Source: Bacteroidaceae bacterium (GTDB taxonomy: Bacteria > Bacteroidota > Bacteroidia > Bacteroidales > Bacteroidaceae). Taken from it: a stretch of 64,000 nucleotides of DNA. Each line of letters starts with the position of its first letter. Positions within the stretch are counted from its first letter, which is position 1. The position numbers were made by a program, and so were the translations under genes. The notes below the pieces were generated by a model, which saw only the letters and a list, made by a program, of their open reading frames with translations, did not search any database and was not told the origin of the DNA. The stretch is taken from assembly GCA_017548075.1 (NCBI GenBank), contig JAFYNL010000003.1, positions 20,195 to 84,194 of the forward strand, given 5' to 3'. Shown in pieces: positions 1 to 64,000 of the stretch.

Positions 1-676
1 TTTTAGTCTGGTTGCCATCTGCAGCATCTGTGTAGGTATATGTGTTGGAGTGAGCAGGAATAGGGGCTTTGGTCTTTTCGGGATATCTGTAGAAATACAG
101 AACCTGTGCCATTGCTGTTGCCGTACAGCCAGTAGCAGGATAGTGTTGAGTTCCATCCTCCTTCTTATAATATTTTGGACAGAGGATGTTGTAAGGGCTT
201 CCTTGATTCCAACGAGTGGTCAGCATCTCGCCTACACTATGCCTTGTGCCACTCACTTTGTTACGTTTCTTGATAAGAGGAGAGTTGGGCTGGATGTTGT
301 TGTCGATGATGTACTTAATCTCGTCGGCATATCCTTGTAGCAATGAACGCATATTCTCTGGGATGTTGTTGGGGTCGAATGAACCTTGCTCAACATAGCC
401 TAGAATAGGTTCTGTTCTGTCGTCACCTGAAATGATAACATAACCTCCATTGCCTCCTGCATTGAAGACATAGTAATAAGCGTCTTCTTCATTGCTCGTT
501 GTCTGAGTTGCCCCTTTTCTTGTGGCTTTGAAGGGCGTCTGTGTGGCATTGATGTTTTTACCTTTTGCAAGCATATATGCCTGTGCCGTATAGAGCGCTG
601 CTTGCTTGCCGACAGGCTCTGCTGTTACCATAAGAGCAAAACAGAGTGTCAAGAAAGAAAGGGTTAATCTTTTCAT
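1..676 (-). CDS. C10 family (streptopain-like) cysteine protease, N-terminal part
   Basis: Partial gene that runs off the left edge; 225 codons are visible from the ATG at 674-676. Residues 1-19 are a signal peptide ending near VTA-EP. Residues 20-150 resemble the Spi/propeptide domain of streptopain-type proteases (GGYVIISGDDRTEPILGYVE is characteristic). The mature protease begins near TRWNQGSPYN, and the catalytic cysteine is Cys184 in ATGCTATAMAQ, the streptopain active-site signature. The catalytic histidine lies outside the window. Members are secreted, propeptide-activated proteases common in Prevotella and Bacteroides. I infer export and autocatalytic maturation. No promoter element is obvious upstream, where a 22-bp repeat array lies. 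Confidence 0.9.
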   Translation of the reverse strand, partial: MKRLTLSFLTLCFALMVTAEPVGKQAALYTAQAYMLAKGKNINATQTPFKATRKGATQTTSNEEDAYYYVFNAGGNGGYVIISGDDRTEPILGYVEQGSFDPNNIPENMRSLLQGYADEIKYIIDNNIQPNSPLIKKRNKVSGTRHSVGEMLTTRWNQGSPYNILCPKYYKKEDGTQHYPATGCTATAMAQVLYFYRYPEKTKAPIPAHSNTYTYTDAADGNQTK

Positions 677-699
677 CTTTTATGTTAGTTTATTTTGTG

Positions 700-806
700 T
701 TTCTACATTAAGCGTGTTAAGTTCTTAAACATAACGTGTTGTGTTGCCAATCATAACGTGCTTAGTTTGCAATCGTAACGTGGTGTGTTTTCAATTGTAA
801 CCGTTG
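700..806. repeat. 22-bp tandem repeat array A
   Basis: Five units with the AACGTG-like core at 711, 733, 755, 777 and 799, exactly 22 bp apart. Core variants are AGCGTG, AACGTG (three times) and AACCGT. The last unit overlaps the final codons and stop of galE (stop at 791-793). It belongs to the family also found at 7.9, 13.4, 22.6, 29.8, 39.8, 56.1 and 63.7 kb. Confidence 0.85.
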
Positions 807-1804
807 GGATTGTTCTTTTGGAAGTTCCAAGCGTCGCGACACATCTCTTCGATGCCGAACTTTGCCTCCCATCCCAACTCTCTCTTTGCCTTTGCAGGGT
901 CGCAATAACATGTGGCTATGTCTCCAGGACGACGAGGCTTGATGACATATGGAACCTTCAGACCATTGGCTTTCTCGAAGGCTTTGACTACATCGAGAAC
1001 AGAATAGCCGTGACCAGTTCCGAGGTTATAGATGGCGAGGCCTTTGTTCTCCTGAATGGCTTTAAGTGCACACACATGACCGCAAGCAAGGTCAACCACG
1101 TGGATATAGTCGCGAACGCCTGTTCCGTCGGGTGTGTCGTAGTCGTCGCCAAAGACGCCAAGTTCCTTGCGAATGCCAATGGCTGTTTGCGTGATGTAAG
1201 GCATCAGGTTGTTGGGAATGCCGTTGGGGTTCTCGCCAATCAAGCCCGATTCGTGTGCTCCAATGGGGTTGAAGTAACGCAGCAGCACGACGTTCCACTC
1301 GGGATCGGCTTTCTGAACATCCATCAGCACTTGCTCGAGCATCGACTTTGTCCATCCATAAGGGTTGGTGCATTGACCTTTCGGACATTCTTCTGTAATG
1401 GGAATGATGGCGGGATCGCCATAAACTGTTGCACTAGAGGAGAAGATGAAGTTCTTGCAGCCGTGCTGACGCATCACATCGAGGAGCACGAACACACCAT
1501 TCATGTTGGTTTCGTAGTACTCGAGAGGCTTAGCAACGGACTCTCCGACTGCCTTAAGACCAGCAAAGTTAATGACTGCATCTATCTTGTGCTCTGTGAA
1601 GACCTTGTCCATAGCTGCTCGGTCGCGAATGTCGGCCTTTACCATGATAACCTTATGACCGATTATCTTCTCGACACGACGAATGGCTTCGGGCTGAGAG
1701 TTGTAGAAGTTATCGACTACAACAACGCTGTGGCCAGCTTTATCTAACTCGATGAGGGTGTGGCTACCAATGTAACCAGCTCCACCTGTTAAAAGGATGT
1801 TCAT
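791..1804 (-). CDS. galE: UDP-glucose 4-epimerase GalE
   Basis: Interconverts UDP-glucose and UDP-galactose (Leloir pathway and supply of galactose for surface glycans), in the cytoplasm. At 337 residues it has the family's usual length. The Rossmann NAD-binding motif GGAGYIGSH is at residues 7-15, SSSATVYG at 122-129 supplies the catalytic serine/threonine, and YGWTK at 149-153 is the YxxxK catalytic pair. It lies 18 bp after rnfA on the same strand and appears to be the last gene of the Rnf operon, an arrangement known from other Bacteroidales. Its last codons (NGYN and stop) fall inside a unit of 22-bp array A, so the array either begins at or has replaced the gene's end. Confidence 0.96.
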   Translation of the reverse strand: MNILLTGGAGYIGSHTLIELDKAGHSVVVVDNFYNSQPEAIRRVEKIIGHKVIMVKADIRDRAAMDKVFTEHKIDAVINFAGLKAVGESVAKPLEYYETNMNGVFVLLDVMRQHGCKNFIFSSSATVYGDPAIIPITEECPKGQCTNPYGWTKSMLEQVLMDVQKADPEWNVVLLRYFNPIGAHESGLIGENPNGIPNNLMPYITQTAIGIRKELGVFGDDYDTPDGTGVRDYIHVVDLACGHVCALKAIQENKGLAIYNLGTGHGYSVLDVVKAFEKANGLKVPYVIKPRRPGDIATCYCDPAKAKRELGWEAKFGIEEMCRDAWNFQKNNPNGYN

Positions 1805-1822
1805 ATTAAAGTGTATTAATGA

Positions 1823-2443
1823 TTATAAGCCAAATAATGTCTTAAGTCCGTTATCAACTCCGCTGAAACCCATGAAGGCCATTGCGAGAAGGCCTGCAGT
1901 AATCAGGGCAATGCTCATGCCTTGCAGTCCTTTTGGCACATCCATCATGGCGAGCTGCTCGCGAATGCCTGCAAAGACGACAAGAGCCAAAGCAAAGCCG
2001 ATGGCTGTACTAATGGCAAAGACGACGCCGGTCAAGAGGTTAGGCTCGAGGCCTTGAGTTGCGTAAGTGCCGTTTGCCACGAGAATGGCTACACCAAGGA
2101 TGCAGCAGTTGGTCGTGATGAGCGGCAGGAAGACGCCAAGAGCCTGATAAAGGGCAGGAGCACTCTTCTTTAAAATAATCTCCACCATTTGCACAAGGGC
2201 TGCAATCACAAGGATGAAGGCAATCGTCTGAAGGTATTCGAGGCCGAAAGCATTCAGCACATAAACCTGCAGAAGATAGGTGACAATGGTGGCAAGCGTG
2301 AGCACGAAAGCCACTGCGGCTCCCATTCCGAGGGCTGAATCGACTTTCTTGCTGACACCAAGGAAAGGACAAATGCCCAAGAACTGCGACAGTACGATGT
2401 TGTTAACAAAGACTGCTGTGATGAATATAAGTATGTATGCCAT
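1823..2443 (-). CDS. rnfA: Rnf complex subunit RnfA (membrane)
   Basis: Integral-membrane subunit of the Rnf ferredoxin:NAD+ oxidoreductase, which couples electron transfer from reduced ferredoxin to ion export. The opening FVNNIVLSQFLGICPFLGVSKKV and the ITTNCCILGVAI segment are diagnostic for the RnfA/RnfE/NqrD/NqrE group. About six membrane helices span 206 residues, a little longer than the usual 190-195 because of a short C-terminal tail. The conserved cysteines in ICPFLG and NCCILG are those proposed to hold an intramembrane Fe-S centre with RnfE. The gene follows rnfE with a 2-bp gap, implying coupled translation. Confidence 0.95.
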   Translation of the reverse strand: MAYILIFITAVFVNNIVLSQFLGICPFLGVSKKVDSALGMGAAVAFVLTLATIVTYLLQVYVLNAFGLEYLQTIAFILVIAALVQMVEIILKKSAPALYQALGVFLPLITTNCCILGVAILVANGTYATQGLEPNLLTGVVFAISTAIGFALALVVFAGIREQLAMMDVPKGLQGMSIALITAGLLAMAFMGFSGVDNGLKTLFGL

Positions 2444-2445
2444 AG

Positions 2446-3261
2446 TTATGCCTTTTTAAACTTGTTGAAGATTGCAATGAGATAACCAAGAGCAATGAAG
2501 GCTCCAGGTGCCAAGACGAAGACAAGTGCTCCGTATTCCTCTGGGAAGAGTGTCGTGTTGAAGACTTTACCTGTTCCGAGCAATTCGCGAGCAGCTCCCA
2601 AAAGGGTAAGGGCAAGCGTGAAGCCGATGCCCATTCCGATGCCATCGCAAACGCTACTGATAACACCATTCTTAGCGGCAAAGGCTTCTGCACGACCAAG
2701 GATGATGCAGTTCACCACAATCAGTGGAATGAAGAGACCAAGGCTGGCATCCACTTCGGGAGCATAAGCCTTGATGAGCATCTGCAGGATTGTCACGAGA
2801 GACGCAATCACGACGATGAACGAAGGAATGCGTACCATATCAGGAATCAGGTTCTTGATGAGCGAGATAATAAGGTTGGAGAAGATGAGGACTGCCATTG
2901 TGGCGAGCCCCATCGACATACCATTTATGGCGCTGCTGGTCGTTCCAAGTGTTGGACACATGCCAAGCAGGAGCACAAACGTGGGGTTCTCCTTTATGAT
3001 ACCGTTTAGTAGGACTTTTAAAGAACCTTGTGGCTCAAAAAGAGGCTCTGATTCATTTGTGGAAGTATCTTGCTTGACATCTTCCTTTGGAGTAATCTCT
3101 TTGGGTTCTTCCTTCTCACTAAAACCATAGTATAATATAGCAAATATTCCCAAGAAGAAACCTGCAATAGCTGCAGTTAAGTTATTCTTGTTTTTTTGAT
3201 GTGCTAGCTTATAACATATAAAACAAGAAACAACTGCATATAAGAAAGCAATAAATACCAT
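2446..3261 (-). CDS. rnfE: RnfE with an extra N-terminal two-helix membrane domain
   Basis: Residues from about 80 onward are a standard RnfE (SLKVLLNGIIKENPTFVLLLG..., MCPTLGTT, VVNCIILGRAEAFA), the membrane partner of RnfA. The normal protein is about 190-200 residues; this one is 271. The extra residues 1-79 hold two hydrophobic segments (about 2-18 and 28-46) separated by a basic stretch (HQKNKNN), then a charged linker rich in Glu, Lys and Ser. The linker joins in frame with no methionine at the usual RnfE start, and the ATG at 3259-3261 lies 25 bp after rnfG, so the extension should be translated. Its DNA is clearly more A/T-rich than the rest of the operon, suggesting a later acquisition. 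The head resembles small two-helix domains of unknown function; I do not assign it a role. Confidence 0.9.
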   Translation of the reverse strand: MVFIAFLYAVVSCFICYKLAHQKNKNNLTAAIAGFFLGIFAILYYGFSEKEEPKEITPKEDVKQDTSTNESEPLFEPQGSLKVLLNGIIKENPTFVLLLGMCPTLGTTSSAINGMSMGLATMAVLIFSNLIISLIKNLIPDMVRIPSFIVVIASLVTILQMLIKAYAPEVDASLGLFIPLIVVNCIILGRAEAFAAKNGVISSVCDGIGMGIGFTLALTLLGAARELLGTGKVFNTTLFPEEYGALVFVLAPGAFIALGYLIAIFNKFKKA

Positions 3262-3286
3262 AATCTCTATTTTCTCCTATACATTA

Positions 3287-3823
3287 TTATTTATTATTGT
3301 CTTGGTTGCTTGCCTGTTGGCTGGCTCCACTCTGCCCGTCGGTAGAGTTTTCGGCAAGCGTCTTGTAAGCTTCATTGATGCAACGAAGGAAAGCGCGACT
3401 TGTGATGGTCGATGCCGTGATAGCATCCACCTCACCTCCATCCTTGCTAACAGTCAGATTGCCTGCTTGTTTGCCGATGACGTTGCCTTTCTGTCCTTTC
3501 TGGAACCAGTCCTGTGCCTTTGCACCAAGTCCTGGAGTTTCACTCGACTCAAGCACCTTGTAGCCAAGAATCGTGCCGTCTTGAGCAAGACCTACCATAA
3601 CAGTCAACGCTCCGCCAAAGCCTTTGGGGTCAGTAATCTTGATGGCTGTGCCTTCCTGACCTGCCAAAACTTCCTGCTCGGCCTGTTTCTCCTGTTTCTC
3701 TTTGAGAGCCTTAATGGTAGGAGCTGTGATGTCGTTCACATAACCAAGGGCTGCTCCAGCAACTACTGCGATGGCTGTCAGCACGATGGCCATATTATAC
3801 CATGTGGATTTAAGCTTCTTCAT
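3287..3823 (-). CDS. rnfG: Rnf complex FMN-binding subunit RnfG
   Basis: Single-span subunit with a covalent FMN on a large extracytoplasmic domain. A membrane anchor lies at about residues 9-30. The flavin attachment motif is DAITASTITS at 133-142, so Thr139 should carry the FMN by a phosphoester bond (family pattern S/T-G/A-A/S-T). The glycine of the common SGAT form is alanine here and the alanine is serine, a tolerated variation. The tail after residue 160 is rich in Gln, Ser and Asn. The gene overlaps rnfD by 4 bp (ATGA), so translation is probably coupled. Confidence 0.94.
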   Translation of the reverse strand: MKKLKSTWYNMAIVLTAIAVVAGAALGYVNDITAPTIKALKEKQEKQAEQEVLAGQEGTAIKITDPKGFGGALTVMVGLAQDGTILGYKVLESSETPGLGAKAQDWFQKGQKGNVIGKQAGNLTVSKDGGEVDAITASTITSRAFLRCINEAYKTLAENSTDGQSGASQQASNQDNNK

Positions 3824-4815
3824 TTCTTTTCCTCCTTTCTGACGACTTCGCCGAAACGCTCAGGTTTGCAATAGGTATTGATGAGAGGCGTAAAGGCATT
3901 CATGATGAGAATCGCGAACGACATGCCCTCTGGATAGGCTCCCCAGTAACGGATAATGACTGTCAACAAACCGATGCAAACGCCATAAATGAGTTGTCCC
4001 TTTGCCGTCATTGGCGAGGTGACATAATCCGTTGCCATGAAGCAAGCGCCAAGAATCAAACCGCCACTCATCAGGACAACATGAGGCATCGCATAAATCG
4101 GGTTGACGACATGCATGATGCCAGAGAAGATGGCGACTGTTCCGAGGATGCTAACGGGAATGTGCCAAGTGATAATCTTACGCCAAAGCATAAAGGCACA
4201 ACCCAAAAGAAGCAGCAAAGCACTGACTTCTCCCAAGGAGCCTCCAGTCTGACCAATCAGCATCTGTGTTGCATCTGGCAGTTTCTGCAGTTCAGCAGGG
4301 TCGCCACTTGCAATCGCATTCTGCATGATGAAGAGTGGGGTAGCAGCCGTTTCTGCATCCGTATATGCGAGATGTTGACCAACAACTGGCCAAGAAGTCA
4401 TCTGGACAGGGAAGCTGATGAGCAGGAAAACGCGACCAACAAGAGCGGGATTGAACGGGTTCTGTCCCAAGCCTCCGAAGGTCATCTTGCCGATACCAAT
4501 GGCAACAAGGGCTCCGACTATGATGAGCCAGATTGGAAGATTACTTGGCAAGTTGAAGCCAAGCAGCAAGCCCGTCAGGATGGCGCTTCCGTCGCAAATC
4601 GTGCAAGCAGGTCGCTTCAGCAGGAACTTCGTGATGGCCCACTCGAAGAAGACGCAGGAAACGACTGATGTGGCAAGCACAATCGCTGCACCCAAGCCGA
4701 AGAACCAAAGGCTTGCAAGTAATGCAGGCACAAGTGCGATGCAGACACCATACATGTTTTTGCTGACGGAATCGCCGCCATGAACATGAGGTGAAAGTGA
4801 TATAATTGGTTTCAT
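3820..4815 (-). CDS. rnfD: Rnf complex membrane subunit RnfD
   Basis: Polytopic subunit homologous to NqrB, with a covalent FMN. It has 331 residues, about nine membrane helices, and the conserved blocks SPHVHGGDSVSKNMYGV, GQNPFNPALVGRVFLL and GVCIGLLTVIIRYWGAYPEG. The flavin attachment threonine is probably Thr159 in TAATPL (residues 156-161), the RnfD version of the S/TGAT motif. It sits between rnfC, 38 bp upstream across an A/T-rich heptamer tract, and rnfG, which it overlaps. Confidence 0.95.
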   Translation of the reverse strand: MKPIISLSPHVHGGDSVSKNMYGVCIALVPALLASLWFFGLGAAIVLATSVVSCVFFEWAITKFLLKRPACTICDGSAILTGLLLGFNLPSNLPIWLIIVGALVAIGIGKMTFGGLGQNPFNPALVGRVFLLISFPVQMTSWPVVGQHLAYTDAETAATPLFIMQNAIASGDPAELQKLPDATQMLIGQTGGSLGEVSALLLLLGCAFMLWRKIITWHIPVSILGTVAIFSGIMHVVNPIYAMPHVVLMSGGLILGACFMATDYVTSPMTAKGQLIYGVCIGLLTVIIRYWGAYPEGMSFAILIMNAFTPLINTYCKPERFGEVVRKEEKK

Positions 4816-4818
4816 CTT

Positions 4819-4854
4819 ATCATTTACTATTTAATCATTTACCATTTACTATTT
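4819..4854. repeat. A/T-rich heptamer tract between rnfC and rnfD
   Basis: Short run of degenerate 7-8 bp units of the type CATTTAC/TATTTAA between the rnfC stop and the rnfD start. It is one of many such tracts in the window. Confidence 0.5.
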
Positions 4855-6197
4855 TATTTTGCTGCTCGGCTCTTGATGATGCCCATGACGGTTGACTTTC
4901 CGAGGCGAATCATATCGAGCAAAGGACGATGGCTTGGGCAGGTGAACTGGCAACTGCCACACTCGATGCAGCTTACCACATCGTTCTTCTCTGCGCCTTC
5001 CCAGTCTTCCAATTTGCTTTGTTTGCTGAGCAGATAGGGCTCCAATCCCATAGGACAAGCACTTACGCACTTTGCACAACGGATGCAAGGCTGAGGCTCT
5101 GTGCGGCGAGCTTCCTTGTCGTTCATGATGAGCAAACCGCTCGAACCTTTCGTCATAGGCACATCAAGACTCAAAAGAGCCTTTCCCATCATGGGACCGC
5201 CACCAATTATCTTGCCCGTATCTTCAGGCAGACCGCCACATTCATCAATGAGTTGTTGGAAAGGAGTACCAAGACGAGCCAGCAAGTTGCTTGGCTGCTT
5301 GACACTCTTTCCCGTAACTGTAATGATGCGGTCAATCAGAGGCTTGTTCTTCATGACTGCCTGATAGATGGCAAAAGCTGTGCCGACATTCTGCACGACT
5401 GCTCCCACACTAATGGGAATTGCTGGAGGCGCAGGCACTTGACGGCCAATAACGGCATCGATGAGCTGCTTTTCGCCGCCTTGAGGATACTTGACTTTCA
5501 AGGGAACAATCTCGATGCCTTCATAATCTTTTGCCTTTTCTTTCATCAGAGCGATTGCATCGGGCTTGTTGTTCTCGATGCCGATATAACCCTTATTGAC
5601 GCCCACAGCCTTCATGATGAGCTGCAAACCAACGAGAATCTCTTCGGGATGCTCGAGCATGAGTCTGTGGTCGGCAGTCAAATAAGGCTCGCATTCCACA
5701 GCATTGATGATGACACATTCGGCTTTGCTTCCAGGAGGAGGCGAGAGCTTAACGTGACAAGGGAACGTCGCACCACCCATTCCGACGATGCCGGCATTCT
5801 TTATCTTCTCGACGATTGCCTTGCTGTCGAGTTCGGGACGGTCACTAAGTTTAACGAGAGTCGTGCTTCTGTCGATGCTTTCTTCCCATTCATCACCCTC
5901 GACATCCACGTAAACTGCCATTCTGCGAGTGCCGCTTGCGTCGAACACCGCGTCGACTTTCGCCACTTTTCCGCTGACGCTACTGTGGATGGGGGCACTT
6001 ACGAAGCCTCCTGCTTCTGCAAGGAGTGTGCCGACCTTCACTTCGTCGCCCTTCTGAACGACTGGTTTGGCGGGAGCACCAATGTGCTGAAACATGCTGA
6101 AGACTGCCTGTTTGGGCAGAGCTGCCTCGCGAATAGGACTTGAAGCAGACAGCTTATTCTCTGCGGGATGAACGCCGCCTATCTTAAATGTTTTCAT
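4854..6197 (-). CDS. rnfC: Rnf complex electron-input subunit RnfC
   Basis: Cytoplasmic subunit that carries NADH/FMN sites and two [4Fe-4S] clusters, related to the 51-kDa subunit of complex I. It has 447 residues, close to the 430-450 of short RnfC forms. The glycine-rich GMGGATFPCHVKL segment (near residue 138) belongs to the NADH/FMN fold. CIRCAKCVSACP (371-382) and CIECGSCQFTCP (410-421) are the two cluster motifs. It overlaps rnfB by 4 bp. Several RnfC proteins carry long C-terminal repeats; this one does not. Confidence 0.96.
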   Translation of the reverse strand: MKTFKIGGVHPAENKLSASSPIREAALPKQAVFSMFQHIGAPAKPVVQKGDEVKVGTLLAEAGGFVSAPIHSSVSGKVAKVDAVFDASGTRRMAVYVDVEGDEWEESIDRSTTLVKLSDRPELDSKAIVEKIKNAGIVGMGGATFPCHVKLSPPPGSKAECVIINAVECEPYLTADHRLMLEHPEEILVGLQLIMKAVGVNKGYIGIENNKPDAIALMKEKAKDYEGIEIVPLKVKYPQGGEKQLIDAVIGRQVPAPPAIPISVGAVVQNVGTAFAIYQAVMKNKPLIDRIITVTGKSVKQPSNLLARLGTPFQQLIDECGGLPEDTGKIIGGGPMMGKALLSLDVPMTKGSSGLLIMNDKEARRTEPQPCIRCAKCVSACPMGLEPYLLSKQSKLEDWEGAEKNDVVSCIECGSCQFTCPSHRPLLDMIRLGKSTVMGIIKSRAAK

Positions 6198-7102
6198 ATC
6201 TGCTTACTTGTTTCTGGTTCAACTTGTGCTTGACTTCCGTCGAGCTTTACTTCTTCAGCAGGCTTCTCCTTCTTCGGAGGGAAGTTGAAGCCGTGGATGG
6301 CGCCTTTCGGACAAGCTTCCTCGCACTTTCTGCACATCTTACACTTCTCGGCATCGATGTAGGCAAGGTTGTTTTCGAGGGTAATCGCCTCGAACTTCTC
6401 GCAAGTCTTTACGCACTTGCCACAACCGATACAGGAAGCCTTGCAAGCCTTGTTGGCGATAGCTCCTTTGTCTTTGTTGTTGCAAAGAACGACGACTCGA
6501 CGGCCTTTCGGACCTTTCAAGCGGATTTCGATGATGCCTCTCGGGCAAGCTTTTGCGCAAGCTCCACAAGCCGTACACTTCTCTTCGTCAACCTCTGGAA
6601 GGCCAGTTTCCGAGTTCATGTGAAGCGCGTCGAACTGACACTTGGCTACACAGTCACCACATCCGAGGCAACCATAGCCGCAACCAGTCTCGCCCATACC
6701 AGTCATCTGCTGAACTCGACAACTCTTGGCGCCATCGAACTGTGCCAAGCGAGGACGATTCTCGCAGGTTCCGTTACAACGAACAACTGCCACTTTCGGA
6801 GCACCCATCTCGACAGTCATGCCGAGAATACTTGCCACCTGTTCCATAACAGGCTGGCCGCCTACAGGACAGAGCTTGCCCTCCAGGCTTCCCTCGTTAG
6901 CCGCCTTTACACAAGCAGCTGCAAAGCCCGAGCAACCAGGATAGCCGCAACCGCCACAATTGGCTTGAGGCAGAACGGCTCCGACTTGGGCAATGCGAGG
7001 GTCTTCATGCACAGCAAACTTGTGAGAGACCAGGAAAAGGATTACCGCAGAGGCAAGTCCTATCAGGCCTAACACTAATACTGCAATCAGAATTACATTC
7101 AT
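6194..7102 (-). CDS. rnfB: Rnf complex ferredoxin-like subunit RnfB
   Basis: Accepts electrons from ferredoxin. One N-terminal membrane anchor (about residues 3-26) is followed by the CGGCGYPGC cluster motif near residue 50, and then four ferredoxin-type CxxCxxCxxxC motifs (CLGCGDCVAKC, CTACGACAKAC, CIGCGKCVKTC, CKMCRKCEEAC), giving at least five predicted clusters. After the last motif a lysine/glutamate-rich tail ends near VEPETSKQI. At 302 residues it is of the longer RnfB type. It follows rseC by 20 bp and overlaps rnfC by 4 bp. Confidence 0.96.
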   Translation of the reverse strand: MNVILIAVLVLGLIGLASAVILFLVSHKFAVHEDPRIAQVGAVLPQANCGGCGYPGCSGFAAACVKAANEGSLEGKLCPVGGQPVMEQVASILGMTVEMGAPKVAVVRCNGTCENRPRLAQFDGAKSCRVQQMTGMGETGCGYGCLGCGDCVAKCQFDALHMNSETGLPEVDEEKCTACGACAKACPRGIIEIRLKGPKGRRVVVLCNNKDKGAIANKACKASCIGCGKCVKTCEKFEAITLENNLAYIDAEKCKMCRKCEEACPKGAIHGFNFPPKKEKPAEEVKLDGSQAQVEPETSKQI

Positions 7103-7122
7103 GTTGGTTTTATTGTTTAGAG

Positions 7123-7539
7123 TTAATTTGTCTCAATCTTGAATGTGAAATGCTTTCCCAGCTTGTCTTTCAGCAGGAAGAGCACTCCGTAATAGAGGGC
7201 GAGAGCCAGCAGAGCGGCCAAAGCCCCCAGCTTTTCTCCCCACAGACGAGTGCCTGCGAAGAGTGCGACGAGCATGAGAATGAGCGGAATGACGTAGGCC
7301 AGAACGCTTGCTCGAAGGCCTTGTCGAACAGAGCCGCACAAAGTGACTTGGTCGCCGACCTGCAGAGTGGGGTAGTGTCCCTTGACTTCTACGAGCTTTT
7401 CCTTGCTTTCGCTGCTTCGGCAAAGCTTTCGTGCCTCGCAACTACTGCAAGCCGAAGCCTGAAGTATGCGAACCATCAGACCATCTGCTCCGATGCTTTC
7501 CACAATACCTTCGTGCCTTATCAACTCCTTTTCGCCCAT
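7123..7539 (-). CDS. RseC/MucC family protein, first gene of the Rnf operon
   Basis: Small membrane protein of the SoxR iron-sulfur reducing system component RseC family. The N-terminal half is cytoplasmic, with a cysteine cluster CSSCEARKLC near residue 30 that may bind a metal or cluster. Two hydrophobic helices follow (ASVLAYVIPLILMLVALFAGT and LAALLALALYYGVLFLL). In Bacteroidetes it regularly precedes rnfB and is thought to help Rnf maturation or redox control. I chose the ATG at 7537-7539 (MGEKELIRHEG, 138 residues) because a promoter element ends only a few bases before the in-frame ATG at 7548, and the TTG further up lies within that element. Confidence 0.85.
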   Translation of the reverse strand: MGEKELIRHEGIVESIGADGLMVRILQASACSSCEARKLCRSSESKEKLVEVKGHYPTLQVGDQVTLCGSVRQGLRASVLAYVIPLILMLVALFAGTRLWGEKLGALAALLALALYYGVLFLLKDKLGKHFTFKIETN

Positions 7540-7557
7540 ATTACGCATAAAATCGCA

Positions 7558-7565
7558 CAAAATTA
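7558..7565 (-). promoter_or_regulatory. Promoter -7 element for the rseC-rnf-galE operon
   Basis: TAATTTTG on the minus strand, an exact match to the Bacteroidetes TAnnTTTG element, about 20 bp before the rseC ATG. Transcription would start near 7550. Confidence 0.6.
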
Positions 7566-7692
7566 TGAATTTTTTCTCTTAATACCTAATTATAATTATA
7601 AGTATTTTGCGATTTTGCGGAAAAAGAGTGATTCGGCGTCAATTTTAGGGTAATAATCGAGGGGAAAACAGGTCGGAAAGTGCCTCGAAAAG

Positions 7693-7725
7693 CATGAGTA
7701 AGAAGACTAATGTCTTCTCTCATCG
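7693..7725. other. Strong hairpin in the rseC-ispE spacer
   Basis: AGAAGAC and GTCTTCT pair around a TAAT loop, and outside a two-base bulge ATGAG pairs with CTCAT. No T-run follows on either strand, so it is not a standard terminator. Confidence 0.55.
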
Positions 7726-7880
7726 AATTTAATCAGTTTATGAGACTCGGAAATGCAAGGTCAACTTGTTAAGAAATTAGCCGAATTGCTATCTTTTTGA
7801 TACTTTGAAATTCGACGCAACTTGGAGCCGTTTTGATAAGAAAACGCCTCGAAAACGGACTCGACAAGTTAAGTTTTCAG

Positions 7881-7945
7881 ACTTGGCTAGGGATGATTTC
7901 AAACTTAACTAGGGTCGTTTGCAAACTTAACTGGGGTCGTTTGGC
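7881..7945. repeat. 22-bp repeat array B (variant units)
   Basis: Three units at 22-bp spacing (cores at 885, 907 and 929 of this kilobase). The last two share ACTTAACT(A/G)GGGTCGTTT and the first is degenerate. They match only the terminal-type unit (TAACTGGGG) of the arrays at 13.4 and 22.6 kb. Confidence 0.7.
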
Positions 7946-8271
7946 ATTTTCGCTCGTTTCGTCGGCCATCAAAACAGGCTAAAATTGGTGTTTTTGCACT
8001 CGAAATAGGTGCTTTTGGCTACCCTGAAAACAAGGTAAAAATTGTAAGCTCAACATACTCAAATGGTTATGCAAGAATGGATCGCTCTCGTTGTCTTGAC
8101 CCTAGATACAGACCAAGCAATTCCGAACGATTCTCAGCGGCTTTGGAAAATTCAGTATGTCAGCAGAAACGGCCCAAATCTTTCAATCTGTCAACTGCGG
8201 AAAGTTGCAATCCAGACGAATTTGCCTGATAATTTTTAAGCAGAAATCTTTCAATTATCATTTTTTATTCG

Positions 8272-8279
8272 TATCTTTG
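8272..8279 (+). promoter_or_regulatory. Promoter -7 element for ispE
   Basis: TATCTTTG followed by C, a match to TAnnTTTG, 31 bp before the ispE ATG. Confidence 0.65.
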
Positions 8280-8309
8280 CAAAGCGAAAAATAATTCAAA
8301 ACATCAAGG

Positions 8310-9134
8310 ATGAACAAACCCCATTTCGTGCAAACTGGCTGCAAAATCAACCTCGGACTGAACATCGTGGAACGCCGTCCAGACGGCTATCACAACATAG
8401 AAACCATCTTCTATCCTGTTCCGCTTTTCGACGAGCTGAACATCAGGGAAACTGAAGACGAGGACCTTCTGACGCTCGAGGGAAATCCTCTCGAAGGCGA
8501 GGTTCAGGACAATTTGGTGCTTCGCGCAGTTCGTCTGCTCAGACAAGAAGGTTTTCCGGTTCCTCCGCTCAATATCGATTTGAAGAAAGTCATTCCAAGC
8601 GGAGCAGGTCTTGGTGGCGGAAGTAGCGATGCGGCTTGCATGATTAAGACACTCGCCCATTTTTATGACCTTCCGCTCTCAGAAGAGCAGATGAAAAACC
8701 TTGTGAGAAAGCTCGGAGCCGACTGCCCTTTCTTCATAAATCCGCAGCCTTTGTATGCTGAAGGAATAGGTGATGTATTCACACCTATCTCGTTGAATCT
8801 CAAGGGGTGGTACTTGATGCTTGTTAAGCCGGAAGTTCATGTTTCGACTCGCGAAGCTTATGCCGGAGTCCGTCCACACAGACCTGCGAATTCTTTGCTT
8901 GAAGTCGCGAAGCTGCCAGTCGGGCAATGGGAAGGAAAAATGTTGAATGACTTTGAGGAAAGTGTGTTCTTCAAGTATCCTTTACTCGGCGAAATAAAGG
9001 CCGAACTCTATCGTCAAGGAGCAGCTTATGCATCGATGAGCGGAAGTGGAAGCACAATCTTTGGCCTCTTTCGTTCTCGTCCGACCTGCGAAAACCTCTT
9101 TGAAGAGCATTTCACATTCGTTTGTCAGTTGTAA
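8310..9134 (+). CDS. ispE: 4-diphosphocytidyl-2-C-methyl-D-erythritol kinase IspE
   Basis: Phosphorylates CDP-methylerythritol at the 2-hydroxyl in the MEP pathway to isoprenoid precursors; cytoplasmic GHMP-family kinase. The residue 10-26 block (KINLGLNIVERRPDGYH) is the IspE substrate-binding start, and PSGAGLGGGSSDAA (about residues 96-109) is the ATP-binding motif. A second glycine/serine motif, MSGSGSTIFGLF, lies near residue 242. Its 274 residues are normal. AAGG directly precedes the ATG. It runs toward the leftward YihY gene, which ends 17 bp away. Confidence 0.96.
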   Translation: MNKPHFVQTGCKINLGLNIVERRPDGYHNIETIFYPVPLFDELNIRETEDEDLLTLEGNPLEGEVQDNLVLRAVRLLRQEGFPVPPLNIDLKKVIPSGAGLGGGSSDAACMIKTLAHFYDLPLSEEQMKNLVRKLGADCPFFINPQPLYAEGIGDVFTPISLNLKGWYLMLVKPEVHVSTREAYAGVRPHRPANSLLEVAKLPVGQWEGKMLNDFEESVFFKYPLLGEIKAELYRQGAAYASMSGSGSTIFGLFRSRPTCENLFEEHFTFVCQL

Positions 9135-9151
9135 ATAAGGGCAGGGAACTC

Positions 9152-10426
9152 CTATAAATCAATCAGGAGAGCGTCCTCGTTTTCATTGCGAAGACTGCGA
9201 AGAGCATCCCATTCCGGTGTTCCTGTTTGCCAGACAAGCGAAGGATTCTCTATGCCGTGAGAATCGATGCGACGAGTCACCATTCCAACCGTAATACGAT
9301 TTATGTCGATTGCAGGCAAGTAGCGAGGCTCGTTTCCTTCTTCTGTATGCATTTCTACAAGCAGTTGCATATCGGTCAACTCGCCAAGAAGAATGCCTAC
9401 AAGACTGTCTGGAAGATGTGTATCGACAGCCAGTTTGTGAGCAGTAAACGGCTTCAATCCAGAAGCGAAATGCTTGCAGATTCGGCTCATCAGCAAGAGG
9501 ATAAGTGTGTCTCGATAGCGTCGACTCAACTCGTCACTAATGCGTTCGAAAGCATAGGTGTGAATGCTCTGGTTTGCATAGCAGAGTTGTGCACCAAACA
9601 GACAAATGCACCAAGAAATCTGCATCCACAACATGAATAAAGGAATTGCGGCGAATGAACCGTAGATGGCGTTGTATGCGCTCAACTTAATCTGGTAGTG
9701 AACGTAGATCCACTCAACAATCATGAATACTGTTCCTGCCAGAATGCTCGGCCAGATGGTGTTCTTCCACTTGACTCGGGTATTTGGCATGAATTTGTAA
9801 AGCAGCATGAAGGCCAGTATCGCAATGATGACAGGCGAAACATGCAAGACAAACGACATTGTTCCACTTAGCCATTGTGTTTCAGGTAAAAGCGTTCGGA
9901 AGGTCTGAAGAAAGATGCCGAAGCCGCTCATAATTACCACAACAAATGGAAGCAACAGGAAGATGCCGAAGTAGTCAATTAGCTGTCTGTAAACAGAACG
10001 AGAGCGTTTCACATACCAAATTGTGTTGAATGCCTGTTCGATGTTGCGAGTCAGCGAGAGTAAAGTGTAGAGCAAGAATACCAAACCTATGCCAATGAAG
10101 ACACCGCCTTTAGTGTGTTGCAGGTACGACTCCACAAAATAGAGGATAGTGTCGGCAATGTCGGGATTGCCTGAAAGCGAATCCCTCAACTTGCTCTCGA
10201 TGATTGCGTCGAAGCCGAAGCCACGGGCAATAGCAAAGATGATGGCGAGCACGGGAACGGCAGCCAGCATACTGCTATAAGTGAGAGCAGAAGCATAGTT
10301 CAGGATGTTGTTCTTGGTGATGCATTCCCAAGTGATAACGAACCGCTTCAGTATCCTCAGTCCCAACTTTTGCAAAAAGCTGAGCCGCTTCTCATTTACG
10401 CTCCAAATATGTTCTAAACTAACCAA
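9152..10426 (-). CDS. YihY/BrkB family membrane protein with C-terminal winged-helix-like domain
   Basis: Inner-membrane protein of the YihY (formerly 'ribonuclease BN') family, whose function is unsettled. Residues about 30-290 hold the six-helix core (NILNYASALTYSSMLAAVPVLAIIFA, NTIWPSILAGTVFMIVEWIY, AIYGSFAAIPLFMLWMQISW). Residues about 300-424 form a soluble tail (AHKLAVDTHLPDSLVGILLGEL) resembling a winged helix, typical of Bacteroidetes members and absent from E. coli YihY. An in-frame stop lies upstream and no ATG precedes the first helices, so the start is probably the TTG at 10424-10426. It lies just downstream of the RNase P RNA on the same strand. Confidence 0.85.
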   Translation of the reverse strand: MVSLEHIWSVNEKRLSFLQKLGLRILKRFVITWECITKNNILNYASALTYSSMLAAVPVLAIIFAIARGFGFDAIIESKLRDSLSGNPDIADTILYFVESYLQHTKGGVFIGIGLVFLLYTLLSLTRNIEQAFNTIWYVKRSRSVYRQLIDYFGIFLLLPFVVVIMSGFGIFLQTFRTLLPETQWLSGTMSFVLHVSPVIIAILAFMLLYKFMPNTRVKWKNTIWPSILAGTVFMIVEWIYVHYQIKLSAYNAIYGSFAAIPLFMLWMQISWCICLFGAQLCYANQSIHTYAFERISDELSRRYRDTLILLLMSRICKHFASGLKPFTAHKLAVDTHLPDSLVGILLGELTDMQLLVEMHTEEGNEPRYLPAIDINRITVGMVTRRIDSHGIENPSLVWQTGTPEWDALRSLRNENEDALLIDL

Positions 10427-10460
10427 GTTGAGGTTTTAGTTTGGGTTATTGTTTAAAAAG

Positions 10461-10848
10461 ATAACAGTGAACCTGTAAGCCGGGTTCTGTTTCCCTTTTG
10501 GGGATGCTTGTCATTTATCTACGGACATTGTCGCCAACGCCCTCTATCGTTCTACCCTCCAGCTCGAGCGGGCCGCCCTCTCTCTTTCGCAGACTTGCGC
10601 CCAACAAAAGCTTCGCCGGTTTACATGAACTTTCAACTCTCGGAGTGCACAGCATCGACATCGCTGCCGACCTGGTAGGCTCTTACCCCACCTTCTCACC
10701 CTTACTCTATCGAAACAGAGCGGTTATTTTCTTCTGCACTATCAGACCCTCGCGGACCTCTTCCTGTTAGGAAGCGAGATGCCCTGTGTTGCCCGGACTT
10801 TCCTCTCCTTTTCAGCAGCGACAAGCCGGTTCACTGTCTCTTTCTGGG
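10461..10848 (-). ncRNA. rnpB: RNase P RNA (rnpB), class A
   Basis: Catalytic RNA that trims the 5' ends of tRNA precursors. On the minus strand the 5' part has CAGTGAACCGG, then GAGGAAAGTCCGGGC (the conserved P4/CR-I block, about 10792-10806). The 3' end has AGAACCCGGCTTAC (CR-V) and GTTCACTG. The first and last parts pair as helix P1: 10829-10836 with 10465-10472, extended on both sides. A promoter element lies directly upstream. The ends are estimated from P1 and the promoter and could be off by a few bases. Confidence 0.93.
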
Positions 10849-10850
10849 TG

Positions 10851-10858
10851 CAAAGATA
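10851..10858 (-). promoter_or_regulatory. Promoter -7 element for rnpB
   Basis: TATCTTTG followed by C on the minus strand, placed so that transcription would begin within a few bases of the rnpB 5' end. Confidence 0.7.
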
Positions 10859-10902
10859 CAAATTATTTTATAGAATTGACGTTTTAATTCATATTTTTTG
10901 TT

Positions 10903-10910
10903 TATCTTTG
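10903..10910 (+). promoter_or_regulatory. Promoter -7 element for the oxidoreductase at 10945
   Basis: TATCTTTG, an exact TAnnTTTG match, 34 bp before the ATG and divergent from the rnpB promoter. Confidence 0.65.
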
Positions 10911-10944
10911 TCATCGAAATACTAACAACTATACATATAACATT

Positions 10945-12282
10945 ATGAAAAGAAGAGATTTTCTTAAAGTGAGTGCATTGGGAACAGCTGCAGTGGCTGC
11001 CCCCGTTAATTTTATTCATGCTGCGGTTCCTGCGGCTGCTGTGGCTAAGTCTGCAAACGGTATAGTAAACCTGGGATTCATTGGTCTTGGTCAGCAGGCT
11101 ATGTATTTGTTGAGCACTTTCATGGCGTTCGACGATGTTCGAGTTTTGGCAGGATGTGATGTTTATGACATCAAGCGAAATCGCTTCGAACGTCGAGTCA
11201 AGGAATACTACCAGTCGAAAGGCGAAAAGAAGGTGAAGGTGGATATGTACGAGGACTATCAGGATCTGCTGGATCGCAAGGATATTGATGCAGTTGTCAT
11301 CGCTACACCTGACCATCAGCATGCTGTCATCGCCATCGCAGCCTGCAAGGCCGGTAAAGATGTCTATTTGGAGAAGCCTCTTACACTTACCATCTACGAG
11401 GGACAACAGCTCGTAAAGGCCGTTCGTAAGTATGGTCGCATTCTTCAGGTGGGCAGTCAGCAGCGTAGTAGTGGCGAGTTTATTCATGCTGCAACGCTTT
11501 GCAGAGAAGGCATCATGGGTAAGATTGACAAGATAAAAGTACATTGTGGAAGAACGGCAACGAATCCCAACAGTGCCGCTCCCGTACCTTACAACCTGCC
11601 GAAGCAAGAGATTCCTGCAGGTTTGAACTGGGATAAGTGGCTAGGCCCACTGCCTTCTTCTATCTGGTACAACCAAGAACTCGACCCATTCATCGATGAG
11701 AAGCACAACGAAAGTTTCTGGGGCGCTTGGCGTTGGTACAAGGAAACAGGCGGCGGACTGATGACCGACTGGGGCGCTCACATGTTCGATATTGCTCAAT
11801 GGTGCATTGGTAAGGATGGCAATGGCGGTCCCGTCAAAATTAGTCCTGCAGGCTATGGGCGCTACGAACAGCTGACTTTCGAGTACGACAACGGCGTTAT
11901 CATTACCGAAGAACCTTACAACGGCGGCGAGCAAGGCGTGCAGATCTATGGTGAGAATGGTTGGATAAAGGTCTGCAGAGGCTCGCTGAGAGCCTCCGAT
12001 CCCAAGTTCGAGAAGATGGATCTCGGCGTGGAGAAGGGTGCTTATGAGTCGCAATCAGCTCATCGTCGCATTTGGGTTGATGCAGTTAAGGCACATATCG
12101 ACCCCAATTGTCCTGTTGAGACTGGTCACACTTCCTGTACTGTTTGCAACTTGGGCAACATTGCGATTCAGTTGGGACGTCCCCTCAAGTGGAATCCTAT
12201 CGTGCAAAAGTTCATGGATGACCCAGAGGCAACTGAGCTCTTGCACTACATATATCGCGAAGGGTACACTTTGGAAGTGTAA
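10945..12282 (+). CDS. Gfo/Idh/MocA family oxidoreductase with Tat signal
   Basis: NAD(P)-dependent sugar dehydrogenase or glycoside-oxidising enzyme, probably exported folded. Residues 1-27 form a twin-arginine signal (KRRDFLKVSALGTAAVAAP). The Rossmann motif LGFIGLGQQ is at 43-51, and EKPLT (143-147) is the family signature whose lysine takes part in catalysis. The second half has the substrate domain (WRWYKETGGGLMTDWGAHMFDIAQW) with its usual histidine. It has 445 residues. Such Tat-exported members in Bacteroidetes often act on sugars or glycosides through 3-keto intermediates; the substrate here is unknown. It converges on the aldolase at 12303. A paralogue is at 54711. Confidence 0.9.
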   Translation: MKRRDFLKVSALGTAAVAAPVNFIHAAVPAAAVAKSANGIVNLGFIGLGQQAMYLLSTFMAFDDVRVLAGCDVYDIKRNRFERRVKEYYQSKGEKKVKVDMYEDYQDLLDRKDIDAVVIATPDHQHAVIAIAACKAGKDVYLEKPLTLTIYEGQQLVKAVRKYGRILQVGSQQRSSGEFIHAATLCREGIMGKIDKIKVHCGRTATNPNSAAPVPYNLPKQEIPAGLNWDKWLGPLPSSIWYNQELDPFIDEKHNESFWGAWRWYKETGGGLMTDWGAHMFDIAQWCIGKDGNGGPVKISPAGYGRYEQLTFEYDNGVIITEEPYNGGEQGVQIYGENGWIKVCRGSLRASDPKFEKMDLGVEKGAYESQSAHRRIWVDAVKAHIDPNCPVETGHTSCTVCNLGNIAIQLGRPLKWNPIVQKFMDDPEATELLHYIYREGYTLEV

Positions 12283-12302
12283 GAGTCTCTTGACTTCTTA
12301 GC

Positions 12303-13220
12303 TCAGAACTCGTTGCAATGTTGGAAGAAACCTATTTCGTCCAACTCTTTGCGAAGTTGCGTCTCCTCTTCTGGAGTGATGTTCTGGAAAGGAGTTCTAT
12401 TGGGACCTAAGTCGAGACCTATCAGTTTCATTATGCGTTTGCCACCCACAATGTTTCCGCGGAAATGGCAGATAACGTTGATGACCTTCTGCGAATAATC
12501 TTGTAGTTCACGTGCAGCCCATAAATCACCTCTTTCCCAAGCACTTATGATGCCTATCAAATTCTTTCCGTTATAGTTTGTTGTGCCTCCGATTCCGCCT
12601 TTTGCTCCGCCCATAGCCAAGCAGGGGAGAATCGTTTCATCCTGTCCATGAAGCATATCAAACTTGCCGTTTCCATAGAGTCGGCATTGATTGTACTCAT
12701 ACAGACTCTCGAAAGTGTACTTGATACCTGCGAAGTTGGGAATGCGTCCATCAACTGCTTTGAGGAACTCGACCATAGGCAGGAAGGCTCCATTAAAGGC
12801 AGGAATGTGGTAGAAATAGAAGGGTAGGGACGGAGCTCCTGCAGCAATCTCCTCGCAATACTTGACAAGTTCCTCTATTCGGCCAATCTTGGGGAATGGA
12901 GGAGCCATAGCTCCAATGCCCCAAGCCCCAATCTTCTGGGCGTGCTCAGCAAGTTTGCGGCTCTCGCGAACACAGCAACTTCCCACATGAACGATGACCT
13001 TGAAGCCTTCTGGGGCAGCCTTTATCCAAGCCTCAGCAAGTTGCATCCGTTCCTCAGAAGTCAGCATATAGCCCTCGCCACTACTTCCATTGATGAAAAC
13101 ACCCTTCAGTCCGTTCTTCTGAAGCATTTTTGCGTATGCGGGAATGGGTTCCAAATTCACGTCTCCATTCTCGTAAAAAGGCGTGAAAGGCGCGTCGATA
13201 AGTCCGATAATTTTTTCCAT
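12303..13220 (-). CDS. N-acetylneuraminate lyase-like aldolase (DapA/NanA superfamily)
   Basis: Class I aldolase of the DHDPS/NAL superfamily, cytoplasmic TIM barrel, 305 residues. The NAL-type motif INGSSGEG is at residues 43-50, a tyrosine (Tyr137) lies in FYFYHIPAF, and the Schiff-base lysine is Lys167 in GIKYTF. The YHIPA and GIKYT context is closer to sialic-acid lyases than to dihydrodipicolinate synthase, so cleavage of sialic acid to ManNAc and pyruvate is the best guess. No other sialic acid catabolic gene is adjacent; the sialate esterase at 61.5 kb is far away. A different 2-keto acid substrate remains possible. Confidence 0.85.
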   Translation of the reverse strand: MEKIIGLIDAPFTPFYENGDVNLEPIPAYAKMLQKNGLKGVFINGSSGEGYMLTSEERMQLAEAWIKAAPEGFKVIVHVGSCCVRESRKLAEHAQKIGAWGIGAMAPPFPKIGRIEELVKYCEEIAAGAPSLPFYFYHIPAFNGAFLPMVEFLKAVDGRIPNFAGIKYTFESLYEYNQCRLYGNGKFDMLHGQDETILPCLAMGGAKGGIGGTTNYNGKNLIGIISAWERGDLWAARELQDYSQKVINVICHFRGNIVGGKRIMKLIGLDLGPNRTPFQNITPEEETQLRKELDEIGFFQHCNEF

Positions 13221-13272
13221 AATATCTGTGTTTAAGTATTAGACAAGCAGTTTTTTCGTTTGAAATCGTCAA

Positions 13273-13280
13273 CAAAGATA
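13273..13280 (-). promoter_or_regulatory. Promoter -7 element for the aldolase gene
   Basis: TATCTTTG on the minus strand, 53 bp before the aldolase ATG. Confidence 0.6.
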
Positions 13281-13344
13281 GCCAAAATTTTTCAATTATG
13301 AAAATCGTATGAACATTTTTTATTGGATGCGTTCACAAACATCC

Positions 13345-13460
13345 CCAGTTACGATGCCAAACATAACACGTTAACTTCGCCAACTTAACACGTTAAAATC
13401 GCAATCGTAACACGTTAACTTTGCCAACGTAACTGAGGTCGTTACAAACTTTAACTAAAT
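13345..13460. repeat. 22-bp tandem repeat array C
   Basis: Five units with cores at 365, 387, 409, 431 and 453 of this kilobase, exactly 22 bp apart. The first three carry TAACACGTTAA, and the fourth and fifth are variant (TAACTGAGG, TTAACTAAA). An inverted cap, CCCAGTTACGAT, lies about 20 bp before the first unit. The TAACTTTG in the third unit (13416-13423) also matches the -7 promoter consensus. Confidence 0.88.
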
Positions 13461-13509
13461 GAAGGAAAAGAAAACTCTGTTTTCCTTTTGTAATTCGCCT
13501 AAATTTTCG

Positions 13510-13517
13510 TACCTTTG
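13510..13517 (+). promoter_or_regulatory. Promoter -7 element for purB
   Basis: TACCTTTG followed by C, 39 bp before the purB ATG. Confidence 0.65.
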
Positions 13518-13555
13518 CAGCCGTTTTTAAAGACCTCACATTACTTATAAAATAT

Positions 13556-14899
13556 ATGGAATTGAATGTGCTGACTGCCGTTTCGCCTATTGACGGCCGA
13601 TACAGAAGCAAGACAGAGGCTTTGGCTGCGTACTTTTCGGAATATGCACTCATTCGCTATCGTGTTCGCGTTGAAGTGGAATATTTCATCGCTCTCACGC
13701 ATTTGCCCCTTCCTCAACTGAAGGACATTCCTGTCGGTGACGAGCAATTGCGCGACATTTATCGCAACTTTTCAGAGGAGGATGCTCAGCGAGTGAAAGA
13801 CATCGAAATGGTTACAAACCACGATGTAAAGGCTGTGGAGTACTTCATCAAAGAGCAGTTCGACAAGATTGGCGGCCTTGAGGCTTACAAGGAATTCATC
13901 CACTTCGGCCTCACAAGTCAGGACATCAACAATACAAGCGTGCCCCTCAGCATCAAAGAGGCTTTGGAACAAGTCTATTATCCTCTTATTGAGGAACTTA
14001 TCGCTCAGTTGCAAGAGTTCGCAGAAGAGTGGAAAGGGGTTCCCATGTTGGCCAAGACTCACGGACAACCCGCAAGTCCCACTCGTTTGGGCAAAGAGGT
14101 GATGGTCTTCGTCTATCGCCTGAAACGCCAACTCGAAATGCTTCGCGCTTGCCCTCTCACAGCCAAGTTTGGCGGAGCAACAGGCAACTTCAACGCCCAT
14201 CATGTTGCTTTCCCGCAGTATGACTGGCGCGAGTTTGGTCGGAACTTTACCCGCGAAAGTCTGGGACTGGAGCGAGAAGAGTTTACCACCCAGATAAGTA
14301 ACTACGATTTCCTGGGAGCGGTATTCGACGCGATGAAGCGCATCAACACTATCATCATCGACCTCGACAGAGATTTCTGGCAGTATGTCTCGATGGAATA
14401 CTTCCGTCAGAAGATTAAGGCTGGTGAAGTCGGCTCGAGCGCAATGCCTCATAAGGTCAATCCAATCGATTTCGAGAACTCTGAAGGCAACCTCGGCATA
14501 GCAAACGCCATTCTGTCACACCTCAGCCAAAAGCTCCCAATCAGCCGTCTGCAAAGGGATTTGACCGATAGTACTGTGCTCAGAAACGTCGGAGTTCCTA
14601 TGGGGCATATGCTCATAAGCATCAAGAGCACCCTGAAAGGCTTGCGCAAGCTCGTCCTGAACGAAGAAGCCATTCGTCGCGACCTTGAAGGTTGTTGGGC
14701 GGTTTGTGCGGAGGCCATCCAGACAATCCTTCGCAGAGAAGCCTATCCGCATCCCTACGAAGCTCTGAAAGCCCTTACCAGAACGGGCAAAGGCATAGAC
14801 GAAGCAACAATTAAGAACTTTATAGAGGAGTTGAACGTCAGCGAATCCGTGAAGGAAGAACTGCGCGCCATCACTCCGTACACTTATACAGGAATTTAA
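13556..14899 (+). CDS. purB: Adenylosuccinate lyase
   Basis: Catalyses two fumarate-releasing steps of purine synthesis (SAICAR to AICAR, and adenylosuccinate to AMP) in the cytoplasm. It has 447 residues, in the form close to the E. coli enzyme (TAVSPIDGRYRSKTEALAAYFSEYALIRYRV at the N-terminus). The fumarase/ASL superfamily signature GSSAMPHKVNPIDFENSEGN lies near residue 290. TSQDINNT (about 121-128) and KTHGQPASPT (about 167-176) are further active-site regions. It is followed after 11 bp by a pseudouridine synthase gene on the same strand. Confidence 0.97.
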   Translation: MELNVLTAVSPIDGRYRSKTEALAAYFSEYALIRYRVRVEVEYFIALTHLPLPQLKDIPVGDEQLRDIYRNFSEEDAQRVKDIEMVTNHDVKAVEYFIKEQFDKIGGLEAYKEFIHFGLTSQDINNTSVPLSIKEALEQVYYPLIEELIAQLQEFAEEWKGVPMLAKTHGQPASPTRLGKEVMVFVYRLKRQLEMLRACPLTAKFGGATGNFNAHHVAFPQYDWREFGRNFTRESLGLEREEFTTQISNYDFLGAVFDAMKRINTIIIDLDRDFWQYVSMEYFRQKIKAGEVGSSAMPHKVNPIDFENSEGNLGIANAILSHLSQKLPISRLQRDLTDSTVLRNVGVPMGHMLISIKSTLKGLRKLVLNEEAIRRDLEGCWAVCAEAIQTILRREAYPHPYEALKALTRTGKGIDEATIKNFIEELNVSESVKEELRAITPYTYTGI

Positions 14900-14910
14900 T
14901 ACATAAAGAA

Positions 14911-16119
14911 ATGACAAACGACAACGAAAATTGGAGAGACAAATTCTCCGAGAAAGAGAGCGGAAGTCGCCGAGAGGGCTATCGTCCGCAGGGTAACAAT
15001 GAAGGATACAACGGCTACGGACGTCCTATGCGTCCTCGCTATAATCGTCCCGCTTACAGTAGCAATCCAAATGGAGATGGCTACCAGCCTCGCGAAGGTT
15101 ATCAGCCCAGAGAAGGCGGCTATCAGCCTCGTCCTCGCTACAATCGTGAAGGAGGTTATCAACCTCGCGAAGGCGGATATCGTCCCCGTTACAATCGCGA
15201 AGGCGGCTATCAGCAAAGAGAAGGCGGTTACCAACAGAGAGAGGGAGGCTATCGTCCTCGCTACAATCGTAATGGCGAAGGAGGTTATCAACCTCGTCAA
15301 GGTGGTTACAATCGTCGTCCTCGTACTCAAGGCTACAATCCTCATGCAAAGTATAGCATGAAGAAGCAGATTGAGTATAAGGAAGCAAACATCGATCCAG
15401 ATGCACCAATCCGTTTGAACAAATACCTTGCAAATGCTGGCGTTTGCTCTCGTCGCGAGGCTGACGACTTCATTACTGCTGGTGTGGTAAAGGTTAACGG
15501 AGAGGTTGTAACAGAACTCGGCACAAAGGTAAAGCGCTCGGACGAGGTTCACTTCCACGATCAACTCGTCAACATCGAGAAGAAAGTCTACATCCTTCTC
15601 AACAAGCCAAAAGATTATGTAACCACAAGCGACGACCCACAGAATCGCAAGACCGTAATGGACCTTGTGAAGGGAGCTTGCCGCGAACGCATCTATCCTG
15701 TTGGTCGCCTCGACAGAAACACAACTGGTGTGCTTCTTCTCACTAACGATGGTGAGTTGGCAACCAAGTTAACGCATCCTCAGTTCCTCAAGAAGAAGAT
15801 CTATCACGTCTTCCTCGATAAGAATGTTAGCCCTTCGGATATGCATCAGATTGCTACTGGAATCGAGCTTGAAGATGGCGAAATTCATGCAGACGCCATT
15901 GATTATGCAAGCGAGACTGACCGCAAGCAGGTCGGCATCGAGATTCATAGTGGCCGCAACCGCATTGTTCGTCGCATCTTCGAGCATCTCGGCTACAAGG
16001 TCATCAAACTCGATCGCGTTTACTTCGCTGGCCTGACCAAGAAGAATGTCCGTCGTGGCGATTGGCGCTTCCTGACTGAAAAGGAAGTGGATATGCTTCA
16101 CATGGGAGCGTTTGAATAG
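14911..16119 (+). CDS. RsuA/RluB-family 23S rRNA pseudouridine synthase with disordered RG/GY-rich N-terminus
   Basis: Modifies uridine in ribosomal RNA. Residues from about 165 form an S4 RNA-binding domain (PIRLNKYLANAGVCSRREADDFI) and the catalytic domain with GRLDRNTTGVLLLTNDGELA, whose aspartate is the nucleophile. Domain order and motifs match RluB (position 2605 in E. coli numbering), but the exact site is not proven. The first about 150 residues are unusual: low-complexity, dominated by Gly, Tyr, Arg and Gln, with repeats such as GGYQPREGGY and RYNREGGYQ, and no hydrophobic core. RG-rich tails of this kind bind RNA and can drive condensation. It sits between purB (11 bp) and asnS (23 bp). 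Confidence 0.92.
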   Translation: MTNDNENWRDKFSEKESGSRREGYRPQGNNEGYNGYGRPMRPRYNRPAYSSNPNGDGYQPREGYQPREGGYQPRPRYNREGGYQPREGGYRPRYNREGGYQQREGGYQQREGGYRPRYNRNGEGGYQPRQGGYNRRPRTQGYNPHAKYSMKKQIEYKEANIDPDAPIRLNKYLANAGVCSRREADDFITAGVVKVNGEVVTELGTKVKRSDEVHFHDQLVNIEKKVYILLNKPKDYVTTSDDPQNRKTVMDLVKGACRERIYPVGRLDRNTTGVLLLTNDGELATKLTHPQFLKKKIYHVFLDKNVSPSDMHQIATGIELEDGEIHADAIDYASETDRKQVGIEIHSGRNRIVRRIFEHLGYKVIKLDRVYFAGLTKKNVRRGDWRFLTEKEVDMLHMGAFE

Positions 16120-16142
16120 TTCATAGTTAAGAGTTCAAAGTT

Positions 16143-17582
16143 ATGAAAAGAACAAAGGTTATTGATGCACTCAAGTGCACAGCATACGGAAGTGATATTA
16201 ATGTAAAGGGTTGGGTTCGCTCAAAGCGTGGCAGTAAAGGTATCTTCTTTATTGCCTTGAACGACGGCAGCACAATTAAGAACATCCAGATTGTGGGCGA
16301 TGATGCAAACTTCGATGAGGAAACGCTGAAACGCATCACTACTGGTGCTTGCCTTAGTGTCGTTGGAAAGCTCGTTGAAAGTCCCGCAGCAGGTCAGGCA
16401 AGCGAGATTCAAGCTACAAGCATCGAGATTCTTGGTGACTGCGATAACACCTATCCTTTGCAAAAGAAAGGAGCAAGTTGGGAATATCTCCGCACAGTAG
16501 CTCATCTTCGTCCTCGCACGAACACCTTCGGAGCCATTCTTCGCATCCGTCATAATATGGCGATGGCCATTCACACCTACTTTCACGAGCACGGTTACTT
16601 CTATTTCCATACGCCTCTCATTACTGCAAGCGATTGCGAGGGAGCAGGCAATATGTTCCAAGTAACCACGAAGAACCTCTACGACCTCAAGAAGGACGAG
16701 CAAGGGAAGATTATCTACGACGACGATTTCTTCGGCGAGCAGACCAGCTTGACTGTAAGCGGACAGCTCGAAGGGGAACTTGGTGCAACCGCTCTGGGTG
16801 CAATCTATACCTTTGGTCCAACGTTCCGCGCTGAGAACTCTAACACGCCTCGCCATTTGGCAGAGTTCTGGATGATTGAGCCTGAGGTTGCTTTCCTCGA
16901 CCAAGAGGAGCTGATGGACCTCGAAGAAGACTTCATCAAGTATTGTGTTAAGTGGGCTCTCGACAACTGCAAGGACGACCTTGAGTTCCTTAATAAGATG
17001 ATTGATAAGACGCTTATCGAACGTCTCGAAGGCGTACTTAAGGAGACCTTCGTTCGCTTGCCTTATACCGAGGGCATCAACATTCTGCAGGAAGCCATTA
17101 AGAACGGCAAGAAGTTCGAGTTCCCATGCAATTGGGGCGATGACCTCGCAAGCGAGCACGAACGCTATCTCGTTGAGGAACACTTCAAAAAGCCCGTCAT
17201 CATGACCGACTATCCGCGTTCCTTCAAGAGCTTCTATATGAAGCAGAACCAAGAGACAGCCGATGGCGGTTCTGTAGGTTACAAGGGCGCCGTTGCTCCT
17301 GGTCCCACGATGCAGGGCACCGATGTTCTCTTCCCGTCAATTGGCGAGATTATTGGTGGATCGGTTCGTGAAGAGAGCTACGACAAGCTGATGGCTGAGG
17401 TGAAGCGTCGTGATATGGATATGACGCACCTTTGGTGGTACCTCGATACCCGCAAGTACGGCAGTTGCCCACATGCAGGATTTGGTCTCGGTTTCGAGCG
17501 TCTCATCCTGTTCGTTACAGGCATGCAGAACATTCGCGACGTCATTCCGTTCCCAAGAACTCCTCGCAACGCAGAGTTCTAA
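16143..17582 (+). CDS. asnS: Asparaginyl-tRNA synthetase
   Basis: Charges tRNA-Asn in the cytoplasm; class II synthetase. It has 479 residues with an N-terminal OB-fold ([23 protein letters not shown]). Motif 2 lies in [25 protein letters not shown], and motif 3 at the C-terminus in [27 protein letters not shown], which is followed directly by the protein end. It is preceded by a short degenerate heptamer tract (16119-16142). It converges on the leftward AlkD-like gene with 23 bp between stops. Confidence 0.97.
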
Positions 17583-17605
17583 ATTTAATGCGGAAATATT
17601 AGAGT

Positions 17606-18364
17606 TTATTTTTTCAGCCAGGCAAGACGTTCTCTTTCTGGCATTAGCTCTATGGCATAACGAAGCATAGTGCGAGGCATCTCGTCGACATGCTGATTGA
17701 GGAAGTCACGAAGCAAATCCATGCTGATACGCTTGCCCATTTCTCGAAGCATCCAGCCTACAGCCTTATGCATCAAGTCGTGTTTGTGCTGAAGATGCTT
17801 CTCTGCATAACGAAGACACCAAGAAGGATCACCTTGTTGAGAAGTTTTCCAAGTGCAAACCATGCTCATTCTCTGCTTCCAAAGGCAAGGGCTTGAAGCA
17901 AGTTCGTCGAGCACTTTCATCTTATAATCTCTATCGCCCAGATTGCTAGGCAAGAGCAACCAATGCCCTATGATTTTGTGCACAGATAAATCAACAAGGT
18001 CCCAATTATTGGCTTGCTCAGCAAACTGGAGGTAGAGATTTACTATTTCATCTCGTTTACTGATGGCTTCAGGATTGTGCTCAAGGCGCTTTGTGGAAAG
18101 CTTTTCAAAGCGAGCAACTAGAATGAGAAAGCCACAAAGCCTGACTTCATGCCAGCGAGAAAGGAGAAGTTCAGGCACTTCGCTTAGAGGAAAGTCTTGA
18201 GCCACAGCCCGAACCACTTCTCTTGTCTGCGGCACTTTAAGTCCAAGGAACTCGTCTCCCTCGCCATATTCTCCTGGCCCAGTCTTAAAGAAACGCATCA
18301 AGTTGAGTCGCTGCTCTTCATTCTGCTGCGACTCCATGAATGCAATGACTTCCTTAGCTGTCAT
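17606..18364 (-). CDS. DNA alkylation repair protein (AlkD-like, COG4912)
   Basis: HEAT-like-repeat DNA glycosylase family that removes alkylated bases. It has 252 residues, all helical. FFKTGPGEYGEGDEFLGLKVPQTREVVR at residues 25-52 is the family's N-terminal signature, and KAVGWMLREMGKR near residue 198 is the C-terminal helix pair with the conserved tryptophan and arginines. It is the last gene of a leftward cluster: ECF sigma factor, superoxide dismutase (18 bp upstream), this gene. I infer a stress-response role from that context. Confidence 0.88.
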   Translation of the reverse strand: MTAKEVIAFMESQQNEEQRLNLMRFFKTGPGEYGEGDEFLGLKVPQTREVVRAVAQDFPLSEVPELLLSRWHEVRLCGFLILVARFEKLSTKRLEHNPEAISKRDEIVNLYLQFAEQANNWDLVDLSVHKIIGHWLLLPSNLGDRDYKMKVLDELASSPCLWKQRMSMVCTWKTSQQGDPSWCLRYAEKHLQHKHDLMHKAVGWMLREMGKRISMDLLRDFLNQHVDEMPRTMLRYAIELMPERERLAWLKK

Positions 18365-18382
18365 CTATGTTAGAGAGGATGT

Positions 18383-18970
18383 CTACGAGGTAAAGCGTTG
18401 CTCTATGACTGACCAGTCAACAATCTGCCAAAGGGCTGCTAGATGGTCAGGACGACGATTCTGGTAGTCGAGGTAATAAGCATGCTCCCAGACATCGAAG
18501 GTAAGGAGAGGATTGAAACCTTTCTGAATGGGATTGGCAGCATTAGGCTCTTGAGTGATAAGGAGATTGCCCTCTTCATCGGCCGAAAGCCAAACCCAAC
18601 CAGAGCCAAAGAGTGTGGCTCCCTTCTTCTGAAACTCGTCCTTGAAAGCATCAAACGAGCCAAACTGCTTGTCGATGGCTTCTGCAAGCTTTCCTATTGG
18701 CTTGTTGTCGGCCTTCGGAGCTGCAAACTGAGCGAAGTAAAGATTGTGGTTCAGGATCTGTCCTGCATTGTTGAGAATACCTCCATCGGCTTGTTTAACA
18801 ATGGTTTCAAGAGGCACATCTTCCCACTTTGTTCCAGGCAGGAGATTGTTGAGGTTGTTCACATAGCCAGCAAGATGCTTTCCATGATGGAAACCAATAG
18901 TCTCGCGGCTGATAACTGGCTCGAGAGCCTCCGATGCATAAGGCAAAGGCATCAATTCAAAAGGTTTCAT
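18383..18970 (-). CDS. sodB: Superoxide dismutase (Fe/Mn type)
   Basis: Dismutates superoxide in the cytoplasm. Metal ligands are His28 (FHHGKH), His75 (LNHNLYF), Asp159 and His163 (DVWEHAYYLDYQNRR). It has 195 residues. The NAGQILNHNLYF variant, with leucine before the metal histidine, is the Bacteroides form. Which metal is used cannot be told for certain, since Bacteroides enzymes can work with either iron or manganese. The start follows the sigma-factor stop by 27 bp, and no separate promoter is obvious. Confidence 0.95.
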   Translation of the reverse strand: MKPFELMPLPYASEALEPVISRETIGFHHGKHLAGYVNNLNNLLPGTKWEDVPLETIVKQADGGILNNAGQILNHNLYFAQFAAPKADNKPIGKLAEAIDKQFGSFDAFKDEFQKKGATLFGSGWVWLSADEEGNLLITQEPNAANPIQKGFNPLLTFDVWEHAYYLDYQNRRPDHLAALWQIVDWSVIEQRFTS

Positions 18971-18997
18971 AGTGGGTGGATTCTTAATTTTGAGGGT

Positions 18998-19588
18998 TTA
19001 TCCAACAAGGCTGATACGCTTCTCCTGTATGAGTTTGCGCAGGTTGATGAGTGCATAACGCATACGACCAAGAGAGGTGTTGATGCTGACTCCAGTCATC
19101 TCTGCAATCTCTTTGAAAGAGAGGTCATCATAGAAACGCATCATAATAACTTCTTTCTGAGGCGCAGGAAGGTAGTCGAGCAACTGACGAATAGAGGCTC
19201 GAGTCTGGCTGTCAATCATCTCATCTTCGCGAGTCGCTTCGCTAAGGCTCAGGCTATTGAGAGCTTTGGGCTTCACTTGGTCTTCGCGAACAGTCATCGT
19301 GCTCTCTGTCTTACGGCTCTTATCGAGAATAAGGTTATGAGCAATACGAGTGAGCCAAGCACTAAACTTGCCAGTTGTCTGGTACTTGTGACTTCTGATA
19401 GCTATAATGGCACGCTGGAATGTGTCCTGGAAGAAATCGTTGGCTACATCTTCATCTTTCACTAGGAAAAGAATGTAGGAATAGATGTACGCTTGATGGC
19501 GTTCAAGCAAAACATCAAATGCACCGTCGTTGCCTTCTTCATACAATACAACCAACTCATGGTCGGTCATTGCAGATAATTGATTCAT
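18998..19588 (-). CDS. ECF-type RNA polymerase sigma factor
   Basis: 196-residue sigma factor with region 2 (AFDVLLERHQAYIYSYILFLVKDEDVANDFFQDTFQRAIIAI) and region 4 (LPAPQKEVIMMRFYDDLSFKEIAEMTGVSINTSLGRMRYALINLRK), the latter a clear helix-turn-helix. No anti-sigma gene is adjacent; downstream are SOD and an AlkD-like repair gene, so it may belong to an oxidative or alkylation stress circuit. It has its own promoter element at 19631-19638, so it need not be autoregulated. Confidence 0.92.
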   Translation of the reverse strand: MNQLSAMTDHELVVLYEEGNDGAFDVLLERHQAYIYSYILFLVKDEDVANDFFQDTFQRAIIAIRSHKYQTTGKFSAWLTRIAHNLILDKSRKTESTMTVREDQVKPKALNSLSLSEATREDEMIDSQTRASIRQLLDYLPAPQKEVIMMRFYDDLSFKEIAEMTGVSINTSLGRMRYALINLRKLIQEKRISLVG

Positions 19589-19630
19589 TACGTCTCAAAA
19601 AATGGTTTTGGAGTAATGTTTGTCGATAGG

Positions 19631-19638
19631 CAAAGATA
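19631..19638 (-). promoter_or_regulatory. Promoter -7 element for the sigma-SOD-AlkD cluster
   Basis: TATCTTTG followed by C on the minus strand, 43 bp before the sigma-factor ATG. Confidence 0.6.
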
Positions 19639-19774
19639 GTTTTAGTTAAAAAAATGATGTTTTGACGATGCAAAGTAATGGCTTTTTCTTCATATCTGCA
19701 AACTTTTTTGTCATTTTTTTACGTTTTGTGCAACGAAAAAGTACGATAAGTAGGGCATTTTGCACAAAAACATG

Positions 19775-19782
19775 TAACTTTG
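19775..19782 (+). promoter_or_regulatory. Promoter -7 element for mazG
   Basis: TAACTTTG, matching TAnnTTTG, 25 bp before the mazG ATG. Confidence 0.6.
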
Positions 19783-19806
19783 TGCAGTTTTTATTAACAA
19801 ATAATA

Positions 19807-20592
19807 ATGAATACAAGAGAAGAGAAGTTGCAGGCATTCGGACGCTTATTGGATGTGATGGACAACCTGAGAGAGAAGTGTCCTTGGGACCATAAACAGA
19901 CCAACGAAAGCTTGCGACCCAATACAATCGAAGAGACATTTGAGCTTTGTGATGCACTCCTGAAAGATGATGTGCCCAATATAGAAAAGGAACTTGGAGA
20001 CGTTCTGCTTCATATTGTTTTCTATGCTAAGATTGCAAGCGAGAAGGGACAATTCGACATAGCCGACGTTTGCAACAAACTTTGCGACAAACTCATCTTC
20101 CGTCATCCTCATGTTTATGGAGATGCAGTTGCAAAGACTGCTGGAGATGTGGTGATGGCTTGGGAGCAAATCAAGCAGAAAGAAAAGGACGGCAATAAGA
20201 CTGTGCTTGGGGGTGTTCCCAATTCGTTGCCTTCACTCATTAAGGCTTATCGCATTCAAGACAAAGCTAGGGCTGTTGGCTTCGACTGGGAGAAGAAGGA
20301 AGATGTCTGGGATAAAGTCAAGGAAGAACTTGGTGAATTGCAGGCTGAACTTGCAAAAGATGACAATCAGGACAAGCAAACTGCCGAATATGGAGACTTT
20401 CTATTCAGCCTCATTAATGCTGCAAGACTTTACCATATTAACCCCGACAATGCCCTTGAACACACGAACCAGAAGTTCATTCGTCGGTTCAACTATGTAG
20501 AGAAGAAGGCAAAGGAGCAAGGATTGGAGCTTAAGGAAATGACGCTAGCTCAGATGGATGCTCTTTGGAACGAAGCGAAGCAATCGGAATAA
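19807..20592 (+). CDS. mazG: Nucleoside triphosphate pyrophosphohydrolase MazG
   Basis: Hydrolyses NTPs and dNTPs to monophosphates and pyrophosphate, a nucleotide-pool cleaning enzyme. It has 261 residues with two MazG repeats. The first has LREKCPWDHKQTNESL and the EExxE-type metal motif EETFELCDAL, followed by EKELGDVLLHIVFYAKIASE (residues about 35-80). The second lies at about 165-215 (KEELGELQAEL, EYGDFLFSLINAARLYHINP). A hairpin ends the transcript just after the stop. Confidence 0.95.
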   Translation: MNTREEKLQAFGRLLDVMDNLREKCPWDHKQTNESLRPNTIEETFELCDALLKDDVPNIEKELGDVLLHIVFYAKIASEKGQFDIADVCNKLCDKLIFRHPHVYGDAVAKTAGDVVMAWEQIKQKEKDGNKTVLGGVPNSLPSLIKAYRIQDKARAVGFDWEKKEDVWDKVKEELGELQAELAKDDNQDKQTAEYGDFLFSLINAARLYHINPDNALEHTNQKFIRRFNYVEKKAKEQGLELKEMTLAQMDALWNEAKQSE

Positions 20593-20597
20593 AAAAA

Positions 20598-20634
20598 GAA
20601 GAGCAGAACATGCATCCCTGCAAACCTGCTCTTC
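20598..20634 (+). terminator. Bidirectional hairpin terminator after mazG
   Basis: GAAGAGCAG (20598-20606) pairs perfectly with CTGCTCTTC (20626-20634), with an A-run before it and T-rich sequence after. It lies between the convergent mazG and the Spy-like gene. Confidence 0.65.
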
Positions 20635-20664
20635 GCCGAAACTTCTTTTTACCTTAAAGCCTAA

Positions 20665-21135
20665 TTAATTCTGTTTCGGTCGAGGACCTCCTCTATGAGG
20701 CCTGTTTTCTCCGCCGAAGTCTTCCAGCATCTTTCTGTGGAACTGGTCTTCGGCACACATTGCTTTGTATACTTTCTGAGGCGGAACAACCTGGCAAAGT
20801 TTCTTATAGTAAGTCACTTCGAGCTTTGCCATCTCTACGCCTAAGTCCTTAATTTTCTGGATGATGATGGAGTAGTCCTTGTCTGCACCAGCTTGAGGAG
20901 CGTTCTTCTTGAGCATGAAGATCTGGCGTTGCAAACCTCTTTGCTTGCCCTTCATCTCGAAATAAATAGGGTAGAAGGCCTGTGCTTCTGAAGAATTGAA
21001 GCCTGCTTCTGCAGTCACATAGCTCTCGAGCTTTGACTTAAACTCCTGAGGATTGAACTTACCTCTCTGCTGTTGTTGTGCCATCAGAGCAATACCGAAC
21101 AGCAGGAAACTGAATGATAAAATAAACTTCTTCAT
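20665..21135 (-). CDS. Spy/CpxP-like periplasmic protein
   Basis: 156-residue exported protein. Residues 1-19 are a signal peptide (KKFILSFSFLLFGIALMAQ). The mature part is an all-helical, basic and glutamine-rich protein with a Spy/CpxP-like pattern (FNSSEAQAFYPIYFEMKGKQRGLQRQIFML; the VVPPQKVYKAMCAEDQFHRKML segment corresponds to the LTxxQ region). The C-terminal tail is rich in Gly, Arg and Pro. It lies 3 bp after a putative anti-sigma gene and is the end of the sigma operon, so it probably senses or protects against envelope stress. Similarity is at fold and pattern level only. Confidence 0.75.
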   Translation of the reverse strand: MKKFILSFSFLLFGIALMAQQQQRGKFNPQEFKSKLESYVTAEAGFNSSEAQAFYPIYFEMKGKQRGLQRQIFMLKKNAPQAGADKDYSIIIQKIKDLGVEMAKLEVTYYKKLCQVVPPQKVYKAMCAEDQFHRKMLEDFGGENRPHRGGPRPKQN

Positions 21136-21138
21136 ATC

Positions 21139-21474
21139 TTATTCTGCTTCGGTTAAGTATGATGCAATACTCATATTGTCTATCATCGAGTAATCCAATG
21201 CATCTTCTATGTACTGAATATCCTCGGCTTCAGCAACTTGCACATTATGGCGGCTTTCGAGCATCCAGCCTCCAGCAGCCACACAACCCACCAGAACAGC
21301 CGCAGCAGCCCATCGCCAAACCAGATTGCGATGCTTTCTTCTGGGCACACGACTCATCACTCTGTCCGTCAGTCCCTCGAAGTAGCCTTCAGGAACCTTG
21401 AACGGAGTCTCTTGGCCAAAGCGCTCGAAAAGCTTTGCTTCCAACTCTTCTGTGTTATAGTTTGTTGTCTTCAT
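21139..21474 (-). CDS. Small single-span membrane protein, probable anti-sigma factor
   Basis: 111 residues. An N-terminal cytoplasmic part (ELEAKLFERFGQETPFKVPEGYFEGLTDRVMSRV) has the PEGYFE motif seen in small Bacteroidetes proteins encoded next to ECF sigma genes. One membrane helix follows (about residues 52-70, WRWAAAAVLVGCVAAGGWML), then an acidic periplasmic tail. It lies directly after an ECF sigma gene and before the Spy-like gene. The anti-sigma role is inferred from position and topology; no zinc-binding anti-sigma motif (HxxxCxxC) is present. Confidence 0.65.
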   Translation of the reverse strand: MKTTNYNTEELEAKLFERFGQETPFKVPEGYFEGLTDRVMSRVPRRKHRNLVWRWAAAAVLVGCVAAGGWMLESRHNVQVAEAEDIQYIEDALDYSMIDNMSIASYLTEAE

Positions 21475-21507
21475 TCTACCTGTTTGATATATAATAATGT
21501 AAAAGGT

Positions 21508-22047
21508 TTAATCTAAATTCTCAAAAAATGCAGAAATTTTTTTTACGGCATGATGATAGGAAGCTTTCAAGGCTCCGATACTTGTGCCGAGAAGGTCGCT
21601 CATATCTTCGTATTTCATCTCGTTGAAGTACTTCAGATTGAAGACGAGCTTCTGTTTGTCGGGCAAAGTGCTGATGGCTTCCTGAAACTGCTTCTGCACC
21701 TCGTCTCCGTCGAAGTAGCTGTCGGAGGCCAGCATATCGGCAAAGTTCATGTCTCCCTGCTCGAGACTGAGGACTTGCTTCTTTTTAGACAGATGATTGA
21801 GCGACTCGTTGATGGCAATTCGGAAGAGCCAAGTTTGCAGGCGAGACTCTCCACGAAAACTGTCGATTGCACTCCAAGCCTTGATGAAAGTGTTCTGAAG
21901 GACATCGTCAGCATCGTCGTGAACGATTACCATTCTGCGGATCTGCCAATAGAGAGGCTCCTGATATTCGCGAACCAAACGCGTAAAAGCCGCTTCTTTG
22001 GTAGAAGGGTCAGTCAATTGCTTATAGAGTGCTTTCTCGTCTATCAT
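21508..22047 (-). CDS. ECF-type RNA polymerase sigma factor
   Basis: 179-residue extracytoplasmic-function sigma factor. Region 2 is LVREYQEPLYWQIRRMVIVHDDADDVLQNTFIKAWSAIDSFRGESRLQTWLFRIAINESLNHLSKKK, and region 4 is STLPDKQKLVFNLKYFNEMKYEDMSDLLGTSIGALKASYHHAVKKI, with the helix-turn-helix. It heads a three-gene operon with a putative membrane anti-sigma factor and a Spy-like protein, the classic layout of an envelope-stress regulon in this phylum. A clear TAnnTTTG element is not visible upstream, consistent with a promoter recognised by the sigma factor itself. Confidence 0.92.
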   Translation of the reverse strand: MIDEKALYKQLTDPSTKEAAFTRLVREYQEPLYWQIRRMVIVHDDADDVLQNTFIKAWSAIDSFRGESRLQTWLFRIAINESLNHLSKKKQVLSLEQGDMNFADMLASDSYFDGDEVQKQFQEAISTLPDKQKLVFNLKYFNEMKYEDMSDLLGTSIGALKASYHHAVKKISAFFENLD

Positions 22048-22102
22048 GACACTAAGTTAGACAAGCACGACAAAATAAGGTTTAAAGGGGAGTAAACTGA
22101 GT

Positions 22103-22405
22103 TTACTGTACTGAAACTTTGCGGACAACCTTGCCGACCTTAATCAGGTAGCAACCTTTCGGAAGGTTCAGGGCAAAACTCTTGTCGTTACTATCGATGC
22201 GGATGGTAGCGACCTTAGTTCCAGTCAAGTTGAAGATTTCCATCACTTCGCCTTGAGCACCAACAATGTGAACGTTGCCATCCTTAATGCTGAGTTGGAT
22301 ACCAGAAACACTAACCTCGATGCCGTCAGCCATAGGTTCTGCCAGCATGGAGATTGGAGCGAAAGCCATCGCCAAAGTGAGTGTTATGATAAAAATCTTC
22401 TTCAT
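22103..22405 (-). CDS. Small exported protein consisting almost only of a T9SS-type C-terminal sorting domain
   Basis: 100 residues from the ATG at 22403-22405. A TTG further up lies inside the promoter element and is not used. Residues 1-22 are a signal peptide (KKIFIITLTLAMAFAPISMLAEP). The rest (about residues 32-100) has the pattern of type IX secretion sorting domains: VHIVGAQGEVMEIFNLTGTKV, then LNLPKGCYLIKVGKVVRKVSVQ at the extreme C-terminus. Normally such a domain trails a large cargo; here there is no cargo. It could be a decayed cargo gene, a small surface protein, or a competitor or chaperone-like partner of the pathway. The sorting-domain call is from pattern only. Confidence 0.7.
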   Translation of the reverse strand: MKKIFIITLTLAMAFAPISMLAEPMADGIEVSVSGIQLSIKDGNVHIVGAQGEVMEIFNLTGTKVATIRIDSNDKSFALNLPKGCYLIKVGKVVRKVSVQ

Positions 22406-22423
22406 TCTGTATAGAATTCGATG

Positions 22424-22431
22424 CAAAGATA
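22424..22431 (-). promoter_or_regulatory. Promoter -7 element for the sorting-domain gene
   Basis: TATCTTTG followed by C on the minus strand, 19 bp before the ATG at 22405. This rules out the in-frame TTG at 22424-22426 as a start. Confidence 0.65.
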
Positions 22432-22570
22432 GGTTTTTTCAGTTATTCCTGCAAGCATTTCATGTAAAAAAGTGTTGTTTTTCACAAGAAAAGTTCAAAA
22501 ACATGCTCAAGAACATACTTTCGCATACAATAAAGCGCGTTTCGACCTAAAACTTTGTCTTTTCTGATGA

Positions 22571-22680
22571 CCCTCAGTTAAAATCAAAACTTAACACGTT
22601 AACTTCGCCAACTTAACACGTTAAAATCGCAAACTTAACACGTTAACTTTGCCATCGTAACTGGGGTTGTTTGGGAACGA
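22571..22680. repeat. 22-bp tandem repeat array D
   Basis: The most regular array. Units have cores at 593, 615, 637 and 659 of this kilobase, exactly 22 bp apart. The first three share ACTTAACACGTTAA, and the fourth is the terminal variant TCGTAACTGGGG. An inverted cap, CCCTCAGTTA, starts at 22571. It lies upstream of the sorting-domain gene and downstream of the FAS1 gene. Confidence 0.92.
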
Positions 22681-22718
22681 ACCTGGAGGTCTGCTCTCCC
22701 AAAACACTCAATCCCGCT

Positions 22719-24824
22719 CTACCAAATGTCTTCCGGCTTCTCAGGATTGTCGTAGATTTCCTTCGGACAATACTCGATGTGGTCCATATAGAACTCAGCC
22801 GTCTCAGTATCGAGGACAGACTTCATCTTCAGGTAATAGGTTTTGTCTGGGTCGAGAGTTTGTCTGGTTACGATTCTTCGAACGATATTCCGATTGACGT
22901 TTGCTCTCGCAGTAGTTCCTGGATTCTTGAGAATGAGGATGCTTTCCTCGCCCTTCATGAATCCGCAGTTGCGCATCTGTTTGTCGGCTTCTGCATCCGC
23001 ATCATCATCGGTTCCAGTATCTTCAATCCAGCCAGTAATCGGATCGACTCCTCCAAGTGTAAGATTGACTGGAATTCCTGCTGCGGGCATGGCGTCGAGA
23101 CGGTCTCCGAAGTAGAACTGAGCGATTCCTCTGTCGCTATTTGTCAGGATTCGATAGCGGACTTCATAGGTTCCTCGCTTTGGAACAGGCGGGAGAGTGA
23201 AAACGAGTTCCCACCTTCCAACACACTTCACTTCGTCCCCACAAAGGCTACCAAACTTGTAGTTGTAGGCATTATAATACACAAAGGTAGAGCCCTCGTT
23301 GATGCTGAGGTTGCCGATGTACTTGTATTCCGCATCATCAGGGAAGTGAACCCATTGATGTCTGGCATCAGTAAGGGGAACTCTTCGAATGTCGTTGTTC
23401 ATCACTTCGGGGAAGAAACTCATACAATCCATTCGGATTCGGGTTCGAGCCAAATTGTTGCGAGTCTCCTCGTTATAGGCAATGGGAGCATCTATCTCGT
23501 AGATATAGCCGTTCAGAGCCGTTCTCTTGTCCAGGTCTTCTACTTCTCTCATCACTCGAGCCCCAACCTTACTTGGGTCGCAACCTATTTCGTGGCCACT
23601 TCCATGACGAGCATTATCGATTACAGGAAAACGGTTGAGGTAGACACCATTCGACTCCAGACTCTCATAGATCTTGAGCAATCTTCGCTTTCCCATCGTG
23701 ACATAATACTCCATTACGGGAATCGAAAGTTTGCCAGGAGAACCCACATAATCGTAACCCTTCTCGTTGTAGTGGAAGACGAGCCTGTCTGGAGCCAGTT
23801 TGAAGGGCAGAACATGATAGGTGGTCCATTGGTTGAGCATATTATCGAGGCTCTTGAAGTCCGTATTTGCCTCTGCCTCAGGATAATAGTCATGAGCATC
23901 AACCCAAGATTGAACATCTTCTGGAGTAATATCCTCGGCAGGTTTCCCAATCTCTTCTTGCCAGAAGTCGTCCTTTTCAGCAAAGATTGTGAAGCCATAT
24001 TTCCTGTGTTCAGGGGCATAGGAATAGCCGCCATCCATTGTCTTGAGGCCGTTTGCAGGCGTTTTCTCAGTAATCATATTCGTCTGATAAAGCGTCTCGT
24101 AAACCTCGTCTCTTATCTTCGAAAGTGTGTCCATCAACCCGCAAGCCTGAATGATTCGAGCCATTACGACGAAGCCGCTTTCATAGCCATCGAGTTGCTC
24201 TTGCAAGATGGTTTTCAGTGTGACTTCTCTTGGAGCAATCACTTTCTCCATTTGATGGATGACGCCATTGATGGTGAGAATGTCGCGATTGATAGAGTTG
24301 ATGGGGTAGATGCGATTGATGTAGATGCTATCTGGGTTTTTCGGACGATAAACACTCAGTTTGATGTCGTTCATGTTGGCTCGTCCGAACTCGTCATTAT
24401 TGTTTTGAGGGAAGTTCATGGTCTGATAGAATTCCTCGTCTCCGCCATCAATAATACTGTTATAGACGACAACTTTCATGATACTGTCCCGTATCTTATC
24501 GCTTTCGAAACTCTCCCAACTTGGCTCTTCAATGAAGCCAGCATCCACTTGATCCTGCAAATATTGGGCAATCGCATCGTTTGTTGGAGCAAAACAAGTA
24601 TAATTGCCACGAGCACTTAGAAGTTGGTAGACAGTACTCTTACTGCGTGGACTAATGGGAATGAGTTGCAGAAGTTTTACATATTCGCTGTAGTCGTCGT
24701 GTTTCTGCAGGTAGCCGAGTATTGTCTCTTCCCTGAAAACATAGCGGGCAGAAGTGTCGATGTCCTCCTTGCAAGCACAGAGAAGCAATATAAAAGATGT
24801 AAGAAGTAAGACGAACTTTTTCAC
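22719..24824 (-). CDS. FAS1 (fasciclin)-domain lipoprotein
   Basis: 701-residue lipoprotein. The lipoprotein signal is KKFVLLLTSFILLLCAC, with the lipidated cysteine near residue 17. I chose the GTG at 24822-24824 because it starts directly at this signal; a TTG 54 bp upstream lies in promoter-like sequence (TTACTTTGC). Two fasciclin-like units are visible: one around residues 50-170 (VYQLLSARGNYTCFAPTNDAIAQYL) and one around 245-420 (FTIFAEKDDFWQ ... LNQWTTYHVLP). A C-terminal beta-rich part follows (TYEVRYRILTNSDRGIAQFYFGDRLD) and may bind a ligand. Such proteins are usually surface or periplasmic partners of SusC/SusD systems, which are absent nearby. Confidence 0.82.
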   Translation of the reverse strand: MKKFVLLLTSFILLLCACKEDIDTSARYVFREETILGYLQKHDDYSEYVKLLQLIPISPRSKSTVYQLLSARGNYTCFAPTNDAIAQYLQDQVDAGFIEEPSWESFESDKIRDSIMKVVVYNSIIDGGDEEFYQTMNFPQNNNDEFGRANMNDIKLSVYRPKNPDSIYINRIYPINSINRDILTINGVIHQMEKVIAPREVTLKTILQEQLDGYESGFVVMARIIQACGLMDTLSKIRDEVYETLYQTNMITEKTPANGLKTMDGGYSYAPEHRKYGFTIFAEKDDFWQEEIGKPAEDITPEDVQSWVDAHDYYPEAEANTDFKSLDNMLNQWTTYHVLPFKLAPDRLVFHYNEKGYDYVGSPGKLSIPVMEYYVTMGKRRLLKIYESLESNGVYLNRFPVIDNARHGSGHEIGCDPSKVGARVMREVEDLDKRTALNGYIYEIDAPIAYNEETRNNLARTRIRMDCMSFFPEVMNNDIRRVPLTDARHQWVHFPDDAEYKYIGNLSINEGSTFVYYNAYNYKFGSLCGDEVKCVGRWELVFTLPPVPKRGTYEVRYRILTNSDRGIAQFYFGDRLDAMPAAGIPVNLTLGGVDPITGWIEDTGTDDDADAEADKQMRNCGFMKGEESILILKNPGTTARANVNRNIVRRIVTRQTLDPDKTYYLKMKSVLDTETAEFYMDHIEYCPKEIYDNPEKPEDIW

Positions 24825-24920
24825 TTTGTTTGACGCAAAAGTATGATTATTTTGCTGCAAAGTAACAAAAAAGTACAATACGAAGCAAGTTTTTCGGCAA
24901 AAAAAGTGCAGAAAAGGTTG

Positions 24921-25412
24921 TTATCTTGGTATTTCTATAACCTCAAGGTCGCTAAAGTTGCCGTTCTCTATGTTGAAGCGAACAAGGGTGCGAACTTGGT
25001 GCCAACCTTGCAGTCCTGCTGCTCCAGGATTGATGTGAAGCAGCTTCAATCGCTCATCATATTGGACTTTCAGGATGTGACTGTGTCCTGAAATGAAGAG
25101 TTTAGGCGGGTTTGCGAAGATTTGCTGGCGGATTCTGGGGTCATAATTGCCTGGATAGCCCCCTATATGAGTCATGAGAATATCGGCTCCTTCGCATGTC
25201 CAACGCAGCTTTTCTGTGTAGAGCCTTCGCAAATCACCTCCGTCGCAATTGCCAAAGACTGCTCTTAAAGGTCGAAACTCTTGCAGTTTCATCGCCAATT
25301 CAAGCGAGCCAATATCGCCTGCATGCCATATTTCATCGCATGGCTCGAAGTACTCCAAGTAGCGATTGTCCCAATAAGCATGGGTGTCACTCAGTAGCCC
25401 AATTCGCTTCAT
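24921..25412 (-). CDS. YfcE/MJ0936-type metallophosphoesterase
   Basis: 163-residue phosphodiesterase of the calcineurin-like superfamily. The metal motifs are all present: LLSDTHAYWDN (Asp, His), WHAGDIGS (Asp), FGNCDGGD (Asn), LMTHIGG (His) and ISGHSHILK (GH.H). Related enzymes hydrolyse phosphodiesters such as bis-pNPP; the natural substrate is unknown. The start overlaps the end of the MATE gene by 26 bp, so the two are translated together. Confidence 0.92.
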   Translation of the reverse strand: MKRIGLLSDTHAYWDNRYLEYFEPCDEIWHAGDIGSLELAMKLQEFRPLRAVFGNCDGGDLRRLYTEKLRWTCEGADILMTHIGGYPGNYDPRIRQQIFANPPKLFISGHSHILKVQYDERLKLLHINPGAAGLQGWHQVRTLVRFNIENGNFSDLEVIEIPR

Positions 25413-26751
25413 CTCGTTTGATTTTCCTTATCATATAAACCAGCATGCATGAGGCTGCCACAAAGCTGATTGTATCGCTTATCGGCATGGAAAGCCAAAC
25501 ACCGTCCAAGCCCCACCACTTCGGCAAGATGGCAAGCAAAGGAATGAGGAAGAGCATTTGTCGCGTAACACTCAGGAAGATGCTCTTGCCTGCGTGACCG
25601 ATGCTTTGGAAGAAGTTTCCGATGACCATCTGAGCGCCCACCAACGGGAAGGCTGCCACGATAAGTCGGAACGCTCTTTCCGCCTTTGCCGTCAACTCAG
25701 GACCAGTTCCGAAGATGCGAACCACATATCCTGGTATCAACTCTCCTGTCAAACAAGTCAGAAGGGTGATGCTCGTCGCTCCAATAATGCCGTAACGAAG
25801 CACTCTGAAGACGCGGTCATTCTTCCTCGCACCCCAGTTGTAGCCTACAATTGGCTGCATTCCTTGAACCAAGCCCATCACGACAGTCACAAACAAGAAG
25901 ATGACTCTGTTCACGATTCCGTAGGCTCCAATCGCCATGTCACCGCCATACTGGAGCAAACGATTGTTGCAAATCAGTACCACCAAGCAAGCGCAACTGT
26001 TGAACAGGAACGGGCTGAGACCGATTGCGAGACATTGGCGGACAATATCGAGCCTGAGTCCGTAGATGCCTCTGCGAAGATGAAGGAGTTCCGTAGGTCG
26101 ACTAAAGAGCTTCAATTGCCAGCCGAAAGCGATTGCCTGAGCAATTATGGTGGCCCAAGCAACTCCCTGAATGCCCCATTTGAACACGAAGATGAAGAGC
26201 GGGTCGAGTATGCAATTGACGATAATGGCGAGGAAAGTGCATCCCATAGCCGAGCGAGGATGACCTGCACTCCTCAGTATCGCGTTCGAGCCATAGTAGA
26301 GATGCGTTATCATGTTGCCAATCAAGATGATAAGCATATACTCGCGAGCATAGGGTAGGGTGACGTCGCTTGCTCCGAAAAGCCGCAGAATGTCGTCCAG
26401 GAAAGGCAAACAGGCGAATGTGAAGACAATGCCAAGCAGGACATTCAGGCTGATTGTGTTGCCAAGGATGTGCTGCGCTTCCTCGTATTTCCCTTGCCCA
26501 AGACGAACGCTTATCACAGTACTTGCACCCACGCCAACCATTGCTCCGAAGGCGGCTGAGAGGTTCATGAACGGACTTGCCACAGCCATGCCGCTGATTG
26601 CTTCGTCGCCCAAGCCTTGACCCACGAAGATGCTATCCACTATATTATATATAGAGGAGGCCACCATCGCGATAATTGCAGGCAGAGAATACTGCCAAAG
26701 CAGGCTGCCGATGGGCTTTGTGCCGAGTTCCGTGGGGACGTGTTGTTGCAT
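25387..26751 (-). CDS. MATE family multidrug/sodium antiporter
   Basis: 454-residue inner-membrane transporter with about twelve helices, exporting cationic compounds in exchange for Na+ or H+. Family features include PAIIAMVASSIYNIVDSIFVGQGLGDEAISGMAVASPFMN at the N-terminus, GVGASTVISVRLGQGKYEEA, and the mirrored C-terminal half with GMQPIVGYNWGARKND. It is followed, with overlap, by the phosphoesterase gene. The substrate is not predictable. Confidence 0.93.
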   Translation of the reverse strand: MQQHVPTELGTKPIGSLLWQYSLPAIIAMVASSIYNIVDSIFVGQGLGDEAISGMAVASPFMNLSAAFGAMVGVGASTVISVRLGQGKYEEAQHILGNTISLNVLLGIVFTFACLPFLDDILRLFGASDVTLPYAREYMLIILIGNMITHLYYGSNAILRSAGHPRSAMGCTFLAIIVNCILDPLFIFVFKWGIQGVAWATIIAQAIAFGWQLKLFSRPTELLHLRRGIYGLRLDIVRQCLAIGLSPFLFNSCACLVVLICNNRLLQYGGDMAIGAYGIVNRVIFLFVTVVMGLVQGMQPIVGYNWGARKNDRVFRVLRYGIIGATSITLLTCLTGELIPGYVVRIFGTGPELTAKAERAFRLIVAAFPLVGAQMVIGNFFQSIGHAGKSIFLSVTRQMLFLIPLLAILPKWWGLDGVWLSMPISDTISFVAASCMLVYMIRKIKRDEANWATE

Positions 26752-26785
26752 CTTATCCTGAATGATTGGGCTCGTTTTTCGTTTG

Positions 26786-26793
26786 CAAAGGTA
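26786..26793 (-). promoter_or_regulatory. Promoter -7 element for the MATE gene
   Basis: TACCTTTG followed by C on the minus strand, 35 bp before the MATE ATG. Confidence 0.6.
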
Positions 26794-26796
26794 TAA

Positions 26797-26829
26797 AAAG
26801 ATTAGGGATTAGAGATTAAGGATTAGAAT
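26797..26829. repeat. Heptamer tract GATTAGG/GATTAGA
   Basis: Units GATTAGG, GATTAGA, GATTAAG and GATTAGA in succession between the divergent MATE and macroglobulin-like genes. Confidence 0.7.
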
Positions 26830-26836
26830 TTTTTTG

Positions 26837-26844
26837 TAATTTTG
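26837..26844 (+). promoter_or_regulatory. Promoter -7 element for the gene at 26905
   Basis: TAATTTTG, matching TAnnTTTG, about 60 bp before the ATG. Confidence 0.6.
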
Positions 26845-26904
26845 TGCCGTCTTTTGTTACAAATCGACGCTTTCGGCGTTATATTTATATAAGGACATCT
26901 GAAA

Positions 26905-29787
26905 ATGAGACTGAAAGCCTTTCTCCTCGCACTCTGTCTGCCCGCTTTCCTCTTCGCTCAGGAATCGGAACTCGACAAGCTCGTCCAGCGGCAAGCTGCC
27001 TTTGGTCGGACCATTCCGCAGGAGAAGGTCTTCATCCATCTCGACAATACTTCCTACCAACTTGGCGACACAATTTGGTTCACGGCCTACCTTCGACGGA
27101 CCGATACGGACAAGCCTTCCGACGTGAGCGGCGTGCTTTATGTGGAGCTTTATGGTCATGAGGGCTACATGATAGAGCGCAAACTCATCCAACTAAAAGA
27201 GGGTAGAGGTAGTGGATTCTTTGCTTTAAGTAAGTATATACAATACGCTGGTTATTATGAACTTAGAGCTTATACTCGTTGGCAACTCAATTGGGGACGT
27301 TTCGAGCATAAGCATCTGATAGGAACCCGCAAGCTCTTCGACTCGAAGTTGCAGGAAAAAGAGTACTACAGAGACTATGAGAAACTCTATAGTCGTGTGT
27401 TCCCCGTCTATGACAGACCCGTCGAGCCTGGCGATTACAGCCGCGATATGACTTTGAGGGCAATGCGACGGCTCTACGATTTCGAGGCTCAGAAACGCGA
27501 ATTACAACTCTCGCTCTTCCCTGAAGGCGGCAATCTCGTTGTGGGACAGCCCTGCAGAGTGGCTTTCGAAGCGGCTTCTGCCGAAGGAGAGTGGCTCGAA
27601 GGTCAGATTGTCTGCGGAGATGTTTCGGCAAAGGTGCAACATCGTGGCAGAGGCGTTTTCGAGTTCATTCCGCAAAAGGGAATGGAGCAGGAAGTGGTCT
27701 TCACCTCGAAGGACGGCAGAACCGCTAAAGCAAAGCTTCCAAAAGCCGAGCAGACGGGCGTTTCGCTAAGGCTGGAGCAAGAGGGGAACTCTTGGGTGGC
27801 TCGCATCTCCCATTCAGCCGATTTGCTTGATGATAGCTTGGGCGTGAGCCTGATGTACGAAGGAAAGTTCCTCTTCGGTTCCACGTTGGATAAGTCGGAG
27901 TTCCGTTTCGACGAAGAGATTCTGCAGTCTGCCGGCGTCTATCAACTGACTGTCTTCGACACACAAGGTCGCGTCTTTGCCGACAGACTTTTCTTTTCCA
28001 GAGGCAAGGAGACACTCGAACCCACCCTCAGCATCGAAGGCCTGAAGGAAGAATATCAACCTTACGAGTCCGTCAGGCTCACTTTACGAGCCCCAGAAGG
28101 CAAGTCGAATGTATCTTTGACGGTTCGAGATGACTACAATCGCGATTTCATCTACGATAATGGTAACATCCTGACCGAAATGCTTTTGGCAAGCGAGATT
28201 CGCGGCTTCGTGCCCCAGCCCGGCTGGTATTTCGAGCAGGATGATGAAGAGCATCGTGTGGCTCTCGACCTCTTGATGATGACGCAAGGCTGGCGACGCT
28301 TCGACTGGCGCAATATGGCTGTCAGAGGGGCTTGGGACATCACTCAGCCTGCCGAGAAAGCACCCATCCTGATTGGTCGGACACACAAGAATTTAGACGA
28401 GGACATCGATTACCTCGACGAAAATGGCGTCCTTAAGTCGGAGAAAGAAGAGGAAGACGCTATTGATGACTTCCTCGGCGTTCCCCAGGACAAGATGACC
28501 TACGAAACAAAGCCCATCGATTTGTCCGACTTCGAGAGAGGAATGAGAACGAACGATTCGCGCAGGTCGCGCGAGCAAAACGACTACAAGAAAGCCGTGA
28601 CGGATTCAGAAGACGAGGACTCGATACGCAAGGAACTGAAGGTTCATTGCGAATTTGTGGCAATCGATGCCGAAACGTCGTTCGTGGGCGAAAGTGAGAC
28701 GGACAGAGGTGCTTTCCGCATTCAGTTGCCGCCTTTCTACGGGAAATCCATCCTCTTCCTGAGTGCTGCGGACACCACAAAATGGAAGGAAGGGAAGCCA
28801 TATACCTGGATTCAAGCCGAACCCGACGACGAGGAAACGGACTTCATGTACTTGCCCGGAAGCGCCAAACTGAAGCGCAAAATCTTCGTTGAGCGGCCCG
28901 ACTATCTCCCTCGAATCGTTTGGCCGTACCCCCATTTCGTGCAGCCCTACAACTACTATCAGAACCATCTGGCACCCACGTCTCAGCAAAGCAACGCCAA
29001 GGAATGGACAAGGCTGGACGACGAAACAATCATATCCGAAGTCACCATAAAAGCCAAGCGGAACTTCCTGCGCCGGTTCGACGACTCATGGCCCATCCTC
29101 GCCATCGACGCAGAGCGGGCACAGAATCTCTCGAGGGATTACGGCATAAACTTCATGCAATTGATAGTGGGCGACTATGGCGTGGGAGCCCCAAATGCCG
29201 ATGACGAGAAGATAACCAGCGAACCGACATTCGACCTCAGATATGGCTACGGCAGGACTCGCAGAATGCTGATGGCAATGGAGAATGACAAAGAGATTCC
29301 TCACGATTCCCTATATGCGCGGAAATATCTCAAGTCGATATCTTGGGGAGGCGAAGGCGGTTTCGAGCCCTCTCCAAGCGAAAGATTGGAGTACGAGGGC
29401 AATGGTGTCTGGGACATGTGGGTGCTCTATTCCGACTATAGCCCCAGAATGGAAGGCAGCAACCTCTATTATGGCGCCAACGAACCGAAGACAAAGCTTG
29501 TGATGTACCCTTTCCCCGATGGCTCCCGATACATGACCTACAGGGACCGCCGCTATGTCCTCGATGGCTTTGCCTATCCTGCAGAGTTCTATTCGCCTGA
29601 CTACAGCAACATGGAACCCCCAAAAGAAGCAACGGATTATCGCCGTACGCTTTATTGGAATCCGAACGTCAAGCTCGACGAGAATGGCGAGGCAGAAATC
29701 AAGTTCTACAACAACTGCCGCACCACACAACTCTCCGTCGAAGCCGAAGGCCAGTCCTCCGACGGCACTTTGCTTTGGACAAAATAA
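26905..29787 (+). CDS. Large secreted macroglobulin-like protein
   Basis: 960 residues with a signal peptide (residues 1-19, MRLKAFLLALCLPAFLFAQ). Residues about 35-135 are an MG2-like beta domain (QEKVFIHLDNTSYQLGDTIWFTAYL ... GYYELRAYTRWQLNWG), and several further beta domains follow (LSLFPEGGNLVVGQPCRVAFEA, then LSIEGLKEEYQPYESVRLTLRAPEG). Near residue 720, ISEVTIKAKRNFLRRFDD resembles the start of a TonB-receptor plug domain, as in related Bacteroidetes proteins. Another beta domain closes the protein (ADIKFYNNCRTTQLSVEAEGQ-like). No thioester motif is seen. These periplasmic or surface proteins are widespread in the phylum but not functionally assigned. Confidence 0.8.
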   Translation: MRLKAFLLALCLPAFLFAQESELDKLVQRQAAFGRTIPQEKVFIHLDNTSYQLGDTIWFTAYLRRTDTDKPSDVSGVLYVELYGHEGYMIERKLIQLKEGRGSGFFALSKYIQYAGYYELRAYTRWQLNWGRFEHKHLIGTRKLFDSKLQEKEYYRDYEKLYSRVFPVYDRPVEPGDYSRDMTLRAMRRLYDFEAQKRELQLSLFPEGGNLVVGQPCRVAFEAASAEGEWLEGQIVCGDVSAKVQHRGRGVFEFIPQKGMEQEVVFTSKDGRTAKAKLPKAEQTGVSLRLEQEGNSWVARISHSADLLDDSLGVSLMYEGKFLFGSTLDKSEFRFDEEILQSAGVYQLTVFDTQGRVFADRLFFSRGKETLEPTLSIEGLKEEYQPYESVRLTLRAPEGKSNVSLTVRDDYNRDFIYDNGNILTEMLLASEIRGFVPQPGWYFEQDDEEHRVALDLLMMTQGWRRFDWRNMAVRGAWDITQPAEKAPILIGRTHKNLDEDIDYLDENGVLKSEKEEEDAIDDFLGVPQDKMTYETKPIDLSDFERGMRTNDSRRSREQNDYKKAVTDSEDEDSIRKELKVHCEFVAIDAETSFVGESETDRGAFRIQLPPFYGKSILFLSAADTTKWKEGKPYTWIQAEPDDEETDFMYLPGSAKLKRKIFVERPDYLPRIVWPYPHFVQPYNYYQNHLAPTSQQSNAKEWTRLDDETIISEVTIKAKRNFLRRFDDSWPILAIDAERAQNLSRDYGINFMQLIVGDYGVGAPNADDEKITSEPTFDLRYGYGRTRRMLMAMENDKEIPHDSLYARKYLKSISWGGEGGFEPSPSERLEYEGNGVWDMWVLYSDYSPRMEGSNLYYGANEPKTKLVMYPFPDGSRYMTYRDRRYVLDGFAYPAEFYSPDYSNMEPPKEATDYRRTLYWNPNVKLDENGEAEIKFYNNCRTTQLSVEAEGQSSDGTLLWTK

Positions 29788-29790
29788 AAT

Positions 29791-29880
29791 AACCCGTGGT
29801 TAAATTACAATTTTAACGTGTTATGATTGCCGTTTTAACGTGTTAAGTTCGCAAAGATAACGTGGATTGTGGGCAGTTTA
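29791..29880. repeat. 22-bp tandem repeat array F
   Basis: Units with cores at 793, 815, 837 and 859 of this kilobase, exactly 22 bp apart (CCCGTG, AACGTG, AACGTG, AACGTG). It starts 4 bp after the stop codon of the macroglobulin-like gene. Confidence 0.88.
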
Positions 29881-30459
29881 GCCACATTGCCCTTCCAAAT
29901 GAGGTCTTGAGACTGAAATTTTCGAACACCCAAAGTAAGCGAAAAGCATATAAAAAACATCAAAACAAGCGGTTCTCGCATGTTTTTAGAGGCTTGAGAG
30001 AGGAAAAATTTGTAGTATTTCGTGCCTTTTGAGCATCTCAGCATCTTAGGTGTAGGCTTTTAAATGTGTTATAATTCATTGCTTTATAGAGAGTTAGGTT
30101 GTTTTTAATACTGCTAGCAATCTCAAATCTCAAATCTCAATTAGTTTTTAATGTGGTATCCACATCCCTCTCTTATATATATATTATATTATAATTAATT
30201 AATTATTAATAAGTTATAAGTGATATAAGAGAGATTTTTCGATGTAGATGATATCTTTTTTTTAATTGAGATTTGAGATAACTGAGATTTGAGACGACTT
30301 AGGTTACCTATTCCTCTACAAGGCCTTCTACAAGAAAAAGTTCCTCGGCAGCTTCGCGGCAAAAGTCCCTGAACCGTTCGAAATCGACACATTATATATA
30401 ATATGCGCAAACAAGAAAAAAATATTGTTTCGTAATTCGTATTTCTTAATTCTTTTTTG
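29881..30459. other. A/T-rich spacer before the decarboxylase operon
   Basis: About 580 bp with no credible gene. It contains heptamer tracts (30119-30143, 30264-30296), the nested inverted repeat at 30128-30278, and a less A/T-rich stretch at 30300-30390. Confidence 0.5.
30128..30278. repeat. Large nested inverted repeat
   Basis: Outer arms pair perfectly over 16 bp (30128-30143 with 30263-30278; TCTCAAATCTCAATTA). Inner arms pair perfectly over 11 bp (30168-30178 with 30223-30233; CTCTCTTATAT). The stretches between them pair partly (GTATCCACATC against GATGTAGAT-GATATC), so the whole can form one imperfect hairpin of about 150 nt with an A/T-rich loop. No target duplication or coding capacity is visible. 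Confidence 0.75.
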
Positions 30460-30467
30460 TAATTTTG
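30460..30467 (+). promoter_or_regulatory. Promoter -7 element for the methylmalonyl-CoA decarboxylase operon
   Basis: TAATTTTG followed by CG, 36 bp before the mmdA ATG. A TTGTTT stretch about 25 bp further up could be the -33 part. Confidence 0.65.
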
Positions 30468-30503
30468 CGCACGGAAATTTAAGCAAACACATTTTATATA
30501 ACA

Positions 30504-32075
30504 ATGAGTACACAAACAGAAAAGATTAAGGAGCTTATGGAGCTCCGCGCCAAGGCTCGTATGGGCGGCGGCGAAAAGGCTATCGAGAAGCAGCACGAGA
30601 AGAACAAGCTCACGGCTCGTGAACGCATCAACTTGCTGCTCGACGAAGGTAGCTTCGAGGAGATGGACATGTTCGTGAAGCATCGCTGCACTAACTTCGG
30701 CATGGAGAAGAAGCAGTATCTGGGCGACGGCGTTGTGACCGGTAGCGGTACGATTGGTGGCCGCCTGGTTTATGTCTTTGCACAGGACTTCACGGTTTCC
30801 GCTGGTTCTCTTTCAGAGATGTTGGCAAGCAAGATTTGTAAGGTGATGGACATCGCCATGAAGGTAGGTGCTCCTGTCATCGGTCTGAACGACTCAGGCG
30901 GCGCTCGTCTGCAGGAAGGCATCAACGCTCTCGCAGGTTATGCCGAAATCTTCCAGCGCAACATCATGTCTTCTGGCGTTATTCCTCAGATTAGCGCTAT
31001 CATGGGCCCCTGCGCAGGTGGTGCAGTTTACAGCCCTGCTCTGACGGACTTCACCTTCATGGTAGAGGGAAGCAGCTATATGTTCCTTACTGGTCCTGGT
31101 CCTGTGAAGGCAGTTCTGGGCGAAGTTGTGACTCAGGAGCAGCTTGGTGGCGCAAGTGTTCACGCAACAAAGAGCGGTGTGACACACTTCACGGCCAAGA
31201 ACGAGGAAGAGTGTATCGCTATGATTAAGCAGCTCTTCTCCTACATTCCTCAGAACAACCTCGAGAAGACGCCTCGCGTGGAATGCACAGACCCCATCGA
31301 CCGCATGGAGGACTACTTGAACGACATCATTCCTGACAATCCCAACATGCCTTACGATATGTATCAGGTGATTGCTGGTATTGTGGATAATGGCGAGTTC
31401 TTCGAGGTTCAGCCGAACTTCGCTAAGAACATCATCGTGGGCTTTGCTCGCTTCAACGGCCAGAGTGTCGGCATCGTAGCCAACCAGCCGAAGCAGCTGG
31501 CAGGTGTGCTCGATTGCAACTCAAGCCGCAAGGGCGCTCGTTTCGTTCGTTTCTGCGACGCCTTCAACATTCCTATCGTGACGCTTGTTGACGTTCCTGG
31601 CTTCCTTCCCGGAACAGGTCAGGAGTACAACGCCGTCATCCTGCATGGTGCTAAGTTGCTCTATGCTTACGGAGAGGCTACGATTCCCAAAGTGACTGTT
31701 ACCCTCCGCAAGAGCTATGGTGGCAGCCATATCGTGATGAGCTGTAAGCAGCTTCGTGGCGACCTGAACTATGCTTGGCCCTCGAGCGAGATTGCTGTGA
31801 TGGGTGCAAGTGGTGCCGCAAGTGTGCTCTATGCTAAGGAAGCTAAGGCTCTGAAGGAAGAAGGCAAGGTTGAGGAAGCAAAGGCTTACATGGCAGAGAA
31901 GCAGAAGGAGTACGAAGACCTCTTCGCTAATCCTTATCAAGCTGCCAAGTACGGCTACATCGACGATGTAATCGAGCCTCGCAACACTCGTTTCCGCATC
32001 ATTCGCGCTTTGGCTCAACTCGAGAACAAGAAACTCACTAATCCTGCCAAGAAGCACGGCAACATTCCTCTTTAA
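30504..32075 (+). CDS. mmdA: Methylmalonyl-CoA decarboxylase alpha subunit (acyl-CoA carboxyltransferase)
   Basis: Carboxyltransferase subunit, 523 residues, of the crotonase-like acyl-CoA carboxylase family. It moves the carboxyl group of (S)-methylmalonyl-CoA to biotin on the carrier. The N-terminal half has [21 protein letters not shown] and [18 protein letters not shown], the acyl-CoA site. The C-terminal half has [24 protein letters not shown] and [19 protein letters not shown], the biotin site. The downstream genes are the OadG-like, biotin-carrier and OadB-like subunits, so the sodium-pump decarboxylase is favoured over propionyl-CoA carboxylase, which would need a biotin carboxylase. 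In this phylum the enzyme closes the succinate-propionate pathway. Confidence 0.95.
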
Positions 32076-32080
32076 GCACT

Positions 32081-32413
32081 ATGAGATTACTTTCTATATC
32101 AGATCCGCAGATATGGCTTTTAGCAGGCATCTCCGTTCTGGTGGTGTTCTCCATCCTGCTCATTCTGGTTCTCATTCTGGGCATCTTTACCGCTATCGCT
32201 AAAAAGACGACGGCAAAGGCAAAGGCTGTGAAGAGCACCATCAGTAGCAGTTTGGAGGCCAAGTCCTTCGAGAAAGCCAGCGATGAGGATAAGGCTGCAG
32301 TTGCGACGGCTCTCTATCTCTATTTCGAGGAGAGAGACAATCGCGAAAGCCGTGTCCTGACTATCGTTCCATATCCTTCAGCTTGGGGAGCTCAACTGAA
32401 CCCAAGACTTTAG
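32081..32413 (+). CDS. Decarboxylase small membrane subunit (OadG/MmdD-like)
   Basis: 110 residues. One membrane helix (residues about 11-37, WLLAGISVLVVFSILLILVLILGIFTAI) is followed by a charged cytoplasmic part ending SAWGAQLNPRL, the tail that marks OadG-type subunits in Bacteroidetes. It ties the carboxyltransferase to the membrane subunit and stabilises the complex. It starts 5 bp after mmdA. Confidence 0.85.
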   Translation: MRLLSISDPQIWLLAGISVLVVFSILLILVLILGIFTAIAKKTTAKAKAVKSTISSSLEAKSFEKASDEDKAAVATALYLYFEERDNRESRVLTIVPYPSAWGAQLNPRL

Positions 32414-32451
32414 TAAAGTTTATAGTTTACAGATTAAAGTTTAAAGACTCA

Positions 32452-33159
32452 ATGAAAGAATTCAAGTTTAAGATAGGTGGTCAGGACTATGCTGCCACCG
32501 TTGAAGACCTTAAGGACGGACAGATGAAGGTTACCGTCAATGGTCAGACTTATCAGGTAGAAGTTCCCCAGACAAAGGCTCAAGGACCTCGTGTAGCTAT
32601 GGCTCCCGCAGCTGCAGAGACTCAGACAGGCGGCACAAAGGACGTTACTTGCGAACTTCCCGGAACCGTTACGAAGATTAATGTTACCGACGGTCAGCGT
32701 GTAAAGCGTGGCGACGTTCTGCTCGTTCTCGAGGCTATGAAGATGGCCAACGACATCGTGAGCGAAGTGGACGGAACAGTTAAGCGCGTGGCTGTTACTC
32801 AAGGACAGAGCGTCAATCAGGGCGACGTGCTCGTAGAGATGGTTGCCGACTTCGTGGCTGCAAAGGCAGAGGTTACTCCGAAGCCCGCTCCAGCAGCTCC
32901 CGCTCCTGTGGCAGCTCCTGCTCCAGCTCCTTCTGCTCCCGCAGGCGCAAAGACCGTTACCGCTCCTCTTCCAGGCACCATCACAAAGGTGACTGTCAAG
33001 GTGGGCGATACCGTTAATGCAGGCGACACAGTCCTCTTGATGGAGGCTATGAAGATGGAGAACAACATCACAGCCGAGTTCGGAGGTACCGTTAAGGCTA
33101 TCCTCGTCGAGACAGGCAATCAGGTACAAAGCGGACAAGCACTCGTTGAACTTGACTAA
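32452..33159 (+). CDS. mmdC: Biotin carboxyl carrier with two biotinyl domains
   Basis: 235 residues from the ATG at 32452-32454. The N-terminal 40 residues are the usual start of Bacteroidetes MmdC ([17 protein letters not shown]). Two complete biotinyl domains follow. The first is at about residues 63-131 with biotin lysine Lys97 in LEAMKMAND, and the second is at about 166-235 with Lys201 in MEAMKMENN. They are joined by an Ala/Pro linker (about 140-165, [16 protein letters not shown]). Decarboxylase carriers normally have one domain of 120-170 residues in total. Both motifs are intact, so both lysines could be biotinylated. It lies 38 bp after the OadG-like gene and 11 bp before the beta subunit. 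Confidence 0.93.
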
Positions 33160-33170
33160 TAAGAAAGACA

Positions 33171-34445
33171 ATGAAAAAATACATTAGTTTGCTCTTGCTC
33201 CTCCTGGTTTCAGCACCTCTTCTGGCTGCCGATTTCAACCTAGAGGAGGGCGTGAGCAAGTTCATCAACGAGATGGGCTTCGTCACTTTCTTCATTCAGG
33301 AAGAGGGTTGGAAGAATGCCGTCATGATTCTCATCGGTTGCTTCCTGCTCTATCTTGCCATCAAGAAGGAGTACGAGCCCTTGCTGCTCCTGCCCATCGC
33401 TTTCGGCATGATTCTCAGCAATCTGCCTGGTGCAGGACTCTTCGACTCAGACATGTGGAACAACGAGTTCCTCAATCCCAACAGTCCGTACTATCACAGC
33501 TACGGCCACATCATGCGTGAAGGAGGTTTGCTCGACATCCTCTACATTGGCGTGAAGGCAGGCGTTTATCCTTGCCTCATCTTCCTTGGCGTAGGAGCGA
33601 TGACCGACTTCGGTCCTTTGATTGCCAATCCCAAGAGCCTCTTGCTTGGCGCAGCCGCTCAGCTTGGCATCTTCGCTACCTTCCTGGTTACGCAGATTGA
33701 CTTCTTCGGCTTCTCTGTCGCTCAGTCGGCTTCTATCGGCATTATCGGCGGAGCAGATGGTCCTACGGCTATCTTCCTGACCTCCAAGCTCGCTCCTGAG
33801 CTGCTTGGTCCTATCGCAGTTGCCGCTTATAGCTACATGGCTCTGGTGCCCGTTATTCAGCCTCCTATCATGCGTGCCCTCACGACTAAGAAGGAGCGTC
33901 TGATTCGCATGAAGCAACTTCGCGAAGTCAGCAAGAAGGAGAAGATAATCTTCCCAATTGTCGTGGCTATCGTCGTGAGCCTGATTGTTCCCTCTGCTGG
34001 AACGCTTATCGGCTGCTTGATGCTCGGTAACCTCTTCAAAGAGAGTGGGGTAGTGGAGCGCTTGAGCAAAGCTGCTCAGAATGAGTTGAACAACATCGTA
34101 GTCATCATGTTGGGTGTAACCGTTGGTGCAACCGCAACCGCAACAGCATTCCTGAATGTTCAGACTATTGCCATCCTTTGTGTCGGCATCGTAGCCTTCG
34201 GCATCGGTAGTGCAGGTGGCGTTCTGATGGCTAAGTGCATGAACCTCTTCCTTAAGGAGAAGATTAATCCGCTCATCGGTTCTGCAGGCGTGAGTGCCGT
34301 TCCTATGGCTGCTCGTGTAAGCCAGAGCGAAGGTCAGAAGGCCGACCCACGCAACTTCCTCCTGATGCACGCTATGGGTCCCAACGTGGCTGGCGTCATT
34401 GGTAGTGCCGTTGCAGCAGGTATTCTGCTCAGCTTCTGTAGCTAA
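33171..34445 (+). CDS. mmdB: Sodium-translocating decarboxylase beta subunit (OadB/MmdB)
   Basis: 424-residue integral membrane subunit that decarboxylates carboxybiotin and pumps Na+ outward. Conserved [45 protein letters not shown] contains the essential aspartate (near residue 197). A second conserved block near the C-terminus is [16 protein letters not shown], with a conserved serine/arginine pair. The first about 20 residues ([19 protein letters not shown]) look like a cleavable signal or first helix. It is the last gene of the operon, ended by the hairpin at 34469. Confidence 0.94.
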
Positions 34446-34468
34446 ACATTATAATATTAATATCACTT

Positions 34469-34513
34469 GAGCGGATAGACTGACTGAGTCCCAGGACTAT
34501 CCGCTCTTTCTTT
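34469..34513 (+). terminator. Rho-independent terminator after the decarboxylase operon
   Basis: GAGCGGATAG (34469-34478) pairs with CTATCCGCTC (34497-34506), followed by TTTCTTT. Confidence 0.8.
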
Positions 34514-34541
34514 AAATAATGCAAGGGCAAAAACCAAGCCG

Positions 34542-35921
34542 ATGGATGCAATAAACAATCTATTCTCTTTGCTTAGTTCCGTGTTTTGGGGCTGGCCAAT
34601 GGTTATCCTTTTGCTCGGTACGCATGTGTTCCTCACTTTTAGGCTTCGCATCCCTCAAAGGCGATTGCTGACGGGCATCCGTCTGTCTGTAAAGAAGGAC
34701 AAAGGAGCAACTGGTGATGTCTCGCAGTTCGGAGCTTTGGCTACGGCGCTTGCAGCCACTATCGGTACGGGCAATATCGTAGGCGTGGCAACGGCTGTGG
34801 CACTTGGTGGACCTGGGGCTGTGCTTTGGTGCTGGCTGACGGGCATCTTCGGTATGGCAACGAAGTATGCTGAAGGTCTGCTTGCCGTCAAATATCGTGT
34901 AAAAGGAAGCGACGGGCGAACCTATGGAGGTCCTATGTATGCACTTGAACTTGGACTTGGCATGAAATGGCTTGCTATGCTCTTCGCTATCTTTACCGCT
35001 CTTGCCAGTTTCGGCATCGGTTGTACCGTGCAAGCCAATTCAATAGCTCTGCTAGCCAACGAGACCTTTGGCATTCCTACATGGATTGTGGGAGTGTTCG
35101 TTTGCGTGCTTACGGCACTTGTCATCATGGGCGGCGTGAAGTCCATAGCCCGTGTTTGTACCATATTTGTCCCCTTCATGGCTGCGCTCTATGTGGTAGG
35201 CTGTATCGTGATTCTTTGCATGAATAGTGGCTTTGTGTGGCCTGCCGTGCAACTCATCGTGAAATCGGCTTTCAAGCCTATGGCTGCAGGTGGTGGCTTT
35301 GTTGGAGCTACGGTAATGATGGCGGCTCGCTATGGTATCGCTCGAGGCTTGTTCTCCAATGAAAGCGGTATGGGTAGTGCTCCCATCGTGGCAGCAGCAG
35401 CTCAGACACGCAATCCTGTCCGTCAAGCTTTGGTATCAAGTACAGGTACGTTCTGGGACACAGTCATCATTTGTGCACTTACTGGCTTAGTGCTCGTCAG
35501 CAGCATCTTGGCTTATCCAGATATCAGCTTTGCAGATGGGGCTGCGCTAACGAAGGTTGCCTTCTCAAAGATTCCGTATGTAGGTGCCCCTTTACTCACT
35601 TTCGGCATTCTGACCTTTGCCTTCAGCACAATCCTCGGTTGGTGTTACTATGGAGAAAGTGCTGTCAACTACATTGAGCATCAGCGCATTAACCGTTTCT
35701 ATCGCATCCTCTACATCGTGGCTTTGTTCTTCGGCAGTATTATCAGCCTTGACGTAATATGGAACATCGCCGACACAATGAATGCGCTCATGACCATTCC
35801 CAACCTTGTTGCTCTGCTCTTGTTGAGTGGTGTTGCTGCTCGCGAAACAAAGAAATATCTTTGGGGAGGACGTCTGGATGAGGATATGGAAGACAATAAA
35901 GATATGAATACTGATGGATGA
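34542..35921 (+). CDS. Alanine/glycine:cation symporter (AGCS family)
   Basis: 459-residue inner-membrane transporter that takes up alanine or glycine with Na+ or H+. It has about eleven helices. Family motifs are ATIGTGNIVGVATAVALGGPGAVLWCW near residue 70, KYAEGLLAVKYRV, and the N(E)SGMGSAPIVAAAA block near residue 275. Its stop overlaps the xseA start by 8 bp, although the two proteins have unrelated functions. Confidence 0.94.
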   Translation: MDAINNLFSLLSSVFWGWPMVILLLGTHVFLTFRLRIPQRRLLTGIRLSVKKDKGATGDVSQFGALATALAATIGTGNIVGVATAVALGGPGAVLWCWLTGIFGMATKYAEGLLAVKYRVKGSDGRTYGGPMYALELGLGMKWLAMLFAIFTALASFGIGCTVQANSIALLANETFGIPTWIVGVFVCVLTALVIMGGVKSIARVCTIFVPFMAALYVVGCIVILCMNSGFVWPAVQLIVKSAFKPMAAGGGFVGATVMMAARYGIARGLFSNESGMGSAPIVAAAAQTRNPVRQALVSSTGTFWDTVIICALTGLVLVSSILAYPDISFADGAALTKVAFSKIPYVGAPLLTFGILTFAFSTILGWCYYGESAVNYIEHQRINRFYRILYIVALFFGSIISLDVIWNIADTMNALMTIPNLVALLLLSGVAARETKKYLWGGRLDEDMEDNKDMNTDG

Positions 35922-37161
35922 GGTGTTGACTTTATTTGAGCTGAACAGCCTTGTACACGAGGTTATCGAAGCGAATTTCGATGATGAGTACTGGGTGACT
36001 GGCGAGTTGAGCGACGTCAGTACGCCTGCTTTCGGCGGTCATTTCTATGGAGAACTAGTCCAAAAGGATGAGGAAGAGGACCGTATAATTGCTCGAGCAC
36101 GTATTACTTGTTGGGCACGAACTTACGGACTTTTGCGACTAAGGTTTCAGAAGGAGTCGGGCGAAACACTTCGCAAGGGCTTGCAGGTAAAGCTCTTGGT
36201 GCAGGTTAACTTCCACGAGCAATACGGCTATTCGCTCAACATCCTCGATATTGACTCTACTTTCACGCTTGGAGACCTCGCAAAAAGACGCAGAGAAATA
36301 CTTCAGCAACTCGAAAAGGACGGCATTCTGCATGACAATCAAGAGCTTCCTTTGCCTCGATTGCTGAAAAGAATTGCCGTCATAAGCAGTTCAACTGCAG
36401 CTGGTTATGGTGACTTCTGTAAACAATTGGAGCAGAACGAATACGGTTTCCACTTTGATGTGCAACTCTTTCCTGCAGTCATGCAAGGCGAGCATGTGCC
36501 CGAAAGCATCATCTCAGCCCTCGAATCAATCCTTTCGGAGCAGCCTTTCGACCTTGTTGTCATTATTCGAGGCGGGGGAGCAAGTAGCGATTTGAGCGAC
36601 TTCGACAGTTACGAATTGGCCGCTTGTATTGCCCAATATCCTTTGCCCGTCCTTACTGGAATCGGGCATGAACGAGATGAAACGGTGCTCGACTTTGTGG
36701 CTCATACAAGAGTTAAGACGCCAACTGCAGCCGCAGCTTTCATTATCGAACATCAGGCAGAAGAAGCTGCTTTGCTCGACGACCTGTATCTTCGCATCAC
36801 GCATTCAGCCGAAGAGCGTATCCTGCGAGAGGAACAAAGGTTGGAACATCAGAAGACCGTCCTGCCTTTACTATTTACGAACTTCATTCAAAGGAAGCAA
36901 AACGGACTTCAACTCCTTTGTCAAAGGCTCATGAATGCTGGCAATCAGCGACTTGAACGCGAGCAACATCGATTAGAACTCATGAAGCAAAGATTGAATT
37001 CACTCGATCCGAAGCTCCTCTTGAAACGCGGTTATACAATCACAACTTGCGGCGGAAAGATAGTTCGCAGCATAGAAAGGCTCGCGGAAGGCGAAGTCCT
37101 GACCACACAAACAGAACAAGGAGAAATATATTCAAAGGTAGTATTATGCAAGAAGAATTGA
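35914..37161 (+). CDS. xseA: Exodeoxyribonuclease VII large subunit
   Basis: Nuclease that digests single-stranded DNA, in the cytoplasm with XseB. It has 415 residues. The N-terminal OB-fold is at about 1-110 (NSLVHEVIEANFDDEYWVTGELSDVSTPAFGGHFYGELVQKD), and the catalytic domain has RIAVISSSTAAGYGDF, VVIIRGGGASSDLSDFDSYELAACIAQ and TGIGHERDETVLDFVAHTRVKTPTAAAAFI. A long coiled coil (about 285-360) follows, then the C-terminal TITTCGGKIVRSIERLAEGEVLTTQ. It overlaps the upstream symporter gene and, by 16 bp, xseB. Confidence 0.96.
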   Translation: MDEVLTLFELNSLVHEVIEANFDDEYWVTGELSDVSTPAFGGHFYGELVQKDEEEDRIIARARITCWARTYGLLRLRFQKESGETLRKGLQVKLLVQVNFHEQYGYSLNILDIDSTFTLGDLAKRRREILQQLEKDGILHDNQELPLPRLLKRIAVISSSTAAGYGDFCKQLEQNEYGFHFDVQLFPAVMQGEHVPESIISALESILSEQPFDLVVIIRGGGASSDLSDFDSYELAACIAQYPLPVLTGIGHERDETVLDFVAHTRVKTPTAAAAFIIEHQAEEAALLDDLYLRITHSAEERILREEQRLEHQKTVLPLLFTNFIQRKQNGLQLLCQRLMNAGNQRLEREQHRLELMKQRLNSLDPKLLLKRGYTITTCGGKIVRSIERLAEGEVLTTQTEQGEIYSKVVLCKKN

Positions 37162-37346
37162 CTTACGAGCAGGCCATGCAACGCCTCGAAGAGATGGCCC
37201 AGCAAATGGAAAGTGGCGAGATAGGTATCGACGAAATGGCAGAGCGCCTTCGTGAAGCCCAAAAGTTGATGAAGTATTGTCACGAAAAACTCTACGAAGC
37301 AGAAAAAAACTGCAAATCCTTGCTGAATGTCGAGGAAAAGGCGTAA
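37146..37346 (+). CDS. xseB: Exodeoxyribonuclease VII small subunit
   Basis: 66-residue helical partner of XseA, starting at the ATG at 37146-37148 inside the xseA 3' end. ELTYEQAMQRLEEMAQQMESGEIGIDEMAERLREAQKLMKYCHEKL is a complete match to the family, with the invariant LE..V/M..ME.GE..L pattern. It ends with a promoter element for ilvE overlapping its stop. Confidence 0.95.
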   Translation: MQEELTYEQAMQRLEEMAQQMESGEIGIDEMAERLREAQKLMKYCHEKLYEAEKNCKSLLNVEEKA

Positions 37347-37351
37347 CTTTG
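37344..37351 (+). promoter_or_regulatory. Promoter -7 element for ilvE
   Basis: TAACTTTG followed by C; its first bases are the xseB stop codon. It lies about 39 bp before the ilvE ATG. Confidence 0.6.
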
Positions 37352-37361
37352 CATGCAAAAT

Positions 37362-37389
37362 CGGATTAGAGATTAAAGATTAGGGATAA
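37362..37389. repeat. Heptamer tract before ilvE
   Basis: GGATTAGA, GATTAAA, GATTAGG and GATAAAT in succession, the same unit type as at 26797. Confidence 0.6.
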
Positions 37390-38412
37390 ATGAAAGAAAT
37401 AGATTGGAGTAACCTCTCGTTTGGTTACATGAAGACTGACTACAATGTGCGCTGTTACTATCGCAATGGTGCATGGGGTGAGATAGAGGTTTGCAGCGAG
37501 GAGACAATTCCCATTCACATGGCTGCAACTTGCCTGCATTACGGACAAGAGGCTTTCGAGGGACTGAAAGCTTATCGTTGTCCTGATGGAAAGGTTCGCG
37601 TCTTCCGCTCTGATGAGAATGCAGCTCGTCTGCAAAGCACTTGTCGCGGAATCTTGATGCCCGAACTCTCTACAGAGAAGTTCAACGAGATGGTAGATAA
37701 GGTGGTTCGCCTGAACGAGCGATTCATCCCGCCTTATGAGAGCGGAGCTACGCTTTATATCCGTCCTTTGTTGATTGGTACAAGCGCTCAGGTCGGCGTT
37801 CATCCTGCCGAAGAATACCTCTTCCTCATCTTCGTAACACCAGTTGGTCCGTACTTCAAAGGCGGCTTTGCTACGAATCCTTATGTCATCATTCGCGAGT
37901 ACGACCGTTCTGCTCCTCTTGGAACTGGCATTTACAAGGTGGGTGGAAACTATGCGGCCAGTCTCAGAGCCAACAAGATGGCACACGACCTCGGCTATAG
38001 TTGCGAGTTCTATCTCGATGCGAAAGAGAAGAAATATATGGATGAGTGTGGAGCAGCCAATTTCTTCGGCATCAAGAACAACACTTATGTGACTCCAAAG
38101 AGTACCAGTATCCTGCCCAGCATCACGAATAAGAGTCTGATGCAATTGGCTATGGACCTTGGAATGAAGGTTGAACGCCGTCAGATTCCTGAGGAGGAAT
38201 TAGCCACTTTCGAAGAGGCCGGAGCTTGCGGAACTGCAGCTGTCATTAGTCCTATCGAGCGTATCGACGACCTCGACACAAAGCAGAGCTTCATCATAAG
38301 CAAGGACGGCCAGCCTGGTCCCATTTGTCGTAAGCTTTATGAAAAGCTTCGCAACATTCAATACGGCATTGAGCCAGACATTCACGGCTGGACCAGAGTT
38401 GTGATAGAATAG
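37390..38412 (+). CDS. ilvE: Branched-chain amino-acid aminotransferase
   Basis: PLP-dependent transamination between branched-chain amino acids and their keto acids, cytoplasmic. It has 340 residues, of the type closer to eukaryotic BCAT (CLHYGQEAFEGLKAYRCPDGKVRVFR). The PLP lysine is Lys183 in IYKVGGNYAASL, and TAAVISPIERI near residue 280 belongs to the cofactor phosphate site. It is transcribed alone, ended by the hairpin at 38437. Confidence 0.95.
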   Translation: MKEIDWSNLSFGYMKTDYNVRCYYRNGAWGEIEVCSEETIPIHMAATCLHYGQEAFEGLKAYRCPDGKVRVFRSDENAARLQSTCRGILMPELSTEKFNEMVDKVVRLNERFIPPYESGATLYIRPLLIGTSAQVGVHPAEEYLFLIFVTPVGPYFKGGFATNPYVIIREYDRSAPLGTGIYKVGGNYAASLRANKMAHDLGYSCEFYLDAKEKKYMDECGAANFFGIKNNTYVTPKSTSILPSITNKSLMQLAMDLGMKVERRQIPEEELATFEEAGACGTAAVISPIERIDDLDTKQSFIISKDGQPGPICRKLYEKLRNIQYGIEPDIHGWTRVVIE

Positions 38413-38436
38413 GCTAAAGCATAACCGCATAAATTA

Positions 38437-38476
38437 AGCGCTGCCCGGAGAGAAATCCTGAGCAGCGCTCTTTCTT
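38437..38476 (+). terminator. Rho-independent terminator after ilvE
   Basis: AGCGCTGC (38437-38444) pairs with GCAGCGCT (38462-38469), followed by CTTTCTTT. It may also serve the convergent ribH transcript. Confidence 0.75.
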
Positions 38477-38497
38477 TGCCTGTATTTCGGAGTTGGG

Positions 38498-38980
38498 TTA
38501 TTCCCAGCCTCTTACCATTTTAATGGCGGTAATGGCGCACTCGTCGCCCTTGTTGCCAAGCATACCGCCGCTTCGTTGCTCAGCTTGCTCGTAATTGTTG
38601 CAAGTCAGCAATCCATAGATGACAGGAATCTTGCCTTCTTTGTTCAAATCAGCAAGTCCTTGAGTAGTTCCCTGACAGATGTAATCGAAGTGAGGTGTGT
38701 CGCCCTTGATGACGCAACCAATTGCAATCACAACATCCACCAAGCCTGAGTTGACGAGACGAGATGCTCCATAAACCAACTCGAAGCTTCCAGAAACGGG
38801 CTTCACCTTGATGTCCTCTTCATGAACACCATGTTTGATGAGTGTTTGGCAAGCACCTTCTAGCAGAGCACCAGTAATCTTTTCGTTCCACTCGCTCACA
38901 ACAATACCAACTCTCATGCCTGTCGCATCGGGCACAGAGTTGATGTCGTAGTCGGAAAGATTATGAAGAAAAGAGGCCAT
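38498..38980 (-). CDS. ribH: 6,7-dimethyl-8-ribityllumazine synthase
   Basis: Penultimate step of riboflavin synthesis, forming icosahedral shells in the cytoplasm. It has 160 residues. [28 protein letters not shown] and [14 protein letters not shown] are the substrate-binding blocks, with catalytic His97. It overlaps the TPR gene stop by one base (TAATG), so translation is coupled. No FMN riboswitch is visible. Note that RnfC, RnfD and RnfG all need flavin. Confidence 0.96.
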
Positions 38981-39651
38981 TACTGGGCTGCCTCCAGGTA
39001 CTTATCAATCTCGTAGTAGAGACTGCTCTGCTGATACTTTTTCTTGATCTGCTGGAAGCAATCGAGTGCCTTATCTTTCTGGCCAAGAGCAAGATAGATC
39101 TGACCGGCTTGCAGCAAGCAAGTGGGACTGATGGTATTGTTGTCAGCTTCCTTAGCAGCCTTCAGGAGAAACTCTACAGCCTTCTCGTTATCGCCGAGTT
39201 CTGCATAGCAGTTACCCTTCAAAGCAATAGCTGCAGGACTGATCAGCTCATCGCCACAACCGTCGAAACGGTCGAGCATTTCGATAGCTTCCTGATACTT
39301 CTCAGTAGCAGCATAGCATTTAGCAGCATAGAGGCAAGCAATGTTACCAGCCTTTGTGTTCTTGTATTCGTCGATAACAGAGAGGAAACCCATATTCTCG
39401 CCATCACCGTTCAGAGCCTTCTCGTAGTTACCATCCAGAAATGCCTGCTCAGCGGGGAAGATGCTCTCTTGAGCGTGAAGGTTGCGAGGAGTGATGTAGA
39501 ACTGATGCACCAGGAGTGCGATGATAATGATGGCCAGCAGACCGCCACCTCCATAAAGGATAGCTTTCTTGTTTTTCTCGTAGAATGATCTTGAAGCGGC
39601 AATGGTTTCGTCGAACTCATTCACCTGCTTTTTGTTTCTTTTCTTAGACAT
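38980..39651 (-). CDS. TPR-repeat membrane-anchored protein (YfgM-like)
   Basis: 223 residues. The N-terminal cytoplasmic segment is basic ([28 protein letters not shown]). One membrane helix is at about residues 31-51 ([22 protein letters not shown]), followed by at least three TPR units ([75 protein letters not shown]). The arrangement matches E. coli YfgM, an ancillary factor at the SecYEG translocon. Coupling to ribH is common in Bacteroidales but its meaning is unclear. Confidence 0.85.
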
Positions 39652-39683
39652 TGTATTATTTTGTTTTTTTTAATTTTTGCGTG

Positions 39684-39691
39684 CAAAGATA
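39684..39691 (-). promoter_or_regulatory. Promoter -7 element for TPR-ribH
   Basis: TATCTTTG followed by C on the minus strand, 33 bp before the TPR gene ATG. Confidence 0.65.
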
Positions 39692-39770
39692 TAACTATTT
39701 ATTCAAATAACAAAATTATTAATTCCAAAAGTTCCCTTTAATTATAATAATGTTAGAAATGTTGTCAAAC

Positions 39771-39880
39771 TAGGCGTGGTTAAATCTCAAACATAACGTG
39801 TTAAGTTGACGATTTTAACGTGTGTCGTTGGCAAAGTTAACGTGTTATGATTGCAATCGTAACTGGCGTCGTTGACAATA
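39771..39880. repeat. 22-bp tandem repeat array E
   Basis: Five units with cores at 773, 795, 817, 839 and 861 of this kilobase, exactly 22 bp apart (GGCGTG, AACGTG three times, AACTGG). Bases 39795-39873 differ from 56054-56132 (array G) at only two positions. It ends 5 bp from the GH2 stop codon. Confidence 0.92.
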
Positions 39881-39884
39881 ACGT

Positions 39885-43208
<3,324 letters not shown>

Positions 43209-43217
43209 TCACAACTA

Positions 43218-45629
43218 ATGCCTATGAAGACATACAAACATATAGTTCTTCTGGTTGCATCTGTCTGGTGTACGACCATATTGGCTCAGCATCGCATTGT
43301 CAATTGTCTGAATTTCGATTGGTTGTTTCAGGCTGGCGATATACCTGAGGGCGCTTCATTGACGCTGGATGATAGCGAATGGCGTAGGATAGATCTTCCT
43401 CACGACTTTCAAATAGAGCAACCCTGGGTAGCTCCAGATCCTTCCGAACGGCCTGACAATACTAACGTTGCAGCAAACATCAAGAGTCGTCTATCAGGGC
43501 GTGGTTTTAAGGAAATGGGTAAAGCGTGGTATCGCTATCATTTGGTACCTGCCGATAGTCTGAGAGGTCGAAGACTTTTGCTCGATTTTGGTGGTATCAT
43601 GTATGTAGGCGATGTCTATCTGAACGGCGAACATATCGGCGGTACGGATTATGGTTATATCGGCTTCGAGATAGATGTGACAGAGCAACTTCGATTCGGT
43701 CAGGATAACGTCATTGCCGTATTGGCAGACACGCGGGAGCCTAACAACTCGCGCTGGTACACAGGTGGCGGATTGTTCCGTGATGTCAAACTGGTGGCAA
43801 CCTCCAAAGACCTTTATTTCGAGCGTCATCCTCTTTATATTTCTACGCGCGATAACCGTTTTGTTAGCGTAGGTGTTGAGTTCACAAATCGAGGTAAAAG
43901 TGGACAGACAAACATAAAGTTGGAGATTTACAATCCTGATGGAGAGCGTATTTATGAAAATAGTGAGGTAAAACGCCGCATCACTACTTCGCGAACAATG
44001 GAAACGCAAATGAAGGAGGTTGAAATAAAAAATCCTCAACTATGGGACACAGAGCACCCGAACCTCTATACGGCAAAGGTGACGCTGTTGCACGATGATG
44101 GTTCTGTAGCTGATGTGGTGACGGAACGTTTCGGCATCCGCACTATAGAGATAGGACCTTCATTCGGACTGAAACTGAACGGAAAGAAAGTGCTGCTCAA
44201 GGGCTACGCTAACCATCATTCGCTTGGTGCTCTTGGAGCCGCCGCCTATCCTCGTGCCATCGAGAAGCAAATACGATTGATGAAGGAGTTTGGCGTGAAC
44301 CACATCCGCACCTCTCACAATCCCTACAGCCGCGAGTTTATCGAACTTTGCGATGAGAACGGCATCCTCGTGGTAGATGAGTTGTACGATAAGTGGACAC
44401 GCCAGCACACAGGCGGACGGGTTCCTTTTGAGCACCTATGGCAGCACGATATCCCCGAATGGATTAAGCGCGATAGGAACTCGCCTTCGGTTGTTTTTTG
44501 GAGCCTCGGAAACGAGTTGCAGCAAGACCCTAACCAACCTTTCAAAGATTTTGGTGTGACGATGTATAAGTTGCAGAGAACACTTATACACCGCTACGAC
44601 TCTACACGCCTCGTTACCGTAGCCATGCACCCACGCTACCGCAACTGGGAGACAGACTCTTTGCCTGCAGATTTGGCAATGCTGACCGACATTCAGTCGT
44701 ACAACTACCGTTATATGTACTTTCCGAGCGACGGCAAGCGCTTCCCCTGGATGACTTTCTATCAAAGCGAAGCAACGATGTCCGCCATGGGGCCCAACTA
44801 CTTCGAAATGGAACTCGACAAAGTCATCGGCCTTGCTTATTGGGGAGCTATCGATTATCTTGGCGAAAGTCAGGGATGGCCGGCTAAAGGATGGGCGAAT
44901 GGTTGCTTCGACATCTCGCTCGAACCAAAGCCAAAGGCCTGGCTGATGAAGAGCATCTTCAAGCCTGACGAGCCTCTCGTGCATATCGCCATCATCGACA
45001 AGAAGGGTGACCAGATGTGGAACGGCGTACAGACAGGCAGCGACGGCATGAGCGACCATTGGAACAGGTCTGTAGGTGGTAATCCTTTATCTGTTGTCGT
45101 TTTCACGAACTCCGATGAGGTGGAACTGCTGCTCAACGGAAAGAGTCTCGGCAGGAAGCAGAACCCCATATCCGACCCCAAGCAACGCAACCAGATTCGC
45201 TGGGATAACATTACTTATCAGCCGGGTCGCCTGGAGGCCATTGCTTTTAGCGGAGGCAAAGTTGTAGCTCGACACAAGATAGAAACTACAAGCGAAGCAA
45301 AGCGATTGACTGCAGAGGCAGATAATAATCAATGGAAAGCCGACGGAATCGACCTGCAACACATACGCATCATTGCTGTTGACCAGAAAGGCCGTCGAGT
45401 GCAGACTTGTAGCAACGACGTAACTTTCTCTGTCGAAGGAAATGCCTGCATCGTAGCCGTCACAAACGGTGACATCACTTCCGACGAACTGGGCGTAGGC
45501 AACCATTGTTCTCTTTTCAACGGCACTTGCACCGTCATCCTTCGCTCAACGCAAACACCTGGCTCTGTCATTCTCACAGCTACTTCGCCCAGTCTGAAGA
45601 GCTTAAAATTGGAATTGAACACAAAGTAA
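43218..45629 (+). CDS. GH2 beta-galactosidase-like enzyme, exported
   Basis: 803 residues. The start may instead be Met3 (43224); signal peptide KTYKHIVLLVASVWCTTILAQ. The order is N-terminal sugar-binding jelly roll (about 25-195), Ig-like domain (about 205-310), TIM barrel (about 315-580), then extra Ig-like domains (DUF4982-type about 595-690 and a Big-like one about 700-800). The acid/base is near Glu432 in FWSLGNE, and the nucleophile near Glu518 in YQSEATMSAM. This architecture is the Bacteroidetes galactosidase type that often acts on pectin side chains. Low GC at its start suggests weak mRNA structure there. It is the first gene of the rightward island. Confidence 0.9.
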   Translation: MPMKTYKHIVLLVASVWCTTILAQHRIVNCLNFDWLFQAGDIPEGASLTLDDSEWRRIDLPHDFQIEQPWVAPDPSERPDNTNVAANIKSRLSGRGFKEMGKAWYRYHLVPADSLRGRRLLLDFGGIMYVGDVYLNGEHIGGTDYGYIGFEIDVTEQLRFGQDNVIAVLADTREPNNSRWYTGGGLFRDVKLVATSKDLYFERHPLYISTRDNRFVSVGVEFTNRGKSGQTNIKLEIYNPDGERIYENSEVKRRITTSRTMETQMKEVEIKNPQLWDTEHPNLYTAKVTLLHDDGSVADVVTERFGIRTIEIGPSFGLKLNGKKVLLKGYANHHSLGALGAAAYPRAIEKQIRLMKEFGVNHIRTSHNPYSREFIELCDENGILVVDELYDKWTRQHTGGRVPFEHLWQHDIPEWIKRDRNSPSVVFWSLGNELQQDPNQPFKDFGVTMYKLQRTLIHRYDSTRLVTVAMHPRYRNWETDSLPADLAMLTDIQSYNYRYMYFPSDGKRFPWMTFYQSEATMSAMGPNYFEMELDKVIGLAYWGAIDYLGESQGWPAKGWANGCFDISLEPKPKAWLMKSIFKPDEPLVHIAIIDKKGDQMWNGVQTGSDGMSDHWNRSVGGNPLSVVVFTNSDEVELLLNGKSLGRKQNPISDPKQRNQIRWDNITYQPGRLEAIAFSGGKVVARHKIETTSEAKRLTAEADNNQWKADGIDLQHIRIIAVDQKGRRVQTCSNDVTFSVEGNACIVAVTNGDITSDELGVGNHCSLFNGTCTVILRSTQTPGSVILTATSPSLKSLKLELNTK

Positions 45630-45661
45630 AAAGAATAGAACGGGTTAGAAATCCACATAAA

Positions 45662-48600
45662 ATGCTAAAACATCTATCCTTCATATTTACTATTGTCTTC
45701 GTGGCTATAATGCCTATCGCAGCCCAGAATGCAGATGAAGTGCTTAATGTGGCGCGTCGGGTGAACAGTTATTTTGTCCAGAAATGGCCTGACCCGACCA
45801 AGGACACTTTTGTGGGCAGAAGACGCCCTAGTTCCCTTTGGACGCGAGGGGTGTATTACGAGGGGCTGATGGCACTTTATAGCATAGATGCTCAGGAGAA
45901 CTACATTAAGTACGTTGATGACTGGGCTACATATCACAAATGGACTCCGCGAAATGGTACCGAGACGACCAATGCCGACGACCAGTGTTGCATGCAGACT
46001 TATCTCGATCGTTATGAGATGACTGGCAATCAGCAGATGCTTGACAGTTGTCGGGTAAATATGGAGAAGCAGATGTCAGAGGGACAGACTGACTACTGGA
46101 CGTGGATTGATGCCATTCAGATGGCAATGCCGGCTTACGCGAAGATGTATAGGATTACTGGGGATGAGCGCTTTATTCTCTTTGCTCGTGATTGCTATGA
46201 ATGGACGCGAAACAAATGTGGTGGAGGGCTGTGGAATGCTCAAGAAGGCTTGTGGTGGCGAGATGCCGATTTCGTGCCTCCATACAAGGAGAACGACGGA
46301 AACAACTGTTATTGGAGTCGTGGGAACGCATGGGTTGTGGCTGCGCTGGTGAGAACGATAGAAAGCCTCATCCCAACCCTCTCTCAAAGAGATAGAGATG
46401 GGAAGGAAGTACGCGCTTTCCATGAGGAGCTAAAAGCAGACTACAAAGCAATGATGCAGGCTTTGCTGAAATGTCAGCGAGAAGATGGATTCTGGAACGT
46501 CAGCCTCGTGTCTCCTGTCACGTATGGTGGCCCTGAGACATCAGGAACGGCTCTCTTCTTGATGGGAATGGCGTGGGGCATCCGCAACGGGTTGCTACCC
46601 GAAGAGGAATATCGTGCAGCAACAGACAAGGCTTGGAATGCCGTCAAGGAGGCCATACATCCGAACGGGTTCATCGGTTATTTGCAGGGAACAGGTAAGG
46701 AACCAAAAGACGGACAGCCTGTAACTTATACTAGTGTTCCAAATTTTGAAGACTACGGAACTGGGTGTGTGCTGCTGGGAGTTGTAGAATATTATAAACT
46801 GATAAAAGATTGTACCTCGAAAGCTGGTTCGCGTTGGTGGTGGCTGGGTTCCGCTGTCACGGAGAAAGGATTGACTTGGCAGATGGAACAGATGGCCTCT
46901 CATGGCATTGGAACGCTTGAGATTACGCCCCTATATGGCGTACAAGGGAACGATGCCAACAACATCTCCTTCCTTTCGCCGAAGTGGATGCAGATGCTGA
47001 AACACACCATAAACGAAGGTATGCGCCTGGGCATTCAAATAGACATGAACCTCGGAACAGGCTGGCCTTTCGGTTCGCCTGATACTCCTCTTGAAGAAGC
47101 TGCATGCAAGGTGGTTGTGGTTGATTCGCTTGTCGATAGCAAATTGGCAAAGAGCATTACGCTTCCTGCCCCACAAAAGGAACAGCGTTATGCGCGCCTG
47201 ATAGTTCAAAAGGACTTTAAGAGCCGCGTTAAGGGCAAGCGTCGCGTATTAGCGCTCTACGAATGTAGAACGGGACAGAAGGTGAAACGAGCTGCTCCTG
47301 GAGGCGAAGGCTACGTGATAGACCATTTCGACTCAACTGCCGTGGCACATTATCTCTCGCGTTTCGACAAAGCCTTCAAGACATCAGGTGCTCCCATGCC
47401 TGCGACGTTCTTCAACGATTCGTATGAAGTGTTTGGAGCCGACTGGACGCCTTCTTTGCCAAAGGAGTTCGAGGCGCGTCGTGGCTACAAACTGGAAGAT
47501 AAATTGCAGGAGTTCGTCGATGGCGATGCTCAGGTCATTAGTGACTATCGCGAAACGCTTTCTGACCTCCTTCTGCAGAACTTCACAGAGCAATGGGTGA
47601 GGTGGAGCCACGAGCGAGGCGTAAAGGTAAGGAATCAGGCACACGGCTCGCCTGCAAACCTCATCGACATCTACGCGGCAGTTGACATCCCCGAAATAGA
47701 AGGTTTCGGACTTTCGGACTTTGGAATTAAAGGCTTGCGCAAAGATTCAGGTATGACTAGGAAGAATTATTCCGACCTGTCTATGCTGAAATATGCTTCC
47801 TCCGCAGCTCATATCACGGGTAAGCCTCTCGTTTCGAGCGAGACATTTACATGGCTGACAGAGCATTTCCGCACCTCTCTTTCGCAAATGAAGCCCGACC
47901 TCGACCTGATGTTCTGTTCGGGCGTCGACAGGATGTTCTTCCACGGTACTTGCTATTCCCCAAAAGACGACCCGTGGCCAGGCTGGCGATTCTATGCTTC
48001 AGTGGATATGTCGCCCACCAACACGATTTGGCGAGACGCACCGATGCTGATGCGTTACATCGAATTCTGCCAAAAGCGCCTGCAGGAAGGAGAGCCCGAC
48101 AACGACTTTCTCGTGCTTTTGCCAGTTAGGAATATGTGGCGAACGAACCTCGACAAACGTCTCATGCTCTTCGAAATCAATTCGATGGACAAGAAATCTC
48201 CAGAGTTCATCGCCTCGATATTGAAGATTGATTCTCTGGGTTACGACTGCGACTACATCTCGGAAAAGTATCTGCTGAGCACGTCTTTCATAAATGGTAA
48301 GTTGCAGACGGCAGCAGGTACTCGCTACGCAGCCCTCATTCTGCCACCGGGCTGCATCCTGACGGGTAAGGTGAAGAAGCATATCGAGAGCCTGAAGCAT
48401 CAAGGAGCACACATCATTTATAACATAGAAGGGCAGGAACTCGCCAAATACGCAAAGTCCGAAGAACTGCGTACCTTGCTCAAAATGAAAATGATACGAC
48501 GCAGGGTTGGTGATGGCTATCGCTACTTTGTGTCCAACCTTACCCCAAGCGATGTCAAGAGAGAAGTCACTTTGGCTTCTACAGGAGAGAAGGTCAATAT

Positions 48601-49213
48601 ATCGCTCCGTAGTGGTGAGAGTTGCTTCATCGAAGTACACGATGGTAATACAATAGTAACATATCCACTTAATGCTTGCCATGCAAGTGGGAAGCCATCT
48701 TTGCTCAAAGACCTTACCAACAACAAATGGACGCTCAGCTTTATAGATTCGCAGCCTGCCGTCAATCAGGAGATAACTCTCGACGGCCTCAAAGCTTGGG
48801 AGGGACTGCCTGTAGACAGCCTTGACGAACTTATGGGAACGGGCGTTTACGAGACGACCTTTAATCTTTCCGCAAATGATGTGGCAAATGGCCACTATCG
48901 TATTGACCTTGGCGATGTAAGAGAGTCGGCTCGCGTCTTTATCAACGACATATACCTGGGTTGTGTCTGGTGTGTGCCCTTCACTTTGGACTTCGACGGC
49001 GTGCTTCGCGAGGGAGAGAACATCATCCGTATCGAAGTAACCAATTTGCCTGCAAATCGCATTGCAGCCTACGACAGGCGCGGCATCAAGTGGCGCAAGT
49101 TCAATGAAATAAACGTAGTTGACATCAACTACAAACACAGTACCTATAAGGACTGGACTCCTATGCCTTCGGGACTGAACTCCTTTGTACAAATCCATAA
49201 ATACGTAGAATGA
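45662..49213 (+). CDS. Fusion of GH105 unsaturated uronyl hydrolase and GH106 alpha-L-rhamnosidase
   Basis: 1183 residues from the ATG at 45662-45664, signal peptide 1-21 (LKHLSFIFTIVFVAIMPIAAQ). Residues about 25-380 are a GH105 (alpha/alpha)6 barrel: SSLWTRGVYYEGLMALY, WTWIDAIQMAMPAYAKMYRITGDERF, YWSRGNAWVVAALVR, FEDYGTGCVLLGVVEYYKL. After a very short linker, residues about 385-1183 are a GH106 rhamnosidase: RWWWLGSAVTEKGLTWQMEQMASHGIGTLEI, FFNDSYEVFGADWTPSLPKEFEARRGY with the acidic residue near Glu588, SETFTWLTEHF, and GVDRMFFHG. A C-terminal beta-sandwich is at about 1070-1180. Together the halves would remove unsaturated galacturonic acid and then rhamnose from rhamnogalacturonan-lyase products. 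A palindromic insert encodes residues near 240-250. Confidence 0.92.
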   Translation: MLKHLSFIFTIVFVAIMPIAAQNADEVLNVARRVNSYFVQKWPDPTKDTFVGRRRPSSLWTRGVYYEGLMALYSIDAQENYIKYVDDWATYHKWTPRNGTETTNADDQCCMQTYLDRYEMTGNQQMLDSCRVNMEKQMSEGQTDYWTWIDAIQMAMPAYAKMYRITGDERFILFARDCYEWTRNKCGGGLWNAQEGLWWRDADFVPPYKENDGNNCYWSRGNAWVVAALVRTIESLIPTLSQRDRDGKEVRAFHEELKADYKAMMQALLKCQREDGFWNVSLVSPVTYGGPETSGTALFLMGMAWGIRNGLLPEEEYRAATDKAWNAVKEAIHPNGFIGYLQGTGKEPKDGQPVTYTSVPNFEDYGTGCVLLGVVEYYKLIKDCTSKAGSRWWWLGSAVTEKGLTWQMEQMASHGIGTLEITPLYGVQGNDANNISFLSPKWMQMLKHTINEGMRLGIQIDMNLGTGWPFGSPDTPLEEAACKVVVVDSLVDSKLAKSITLPAPQKEQRYARLIVQKDFKSRVKGKRRVLALYECRTGQKVKRAAPGGEGYVIDHFDSTAVAHYLSRFDKAFKTSGAPMPATFFNDSYEVFGADWTPSLPKEFEARRGYKLEDKLQEFVDGDAQVISDYRETLSDLLLQNFTEQWVRWSHERGVKVRNQAHGSPANLIDIYAAVDIPEIEGFGLSDFGIKGLRKDSGMTRKNYSDLSMLKYASSAAHITGKPLVSSETFTWLTEHFRTSLSQMKPDLDLMFCSGVDRMFFHGTCYSPKDDPWPGWRFYASVDMSPTNTIWRDAPMLMRYIEFCQKRLQEGEPDNDFLVLLPVRNMWRTNLDKRLMLFEINSMDKKSPEFIASILKIDSLGYDCDYISEKYLLSTSFINGKLQTAAGTRYAALILPPGCILTGKVKKHIESLKHQGAHIIYNIEGQELAKYAKSEELRTLLKMKMIRRRVGDGYRYFVSNLTPSDVKREVTLASTGEKVNISLRSGESCFIEVHDGNTIVTYPLNACHASGKPSLLKDLTNNKWTLSFIDSQPAVNQEITLDGLKAWEGLPVDSLDELMGTGVYETTFNLSANDVANGHYRIDLGDVRESARVFINDIYLGCVWCVPFTLDFDGVLREGENIIRIEVTNLPANRIAAYDRRGIKWRKFNEINVVDINYKHSTYKDWTPMPSGLNSFVQIHKYVE
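46372..46406. repeat. Palindromic insert inside the GH105 domain
   Basis: CATCCCAACCCTCTCTC and GAGATAGAGATGGG form an imperfect hairpin. It encodes about PTLSQRDRDGKE between two helices of the barrel, and is in frame. Confidence 0.6.
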
Positions 49214-51693
49214 CCATGAAAAAGATACTTTCTCTTATCCTAATAGCGACTTTTACGTTGGTAAGTAGCGCAAAGAAAGAGTTGTGGCCTGACGGGAGCG
49301 TGATGGATGCTTTCTTCAGTAACACAGCAAAGGTGGACATCAAGACGCTCGGCAAGCAATATGTTATATCGGATTATGGCGTGAAGAACGACTCCTCGCT
49401 CATTCAGACGGCTGAGATACAAGCCGTGATAGACCGATGTGCCAGCGAAGGCGGTGGAGTAGTGGTCATACCTGAGGGCACTTTCCTCTCGGGCTCGCTT
49501 TTCTTCAAGCAAGGGACGAATCTTTATGTCAAAGGACGAATAAAGGGCTCTGACCGCATACGCGACTTCCGCCTCTTGGAAACGCGCTTGGAGGGACAGA
49601 CGCTTCAGTACTTTGCAGCACTCATCAATGCCGACGGACTGGACGGCTTCTGCATTCTGGGCGACGGGGCGTGCTTGGATTGGGAAGAGACGCCCAGCGA
49701 GACAGGCATTCCTGTGCCCTCGAGTTGTATTGACGGAAATGGCTTCAACTATTGGGAAGAGTTTTGGTGCAGGCGTATGTACAACAAAAATTGCACTAAT
49801 CTCGAGGCCATGCGTCCACGGCTTGTTTATCTCTCGAACTGCAAAAACGTGACCGTTCAGGACGTCAATCTCATCAACTCTCCCTTCTGGACGAACCATC
49901 TCTACCGATGCGAGCATGTGCGCTACCTCGACGACTTCATCTATGCGCCTACCAAAGGAATTGTCCCTCCTGGTGATACAAAGCAGCATGGAGCCCCGTC
50001 GAGCGACGCGATAGACCTTGATGTGTGCCATGACGTATTAGTGCACGGCTGTTATATGCAAGTGAACGACGATGCCGTGGTGCTGAAAGGCGGCAAAGGC
50101 ACATGGGCAGACAAAGACCCCAACAACGGTCCTGTCTATAATGTGTTGGTAAAGAATTGCCATTATGGCAAGACGCACGGCTGCTTGACGCTCGGCTCGG
50201 AGTCCCTTCACGATTGGAACATCGTGCTCTCCGATATCAATATCAATAATGTCAATCGTGTCAATCGTGTCCTGTGGCTCAAGATGCGTCCCGACACGCC
50301 TCAGCATTACGAGAAGATACGCGTTGAGAACATCACGGGACGATGCAGCTCGTTCCTCGTAGTTCGTCCTTGGACGCAGTTCTTCCAGCCAGGCGACCGA
50401 CCCGACATGCCTGTTTCTCAGGCGAACGATATCACTTTTCGCAACATAAATGTCGATACGGATAACTTCTTCGATGTAGGCGAATCAGATAAGTACAAGC
50501 TCCAGGACTTCAACTTCGAAAACTGCAAGGTGCGAGGAGAGGAAGTGACGCCCCCTCTCCAGCTCCCCCGAGGTGGAGAGAAAGAAGTCTCCCCTCGGGG
50601 AGGTTTGGAGGGAGACTGGAGTTGGTCTCTCCCTGACGGCAACTACAAAGTGACAGTCACTCTTGGTTCCAGGAAAAAGGCCGCGCATACGGTCGTGAGG
50701 GCTGAATCGCGCAGGCTTATGATAGAGAACTGTACCACCAAGAAAGGCGAGTTCAAGACCTTCAGCTTTATCGTCAACAAGCGCTCGCCTGTAATTGCCG
50801 AAGGGAAAAGAGTAAGCCTGAAGCCCCGCGAATTGGGTTATCTCAATTGGGACGACTCGCTCTCCCTTGCATTCAGCGGCACTGCTCCTGCTGTAGAGTC
50901 CGTCAGCATCGAGCCCGACACCACGGCTACTACCATCTTCCTTTGTGGCAACTCTACCGTGGTAGATCAAGAGGAGGATCCTTGGGCTTCATGGGGGCAG
51001 ATGATTCCCCGATGGTTTACGGACAAAGTCGCCATCTCGAATCATGCCGAGAGTGGACTTTCGTTGCGTTCCTTTATGGCAAGCCATAGGTTGGAGAAAG
51101 TCTTGTCGATGCTAAAGGCAGGCGACTACGTCCTCTGCGAGTTCGGCCACAACGACCAGAAGGAGCACGGAGCAGGCGATGGCGCTTGGTACAGCTTCCA
51201 GTATCAGTTGAAACTTTTTGTTGACCAGGTGCGGACAGCAGGTAGCATCCCCATCTTTGTCACCCCCACTCAACGCCGTCATTTCGACGATGCCACGCAC
51301 ACGAAGATTCAGGAGACGCACGGCGACTATCCTGATGCCATGCGCGATGTGGCCAAGCGTGAGGGCGTGCCTTTGATAGAGTTGCACGACATGACGCGCG
51401 ACTTCTTTGAGACATTGGGCTTCGAGGGCAGCAAGAAAGCATTGGTCCACTATCCTGCAAATACCTTCCCTGGGCAGGAGAAAGCTTTGGAAGACAACAC
51501 CCACTTCAATCCCTATGGAGCCTATGAGGTGGCGAAGATGGTTGTGATGGGAATGAAACGGCTGGGGCTACCTATCGTTCAGTACTTACGAGAAGACTGG
51601 CAGGACTTCGACCCTCGTCATCCTGATGACCCTGATACGTTCCAATGGTATCCTGCCAACAAGCAGAACATGGCTAAGCCTGATGGAAACTGA
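49210..51693 (+). CDS. Fusion of GH28 galacturonidase and CE12 rhamnogalacturonan acetylesterase
   Basis: 827 residues. The ATG overlaps the stop of the preceding gene (ATGA); Met3 (49216) is an alternative. Signal peptide KKILSLILIATFTLVSSA. Residues about 50-440 are the GH28 beta-helix: DYGVKNDSSLIQTAEIQAVIDRCASEGGGVVVIPEGTFLSG at the start, SSDAIDLDVCHDVLVHGCYMQVNDDAVVLKGG with the catalytic aspartates near 287. Residues about 470-570 are a beta-sandwich typical of CE12 (DGNYKVTVTLGSRKKA ... ESRRLMIENC). Residues about 574-820 are an SGNH hydrolase: IFLCGNSTVV with the serine near 579, EFGHNDQKEHG, and DNTHFNPYGA with the Asp/His. It removes acetyl groups and galacturonic acid from rhamnogalacturonan. 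A repeat insert lies at the junction. Confidence 0.92.
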   Translation: MTMKKILSLILIATFTLVSSAKKELWPDGSVMDAFFSNTAKVDIKTLGKQYVISDYGVKNDSSLIQTAEIQAVIDRCASEGGGVVVIPEGTFLSGSLFFKQGTNLYVKGRIKGSDRIRDFRLLETRLEGQTLQYFAALINADGLDGFCILGDGACLDWEETPSETGIPVPSSCIDGNGFNYWEEFWCRRMYNKNCTNLEAMRPRLVYLSNCKNVTVQDVNLINSPFWTNHLYRCEHVRYLDDFIYAPTKGIVPPGDTKQHGAPSSDAIDLDVCHDVLVHGCYMQVNDDAVVLKGGKGTWADKDPNNGPVYNVLVKNCHYGKTHGCLTLGSESLHDWNIVLSDININNVNRVNRVLWLKMRPDTPQHYEKIRVENITGRCSSFLVVRPWTQFFQPGDRPDMPVSQANDITFRNINVDTDNFFDVGESDKYKLQDFNFENCKVRGEEVTPPLQLPRGGEKEVSPRGGLEGDWSWSLPDGNYKVTVTLGSRKKAAHTVVRAESRRLMIENCTTKKGEFKTFSFIVNKRSPVIAEGKRVSLKPRELGYLNWDDSLSLAFSGTAPAVESVSIEPDTTATTIFLCGNSTVVDQEEDPWASWGQMIPRWFTDKVAISNHAESGLSLRSFMASHRLEKVLSMLKAGDYVLCEFGHNDQKEHGAGDGAWYSFQYQLKLFVDQVRTAGSIPIFVTPTQRRHFDDATHTKIQETHGDYPDAMRDVAKREGVPLIELHDMTRDFFETLGFEGSKKALVHYPANTFPGQEKALEDNTHFNPYGAYEVAKMVVMGMKRLGLPIVQYLREDWQDFDPRHPDDPDTFQWYPANKQNMAKPDGN
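50549..50616. repeat. G/C-rich palindromic insert between GH28 and CE12 domains
   Basis: CCCCCTCTCCAGCTCCCCCG (50551-50570) and its approximate complement TCGGGGAGGTTTGGAGGG (50596-50613) make a large hairpin. It encodes residues about 448-470 (TPPLQLPRGG, KEVSPRGGLEG) in frame, exactly in a linker. Composition and lack of homology mark it as inserted. Confidence 0.75.
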
Positions 51694-51738
51694 TACGAAT
51701 TATGTGACTAAATATATTCCTATAAAATACTTAACACT

Positions 51739-53577
51739 ATGTATCTAAAGCATATCATGATGACATTTGCCTTTGTAACCGCAATAGGCATGAAGGCTCA
51801 AACAGAAGTTCCAGCACCACAGAATGTGTATGCTAGGCAGGTCACTTCGCTCAATGGCGAATGGAACTATTTTGTAGACCAGCAAGAGCAGGGCTACTAT
51901 GACTATCGCATGAACCCGACGAATTGGGGCTATTTCATTAACGCCAAGCCACAGAGGCCTTCGGATTTGGTGGAGTACGACTTCGACGCTTGCCCGACTC
52001 TCCATGTACCAGGAGACTGGAATACGCAAGACGAGCAGTTATTCCTCTACGAAGGGACGATTTGGATGAAGAAGGACTTCGAGATTGATAACAGACAACA
52101 GACAACGGACAACGGACGTTTCTTGCTCTACTTCGGGGCTGTGAACTACGAGGCTATCGTTTATGTGAACGGCAAGAAATCTGGACGACACGTTGGTGGC
52201 TTCACACCTTTCTGCTACGATGTGACTGACCTTGTGCATGAGGGCAAGAATTTCGTCATTGTGAAGATCGACAATAAGCGACACAGGGACAATGTGCCCA
52301 CGCTCATCTTCGACTGGTGGAACTATGGCGGCATCACTCGCGACGTGCTCCTGGTCAGCGTGCCAGAGACGTATATAGAGGATTATTCTTTGCAACTCGA
52401 CAAGGCAACAAAAGGCAAGAAGCGCTTGATAAATTTCTCTTTGAAGGTGAACAAGCCTGTAGCAGGACAGGAAGTCACCTTGAGCATCCCCGAGTTGAAG
52501 ATAAAGCAGAAGTTCGTAACAGATTCAGAAGGTATAATAAATTCTTCACTTTTCACTCTTAACTCTTCACTTAAACTTTGGAGCCCCGAAACTCCTAAAC
52601 TCTATAATGTGGAGATTGCGAAGGGCGATGAGGTCATCAAGGACGAGATTGGTTTCCGCACTATCGAGACGCGCGGCAAGCAATTGCTGCTCAATGGCAA
52701 GCCCATCTTCCTGCGCGGCGTTTGCTCTCATGAAGAGACGGCCTACACGAGTCGCCGTTGCAATAGTGCCGCAGATGCCGACACCTTGCTCAGTTGGGCG
52801 CGCCAGTTGGGATGCAACTTCATTCGTCTGGCTCATTATCCTCATAATGAGCATGCTGTTCGCGAGGCTGAGCGTCAGGGCTTTCTGCTTTGGTCGGAGA
52901 TTCCTGTTTATTGGACTATTTCGTGGCAGAACGAGGAGACCTACGCCAATGCTGAGCGACAACTGACTGATATGATTCGCCGTGACCACAACCGTGCTGC
53001 AGTCATCATTTGGTCGCTTGCCAACGAGACACCTCATAGCGATGCTCGCGATAAGTTCCTCGGTAGGCTTGCCCAGATGGCTCGGAGCCTCGACTCTACC
53101 CGTCTCATCTCGATGGCCATGGAGGTGACTGGAGCGTCCAACTATGTGAACCGCTTGCAGGACAACATGAATAAGTATGTCGATGTGGTCAGCTTCAATC
53201 AGTACATCGGCTGGTATCGCGACGTAAACGATGCGCCAAAGATGAAATGGGAGATTCCCTACGATAAGCCCGTCATCATTAGCGAGTTCGGTGGGGGAGC
53301 GAAGGCAGGATTGCATGGTGATAAAGGGCAGCGATGGACAGAAGAGTTTCAGGAGAATCTCTATCGCGAGAACCTTGCTATGCTAGATAAAATAGAAGGC
53401 CTTGCCGGAACTTGTCCATGGGTGCTCAAGGACTTCCGCTCACCAAGACGACCGTTGCCTGGCATACAAGACGGCTTTAATCGCAAGGGTCTTTTCTCCG
53501 ACCAAGGCAAGCGCAAGAAAGCCTTCTATGTGCTTCGAGAGTGGTATGAGGAAAAGAAGGAAAAAATGAAAGAATAA
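51739..53577 (+). CDS. GH2 beta-glucuronidase/beta-galactosidase-like enzyme
   Basis: 612 residues with signal peptide 1-21 (YLKHIMMTFAFVTAIGMKAQ). Jelly roll domain about 35-205 (VTSLNGEWNYFVDQQEQGYYDYR, NYEAIVYVNGKKSGRHVGGFTPFCYDVT), Ig-like domain about 210-310, TIM barrel about 315-612. Acid/base near Glu429 in IIWSLANETPHS, nucleophile near Glu516 in VIISEFGGGAKAG. No C-terminal LacZ domain is present, so it resembles the short beta-glucuronidase type; the sugar cannot be fixed from sequence. Two in-frame repeat inserts, at 52087-52117 and 52541-52572, sit in loops of the N-terminal and Ig-like domains. Confidence 0.9.
   Translation: MYLKHIMMTFAFVTAIGMKAQTEVPAPQNVYARQVTSLNGEWNYFVDQQEQGYYDYRMNPTNWGYFINAKPQRPSDLVEYDFDACPTLHVPGDWNTQDEQLFLYEGTIWMKKDFEIDNRQQTTDNGRFLLYFGAVNYEAIVYVNGKKSGRHVGGFTPFCYDVTDLVHEGKNFVIVKIDNKRHRDNVPTLIFDWWNYGGITRDVLLVSVPETYIEDYSLQLDKATKGKKRLINFSLKVNKPVAGQEVTLSIPELKIKQKFVTDSEGIINSSLFTLNSSLKLWSPETPKLYNVEIAKGDEVIKDEIGFRTIETRGKQLLLNGKPIFLRGVCSHEETAYTSRRCNSAADADTLLSWARQLGCNFIRLAHYPHNEHAVREAERQGFLLWSEIPVYWTISWQNEETYANAERQLTDMIRRDHNRAAVIIWSLANETPHSDARDKFLGRLAQMARSLDSTRLISMAMEVTGASNYVNRLQDNMNKYVDVVSFNQYIGWYRDVNDAPKMKWEIPYDKPVIISEFGGGAKAGLHGDKGQRWTEEFQENLYRENLAMLDKIEGLAGTCPWVLKDFRSPRRPLPGIQDGFNRKGLFSDQGKRKKAFYVLREWYEEKKEKMKE
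52087..52117. repeat. Heptamer tract inserted in the GH2 coding sequence (first)
   Basis: GATAACA GACAACA GACAACG GACAACG GAC, exact 7-bp units, translated as DNRQQTTDNGR in a loop of the N-terminal domain. Confidence 0.8.
52541..52572. repeat. Heptamer tract inserted in the GH2 coding sequence (second)
   Basis: ATTCTTCACTTTTCACTC plus TTAACTCTTCACTT, units of TTCACTY type, translated as NSSLFTLNSSL. The same units lie between genes at 59862 and 61475. Confidence 0.8.
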
Positions 53578-53591
53578 GAAGAATAAAGCTT

Positions 53592-53855
53592 ATGTTAGAA
53601 CACATTGCAGAATTCACGGCGTGGCCGATACTTACAGGCATCTTCATCGGCTACATTGCTAATCGGATTATGAGTGGCGAAGGTAAGGGCTGTTGCATGA
53701 ACTTCGTTATGGGAATAGTTGGCAGTTATGTTGGAACATTCATCAGCCATATGCTGAACATAGAACTGCTTGGCAAAGGCTATCTCACGAATTTTGTCTT
53801 CTGTGTAGTTGGCGCAATAACAGTACTATGGCTTTGGAAGAAGTTATTTGATTAG
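53592..53855 (+). CDS. GlsB/YeaQ/YmgE-type small membrane protein
   Basis: 87 residues with three membrane helices (AWPILTGIFIGYIANRIMSG, MNFVMGIVGSYVGTFISHML, YLTNFVFCVVGAITVLWLWKKL). The GYIANRIMSGEGKGCCMNFVMGIVGSYVG block is the family signature (glycine-rich pair of helices, formerly called transglycosylase-associated). Function is unknown; members are often stress-induced. It lies 14 bp after the GH2 gene and 88 bp before the DUF1080 gene, and may simply be carried in the operon. Confidence 0.85.
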   Translation: MLEHIAEFTAWPILTGIFIGYIANRIMSGEGKGCCMNFVMGIVGSYVGTFISHMLNIELLGKGYLTNFVFCVVGAITVLWLWKKLFD

Positions 53856-53943
53856 GCACTTAGCTCAATGAAACAATTTCGAAGATTACTCTGCTGACAT
53901 TGAACAGATTATTAAATTAACAAACATAAAACCTTGAACAACT

Positions 53944-54714
53944 ATGAAGAAACTAATCATGTTGGCAGCATTGATTGCTGCAAGTAGTGCTTGCAGGGCA
54001 CAACAGACAAAAGATTATCCGCAACCAGAAGCTATGCGACCAGGAATGTCGGAATACTGGACTCCTCAACCAAAAGTTGTTACGCCGGGTGACATCAAGA
54101 CCAACACTGCTCCGAGTGATGCCATCGTGCTCTTCGATGGGAAAGACCTCTCGGCTTGGATGAATCCTAACGGAAAGGATGCAGAATGGACCGTGAAGAA
54201 TGGTGTGATGACTGTCGATAAGTCGAAGGGAGATATCGTGACTCGACAGAAGTTCGGCAGCTATCAATTGCATTTGGAATGGTGCGTTCCCAAGGGTATT
54301 ACAGGCGAAAGTCAGGCAAGAGGCAATAGCGGTGTCTATATGCAAGATATGTATGAGGTGCAGATTCTGGATTGCTTTGAGAACGAGACTTATGTAAACG
54401 GCATGACGGGAAGCATCTACAAGCAGACACCGCCGTTGGTGAACGCAATGCGTAAGCCTGGTGAATGGAACGTCTATGACATCATCTATACGGCTCCTGT
54501 CTTCAAGGAAGACGGCACTTACCTCTATAAACCATTCATCACAGTCATCCAAAATGGCGTTGTCCTGCAAAACCATACGGAAATACAGGGCACAACTGAA
54601 TACATTGGTTTCCCAAGAACGGTGAAGCATGGTGAAGGCCCGATAAGATTGCAATCTCATGGCGACCCCAGCCAGCCAATTAGTTTCCGAAACATTTGGA
54701 TCAGACCATTATGA
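53944..54714 (+). CDS. DUF1080 protein (3-keto-disaccharide hydrolase family)
   Basis: 256 residues, signal peptide 1-19 with a cysteine (KKLIMLAALIAASSACRAQ), which may be a lipoprotein or a plain cleaved signal. The mature part is a concanavalin-like beta sandwich: DAIVLFDGKDLSAWM, TVKNGVMTVDKSKGDIVTRQKFGSYQLHLEW, GNSGVYMQDMYEVQILD and the end GPIRLQSHGDPSQPISFRNIWIRPL, all diagnostic. Members have been shown to cleave 3-keto-glycosides by elimination. The next gene, overlapping by 4 bp, is a Gfo/Idh/MocA oxidoreductase that could make the 3-keto substrate. Confidence 0.9.
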   Translation: MKKLIMLAALIAASSACRAQQTKDYPQPEAMRPGMSEYWTPQPKVVTPGDIKTNTAPSDAIVLFDGKDLSAWMNPNGKDAEWTVKNGVMTVDKSKGDIVTRQKFGSYQLHLEWCVPKGITGESQARGNSGVYMQDMYEVQILDCFENETYVNGMTGSIYKQTPPLVNAMRKPGEWNVYDIIYTAPVFKEDGTYLYKPFITVIQNGVVLQNHTEIQGTTEYIGFPRTVKHGEGPIRLQSHGDPSQPISFRNIWIRPL

Positions 54715-56000
54715 CAACGAGAAGAGACTTCCTTCGCCAGTCGGCCACTGCTTTAGCTGCAGGCATCATCATTCCTCGCACGCTATATGCATCCACTCGA
54801 AGCGTTGCTGCAAGCGACAGACTGAATGTCGCTCTGGTTGGATGCCGTTCTATGGGTTGGTACGACCTTTCTGATATCATGAGATATCCTGGCACAAGTT
54901 GTGTGGCTCTCTGTGATATAGATAGTGGCATTCTGTCGAGTCGAGCTGCCGAAGCCGAGAAGAACTGGGGCAAGCGACCTGCTCTCTATGGTGATTACAG
55001 ACGAGTGCTGGAGCGAGACGATGTGGATATTATCGTGATAGGAACTCCCGACCATTGGCATTGCAAGATAGCTGTCGATGCTTGCTCTGCAGGGAAAGAT
55101 GTGTATGTGGAGAAGCCTCTTGCCAACAGTATTGCTGAATGCGATGCGATGGTGGCTGCGGCTCAGCGTTATGGGCGTGTCGTTCAGGTCGGTCAGCAAC
55201 AGCGGAGTGCTAATCTTTGGCACAGCATGAAGGAATATATCGACAGCGGTGAACTGGGACACATAGGTCGAGTCAATGTCTGGGCAAACTTTGCGTATGC
55301 CGCTCTACTGAATCCCGCTAAGGACGGCCCCGTGCCTGATGGAGTTGACTTCGATATGTGGCTTGGTCCTGCACCCAAGCGTACTTTCAACGCATCTCGC
55401 TTTCATGGTTCGTGGCGCATGTTTTGGGACTATGGAGGAGGTTTGCTGACCGATTGGGGCGTGCATCTGCTCGATATGGCTTTGTGGGGAATGAACGTCA
55501 TGGGAATGCCTCAAAGAGTCGTCGCAGCTGGTGGCAACCATGCTTATCCCGAGAACTTCTCAGAGACATTCGACACCTTGAGCGTCACCTATCAATTCCC
55601 CGACTTCCTCATTCAATGGTCGAACATCGCCATCGAATCAGGTCCTTATGGCCGCAATTACGGGCTCGAGTTCAAGGGTACAAATGGCACTCTCATTGCC
55701 AATCGCGAGAGTTGGGAAGTGATTCCGCAGGGTGATAAGGTGGAGGCCAAACTTGTGAAGCCGTCGAATAACGATCACCTTGACCATACGACTAATTTCA
55801 TCGATTGCGTAAAGCGTAGGGATATGCAGACAGCCTGTCCCATTACGAATGGCAGTTTCTGTGCTAAGTATGCTCACATTGGCAATGTTGCAGCCAGAAC
55901 GCACGAAGCATTGACCTATGATGATGCCCATCATACCTTCCACAACCGAGAGGCTGATCGCTTCATCACTCCTGTCTATCGCAAGCCATGGAAGTTCTGA
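54711..56000 (+). CDS. Gfo/Idh/MocA oxidoreductase with Tat signal, partner of the DUF1080 gene
   Basis: 429 residues from the ATG at 54711-54713 (ATGA overlap with the previous gene). The twin-arginine signal is TTRRDFLRQSATALAAGIIIPR (residues 2-23). The Rossmann part is LNVALVGCRSMGWYDL (38-53), with EKPLA at 134-138 carrying the family lysine. The substrate domain has WRMFWDYGGGLLTDWGVHLLDMALWGMN. A folded, Tat-exported dehydrogenase acting with DUF1080 would suit oxidation of a sugar C3 followed by glycosidic cleavage in the periplasm. Related to, but distinct from, the oxidoreductase at 10945. Confidence 0.91.
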   Translation: MTTRRDFLRQSATALAAGIIIPRTLYASTRSVAASDRLNVALVGCRSMGWYDLSDIMRYPGTSCVALCDIDSGILSSRAAEAEKNWGKRPALYGDYRRVLERDDVDIIVIGTPDHWHCKIAVDACSAGKDVYVEKPLANSIAECDAMVAAAQRYGRVVQVGQQQRSANLWHSMKEYIDSGELGHIGRVNVWANFAYAALLNPAKDGPVPDGVDFDMWLGPAPKRTFNASRFHGSWRMFWDYGGGLLTDWGVHLLDMALWGMNVMGMPQRVVAAGGNHAYPENFSETFDTLSVTYQFPDFLIQWSNIAIESGPYGRNYGLEFKGTNGTLIANRESWEVIPQGDKVEAKLVKPSNNDHLDHTTNFIDCVKRRDMQTACPITNGSFCAKYAHIGNVAARTHEALTYDDAHHTFHNREADRFITPVYRKPWKF

Positions 56001-56029
56001 AGTATTCTAGAGCAGGATAGTCTGTAAAC

Positions 56030-56135
56030 GTAACGTAGTTAAATTTCAAACGTAACGTGTTACGTTGACGATTTTAACGTGTGTCGTTGGCAAAGTTAAC
56101 GTGTTATGATTGCAATCGTAACTGGCGTTGTTTGC
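56030..56135. repeat. 22-bp tandem repeat array G
   Basis: Five units with cores at 032, 054, 076, 098 and 120 of the 56-kb block, exactly 22 bp apart (AACGTA, AACGTG three times, AACTGG). Its 79-bp core is almost identical to array E. It lies between convergent genes. Confidence 0.92.
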
Positions 56136-56154
56136 CGATGCAACTGCCTTACTT

Positions 56155-57327
56155 TTATCTCAACTTGTTGCGGAGGAAATGTTGGCGAGTGTAAGCGAAG
56201 AAGAGAACGACGCCAAAAGCATTACTAACCCAAGCCGTCCAAAAGGCTGCGCCATAAGAGAAGTACTCTGCTGCCATTCCGCCAATGATTATTCCTAGTC
56301 CAACACCAGTTTCCCAAGCTGTGAAGAGAGTACTGTTGGCTGTTCCTCTTTGGGAAGAAGGAGCAAGGTTGATGAACATTGTCTGGAAGGCTGGGAACAT
56401 ATGTCCGTTGCCCAGACCTACGATGAGTGCGGCTCCGTAGAAGCCCCAAGCATTGTGAAGGGCTGCAAAGAGCAGATAGCCCATCAGCGAGATGAGTACG
56501 CCGTGAGTGGCATTTTCTGCGACCTTTCCTTTCCGCAAGCCTCTTGCTCCCACAAGTCGACTCGAAATCAGTCCCACACAAAGCAAAGTGAAGAATAGTC
56601 CTGTGCCAGTTGTGATGCCGAGTTCCTGCTTTGCATAGATGGCGATATAAGTGCTCACGACTCCATAAGAAAAGCTATAGAAGGCGATACAAAGCGCTTC
56701 GGGCCAACCTTTCAGCAAGAGGAAACGGTCGAGACTAATTGGCGTTTTGACCTCAACGAGTGGTCGAGGTTTCAGTTTCAGCGTACTATTGATGAGGAAG
56801 CCTATGCCTGCAGTTATGAGGGAAATGGTGAAGATGAGGTTGTAGTCGTGTGTCCATTGATAGATGAGCATTCCCATAGTTGGCGCAATAGCTGTGCCCA
56901 GGTTGTTGCTCAGCCCATAATAGCCGATGCCTTCTGCTCTTCTGCTCGAAGGAAGAACATCGATTGCAACCGTACTATTGGCAACAGTCGTGGCTCCCAT
57001 AGGTGCTCCATGAAGCGTTCGCAGGATGCAGAAAGAGAGTAGGGAACCTGCTATCAGGTAACCTCCAAAGAAGATGGCAAAGAGTCCGTAGCAAACGAGC
57101 AGAACGACTTTGCGAGGGAAGGAATCGACAAAGAAACCGCTGAAAGGACGAATCAGCAAAGCCGTCAAGGCATAACCGCTCAGCACCATTCCTGTCTCAT
57201 CCTTCGTAGCACCAAACACTTCGCTCAAATAAAGCGGGAAGAGTGGTGTAACGACCATGAAGGAGAAGTAGAGCATGAAGTTCGCACTCCACGCCTTCAG
57301 GTAATTGGAGTTCCAGAGTCGATCCAT
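56155..57327 (-). CDS. Major facilitator superfamily transporter
   Basis: 390 residues, about twelve membrane helices. Family features are ATKDETGMVLSGYALTALLIRPFSGFFVDSFPRK between helices 2 and 3, and VGLGNGHMFPAFQTMFINLAPSSQRGTANSTLFTAWETGVGLG in the second half. It resembles drug-type (YfcJ/AraJ-like) exporters; the substrate is unknown. Its start overlaps the stop of thrA (TAATG), so both are on one transcript. An export role for an amino acid is possible from this context, but not shown. Confidence 0.9.
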   Translation of the reverse strand: MDRLWNSNYLKAWSANFMLYFSFMVVTPLFPLYLSEVFGATKDETGMVLSGYALTALLIRPFSGFFVDSFPRKVVLLVCYGLFAIFFGGYLIAGSLLSFCILRTLHGAPMGATTVANSTVAIDVLPSSRRAEGIGYYGLSNNLGTAIAPTMGMLIYQWTHDYNLIFTISLITAGIGFLINSTLKLKPRPLVEVKTPISLDRFLLLKGWPEALCIAFYSFSYGVVSTYIAIYAKQELGITTGTGLFFTLLCVGLISSRLVGARGLRKGKVAENATHGVLISLMGYLLFAALHNAWGFYGAALIVGLGNGHMFPAFQTMFINLAPSSQRGTANSTLFTAWETGVGLGIIIGGMAAEYFSYGAAFWTAWVSNAFGVVLFFAYTRQHFLRNKLR

Positions 57328-59750
57328 TATGCAAGACTCATAATGTCTGCGAAGACGCCTGCAGCTGTGACGCTGGCTCCAGCTCCGTAGCCCTGAATGA
57401 GCATCGGGTATTCCTTGTAGCGCTCGGTAGTAAGCAGAACGATGTTGTTGCTGCCTTCAAGCCCATAGAAGGAGTGGTTGTTGTCGAACTCTTGCAGAGA
57501 AACGCTGGCTTTGCCATTCTCGAGTTTTGCCACAAAGCGCCAAACCTTCTTCTGTTCTTCAAGGGCTTGTCTGCGAGCCTCAAACTCAGCATCGAGGGAA
57601 GGCAGGTTCTTCCAGAAGTCCTCCAAAGTTCCATCGAAGAACGACTGAGGAATGAAGAGCTTGGCTTCCACATCCTCCTGACTGATTTCGTAACCTGATT
57701 CACGAGACAGGATAACGAGCTTGCGAATGACATCCTTGCCGCTCAAGTCGATGCGAGGATCTGGTTCGCTATAACCTTTCTCTTGTGCCAAACGAACTGT
57801 CTCGCTGAAAGGAATGTCCTTGCTTATAGTGTTAAAGATAAAGTTGAGCGTTCCACTCAGAACTGCCTCAATTCTAAGGATTTTATCACCTGAGTTGCGA
57901 AGGTCGTTGATGGTTCGAATGATAGGAAGTCCTGCGCCAACATTTGTCTCGAAGAGGAACTTAACGCCTCTCCTCTGACTGGTTTCTTTGAGCAGGCGAT
58001 AGTTGGCAAAGTCGCTGCTTGCCGCAATCTTATTGGCCGCAACAACATTGATGTTGTGCTCGAGGAAATCTGCATAAAGTCCGGCAACCTCAGGGCTCGC
58101 GGTACAATCCACGAAGACGCTATTGAAGATGTTCATGCCGATGACCTCATCATGAAGGCGTTTAATATCGCTCTCTGGTGCAGCAGCAAGGAGTTCGCGA
58201 TAGTTCTCGAGACTGATGCCTTCGCGAGTGAAGATGGCGTTGTGGCCATTTGCAATACCAACGATGTTGAGTTTCAGTCGAAGTTCCTGCTTCAGCTTTT
58301 CCTGTTGCTGATGGATCTGTTCCAAGAGACTTCCACCAACAGTTCCTACGCCACAGATAAAGAGGTTAAGTACTTGATACTCAGAGAGGAAGAAGCTGTC
58401 GTGAATCACATTGAGAGCTTTGCGAAGGAAGTCCTGCTTGATGACGAAAGAGATGTTGGTCTCGCTTGCACCCTGAGCAAAAGCAATCACGCTGATACCA
58501 GAACGGCCAAGTGTTCCGAAGAGCTTGCCAGCAATACCAGGAACGTGCCTCATGTTTTCGCCCACAATAGCGACTGTGGCCAAGCCTTTGTCTGCATGCA
58601 TTGGGAACATCGAACCATCCTCAATCTCCTTCTGGAACTCGATGTTCAGCACCCTGCAAGCCTCGTCTGCATCCTCATCCTGAACGCCAAGAGTTGTGCT
58701 GTTCTCACTGGAAGCCTGGCTGACCATAAAGACGCTGATGCCGTTGTCTGCAAGGCAAGTAAAGATGCGACGGTTCACACCAATCACACCAACCATCGAA
58801 AGGCCTGCAACTGTGATGAGAGTCGTTCCTTTAATGCTGGAAATACCTTTAATGCTCCTCGAGTCGCTCTTCACTTCATCTTTTATGATGGAGCCTGCAG
58901 CATCGGGATTGAAGGTATTCTTGACGAGAATAGGAATGTGCTTGATGCAAACGGGATAAATCGTTGGCGGATAGATGACTTTTGCTCCGAAGTTGCTCAA
59001 CTCCATTGCTTCTATGTAGCTCAGCTCTGGAATCACATAAGCAGAGCTTATGACTTTCGGATCGGCTGTCATGAAGCCATCGACATCGGTCCAAATCTCG
59101 AGCACACTTGCATCCAGAGCCGCAGCAATGATGCTGGCAGTATAGTCGCTACCACCTCTTCCCAAGTTGGTTATTTCGCCGCTCTCAGCATCGGTACTGA
59201 TGAAGCCACCAACGACGCTTCTCTGCGGAACATTCTCCCAAGTTTTCTGAACGAGTTTGTTGCTCAATTCTCTGACGAGACGGTTCTTGCCAGCCTTGAA
59301 TTCAGTCTTGATGGACTCGCGACTATCGAACCACTTAGCCCCATCAATCAAAGTCGCAACTATCTGACTGCTAATGCGTTCGCCGTATGAAACAATGGCA
59401 GCTTGCGTTTTAGGACTGAGGTCGCGGATGAGGTAAACACCTTGATAAATGCTGCGAAGTTCGTCGAGCAACTCCCCAACCACAGCCAAAAGTTTCTCTC
59501 GCTTCTCGCCAGCAGGGATGATGCCATCAATCATTTCTTCGTGCCGAGCCTTTATCTCCTCGAAAGACTGCTGATAGGCACAATCGCCCTCCACAGCCAT
59601 CTGACTGGTTTTGATGAGTTTATCGGTAACGCCACCAAGGGCACTGACCACCACGATAACAGGTTCTTCCTGCTTCTCGACGATCTGCTTTACACTCAGA
59701 ATGCTTTCTACGGAACCGACAGAAGTTCCGCCAAACTTCAGTACTTTCAT
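57327..59750 (-). CDS. thrA: Bifunctional aspartokinase / homoserine dehydrogenase
   Basis: Phosphorylates aspartate and reduces aspartate semialdehyde to homoserine, the first and third steps toward threonine, methionine and lysine. It has 807 residues from the ATG at 59748-59750; the frame upstream of this runs through the promoter. Kinase domain about 1-285 (KFGGTSVGS at 4-12, LGRGGSDYTASIIAAALDA near 215). ACT regulatory region about 310-455. Homoserine dehydrogenase about 460-807 (GVGTVGGSLLEQI near 468, NKIAASSDFANYRLL, FLFETNVGAGLPIIRTI). It is probably feedback-inhibited by threonine, as for this family. The MFS gene follows with overlap. Confidence 0.96.
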   Translation of the reverse strand: MKVLKFGGTSVGSVESILSVKQIVEKQEEPVIVVVSALGGVTDKLIKTSQMAVEGDCAYQQSFEEIKARHEEMIDGIIPAGEKREKLLAVVGELLDELRSIYQGVYLIRDLSPKTQAAIVSYGERISSQIVATLIDGAKWFDSRESIKTEFKAGKNRLVRELSNKLVQKTWENVPQRSVVGGFISTDAESGEITNLGRGGSDYTASIIAAALDASVLEIWTDVDGFMTADPKVISSAYVIPELSYIEAMELSNFGAKVIYPPTIYPVCIKHIPILVKNTFNPDAAGSIIKDEVKSDSRSIKGISSIKGTTLITVAGLSMVGVIGVNRRIFTCLADNGISVFMVSQASSENSTTLGVQDEDADEACRVLNIEFQKEIEDGSMFPMHADKGLATVAIVGENMRHVPGIAGKLFGTLGRSGISVIAFAQGASETNISFVIKQDFLRKALNVIHDSFFLSEYQVLNLFICGVGTVGGSLLEQIHQQQEKLKQELRLKLNIVGIANGHNAIFTREGISLENYRELLAAAPESDIKRLHDEVIGMNIFNSVFVDCTASPEVAGLYADFLEHNINVVAANKIAASSDFANYRLLKETSQRRGVKFLFETNVGAGLPIIRTINDLRNSGDKILRIEAVLSGTLNFIFNTISKDIPFSETVRLAQEKGYSEPDPRIDLSGKDVIRKLVILSRESGYEISQEDVEAKLFIPQSFFDGTLEDFWKNLPSLDAEFEARRQALEEQKKVWRFVAKLENGKASVSLQEFDNNHSFYGLEGSNNIVLLTTERYKEYPMLIQGYGAGASVTAAGVFADIMSLA

Positions 59751-59774
59751 CCTTGCTCTATTCGATTTTGCGTG

Positions 59775-59782
59775 CAAAGGTA
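59775..59782 (-). promoter_or_regulatory. Promoter -7 element for thrA-MFS
   Basis: TACCTTTG followed by C on the minus strand, 25 bp before the thrA ATG. No leader peptide or riboswitch fits in the remaining space. Confidence 0.65.
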
Positions 59783-59861
59783 CGAATAAGCGAGAGAAAT
59801 GCCAAATTTATTTGAGGTTTTCCGAGCGAAAATGTAGCTCGACGATAGTCAAGGTACAAAA

Positions 59862-59893
59862 AATTAAGAATTAAGAGTGAAGAGTGAAGAATT
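59862..59893. repeat. Heptamer tract before the FAD oxidoreductase
   Basis: ATTAAGA ATTAAGA GTGAAGA GTGAAGA ATT, exact 7-bp units, just upstream of the promoter element. Confidence 0.85.
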
Positions 59894-59898
59894 ATTTT

Positions 59899-59906
59899 TA
59901 CCTTTG
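59899..59906 (+). promoter_or_regulatory. Promoter -7 element for the FAD oxidoreductase
   Basis: TACCTTTG followed by C, 19 bp before the ATG at 59925. This places the start after it and excludes the upstream in-frame GTG. Confidence 0.65.
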
Positions 59907-59924
59907 CATGCAAATGGTAAACTA

Positions 59925-61475
59925 ATGGTACACGAACTAACCCTTCGCATACTGCCCAGACAGGCTTACAACGAGCAGAGCATCTTGGCTTATCTCAGAC
60001 AGGAGAAAGGTCTGGAGGCTCAGGCTGTCCGTGTGCTCAAAAGAAGTATTGATGCGCGTCAAAGGACAATCTTTGTCAATCTGACGATAAAGGCTTATGT
60101 GAACGAGGAGCCGCCTCTGTTGGACTTCGAACCCTATGTCTATCAGGATGTTAGCGAGAAGCCTGCGGTAATTGTGGTTGGAGCAGGTCCTGGTGGATTG
60201 TTTGCTGCTTTGCGACTCATTGAGCTTGGTTTGAAGCCAATCATTGTGGAGAGAGGTAAGGATGTTCGTGAGCGCAAGAAAGATATTGCTCGCATTCGTC
60301 CTGAACAAAAGGTCGATCCTGAGAGCAATTACAGCTTTGGTGAGGGTGGGGCAGGAGCCTATAGCGACGGAAAACTCTATACTCGCAGCAAGAAGCGCGG
60401 CAATACTGACCGCATTCTACAAATCTTTGTGCAGCATGGAGCAAGTCCGGCCATTCTCTCAGATGCCCATCCTCACATCGGAACAGACCGCCTGCCTCGA
60501 GTTATCGAAAACATGAGAAAGACGATTCTTGGTTGTGGTGGAGAAGTGCATTTCCAGACGAAGATGACGGAACTCATCATCGAAGAGGGTAGGGTGTGCG
60601 GCATTAAGACGCAGGACAGAGAGATGCGAGCTTCTGCCGTCATTCTTGCTACTGGTCATTCGGCTCGCGATGTCTATCGGCACTTGGCTGCGAGTGGGAT
60701 TGAGATTGAAGCGAAGGGACTTGCCATTGGCGTTCGTTTGGAGCATCCTGCAGAGCTTATCGACCAGATTCAATATCATAGTCGCGAAGGTCGCGGAAAG
60801 TGGCTTCCTGCAGCCGAATACAGTCTTGTCACTCAGGTTCAGGGACGCGGAGTTTATAGCTTCTGTATGTGTCCTGGTGGCTTTGTGGTGCCTGCTGCAA
60901 GCGGTCCTGAGCAAGTCGTGGTGAACGGTATGAGTCCTTCGAATCGCAATGGTCGTTGGAGCAATAGCGGAATGGTGGTGGAAACGGACCCCCTAACCCC
61001 CTTTAGGGGGAATGATGATTCTCCCCTTCGAATGATGCTATTGCAGGAGGAACTCGAGCGCCAGTGTTGGTTGCAAGCGAATCAGAAGCAAACCGCTCCG
61101 GCTCAGCGAATGACGGACTTTGTGAATGGTCGGCTCTCGGCTTCTCTCAACCCTTCTTCCTACGCTCCTGGCTTGATTGCGAGCCCCCTGCATTTCTGGC
61201 TGCCAGAGTTCATCAGCACGCGTCTGCGAGAGGCTTTCAAGCTGTGGGGAAAGCAGAAACACGGATTCTTGACCAACGAAGCGACGGTTATCGGCATCGA
61301 GACGCGCACAAGCAGTCCCGTTCGCATTCTTCGCGATAATGAGACCTTGCAACACATTCGCATCTCAGGCCTCTTCCCTTGTGGCGAAGGAGCGGGTTAT
61401 GCAGGTGGAATCGTGAGTGCAGCCGTCGATGGAGAGCGTTGTGCCGAGTCAGCCGCAGCCTACCTCAACATTTGA
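59925..61475 (+). CDS. FAD-dependent oxidoreductase (COG2509 type)
   Basis: 516 residues from the ATG at 59925-59927. The N-terminal about 85 residues form a small domain (VHELTLRILPRQAYNEQSILAYLRQEKGLEAQAVRVLKRSIDARQ) found before the dinucleotide fold in this family. VIVVGAGPGGLFAALRLIELG near residue 84 binds the FAD, and SFGEGGAGAYSDGKLYTR is the family's hallmark. VILATGHSARDVYRHLAASGIEIEAKGLAIGVRLEHP and FPCGEGAGYAGGIVSAAVDGERCAE follow. The physiological substrate is not known. An in-frame palindromic insert lies at 60989-61010. Confidence 0.88.
   Translation: MVHELTLRILPRQAYNEQSILAYLRQEKGLEAQAVRVLKRSIDARQRTIFVNLTIKAYVNEEPPLLDFEPYVYQDVSEKPAVIVVGAGPGGLFAALRLIELGLKPIIVERGKDVRERKKDIARIRPEQKVDPESNYSFGEGGAGAYSDGKLYTRSKKRGNTDRILQIFVQHGASPAILSDAHPHIGTDRLPRVIENMRKTILGCGGEVHFQTKMTELIIEEGRVCGIKTQDREMRASAVILATGHSARDVYRHLAASGIEIEAKGLAIGVRLEHPAELIDQIQYHSREGRGKWLPAAEYSLVTQVQGRGVYSFCMCPGGFVVPAASGPEQVVVNGMSPSNRNGRWSNSGMVVETDPLTPFRGNDDSPLRMMLLQEELERQCWLQANQKQTAPAQRMTDFVNGRLSASLNPSSYAPGLIASPLHFWLPEFISTRLREAFKLWGKQKHGFLTNEATVIGIETRTSSPVRILRDNETLQHIRISGLFPCGEGAGYAGGIVSAAVDGERCAESAAAYLNI
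60989..61010. repeat. G/C-rich palindromic insert in the FAD oxidoreductase gene
   Basis: CCCCCTAA...TTTAGGGGG hairpin followed by a CCCC tract, encoding about DPLTPFRGNDDSPLR in frame between conserved parts of the protein. Confidence 0.7.
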
Positions 61476-61507
61476 TTCTTCACTCTTCATTCTTCACTCT
61501 TCACTTA
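61475..61507. repeat. Heptamer tract between convergent genes
   Basis: ATTCTTCACTCTTCATTCTT then CACTCTTCACTT, units TTCACTC/TTCATTC, between the FAD oxidoreductase stop and the esterase stop. The minus-strand esterase stop falls inside the tract. Confidence 0.75.
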
Positions 61508-63594
61508 ATATCCTCCCAATCGTCTGTACGGAACGGTCCTACAGGCAGTCCTGACTGCGTCTTGAAGTTGCATTCCGGATTGTCGGCCCAAGCATAGCGA
61601 ACGGCTACTGGATGCGGCACTTCAGGACATTCTACAACCACTCGCCAAACAAACTGCCCATTGCCTTCTGTAAAGGCCTTTGCCGTGTGCCATTCGTGGT
61701 CTGGACCAGCGATGGAGAAGCCCTTGATGTCCGAGTTTTCCTCGAGCATATCGCTTCCTTGAGTGGGCAGGAAAGAAAGCAAAGCCTTGCCATCTACGAC
61801 GCTCATTTGCATGTATTCAGGAGCTGCGCAGGGCTCTTCCTTGCCATAAGTTCTGTTGAGAGCCAGCAGAGCCAGACGACGACCAACTTCCTGCTTGTTC
61901 TTCGGATGAATATCGTTCGACATGCCGATGTCGATGTTCACAGCCATTCCAACACCATCCAGTCGCAGAGCCTTTCGCTGTGCCTCACGAATAGCTGCCC
62001 AGCCCGACTTAGGTTGCAACGGCTTGCGCTCTAAATAGTTGGCAATCTGCACGAAATAGAAGGGTAGGGCTTTCGAGTTTGTATTCTGCATCATGAACCT
62101 GCGACGACCTTCCTGAGGCTCTGGCTTGGGGTAGGAAGCAACCTCGGAATTCTTGTTGAAGCGAGTCTGCCAGTCGAGAATCAAAGCTTGGAAGAGGCTC
62201 TCGTATTGCACGGCTCTGCCCACATTCGAGCAACCCTGATACCAAAGGAAACCGCGAACGGGCATCGAGAGGAACGGTGCCACCATACTGTTGTAGAGGC
62301 CTGCCGGATACCATGCGCTATTGGGGGCTGCGGGCTCCGTCATTGTCTCGCTCGCTTTGATGTCAGCCGCATCTACGCTCTTCTTGAACTTCCAGTCGCC
62401 AGCAAGCGATATGTTTGTGTTTCCTGCAGTAAGATAGAAATCCTTTGCTTCCTTCGAGAAGCCACCTTCTACGCCTGTATCGTTGATGCGAACAGCGAGA
62501 ATGTTCTTGCCAGCCTTCACCAGTTTGCCAGGGACGGTATAGCTGCGATTTGCCATCCAACCCGAAGTCATGCCCACACGCTCGCCATTCCAATATGTAA
62601 TGTCCTCGTCGTCGATGGCACCTAACTCCAGCTTCAGGTCCTTGCCGGCAAGCAATGCAGGAATGTCCACTTCCTTGCGCATCCAGACAATGCCGTCGAA
62701 CTCCTTCAGCTCGTCAACCTTGCTCCACGAAAGTGGCTGTTTAGCGGACTTCCAGCCCGAATCATTGAAATCCGTTGCCGCCCAAATGGCTTGGTCTATT
62801 TGACCTTTCTCCAGGCCTTGGTCGCCCTCGTAAGCTTCACGCATCCACTCCCTGCGTTCCTCCTGATAGAGTTGTTCTATCTTGTCTTCGTCGAAGCCCG
62901 TTTCAAAGGCTTTCTTGGCATGTTCTTGGAAACCTATTACATTCCTGAGAGCCTCCAGGCTGGGCCAACTCTCGGCAGGTGTGCCACCCCAAGAACTGTT
63001 GACCACTCCGACTGCAATGCCCAGCTTCTCCGACACCTCGCGAGCAAAGAAATAGGCAGCCGCCGAGAACTCCTTCACCATCTCGGGCGAGCAGACTGCC
63101 CAACCCTTTGTGTGACCGAGAGGAACCTTTGTCTGCGGAGTGTGAGCAACGACCTTCTCCACTTGGAACAGACGGACGAGCGGATGATTGGCGTTGGCCA
63201 CTTCCTGTTCGTAGTTCTGCACTTTTCCCCAGCCTTCGACGGGCATTTCCATGTTCGACTGACCGCTGCAGAACCATACCTCGCCACTCATTACATTCTC
63301 CAGAACCAGCTTCTTGCCATCGTCGAATGTGAGCGTATAAGGACCTCCGGCAGAGGGTACATTAAGGTCAAATTCAAAAGCTCCAGTCGCTTTGTCGGCA
63401 ACGGATTTCACGGTTTTCTTGTCCCACGAAGTCGTAATTTTCACGGTGGCACCTTTCTTGGCCGTAGCTTGAAGGTGCACTTTCGTGCGTTGTTGCAGAA
63501 CCATGTTCGAGGTCATCCATCCAGGCAGAACGACGTCGGCCCAAGTCATAGCCGTGCAGAGCGCAGCAGCAAGCAGTAAAAGAGAGCGTTTCAT
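61501..63594 (-). CDS. Sialate O-acetylesterase-like carbohydrate esterase, exported
   Basis: 697 residues, signal peptide 1-19 (KRSLLLLAAALCTAMTWA). SGNH-type esterase with catalytic Ser113 in CSGQSNMEMPV, a GTPAESW motif (about 211-217), and the C-terminal Asp/His in IDIGMSNDIHPKNKQEVG. A GH2-like beta-sandwich is inserted between SGNH motifs (about 285-425), usual for the Bacteroidetes members. It removes O-acetyl groups from sialic acid or other acetylated sugars; the latter (pectin, xylan) is equally possible given the island at 40-56 kb. The final codons overlap a heptamer tract. Confidence 0.9.
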   Translation of the reverse strand: MKRSLLLLAAALCTAMTWADVVLPGWMTSNMVLQQRTKVHLQATAKKGATVKITTSWDKKTVKSVADKATGAFEFDLNVPSAGGPYTLTFDDGKKLVLENVMSGEVWFCSGQSNMEMPVEGWGKVQNYEQEVANANHPLVRLFQVEKVVAHTPQTKVPLGHTKGWAVCSPEMVKEFSAAAYFFAREVSEKLGIAVGVVNSSWGGTPAESWPSLEALRNVIGFQEHAKKAFETGFDEDKIEQLYQEERREWMREAYEGDQGLEKGQIDQAIWAATDFNDSGWKSAKQPLSWSKVDELKEFDGIVWMRKEVDIPALLAGKDLKLELGAIDDEDITYWNGERVGMTSGWMANRSYTVPGKLVKAGKNILAVRINDTGVEGGFSKEAKDFYLTAGNTNISLAGDWKFKKSVDAADIKASETMTEPAAPNSAWYPAGLYNSMVAPFLSMPVRGFLWYQGCSNVGRAVQYESLFQALILDWQTRFNKNSEVASYPKPEPQEGRRRFMMQNTNSKALPFYFVQIANYLERKPLQPKSGWAAIREAQRKALRLDGVGMAVNIDIGMSNDIHPKNKQEVGRRLALLALNRTYGKEEPCAAPEYMQMSVVDGKALLSFLPTQGSDMLEENSDIKGFSIAGPDHEWHTAKAFTEGNGQFVWRVVVECPEVPHPVAVRYAWADNPECNFKTQSGLPVGPFRTDDWEDIK

Positions 63595-63623
63595 ATCAGT
63601 TAGGTTTAGTTGTTTTCGCCTTG

Positions 63624-63631
63624 CAAATTTA
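63624..63631 (-). promoter_or_regulatory. Promoter -7 element for the esterase
   Basis: TAAATTTG followed by C on the minus strand, 30 bp before the esterase ATG. Confidence 0.6.
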
Positions 63632-63659
63632 CGGAAAATAGTTTAAACGGCCAAAACTT

Positions 63660-63735
63660 AGATCACGTTAATTGCAATTTTTATGTGTGAGGATTGCAAA
63701 CTTAGCGAGTTTTGTGGCCACTTTCAACACGCCGC
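63660..63735. repeat. 22-bp repeat array H (degenerate)
   Basis: Weak units with cores near 682, 704 and 726 of this kilobase (TATGTG, AGCGAG, AACACG), 22 bp apart, and a possible fourth at 660. Recognisable mainly by period and the ATTGCAA flank. Confidence 0.55.
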
Positions 63736-63756
63736 GTTTTGCTTTCTTTCACGTTG

Positions 63757-63764
63757 CAAAGGTA
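63757..63764 (-). promoter_or_regulatory. Second promoter-like -7 element, no gene directly downstream
   Basis: TACCTTTG followed by C on the minus strand, 163 bp before the esterase ATG. It could be a distal esterase promoter or start a small RNA. Confidence 0.45.
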
Positions 63765-63901
63765 CGGCAGTTTCGTTGCGGTCTACGAATTTCTGAGCAA
63801 CTTTTTTACATGTTTTTCAAAAATATTTTTTTTATAGGTTCACGTGCGCGCGGAGGTAATATATTTTGTCGTGAAATTTCCATTTCCGAGCGGGGGCGCA
63901 G

Positions 63902-63925
63902 TCATTAAGTCATTAAGTCATTAGT
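63902..63925. repeat. Octamer/heptamer tract TCATTAAG
   Basis: TCATTAAG TCATTAAG TCATTAG TCAT, directly at the end of the gene running in from the right. Confidence 0.7.
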
Positions 63926-64000
63926 CATCCTCTACGAACTTCGGGCTTACGTGTCGGAGAACTTTCGCCTTGAGGTCGGCGATTCCGCCGTTTGGGTCAA
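63921..64000 (-). CDS. C-terminal end of an unidentified protein
   Basis: The minus strand shows 25 codons ending in DPNGGIADLK, AKVLRHVSPK, FVEDD and a TAA stop at 63921-63923. The codon use is like that of the neighbours (GC-rich third positions), so this is a real gene end. I do not recognise the family from this fragment. Confidence 0.6.
   Translation of the reverse strand, partial: DPNGGIADLKAKVLRHVSPKFVEDD

Follow-up and report, generated by a model that had tools for sequence, protein, structure and literature searches.

Plasmid iterons with 22-bp spacing are polar direct repeats that lie two helical turns apart and are bound cooperatively; they mark one origin per replicon, whereas the arrays described here occupy many chromosomal loci. 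REP and BIME elements resemble these arrays in being intergenic, dispersed and located mostly in convergent and co-directional gaps (PMC3733652). A feature of their own is the GTAG- or CGTC-tagged stem-loop, the GTAG type being associated with tyrosine transposases (PMC3733652), while our arrays have no compensating flank arms and mostly no RAYT protein. The BrickBuilt MITE of Porphyromonas gingivalis, also from the Bacteroidales, is likewise intergenic, built of tandem direct repeats and present in several copies per genome (PMC4596501). It consists of a 23-nt unit in 19 copies with a leader and a tail bearing IS5-like terminal repeats, and even spacing is not described in the cited sections of that report (PMC4596501); in contrast, we count 88 arrays of period 22 in 759 kb of sampled genome and noticed no leader or tail in the arrays listed. 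Identity with BrickBuilt was rejected on unit length, 22 against 23 nt. Tandem repeats of 22, 23 and 41 nt are reported from P. gingivalis W83 (PMC4596501), so short-period arrays have been seen in this order before.

The uptake sequences of Neisseria and Haemophilus are group-specific, occur in many copies and have had their spacing discussed (PMC1939737), but they are single short motifs, many of them inside genes (PMC1939737), whereas here we find arrays without an excess of single units. The TAACTGA direct repeats of Beggiatoaceae are intergenic, and TAACTGA also ends some of our arrays; they differ in having a 7-nt unit and in lying mostly before start codons (PMC4679880). A search of the open-access PMC literature, subscription papers being outside its scope, returned no description of the present element and no report of short-period arrays that are regularly spaced, that keep common loci between species or whose cores turn over. 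Against that literature we judge evenly spaced, locus-sharing, core-changing arrays to be a new kind of element.

The window, by which we mean the whole 64,000-nt stretch analysed, belongs to a Bacteroidaceae genome (G000), an assembly of 66 contigs that totals 2.66 Mb at 88% completeness. The initial annotation had listed eight intergenic arrays of exact 22-bp period in it, and a chain scan with a position weight matrix of the 22-bp unit called the identical set (Table 1). The period is likewise as claimed: in a window-wide scan period 22 alone yielded self-similar clusters (four), and every other period from 12 to 39 yielded none. Allowing at most one mismatch, TTAACNNGTTAA had 12 matches in the window against 1.15 expected, 11 of them within arrays; exact 12-mers of the TTAACNNGTTAA type were confined to the arrays at 13.4, 22.6 and 29.8 kb, and the degenerate arrays at 0.7, 7.9 and 63.7 kb lacked even a one-mismatch 12-mer. 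Arrays 6 and 7 have almost identical sequence. Where genes flanking the arrays were scanned, their products fell into families with no relation to one another or matched nothing in Pfam; an example of the latter is the 960-aa protein of 26905-29787(+), adjoining array 5. Rfam 15 covariance models, applied to the window only, matched at none of the arrays. Their sole match was a class A bacterial RNase P RNA (RF00010, 10460-10837, minus strand, 230.7 bits).

Table 1. Period-22 arrays of the 64-kb window (positions are those of the window)
Array	Position	Strand	Structure and context
1	704..791	+	4 units, degenerate; its end coincides with the stop codon of an epimerase-family gene, 791-1804(-)
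2	7856..7987	-	6 units, tandem cap-type (CCCCAGTTA); divergent gap
3	13336..13445	-	Capped, with 3 TAAC cores; in the divergent gap that precedes adenylosuccinate lyase
4 (starting finding)	22571..22680 (22586-22673 in the matrix scan)	-	CAGTTA and TAACTG caps flank 3 TTAACACGTTAA cores
5	29786..29873	+	Its start coincides with the stop codon of 26905-29787(+)
6	39766..39875	+	10 nt from the stop codon of a GH2-family gene, 39885-43130(-)
7	56025..56156	+	Occupies a convergent gap of 154 nt
8	63653..63718	+	3 units, degenerate

The 22-bp unit combines TAAC-GT-GTTA as its core with a spacer of 12 nt whose centre is near TTGC/GCAA. All 88 arrays of G000 consist of 3 to 7 in-register units; 68 arrays have two or three good cores, and in the outer units a half-core is often swapped for a cap (CCCCAGTTA, CTGCAGTTA or CCTCAGTTA). 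The CAGTTA and TAACTG caps described at 13.4 and 22.6 kb are present as claimed; beyond these two arrays the caps vary (CCCCAG, CTGCAG, CCTCAG) and, judged by eye, left and right caps seem freely combined. Looked at as possible terminal inverted repeats of a MITE, CAGTTA and TAACTG were found to share the 22-bp register of the units. The cores have the two-fold symmetry attributed to them, but the arrays themselves are polar: in 51 of the 60 arrays with at least two AC/GT-centred cores the centres point in a single orientation, and the flanking words, drawn from a small set, differ between left and right. No complementarity of flanking words was found within the unit or across the spacer (2.29 vs 2.35 shuffled). 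Polarity was unrelated to gene direction (among co-directional cases the GT strand was coding in 22 and template in 25) and showed no clear link to replication, whether judged by neighbour orientation (same in 38 cases, alternating in 33), by local gene strand or by GC skew. Single units were not in excess over chance: a single Markov draw gave 28 lone units and the genome itself 18, of which one (contig C16) sits in the leader of an HU-related gene. The arrays had been set apart from CRISPR for want of variable spacers, and this stands: the 12-nt spacers are not unique but recurrent words common to several loci.

The arrays extend well beyond the window. A whole-genome search, which the initial annotation had called for, found TAACNNGTTA-N12-TAACNNGTTA with at most two mismatches 475 times in G000 against once for the reversed control. 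Chance was excluded as their origin by the presence of 52 arrays in 407 kb of G000 against none in one equal-sized Markov-simulated set. With genes predicted by a simple purpose-made caller, 26 of these 52 lie in co-directional, 17 in convergent and 7 in divergent gaps, one inside a predicted gene and one at an edge. The supposition that arrays occur alike in all gene contexts thus did not hold, since among gaps of at least 60 nt an array was present in 17 of the 27 convergent gaps but in 26 of the 85 co-directional and 7 of the 33 divergent gaps. The median distance from the array edge to an inward-facing stop codon was 15.5 nt (60 flanks) and to a start codon 165 nt (40 flanks) in the first G000 sample, and 29 and 176 nt, respectively, in a replicate sample. 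The pair pattern was also found in at least 63 contigs, mostly titled as metagenome-assembled genomes of uncultured Bacteroidales, Bacteroidaceae or Prevotellaceae, several from rumen or herbivore gut. One TAACACGTTA pair is on a short contig (JADINH010000051.1) of a genome titled Candidatus Avisuccinivibrio stercorigallinarum, perhaps misbinned. Three TAACNNGTTA cores at 22-bp spacing occur in four contigs of a viral collection, and 43 viral contigs match CGTG at five 22-bp steps.

The period is shared more widely than the core. In a scan for period only (periods 16 to 30, score 40), period 22 was prominent in G091 (17, others at most 1), G049 (11, at most 1), G099 (10, at most 1), the window (7, at most 1), G015 (11, at most 2), G016 (20, at most 4) and G090 (19, at most 6); G219 had 8 at period 22 and 4 at period 23, and in G105 the signal was weak (2). 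The cores differ between genomes and inside one genome, the arrays of G091 comprising 25 of a CCGC class, 9 of an ATAC class and 32 others. In G304 and G219, from another genus (g82) of the same family, the period-22 arrays have a CCGTGGTGNNTATATATGGCTA-like unit, and G219 also has some of period 23. A CRTG centre (CGTG or CATG) is present in 123 of 144 array consensus units from nine genomes, as against 23% of uniform random 22-mers, and units aligned on it follow the loose frame CMAW-N5-CRTG-N5-WTKG. The core arms are complementary between classes, as is expected of a dimer site too: over 48 distinct cores 1.75 of 3 positions matched vs 1.06 shuffled, a figure inflated by picking the centre so as to favour matching arms. 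CGTG at three consecutive 22-bp steps never exceeded 3 per strand in any of 79 genomes from the order's other families and reached as many as 307 per strand in the genus of G000 (121 genomes, many with few or none); at four steps, with one mismatch, it was found in 154 of 399 genomes and 20 of 30 genera of the family. These CGTG counts are a rough measure, reversed control patterns being frequent in several relatives; we take the latter as other cores of equal period.

Along the chromosome the arrays are evenly spaced. In the first G000 sample the mean distance between arrays was 7.45 kb and, with one contig merged, 45 gaps had a coefficient of variation (CV) of 0.42 and a minimum of 3,498 bp. 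When arrays were reshuffled 5,000 times among intergenic gaps of like type, the CV was 0.85 (lowest 0.51), and 15 gaps on average (lowest 5) fell below 3,498 bp, where none was observed. A second, non-overlapping G000 sample of 358 kb, with 36 arrays and 24 gaps averaging 6.95 kb, gave a CV of 0.34 and a minimum of 3,063 bp, against a null CV of 0.83 (lowest 0.44 in 5,000), with one gap below 3,498 bp vs 9.4 in the null (lowest 2). The motif-free, period-only scan of 480 kb of G091 found 66 arrays and 63 gaps with a mean of 7.12 kb and a CV of 0.46, against a null of 0.83 (lowest 0.53 in 5,000), and 3 gaps below 3 kb vs 18.7 (lowest 7). Neighbours of unlike core class in G091 were as regularly placed (34 gaps, CV 0.48) as those of like class (29 gaps, CV 0.43). 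As it is the union of the classes that is evenly spaced in G091, the dimeric DNA-binding protein proposed in the initial annotation is too simple a reader if taken as a single protein with one core.

Spacing elsewhere was less uniform. Partial signals came from G015 (CV 0.50, 2.8% of shuffles as low), G049 (CV 0.62, 15%, yet no gap below 3 kb vs 2.5, 3.7%) and G016 (CV 0.73, 30%, yet 3 gaps below 3 kb vs 6.9, 2.0%), and G090 (0.83), G099 (0.86) and G219 (0.66) showed no departure from the null; G482, G105 and G120 had too few arrays for the comparison (3, 2 and 1). Convergent gaps less than 3 kb from another array are mostly empty, holding one in 0 of 15 cases in G000 and 3 of 15 in G091; this partly repeats the regular spacing, in that array-free gaps lie between arrays, and the permutations are the test. 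A stretch of 16.7 kb on contig C2 of G000 (14651-31355) is array-free in spite of its wide intergenic gaps. Of 10 proteins scanned there, 6 have no Pfam family and the other four belong to ordinary families, and the stretch is possibly an acquired or mobile island.

G000 and G091 have arrays at shared loci while the cores differ. Orthologous regions in relatives matched with roughly 75-83% identity over their longer segments. In the gap at 13.3 kb, G057, G087 and G091 have arrays with other cores, G112 has a short remnant and G053 has none. At 22.6 kb the G053 array is that of G000 minus one 22-bp unit, and the array is missing in G057, G093, G084, G087 and G049; the orthologous gap measures 410 nt in G091 vs 258 nt in G000. 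Flanks at array-free orthologous gaps were too diverged to align for a target site duplication. By BLAST coordinates, the counterpart of 13.2-13.5 kb on contig C31 of G084 has about 3 kb extra between the flanking genes compared with G000. The sampled parts of G000 and G091 gave 126 reciprocal best hits (median identity 85.6%) and 79 gene pairs adjacent in both genomes, with arrays in both at 10 pairs, in neither at 66, in G091 only at 3 and in G000 only at none. Of these, 28 pairs have genes separated by 80 nt or more in each genome; arrays were present in both at 10, in neither at 18 and in one genome only at none (Fisher p 7.6e-8), an imperfect control in that the presence of an array itself widens the gap. 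Mosaic cores and the coexistence of several classes in one genome suggest gradual core replacement.

The Y1/RAYT transposase family (PF01797) had no match in G000, G091, G053, G057, G087, G084, G051, G015 or G049, and at most a weak one (up to 25.9 bits) in the array-rich G090, G128 and G099; 3 of 10 array-poor genomes matched, G120 and G014 strongly. A REP/RAYT system was rejected on the lack of a cognate transposase in 9 of 12 array-rich genomes and of compensating changes in the flanking words.

A search for the HU-HIG family, begun on a guess, turned up a candidate reader of the arrays. Among the matches listed were HU-related proteins some 155-165 aa long, with more than one copy in each array-rich genome. 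G000 has seven copies (TIGR01201/PF18291, about 153-157 aa), six of them 93-100% identical to the query copy. The G000 protein scored 71.4 bits against TIGR01201 HU_rel (NCBIfam, cut-off 68.6) and was also above the cut-off of PF18291; by these profile matches the candidate reader is a member of the HU family. No sequence relatives of it were found in the PDB at E 0.1. HU is said to bind DNA without sequence specificity (PMC5683647), and multi-copy nucleoid-protein genes are described from P. gingivalis, with no 22-bp repeat mentioned in the cited part of that work (PMC5771137). Contig ends are no more than about 1 kb away from several HU-related genes (C16, C36 and C44 of G000, C52 of G087, C45 of G015); given this and the near-identity of the G000 copies, the genes may belong to some longer repeat at which assemblies break.

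A period-22 array (score of at least 36) was present within 450 nt upstream of 15 of 23 HU genes, one of which had only 9 nt of upstream sequence, and downstream of 1 of 23; excluding three genes picked after the adjacency had been noticed (G016:C2, G091:C1, G000:C16), the upstream count was 13 of 20. The base rates over all genes were 56/359 (G091) and 63/509 (G000) upstream, and 85/359 and 87/509 downstream. The score of G091:C1 stems from a CCGC array near -295, not from a leader array. With an own-genome matrix, four of the seven G000 HU leaders, with two units each, outscored all 449 array-free control upstream regions (C27 39.1, C36 38.6, C45 36.3 and C16 16.0; control maximum 9.9). The TAAC core is found in three of the seven (C27, C36, C45); the C60 leader, with a TAAC-matrix score of 4.0 that eight controls equalled or exceeded, has a period-22 array with another core, and those of C20 and C44 likewise fit the TAAC matrix poorly. 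By shared 9-mers, 9 of 16 HU leaders were closest to the arrays of their own genome vs 32 of 200 controls (p 6e-4), a comparison in which the array sets came from seven genomes and the leaders, partly paralogous, from five, and which gave 11 of 16 without the control regions. The own-genome 9-mer scores of HU leaders exceeded those of controls (p 3.5e-7), and seven of the 16 do not resemble the arrays of their own genome best. The CGTG-array count had a median of 166 in 23 genomes with a near-full-length HU relative (E < 1e-45, three more positives being outside the count list) and of 4.5 in 98 without, a correlation confounded by relatedness to G000; 14 of the 98 still have at least 30 matches.

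These observations can be joined in one tentative model. The arrays would be platforms for a DNA-binding protein, dimeric and with a sequence preference, that is aligned on them at two-turn (22-bp) intervals. There would be one platform per 7-8 kb or so, at a gene-poor spot close by and often right behind a stop codon, and the chromosome would thereby be split into fairly regular segments by nucleoid anchors or points bounding supercoil domains. The likely reader would be the multi-copy HU-related proteins, binding units as dimers two turns apart, and the short arrays in HU leaders would provide feedback or autoregulation; the class-specific core arms would change between species while the loci stay. 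What the data show are the arrays, their period and polarity, the spacing in G000 and G091, the loci common to these two genomes, the turnover of cores and the arrays upstream of HU genes; binding by HU paralogues, autoregulation and an architectural function are what we infer. That such platforms at regular loci organise the nucleoid, with HU autoregulated via leader arrays, seems to us a possibility somewhat short of probable, and against it weigh the description of HU as a protein that binds without sequence specificity, the HU leaders that resemble the arrays of their own genome poorly, the lack of even spacing in G090, G099 and G219, and the difficulty of evolving a protein together with hundreds of sites that must change at the same time. 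Of the roles named in the initial annotation, chromosome organisation or a nucleoid function fits best because of the even spacing, the shared loci, the lack of lone-unit excess and the HU genes with upstream arrays; the initial interpretation is borne out in part, the mobile-element alternative being weakened but keeping some weight and a single dimeric reader of one core being too simple.

E. coli BIME-2 offers a model for gyrase-type sites. On that model the arrays might be sites where gyrase acts or supercoils are relieved as transcription units end; recognition would be through shape and phasing, with no dedicated protein. Their place beside stop codons and in convergent gaps, their regular spacing, the phasing of 22 as 2 x 11 bp and the apparent equivalence of differing core classes would all suit such sites, but reading by shape needs neither a TAACGTGTTA common to so many loci of one genome nor a CGTG centre, and it leaves the core-matched arrays in some HU leaders unexplained. 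We consider this account improbable.

Still less probable is that the arrays act as bidirectional terminators or insulators between operons. Proximity to stop codons and enrichment in convergent gaps agree with this, as does a moderate tendency of the RNA to fold (mean z -2.5 for 22 arrays each from G000 and G091, both strands, vs -0.9 for 22 of 118 array-free gaps). Intrinsic terminators were nevertheless rejected, as the hairpin-plus-T-run feature is absent (T fraction 0.26 in the 12 nt after arrays), and selection for an RNA or cruciform hairpin was rejected as the main cause, the folding being only moderate and the flanking words changing without compensation. A terminator would also sit poorly with the indifference of the GT strand to transcription in co-directional cases (22 against 25, as above) and with the scarcity of arrays in convergent gaps near another array (0/15 in G000, 3/15 in G091). 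We give about the same low credence to marks for DNA uptake or self-recognition, maintained by biased uptake of the cell's own DNA; species dialects, high copy number and even spacing resemble uptake sequences, but those are single short motifs and here no single motif is over-represented (18 lone units vs 28), on which ground an uptake sequence was rejected. A non-autonomous mobile element (MITE or REP) whose copies are spaced by target immunity is very improbable: near-identical pairs such as arrays 6 and 7, the presence of the 22.6-kb array in G000 and G053 with its absence in five relatives, and the spacing that target immunity would produce speak for it, but this suggestion of the initial annotation is weakened by the loci shared with G091 despite unlike cores and by the transposase search, in which nine of the 12 array-rich genomes gave no Y1_Tnp/RAYT (PF01797) match and the other three scored 25.9 bits or less, the latter of limited weight given that CGTC-type REPs are said, in the cited part of one source, to have no dedicated transposase (PMC3733652).

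The HU-platform reading has a wider form, in which the arrays make up a chromosome-wide ruler: hundreds of loci at even distances, common to different species, would carry a recognition word that is rewritten from species to species in step with the expansion of the HU-related family, whose members would read the word and regulate themselves through it. We regard this form as rather unlikely; if true, it would amount to a bacterial nucleoid code with dialects, conserved by place rather than by sequence. The question of how bacterial chromosomes are split into domains a few kilobases long is still open, and to our knowledge no sequence elements that set such domains at a regular distance have been described. 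If the arrays set domains, this would be directly testable in a common family of the gut and rumen, and the turnover of recognition words at shared loci would serve as a model of how a DNA-packing protein and its hundreds of sites evolve together.
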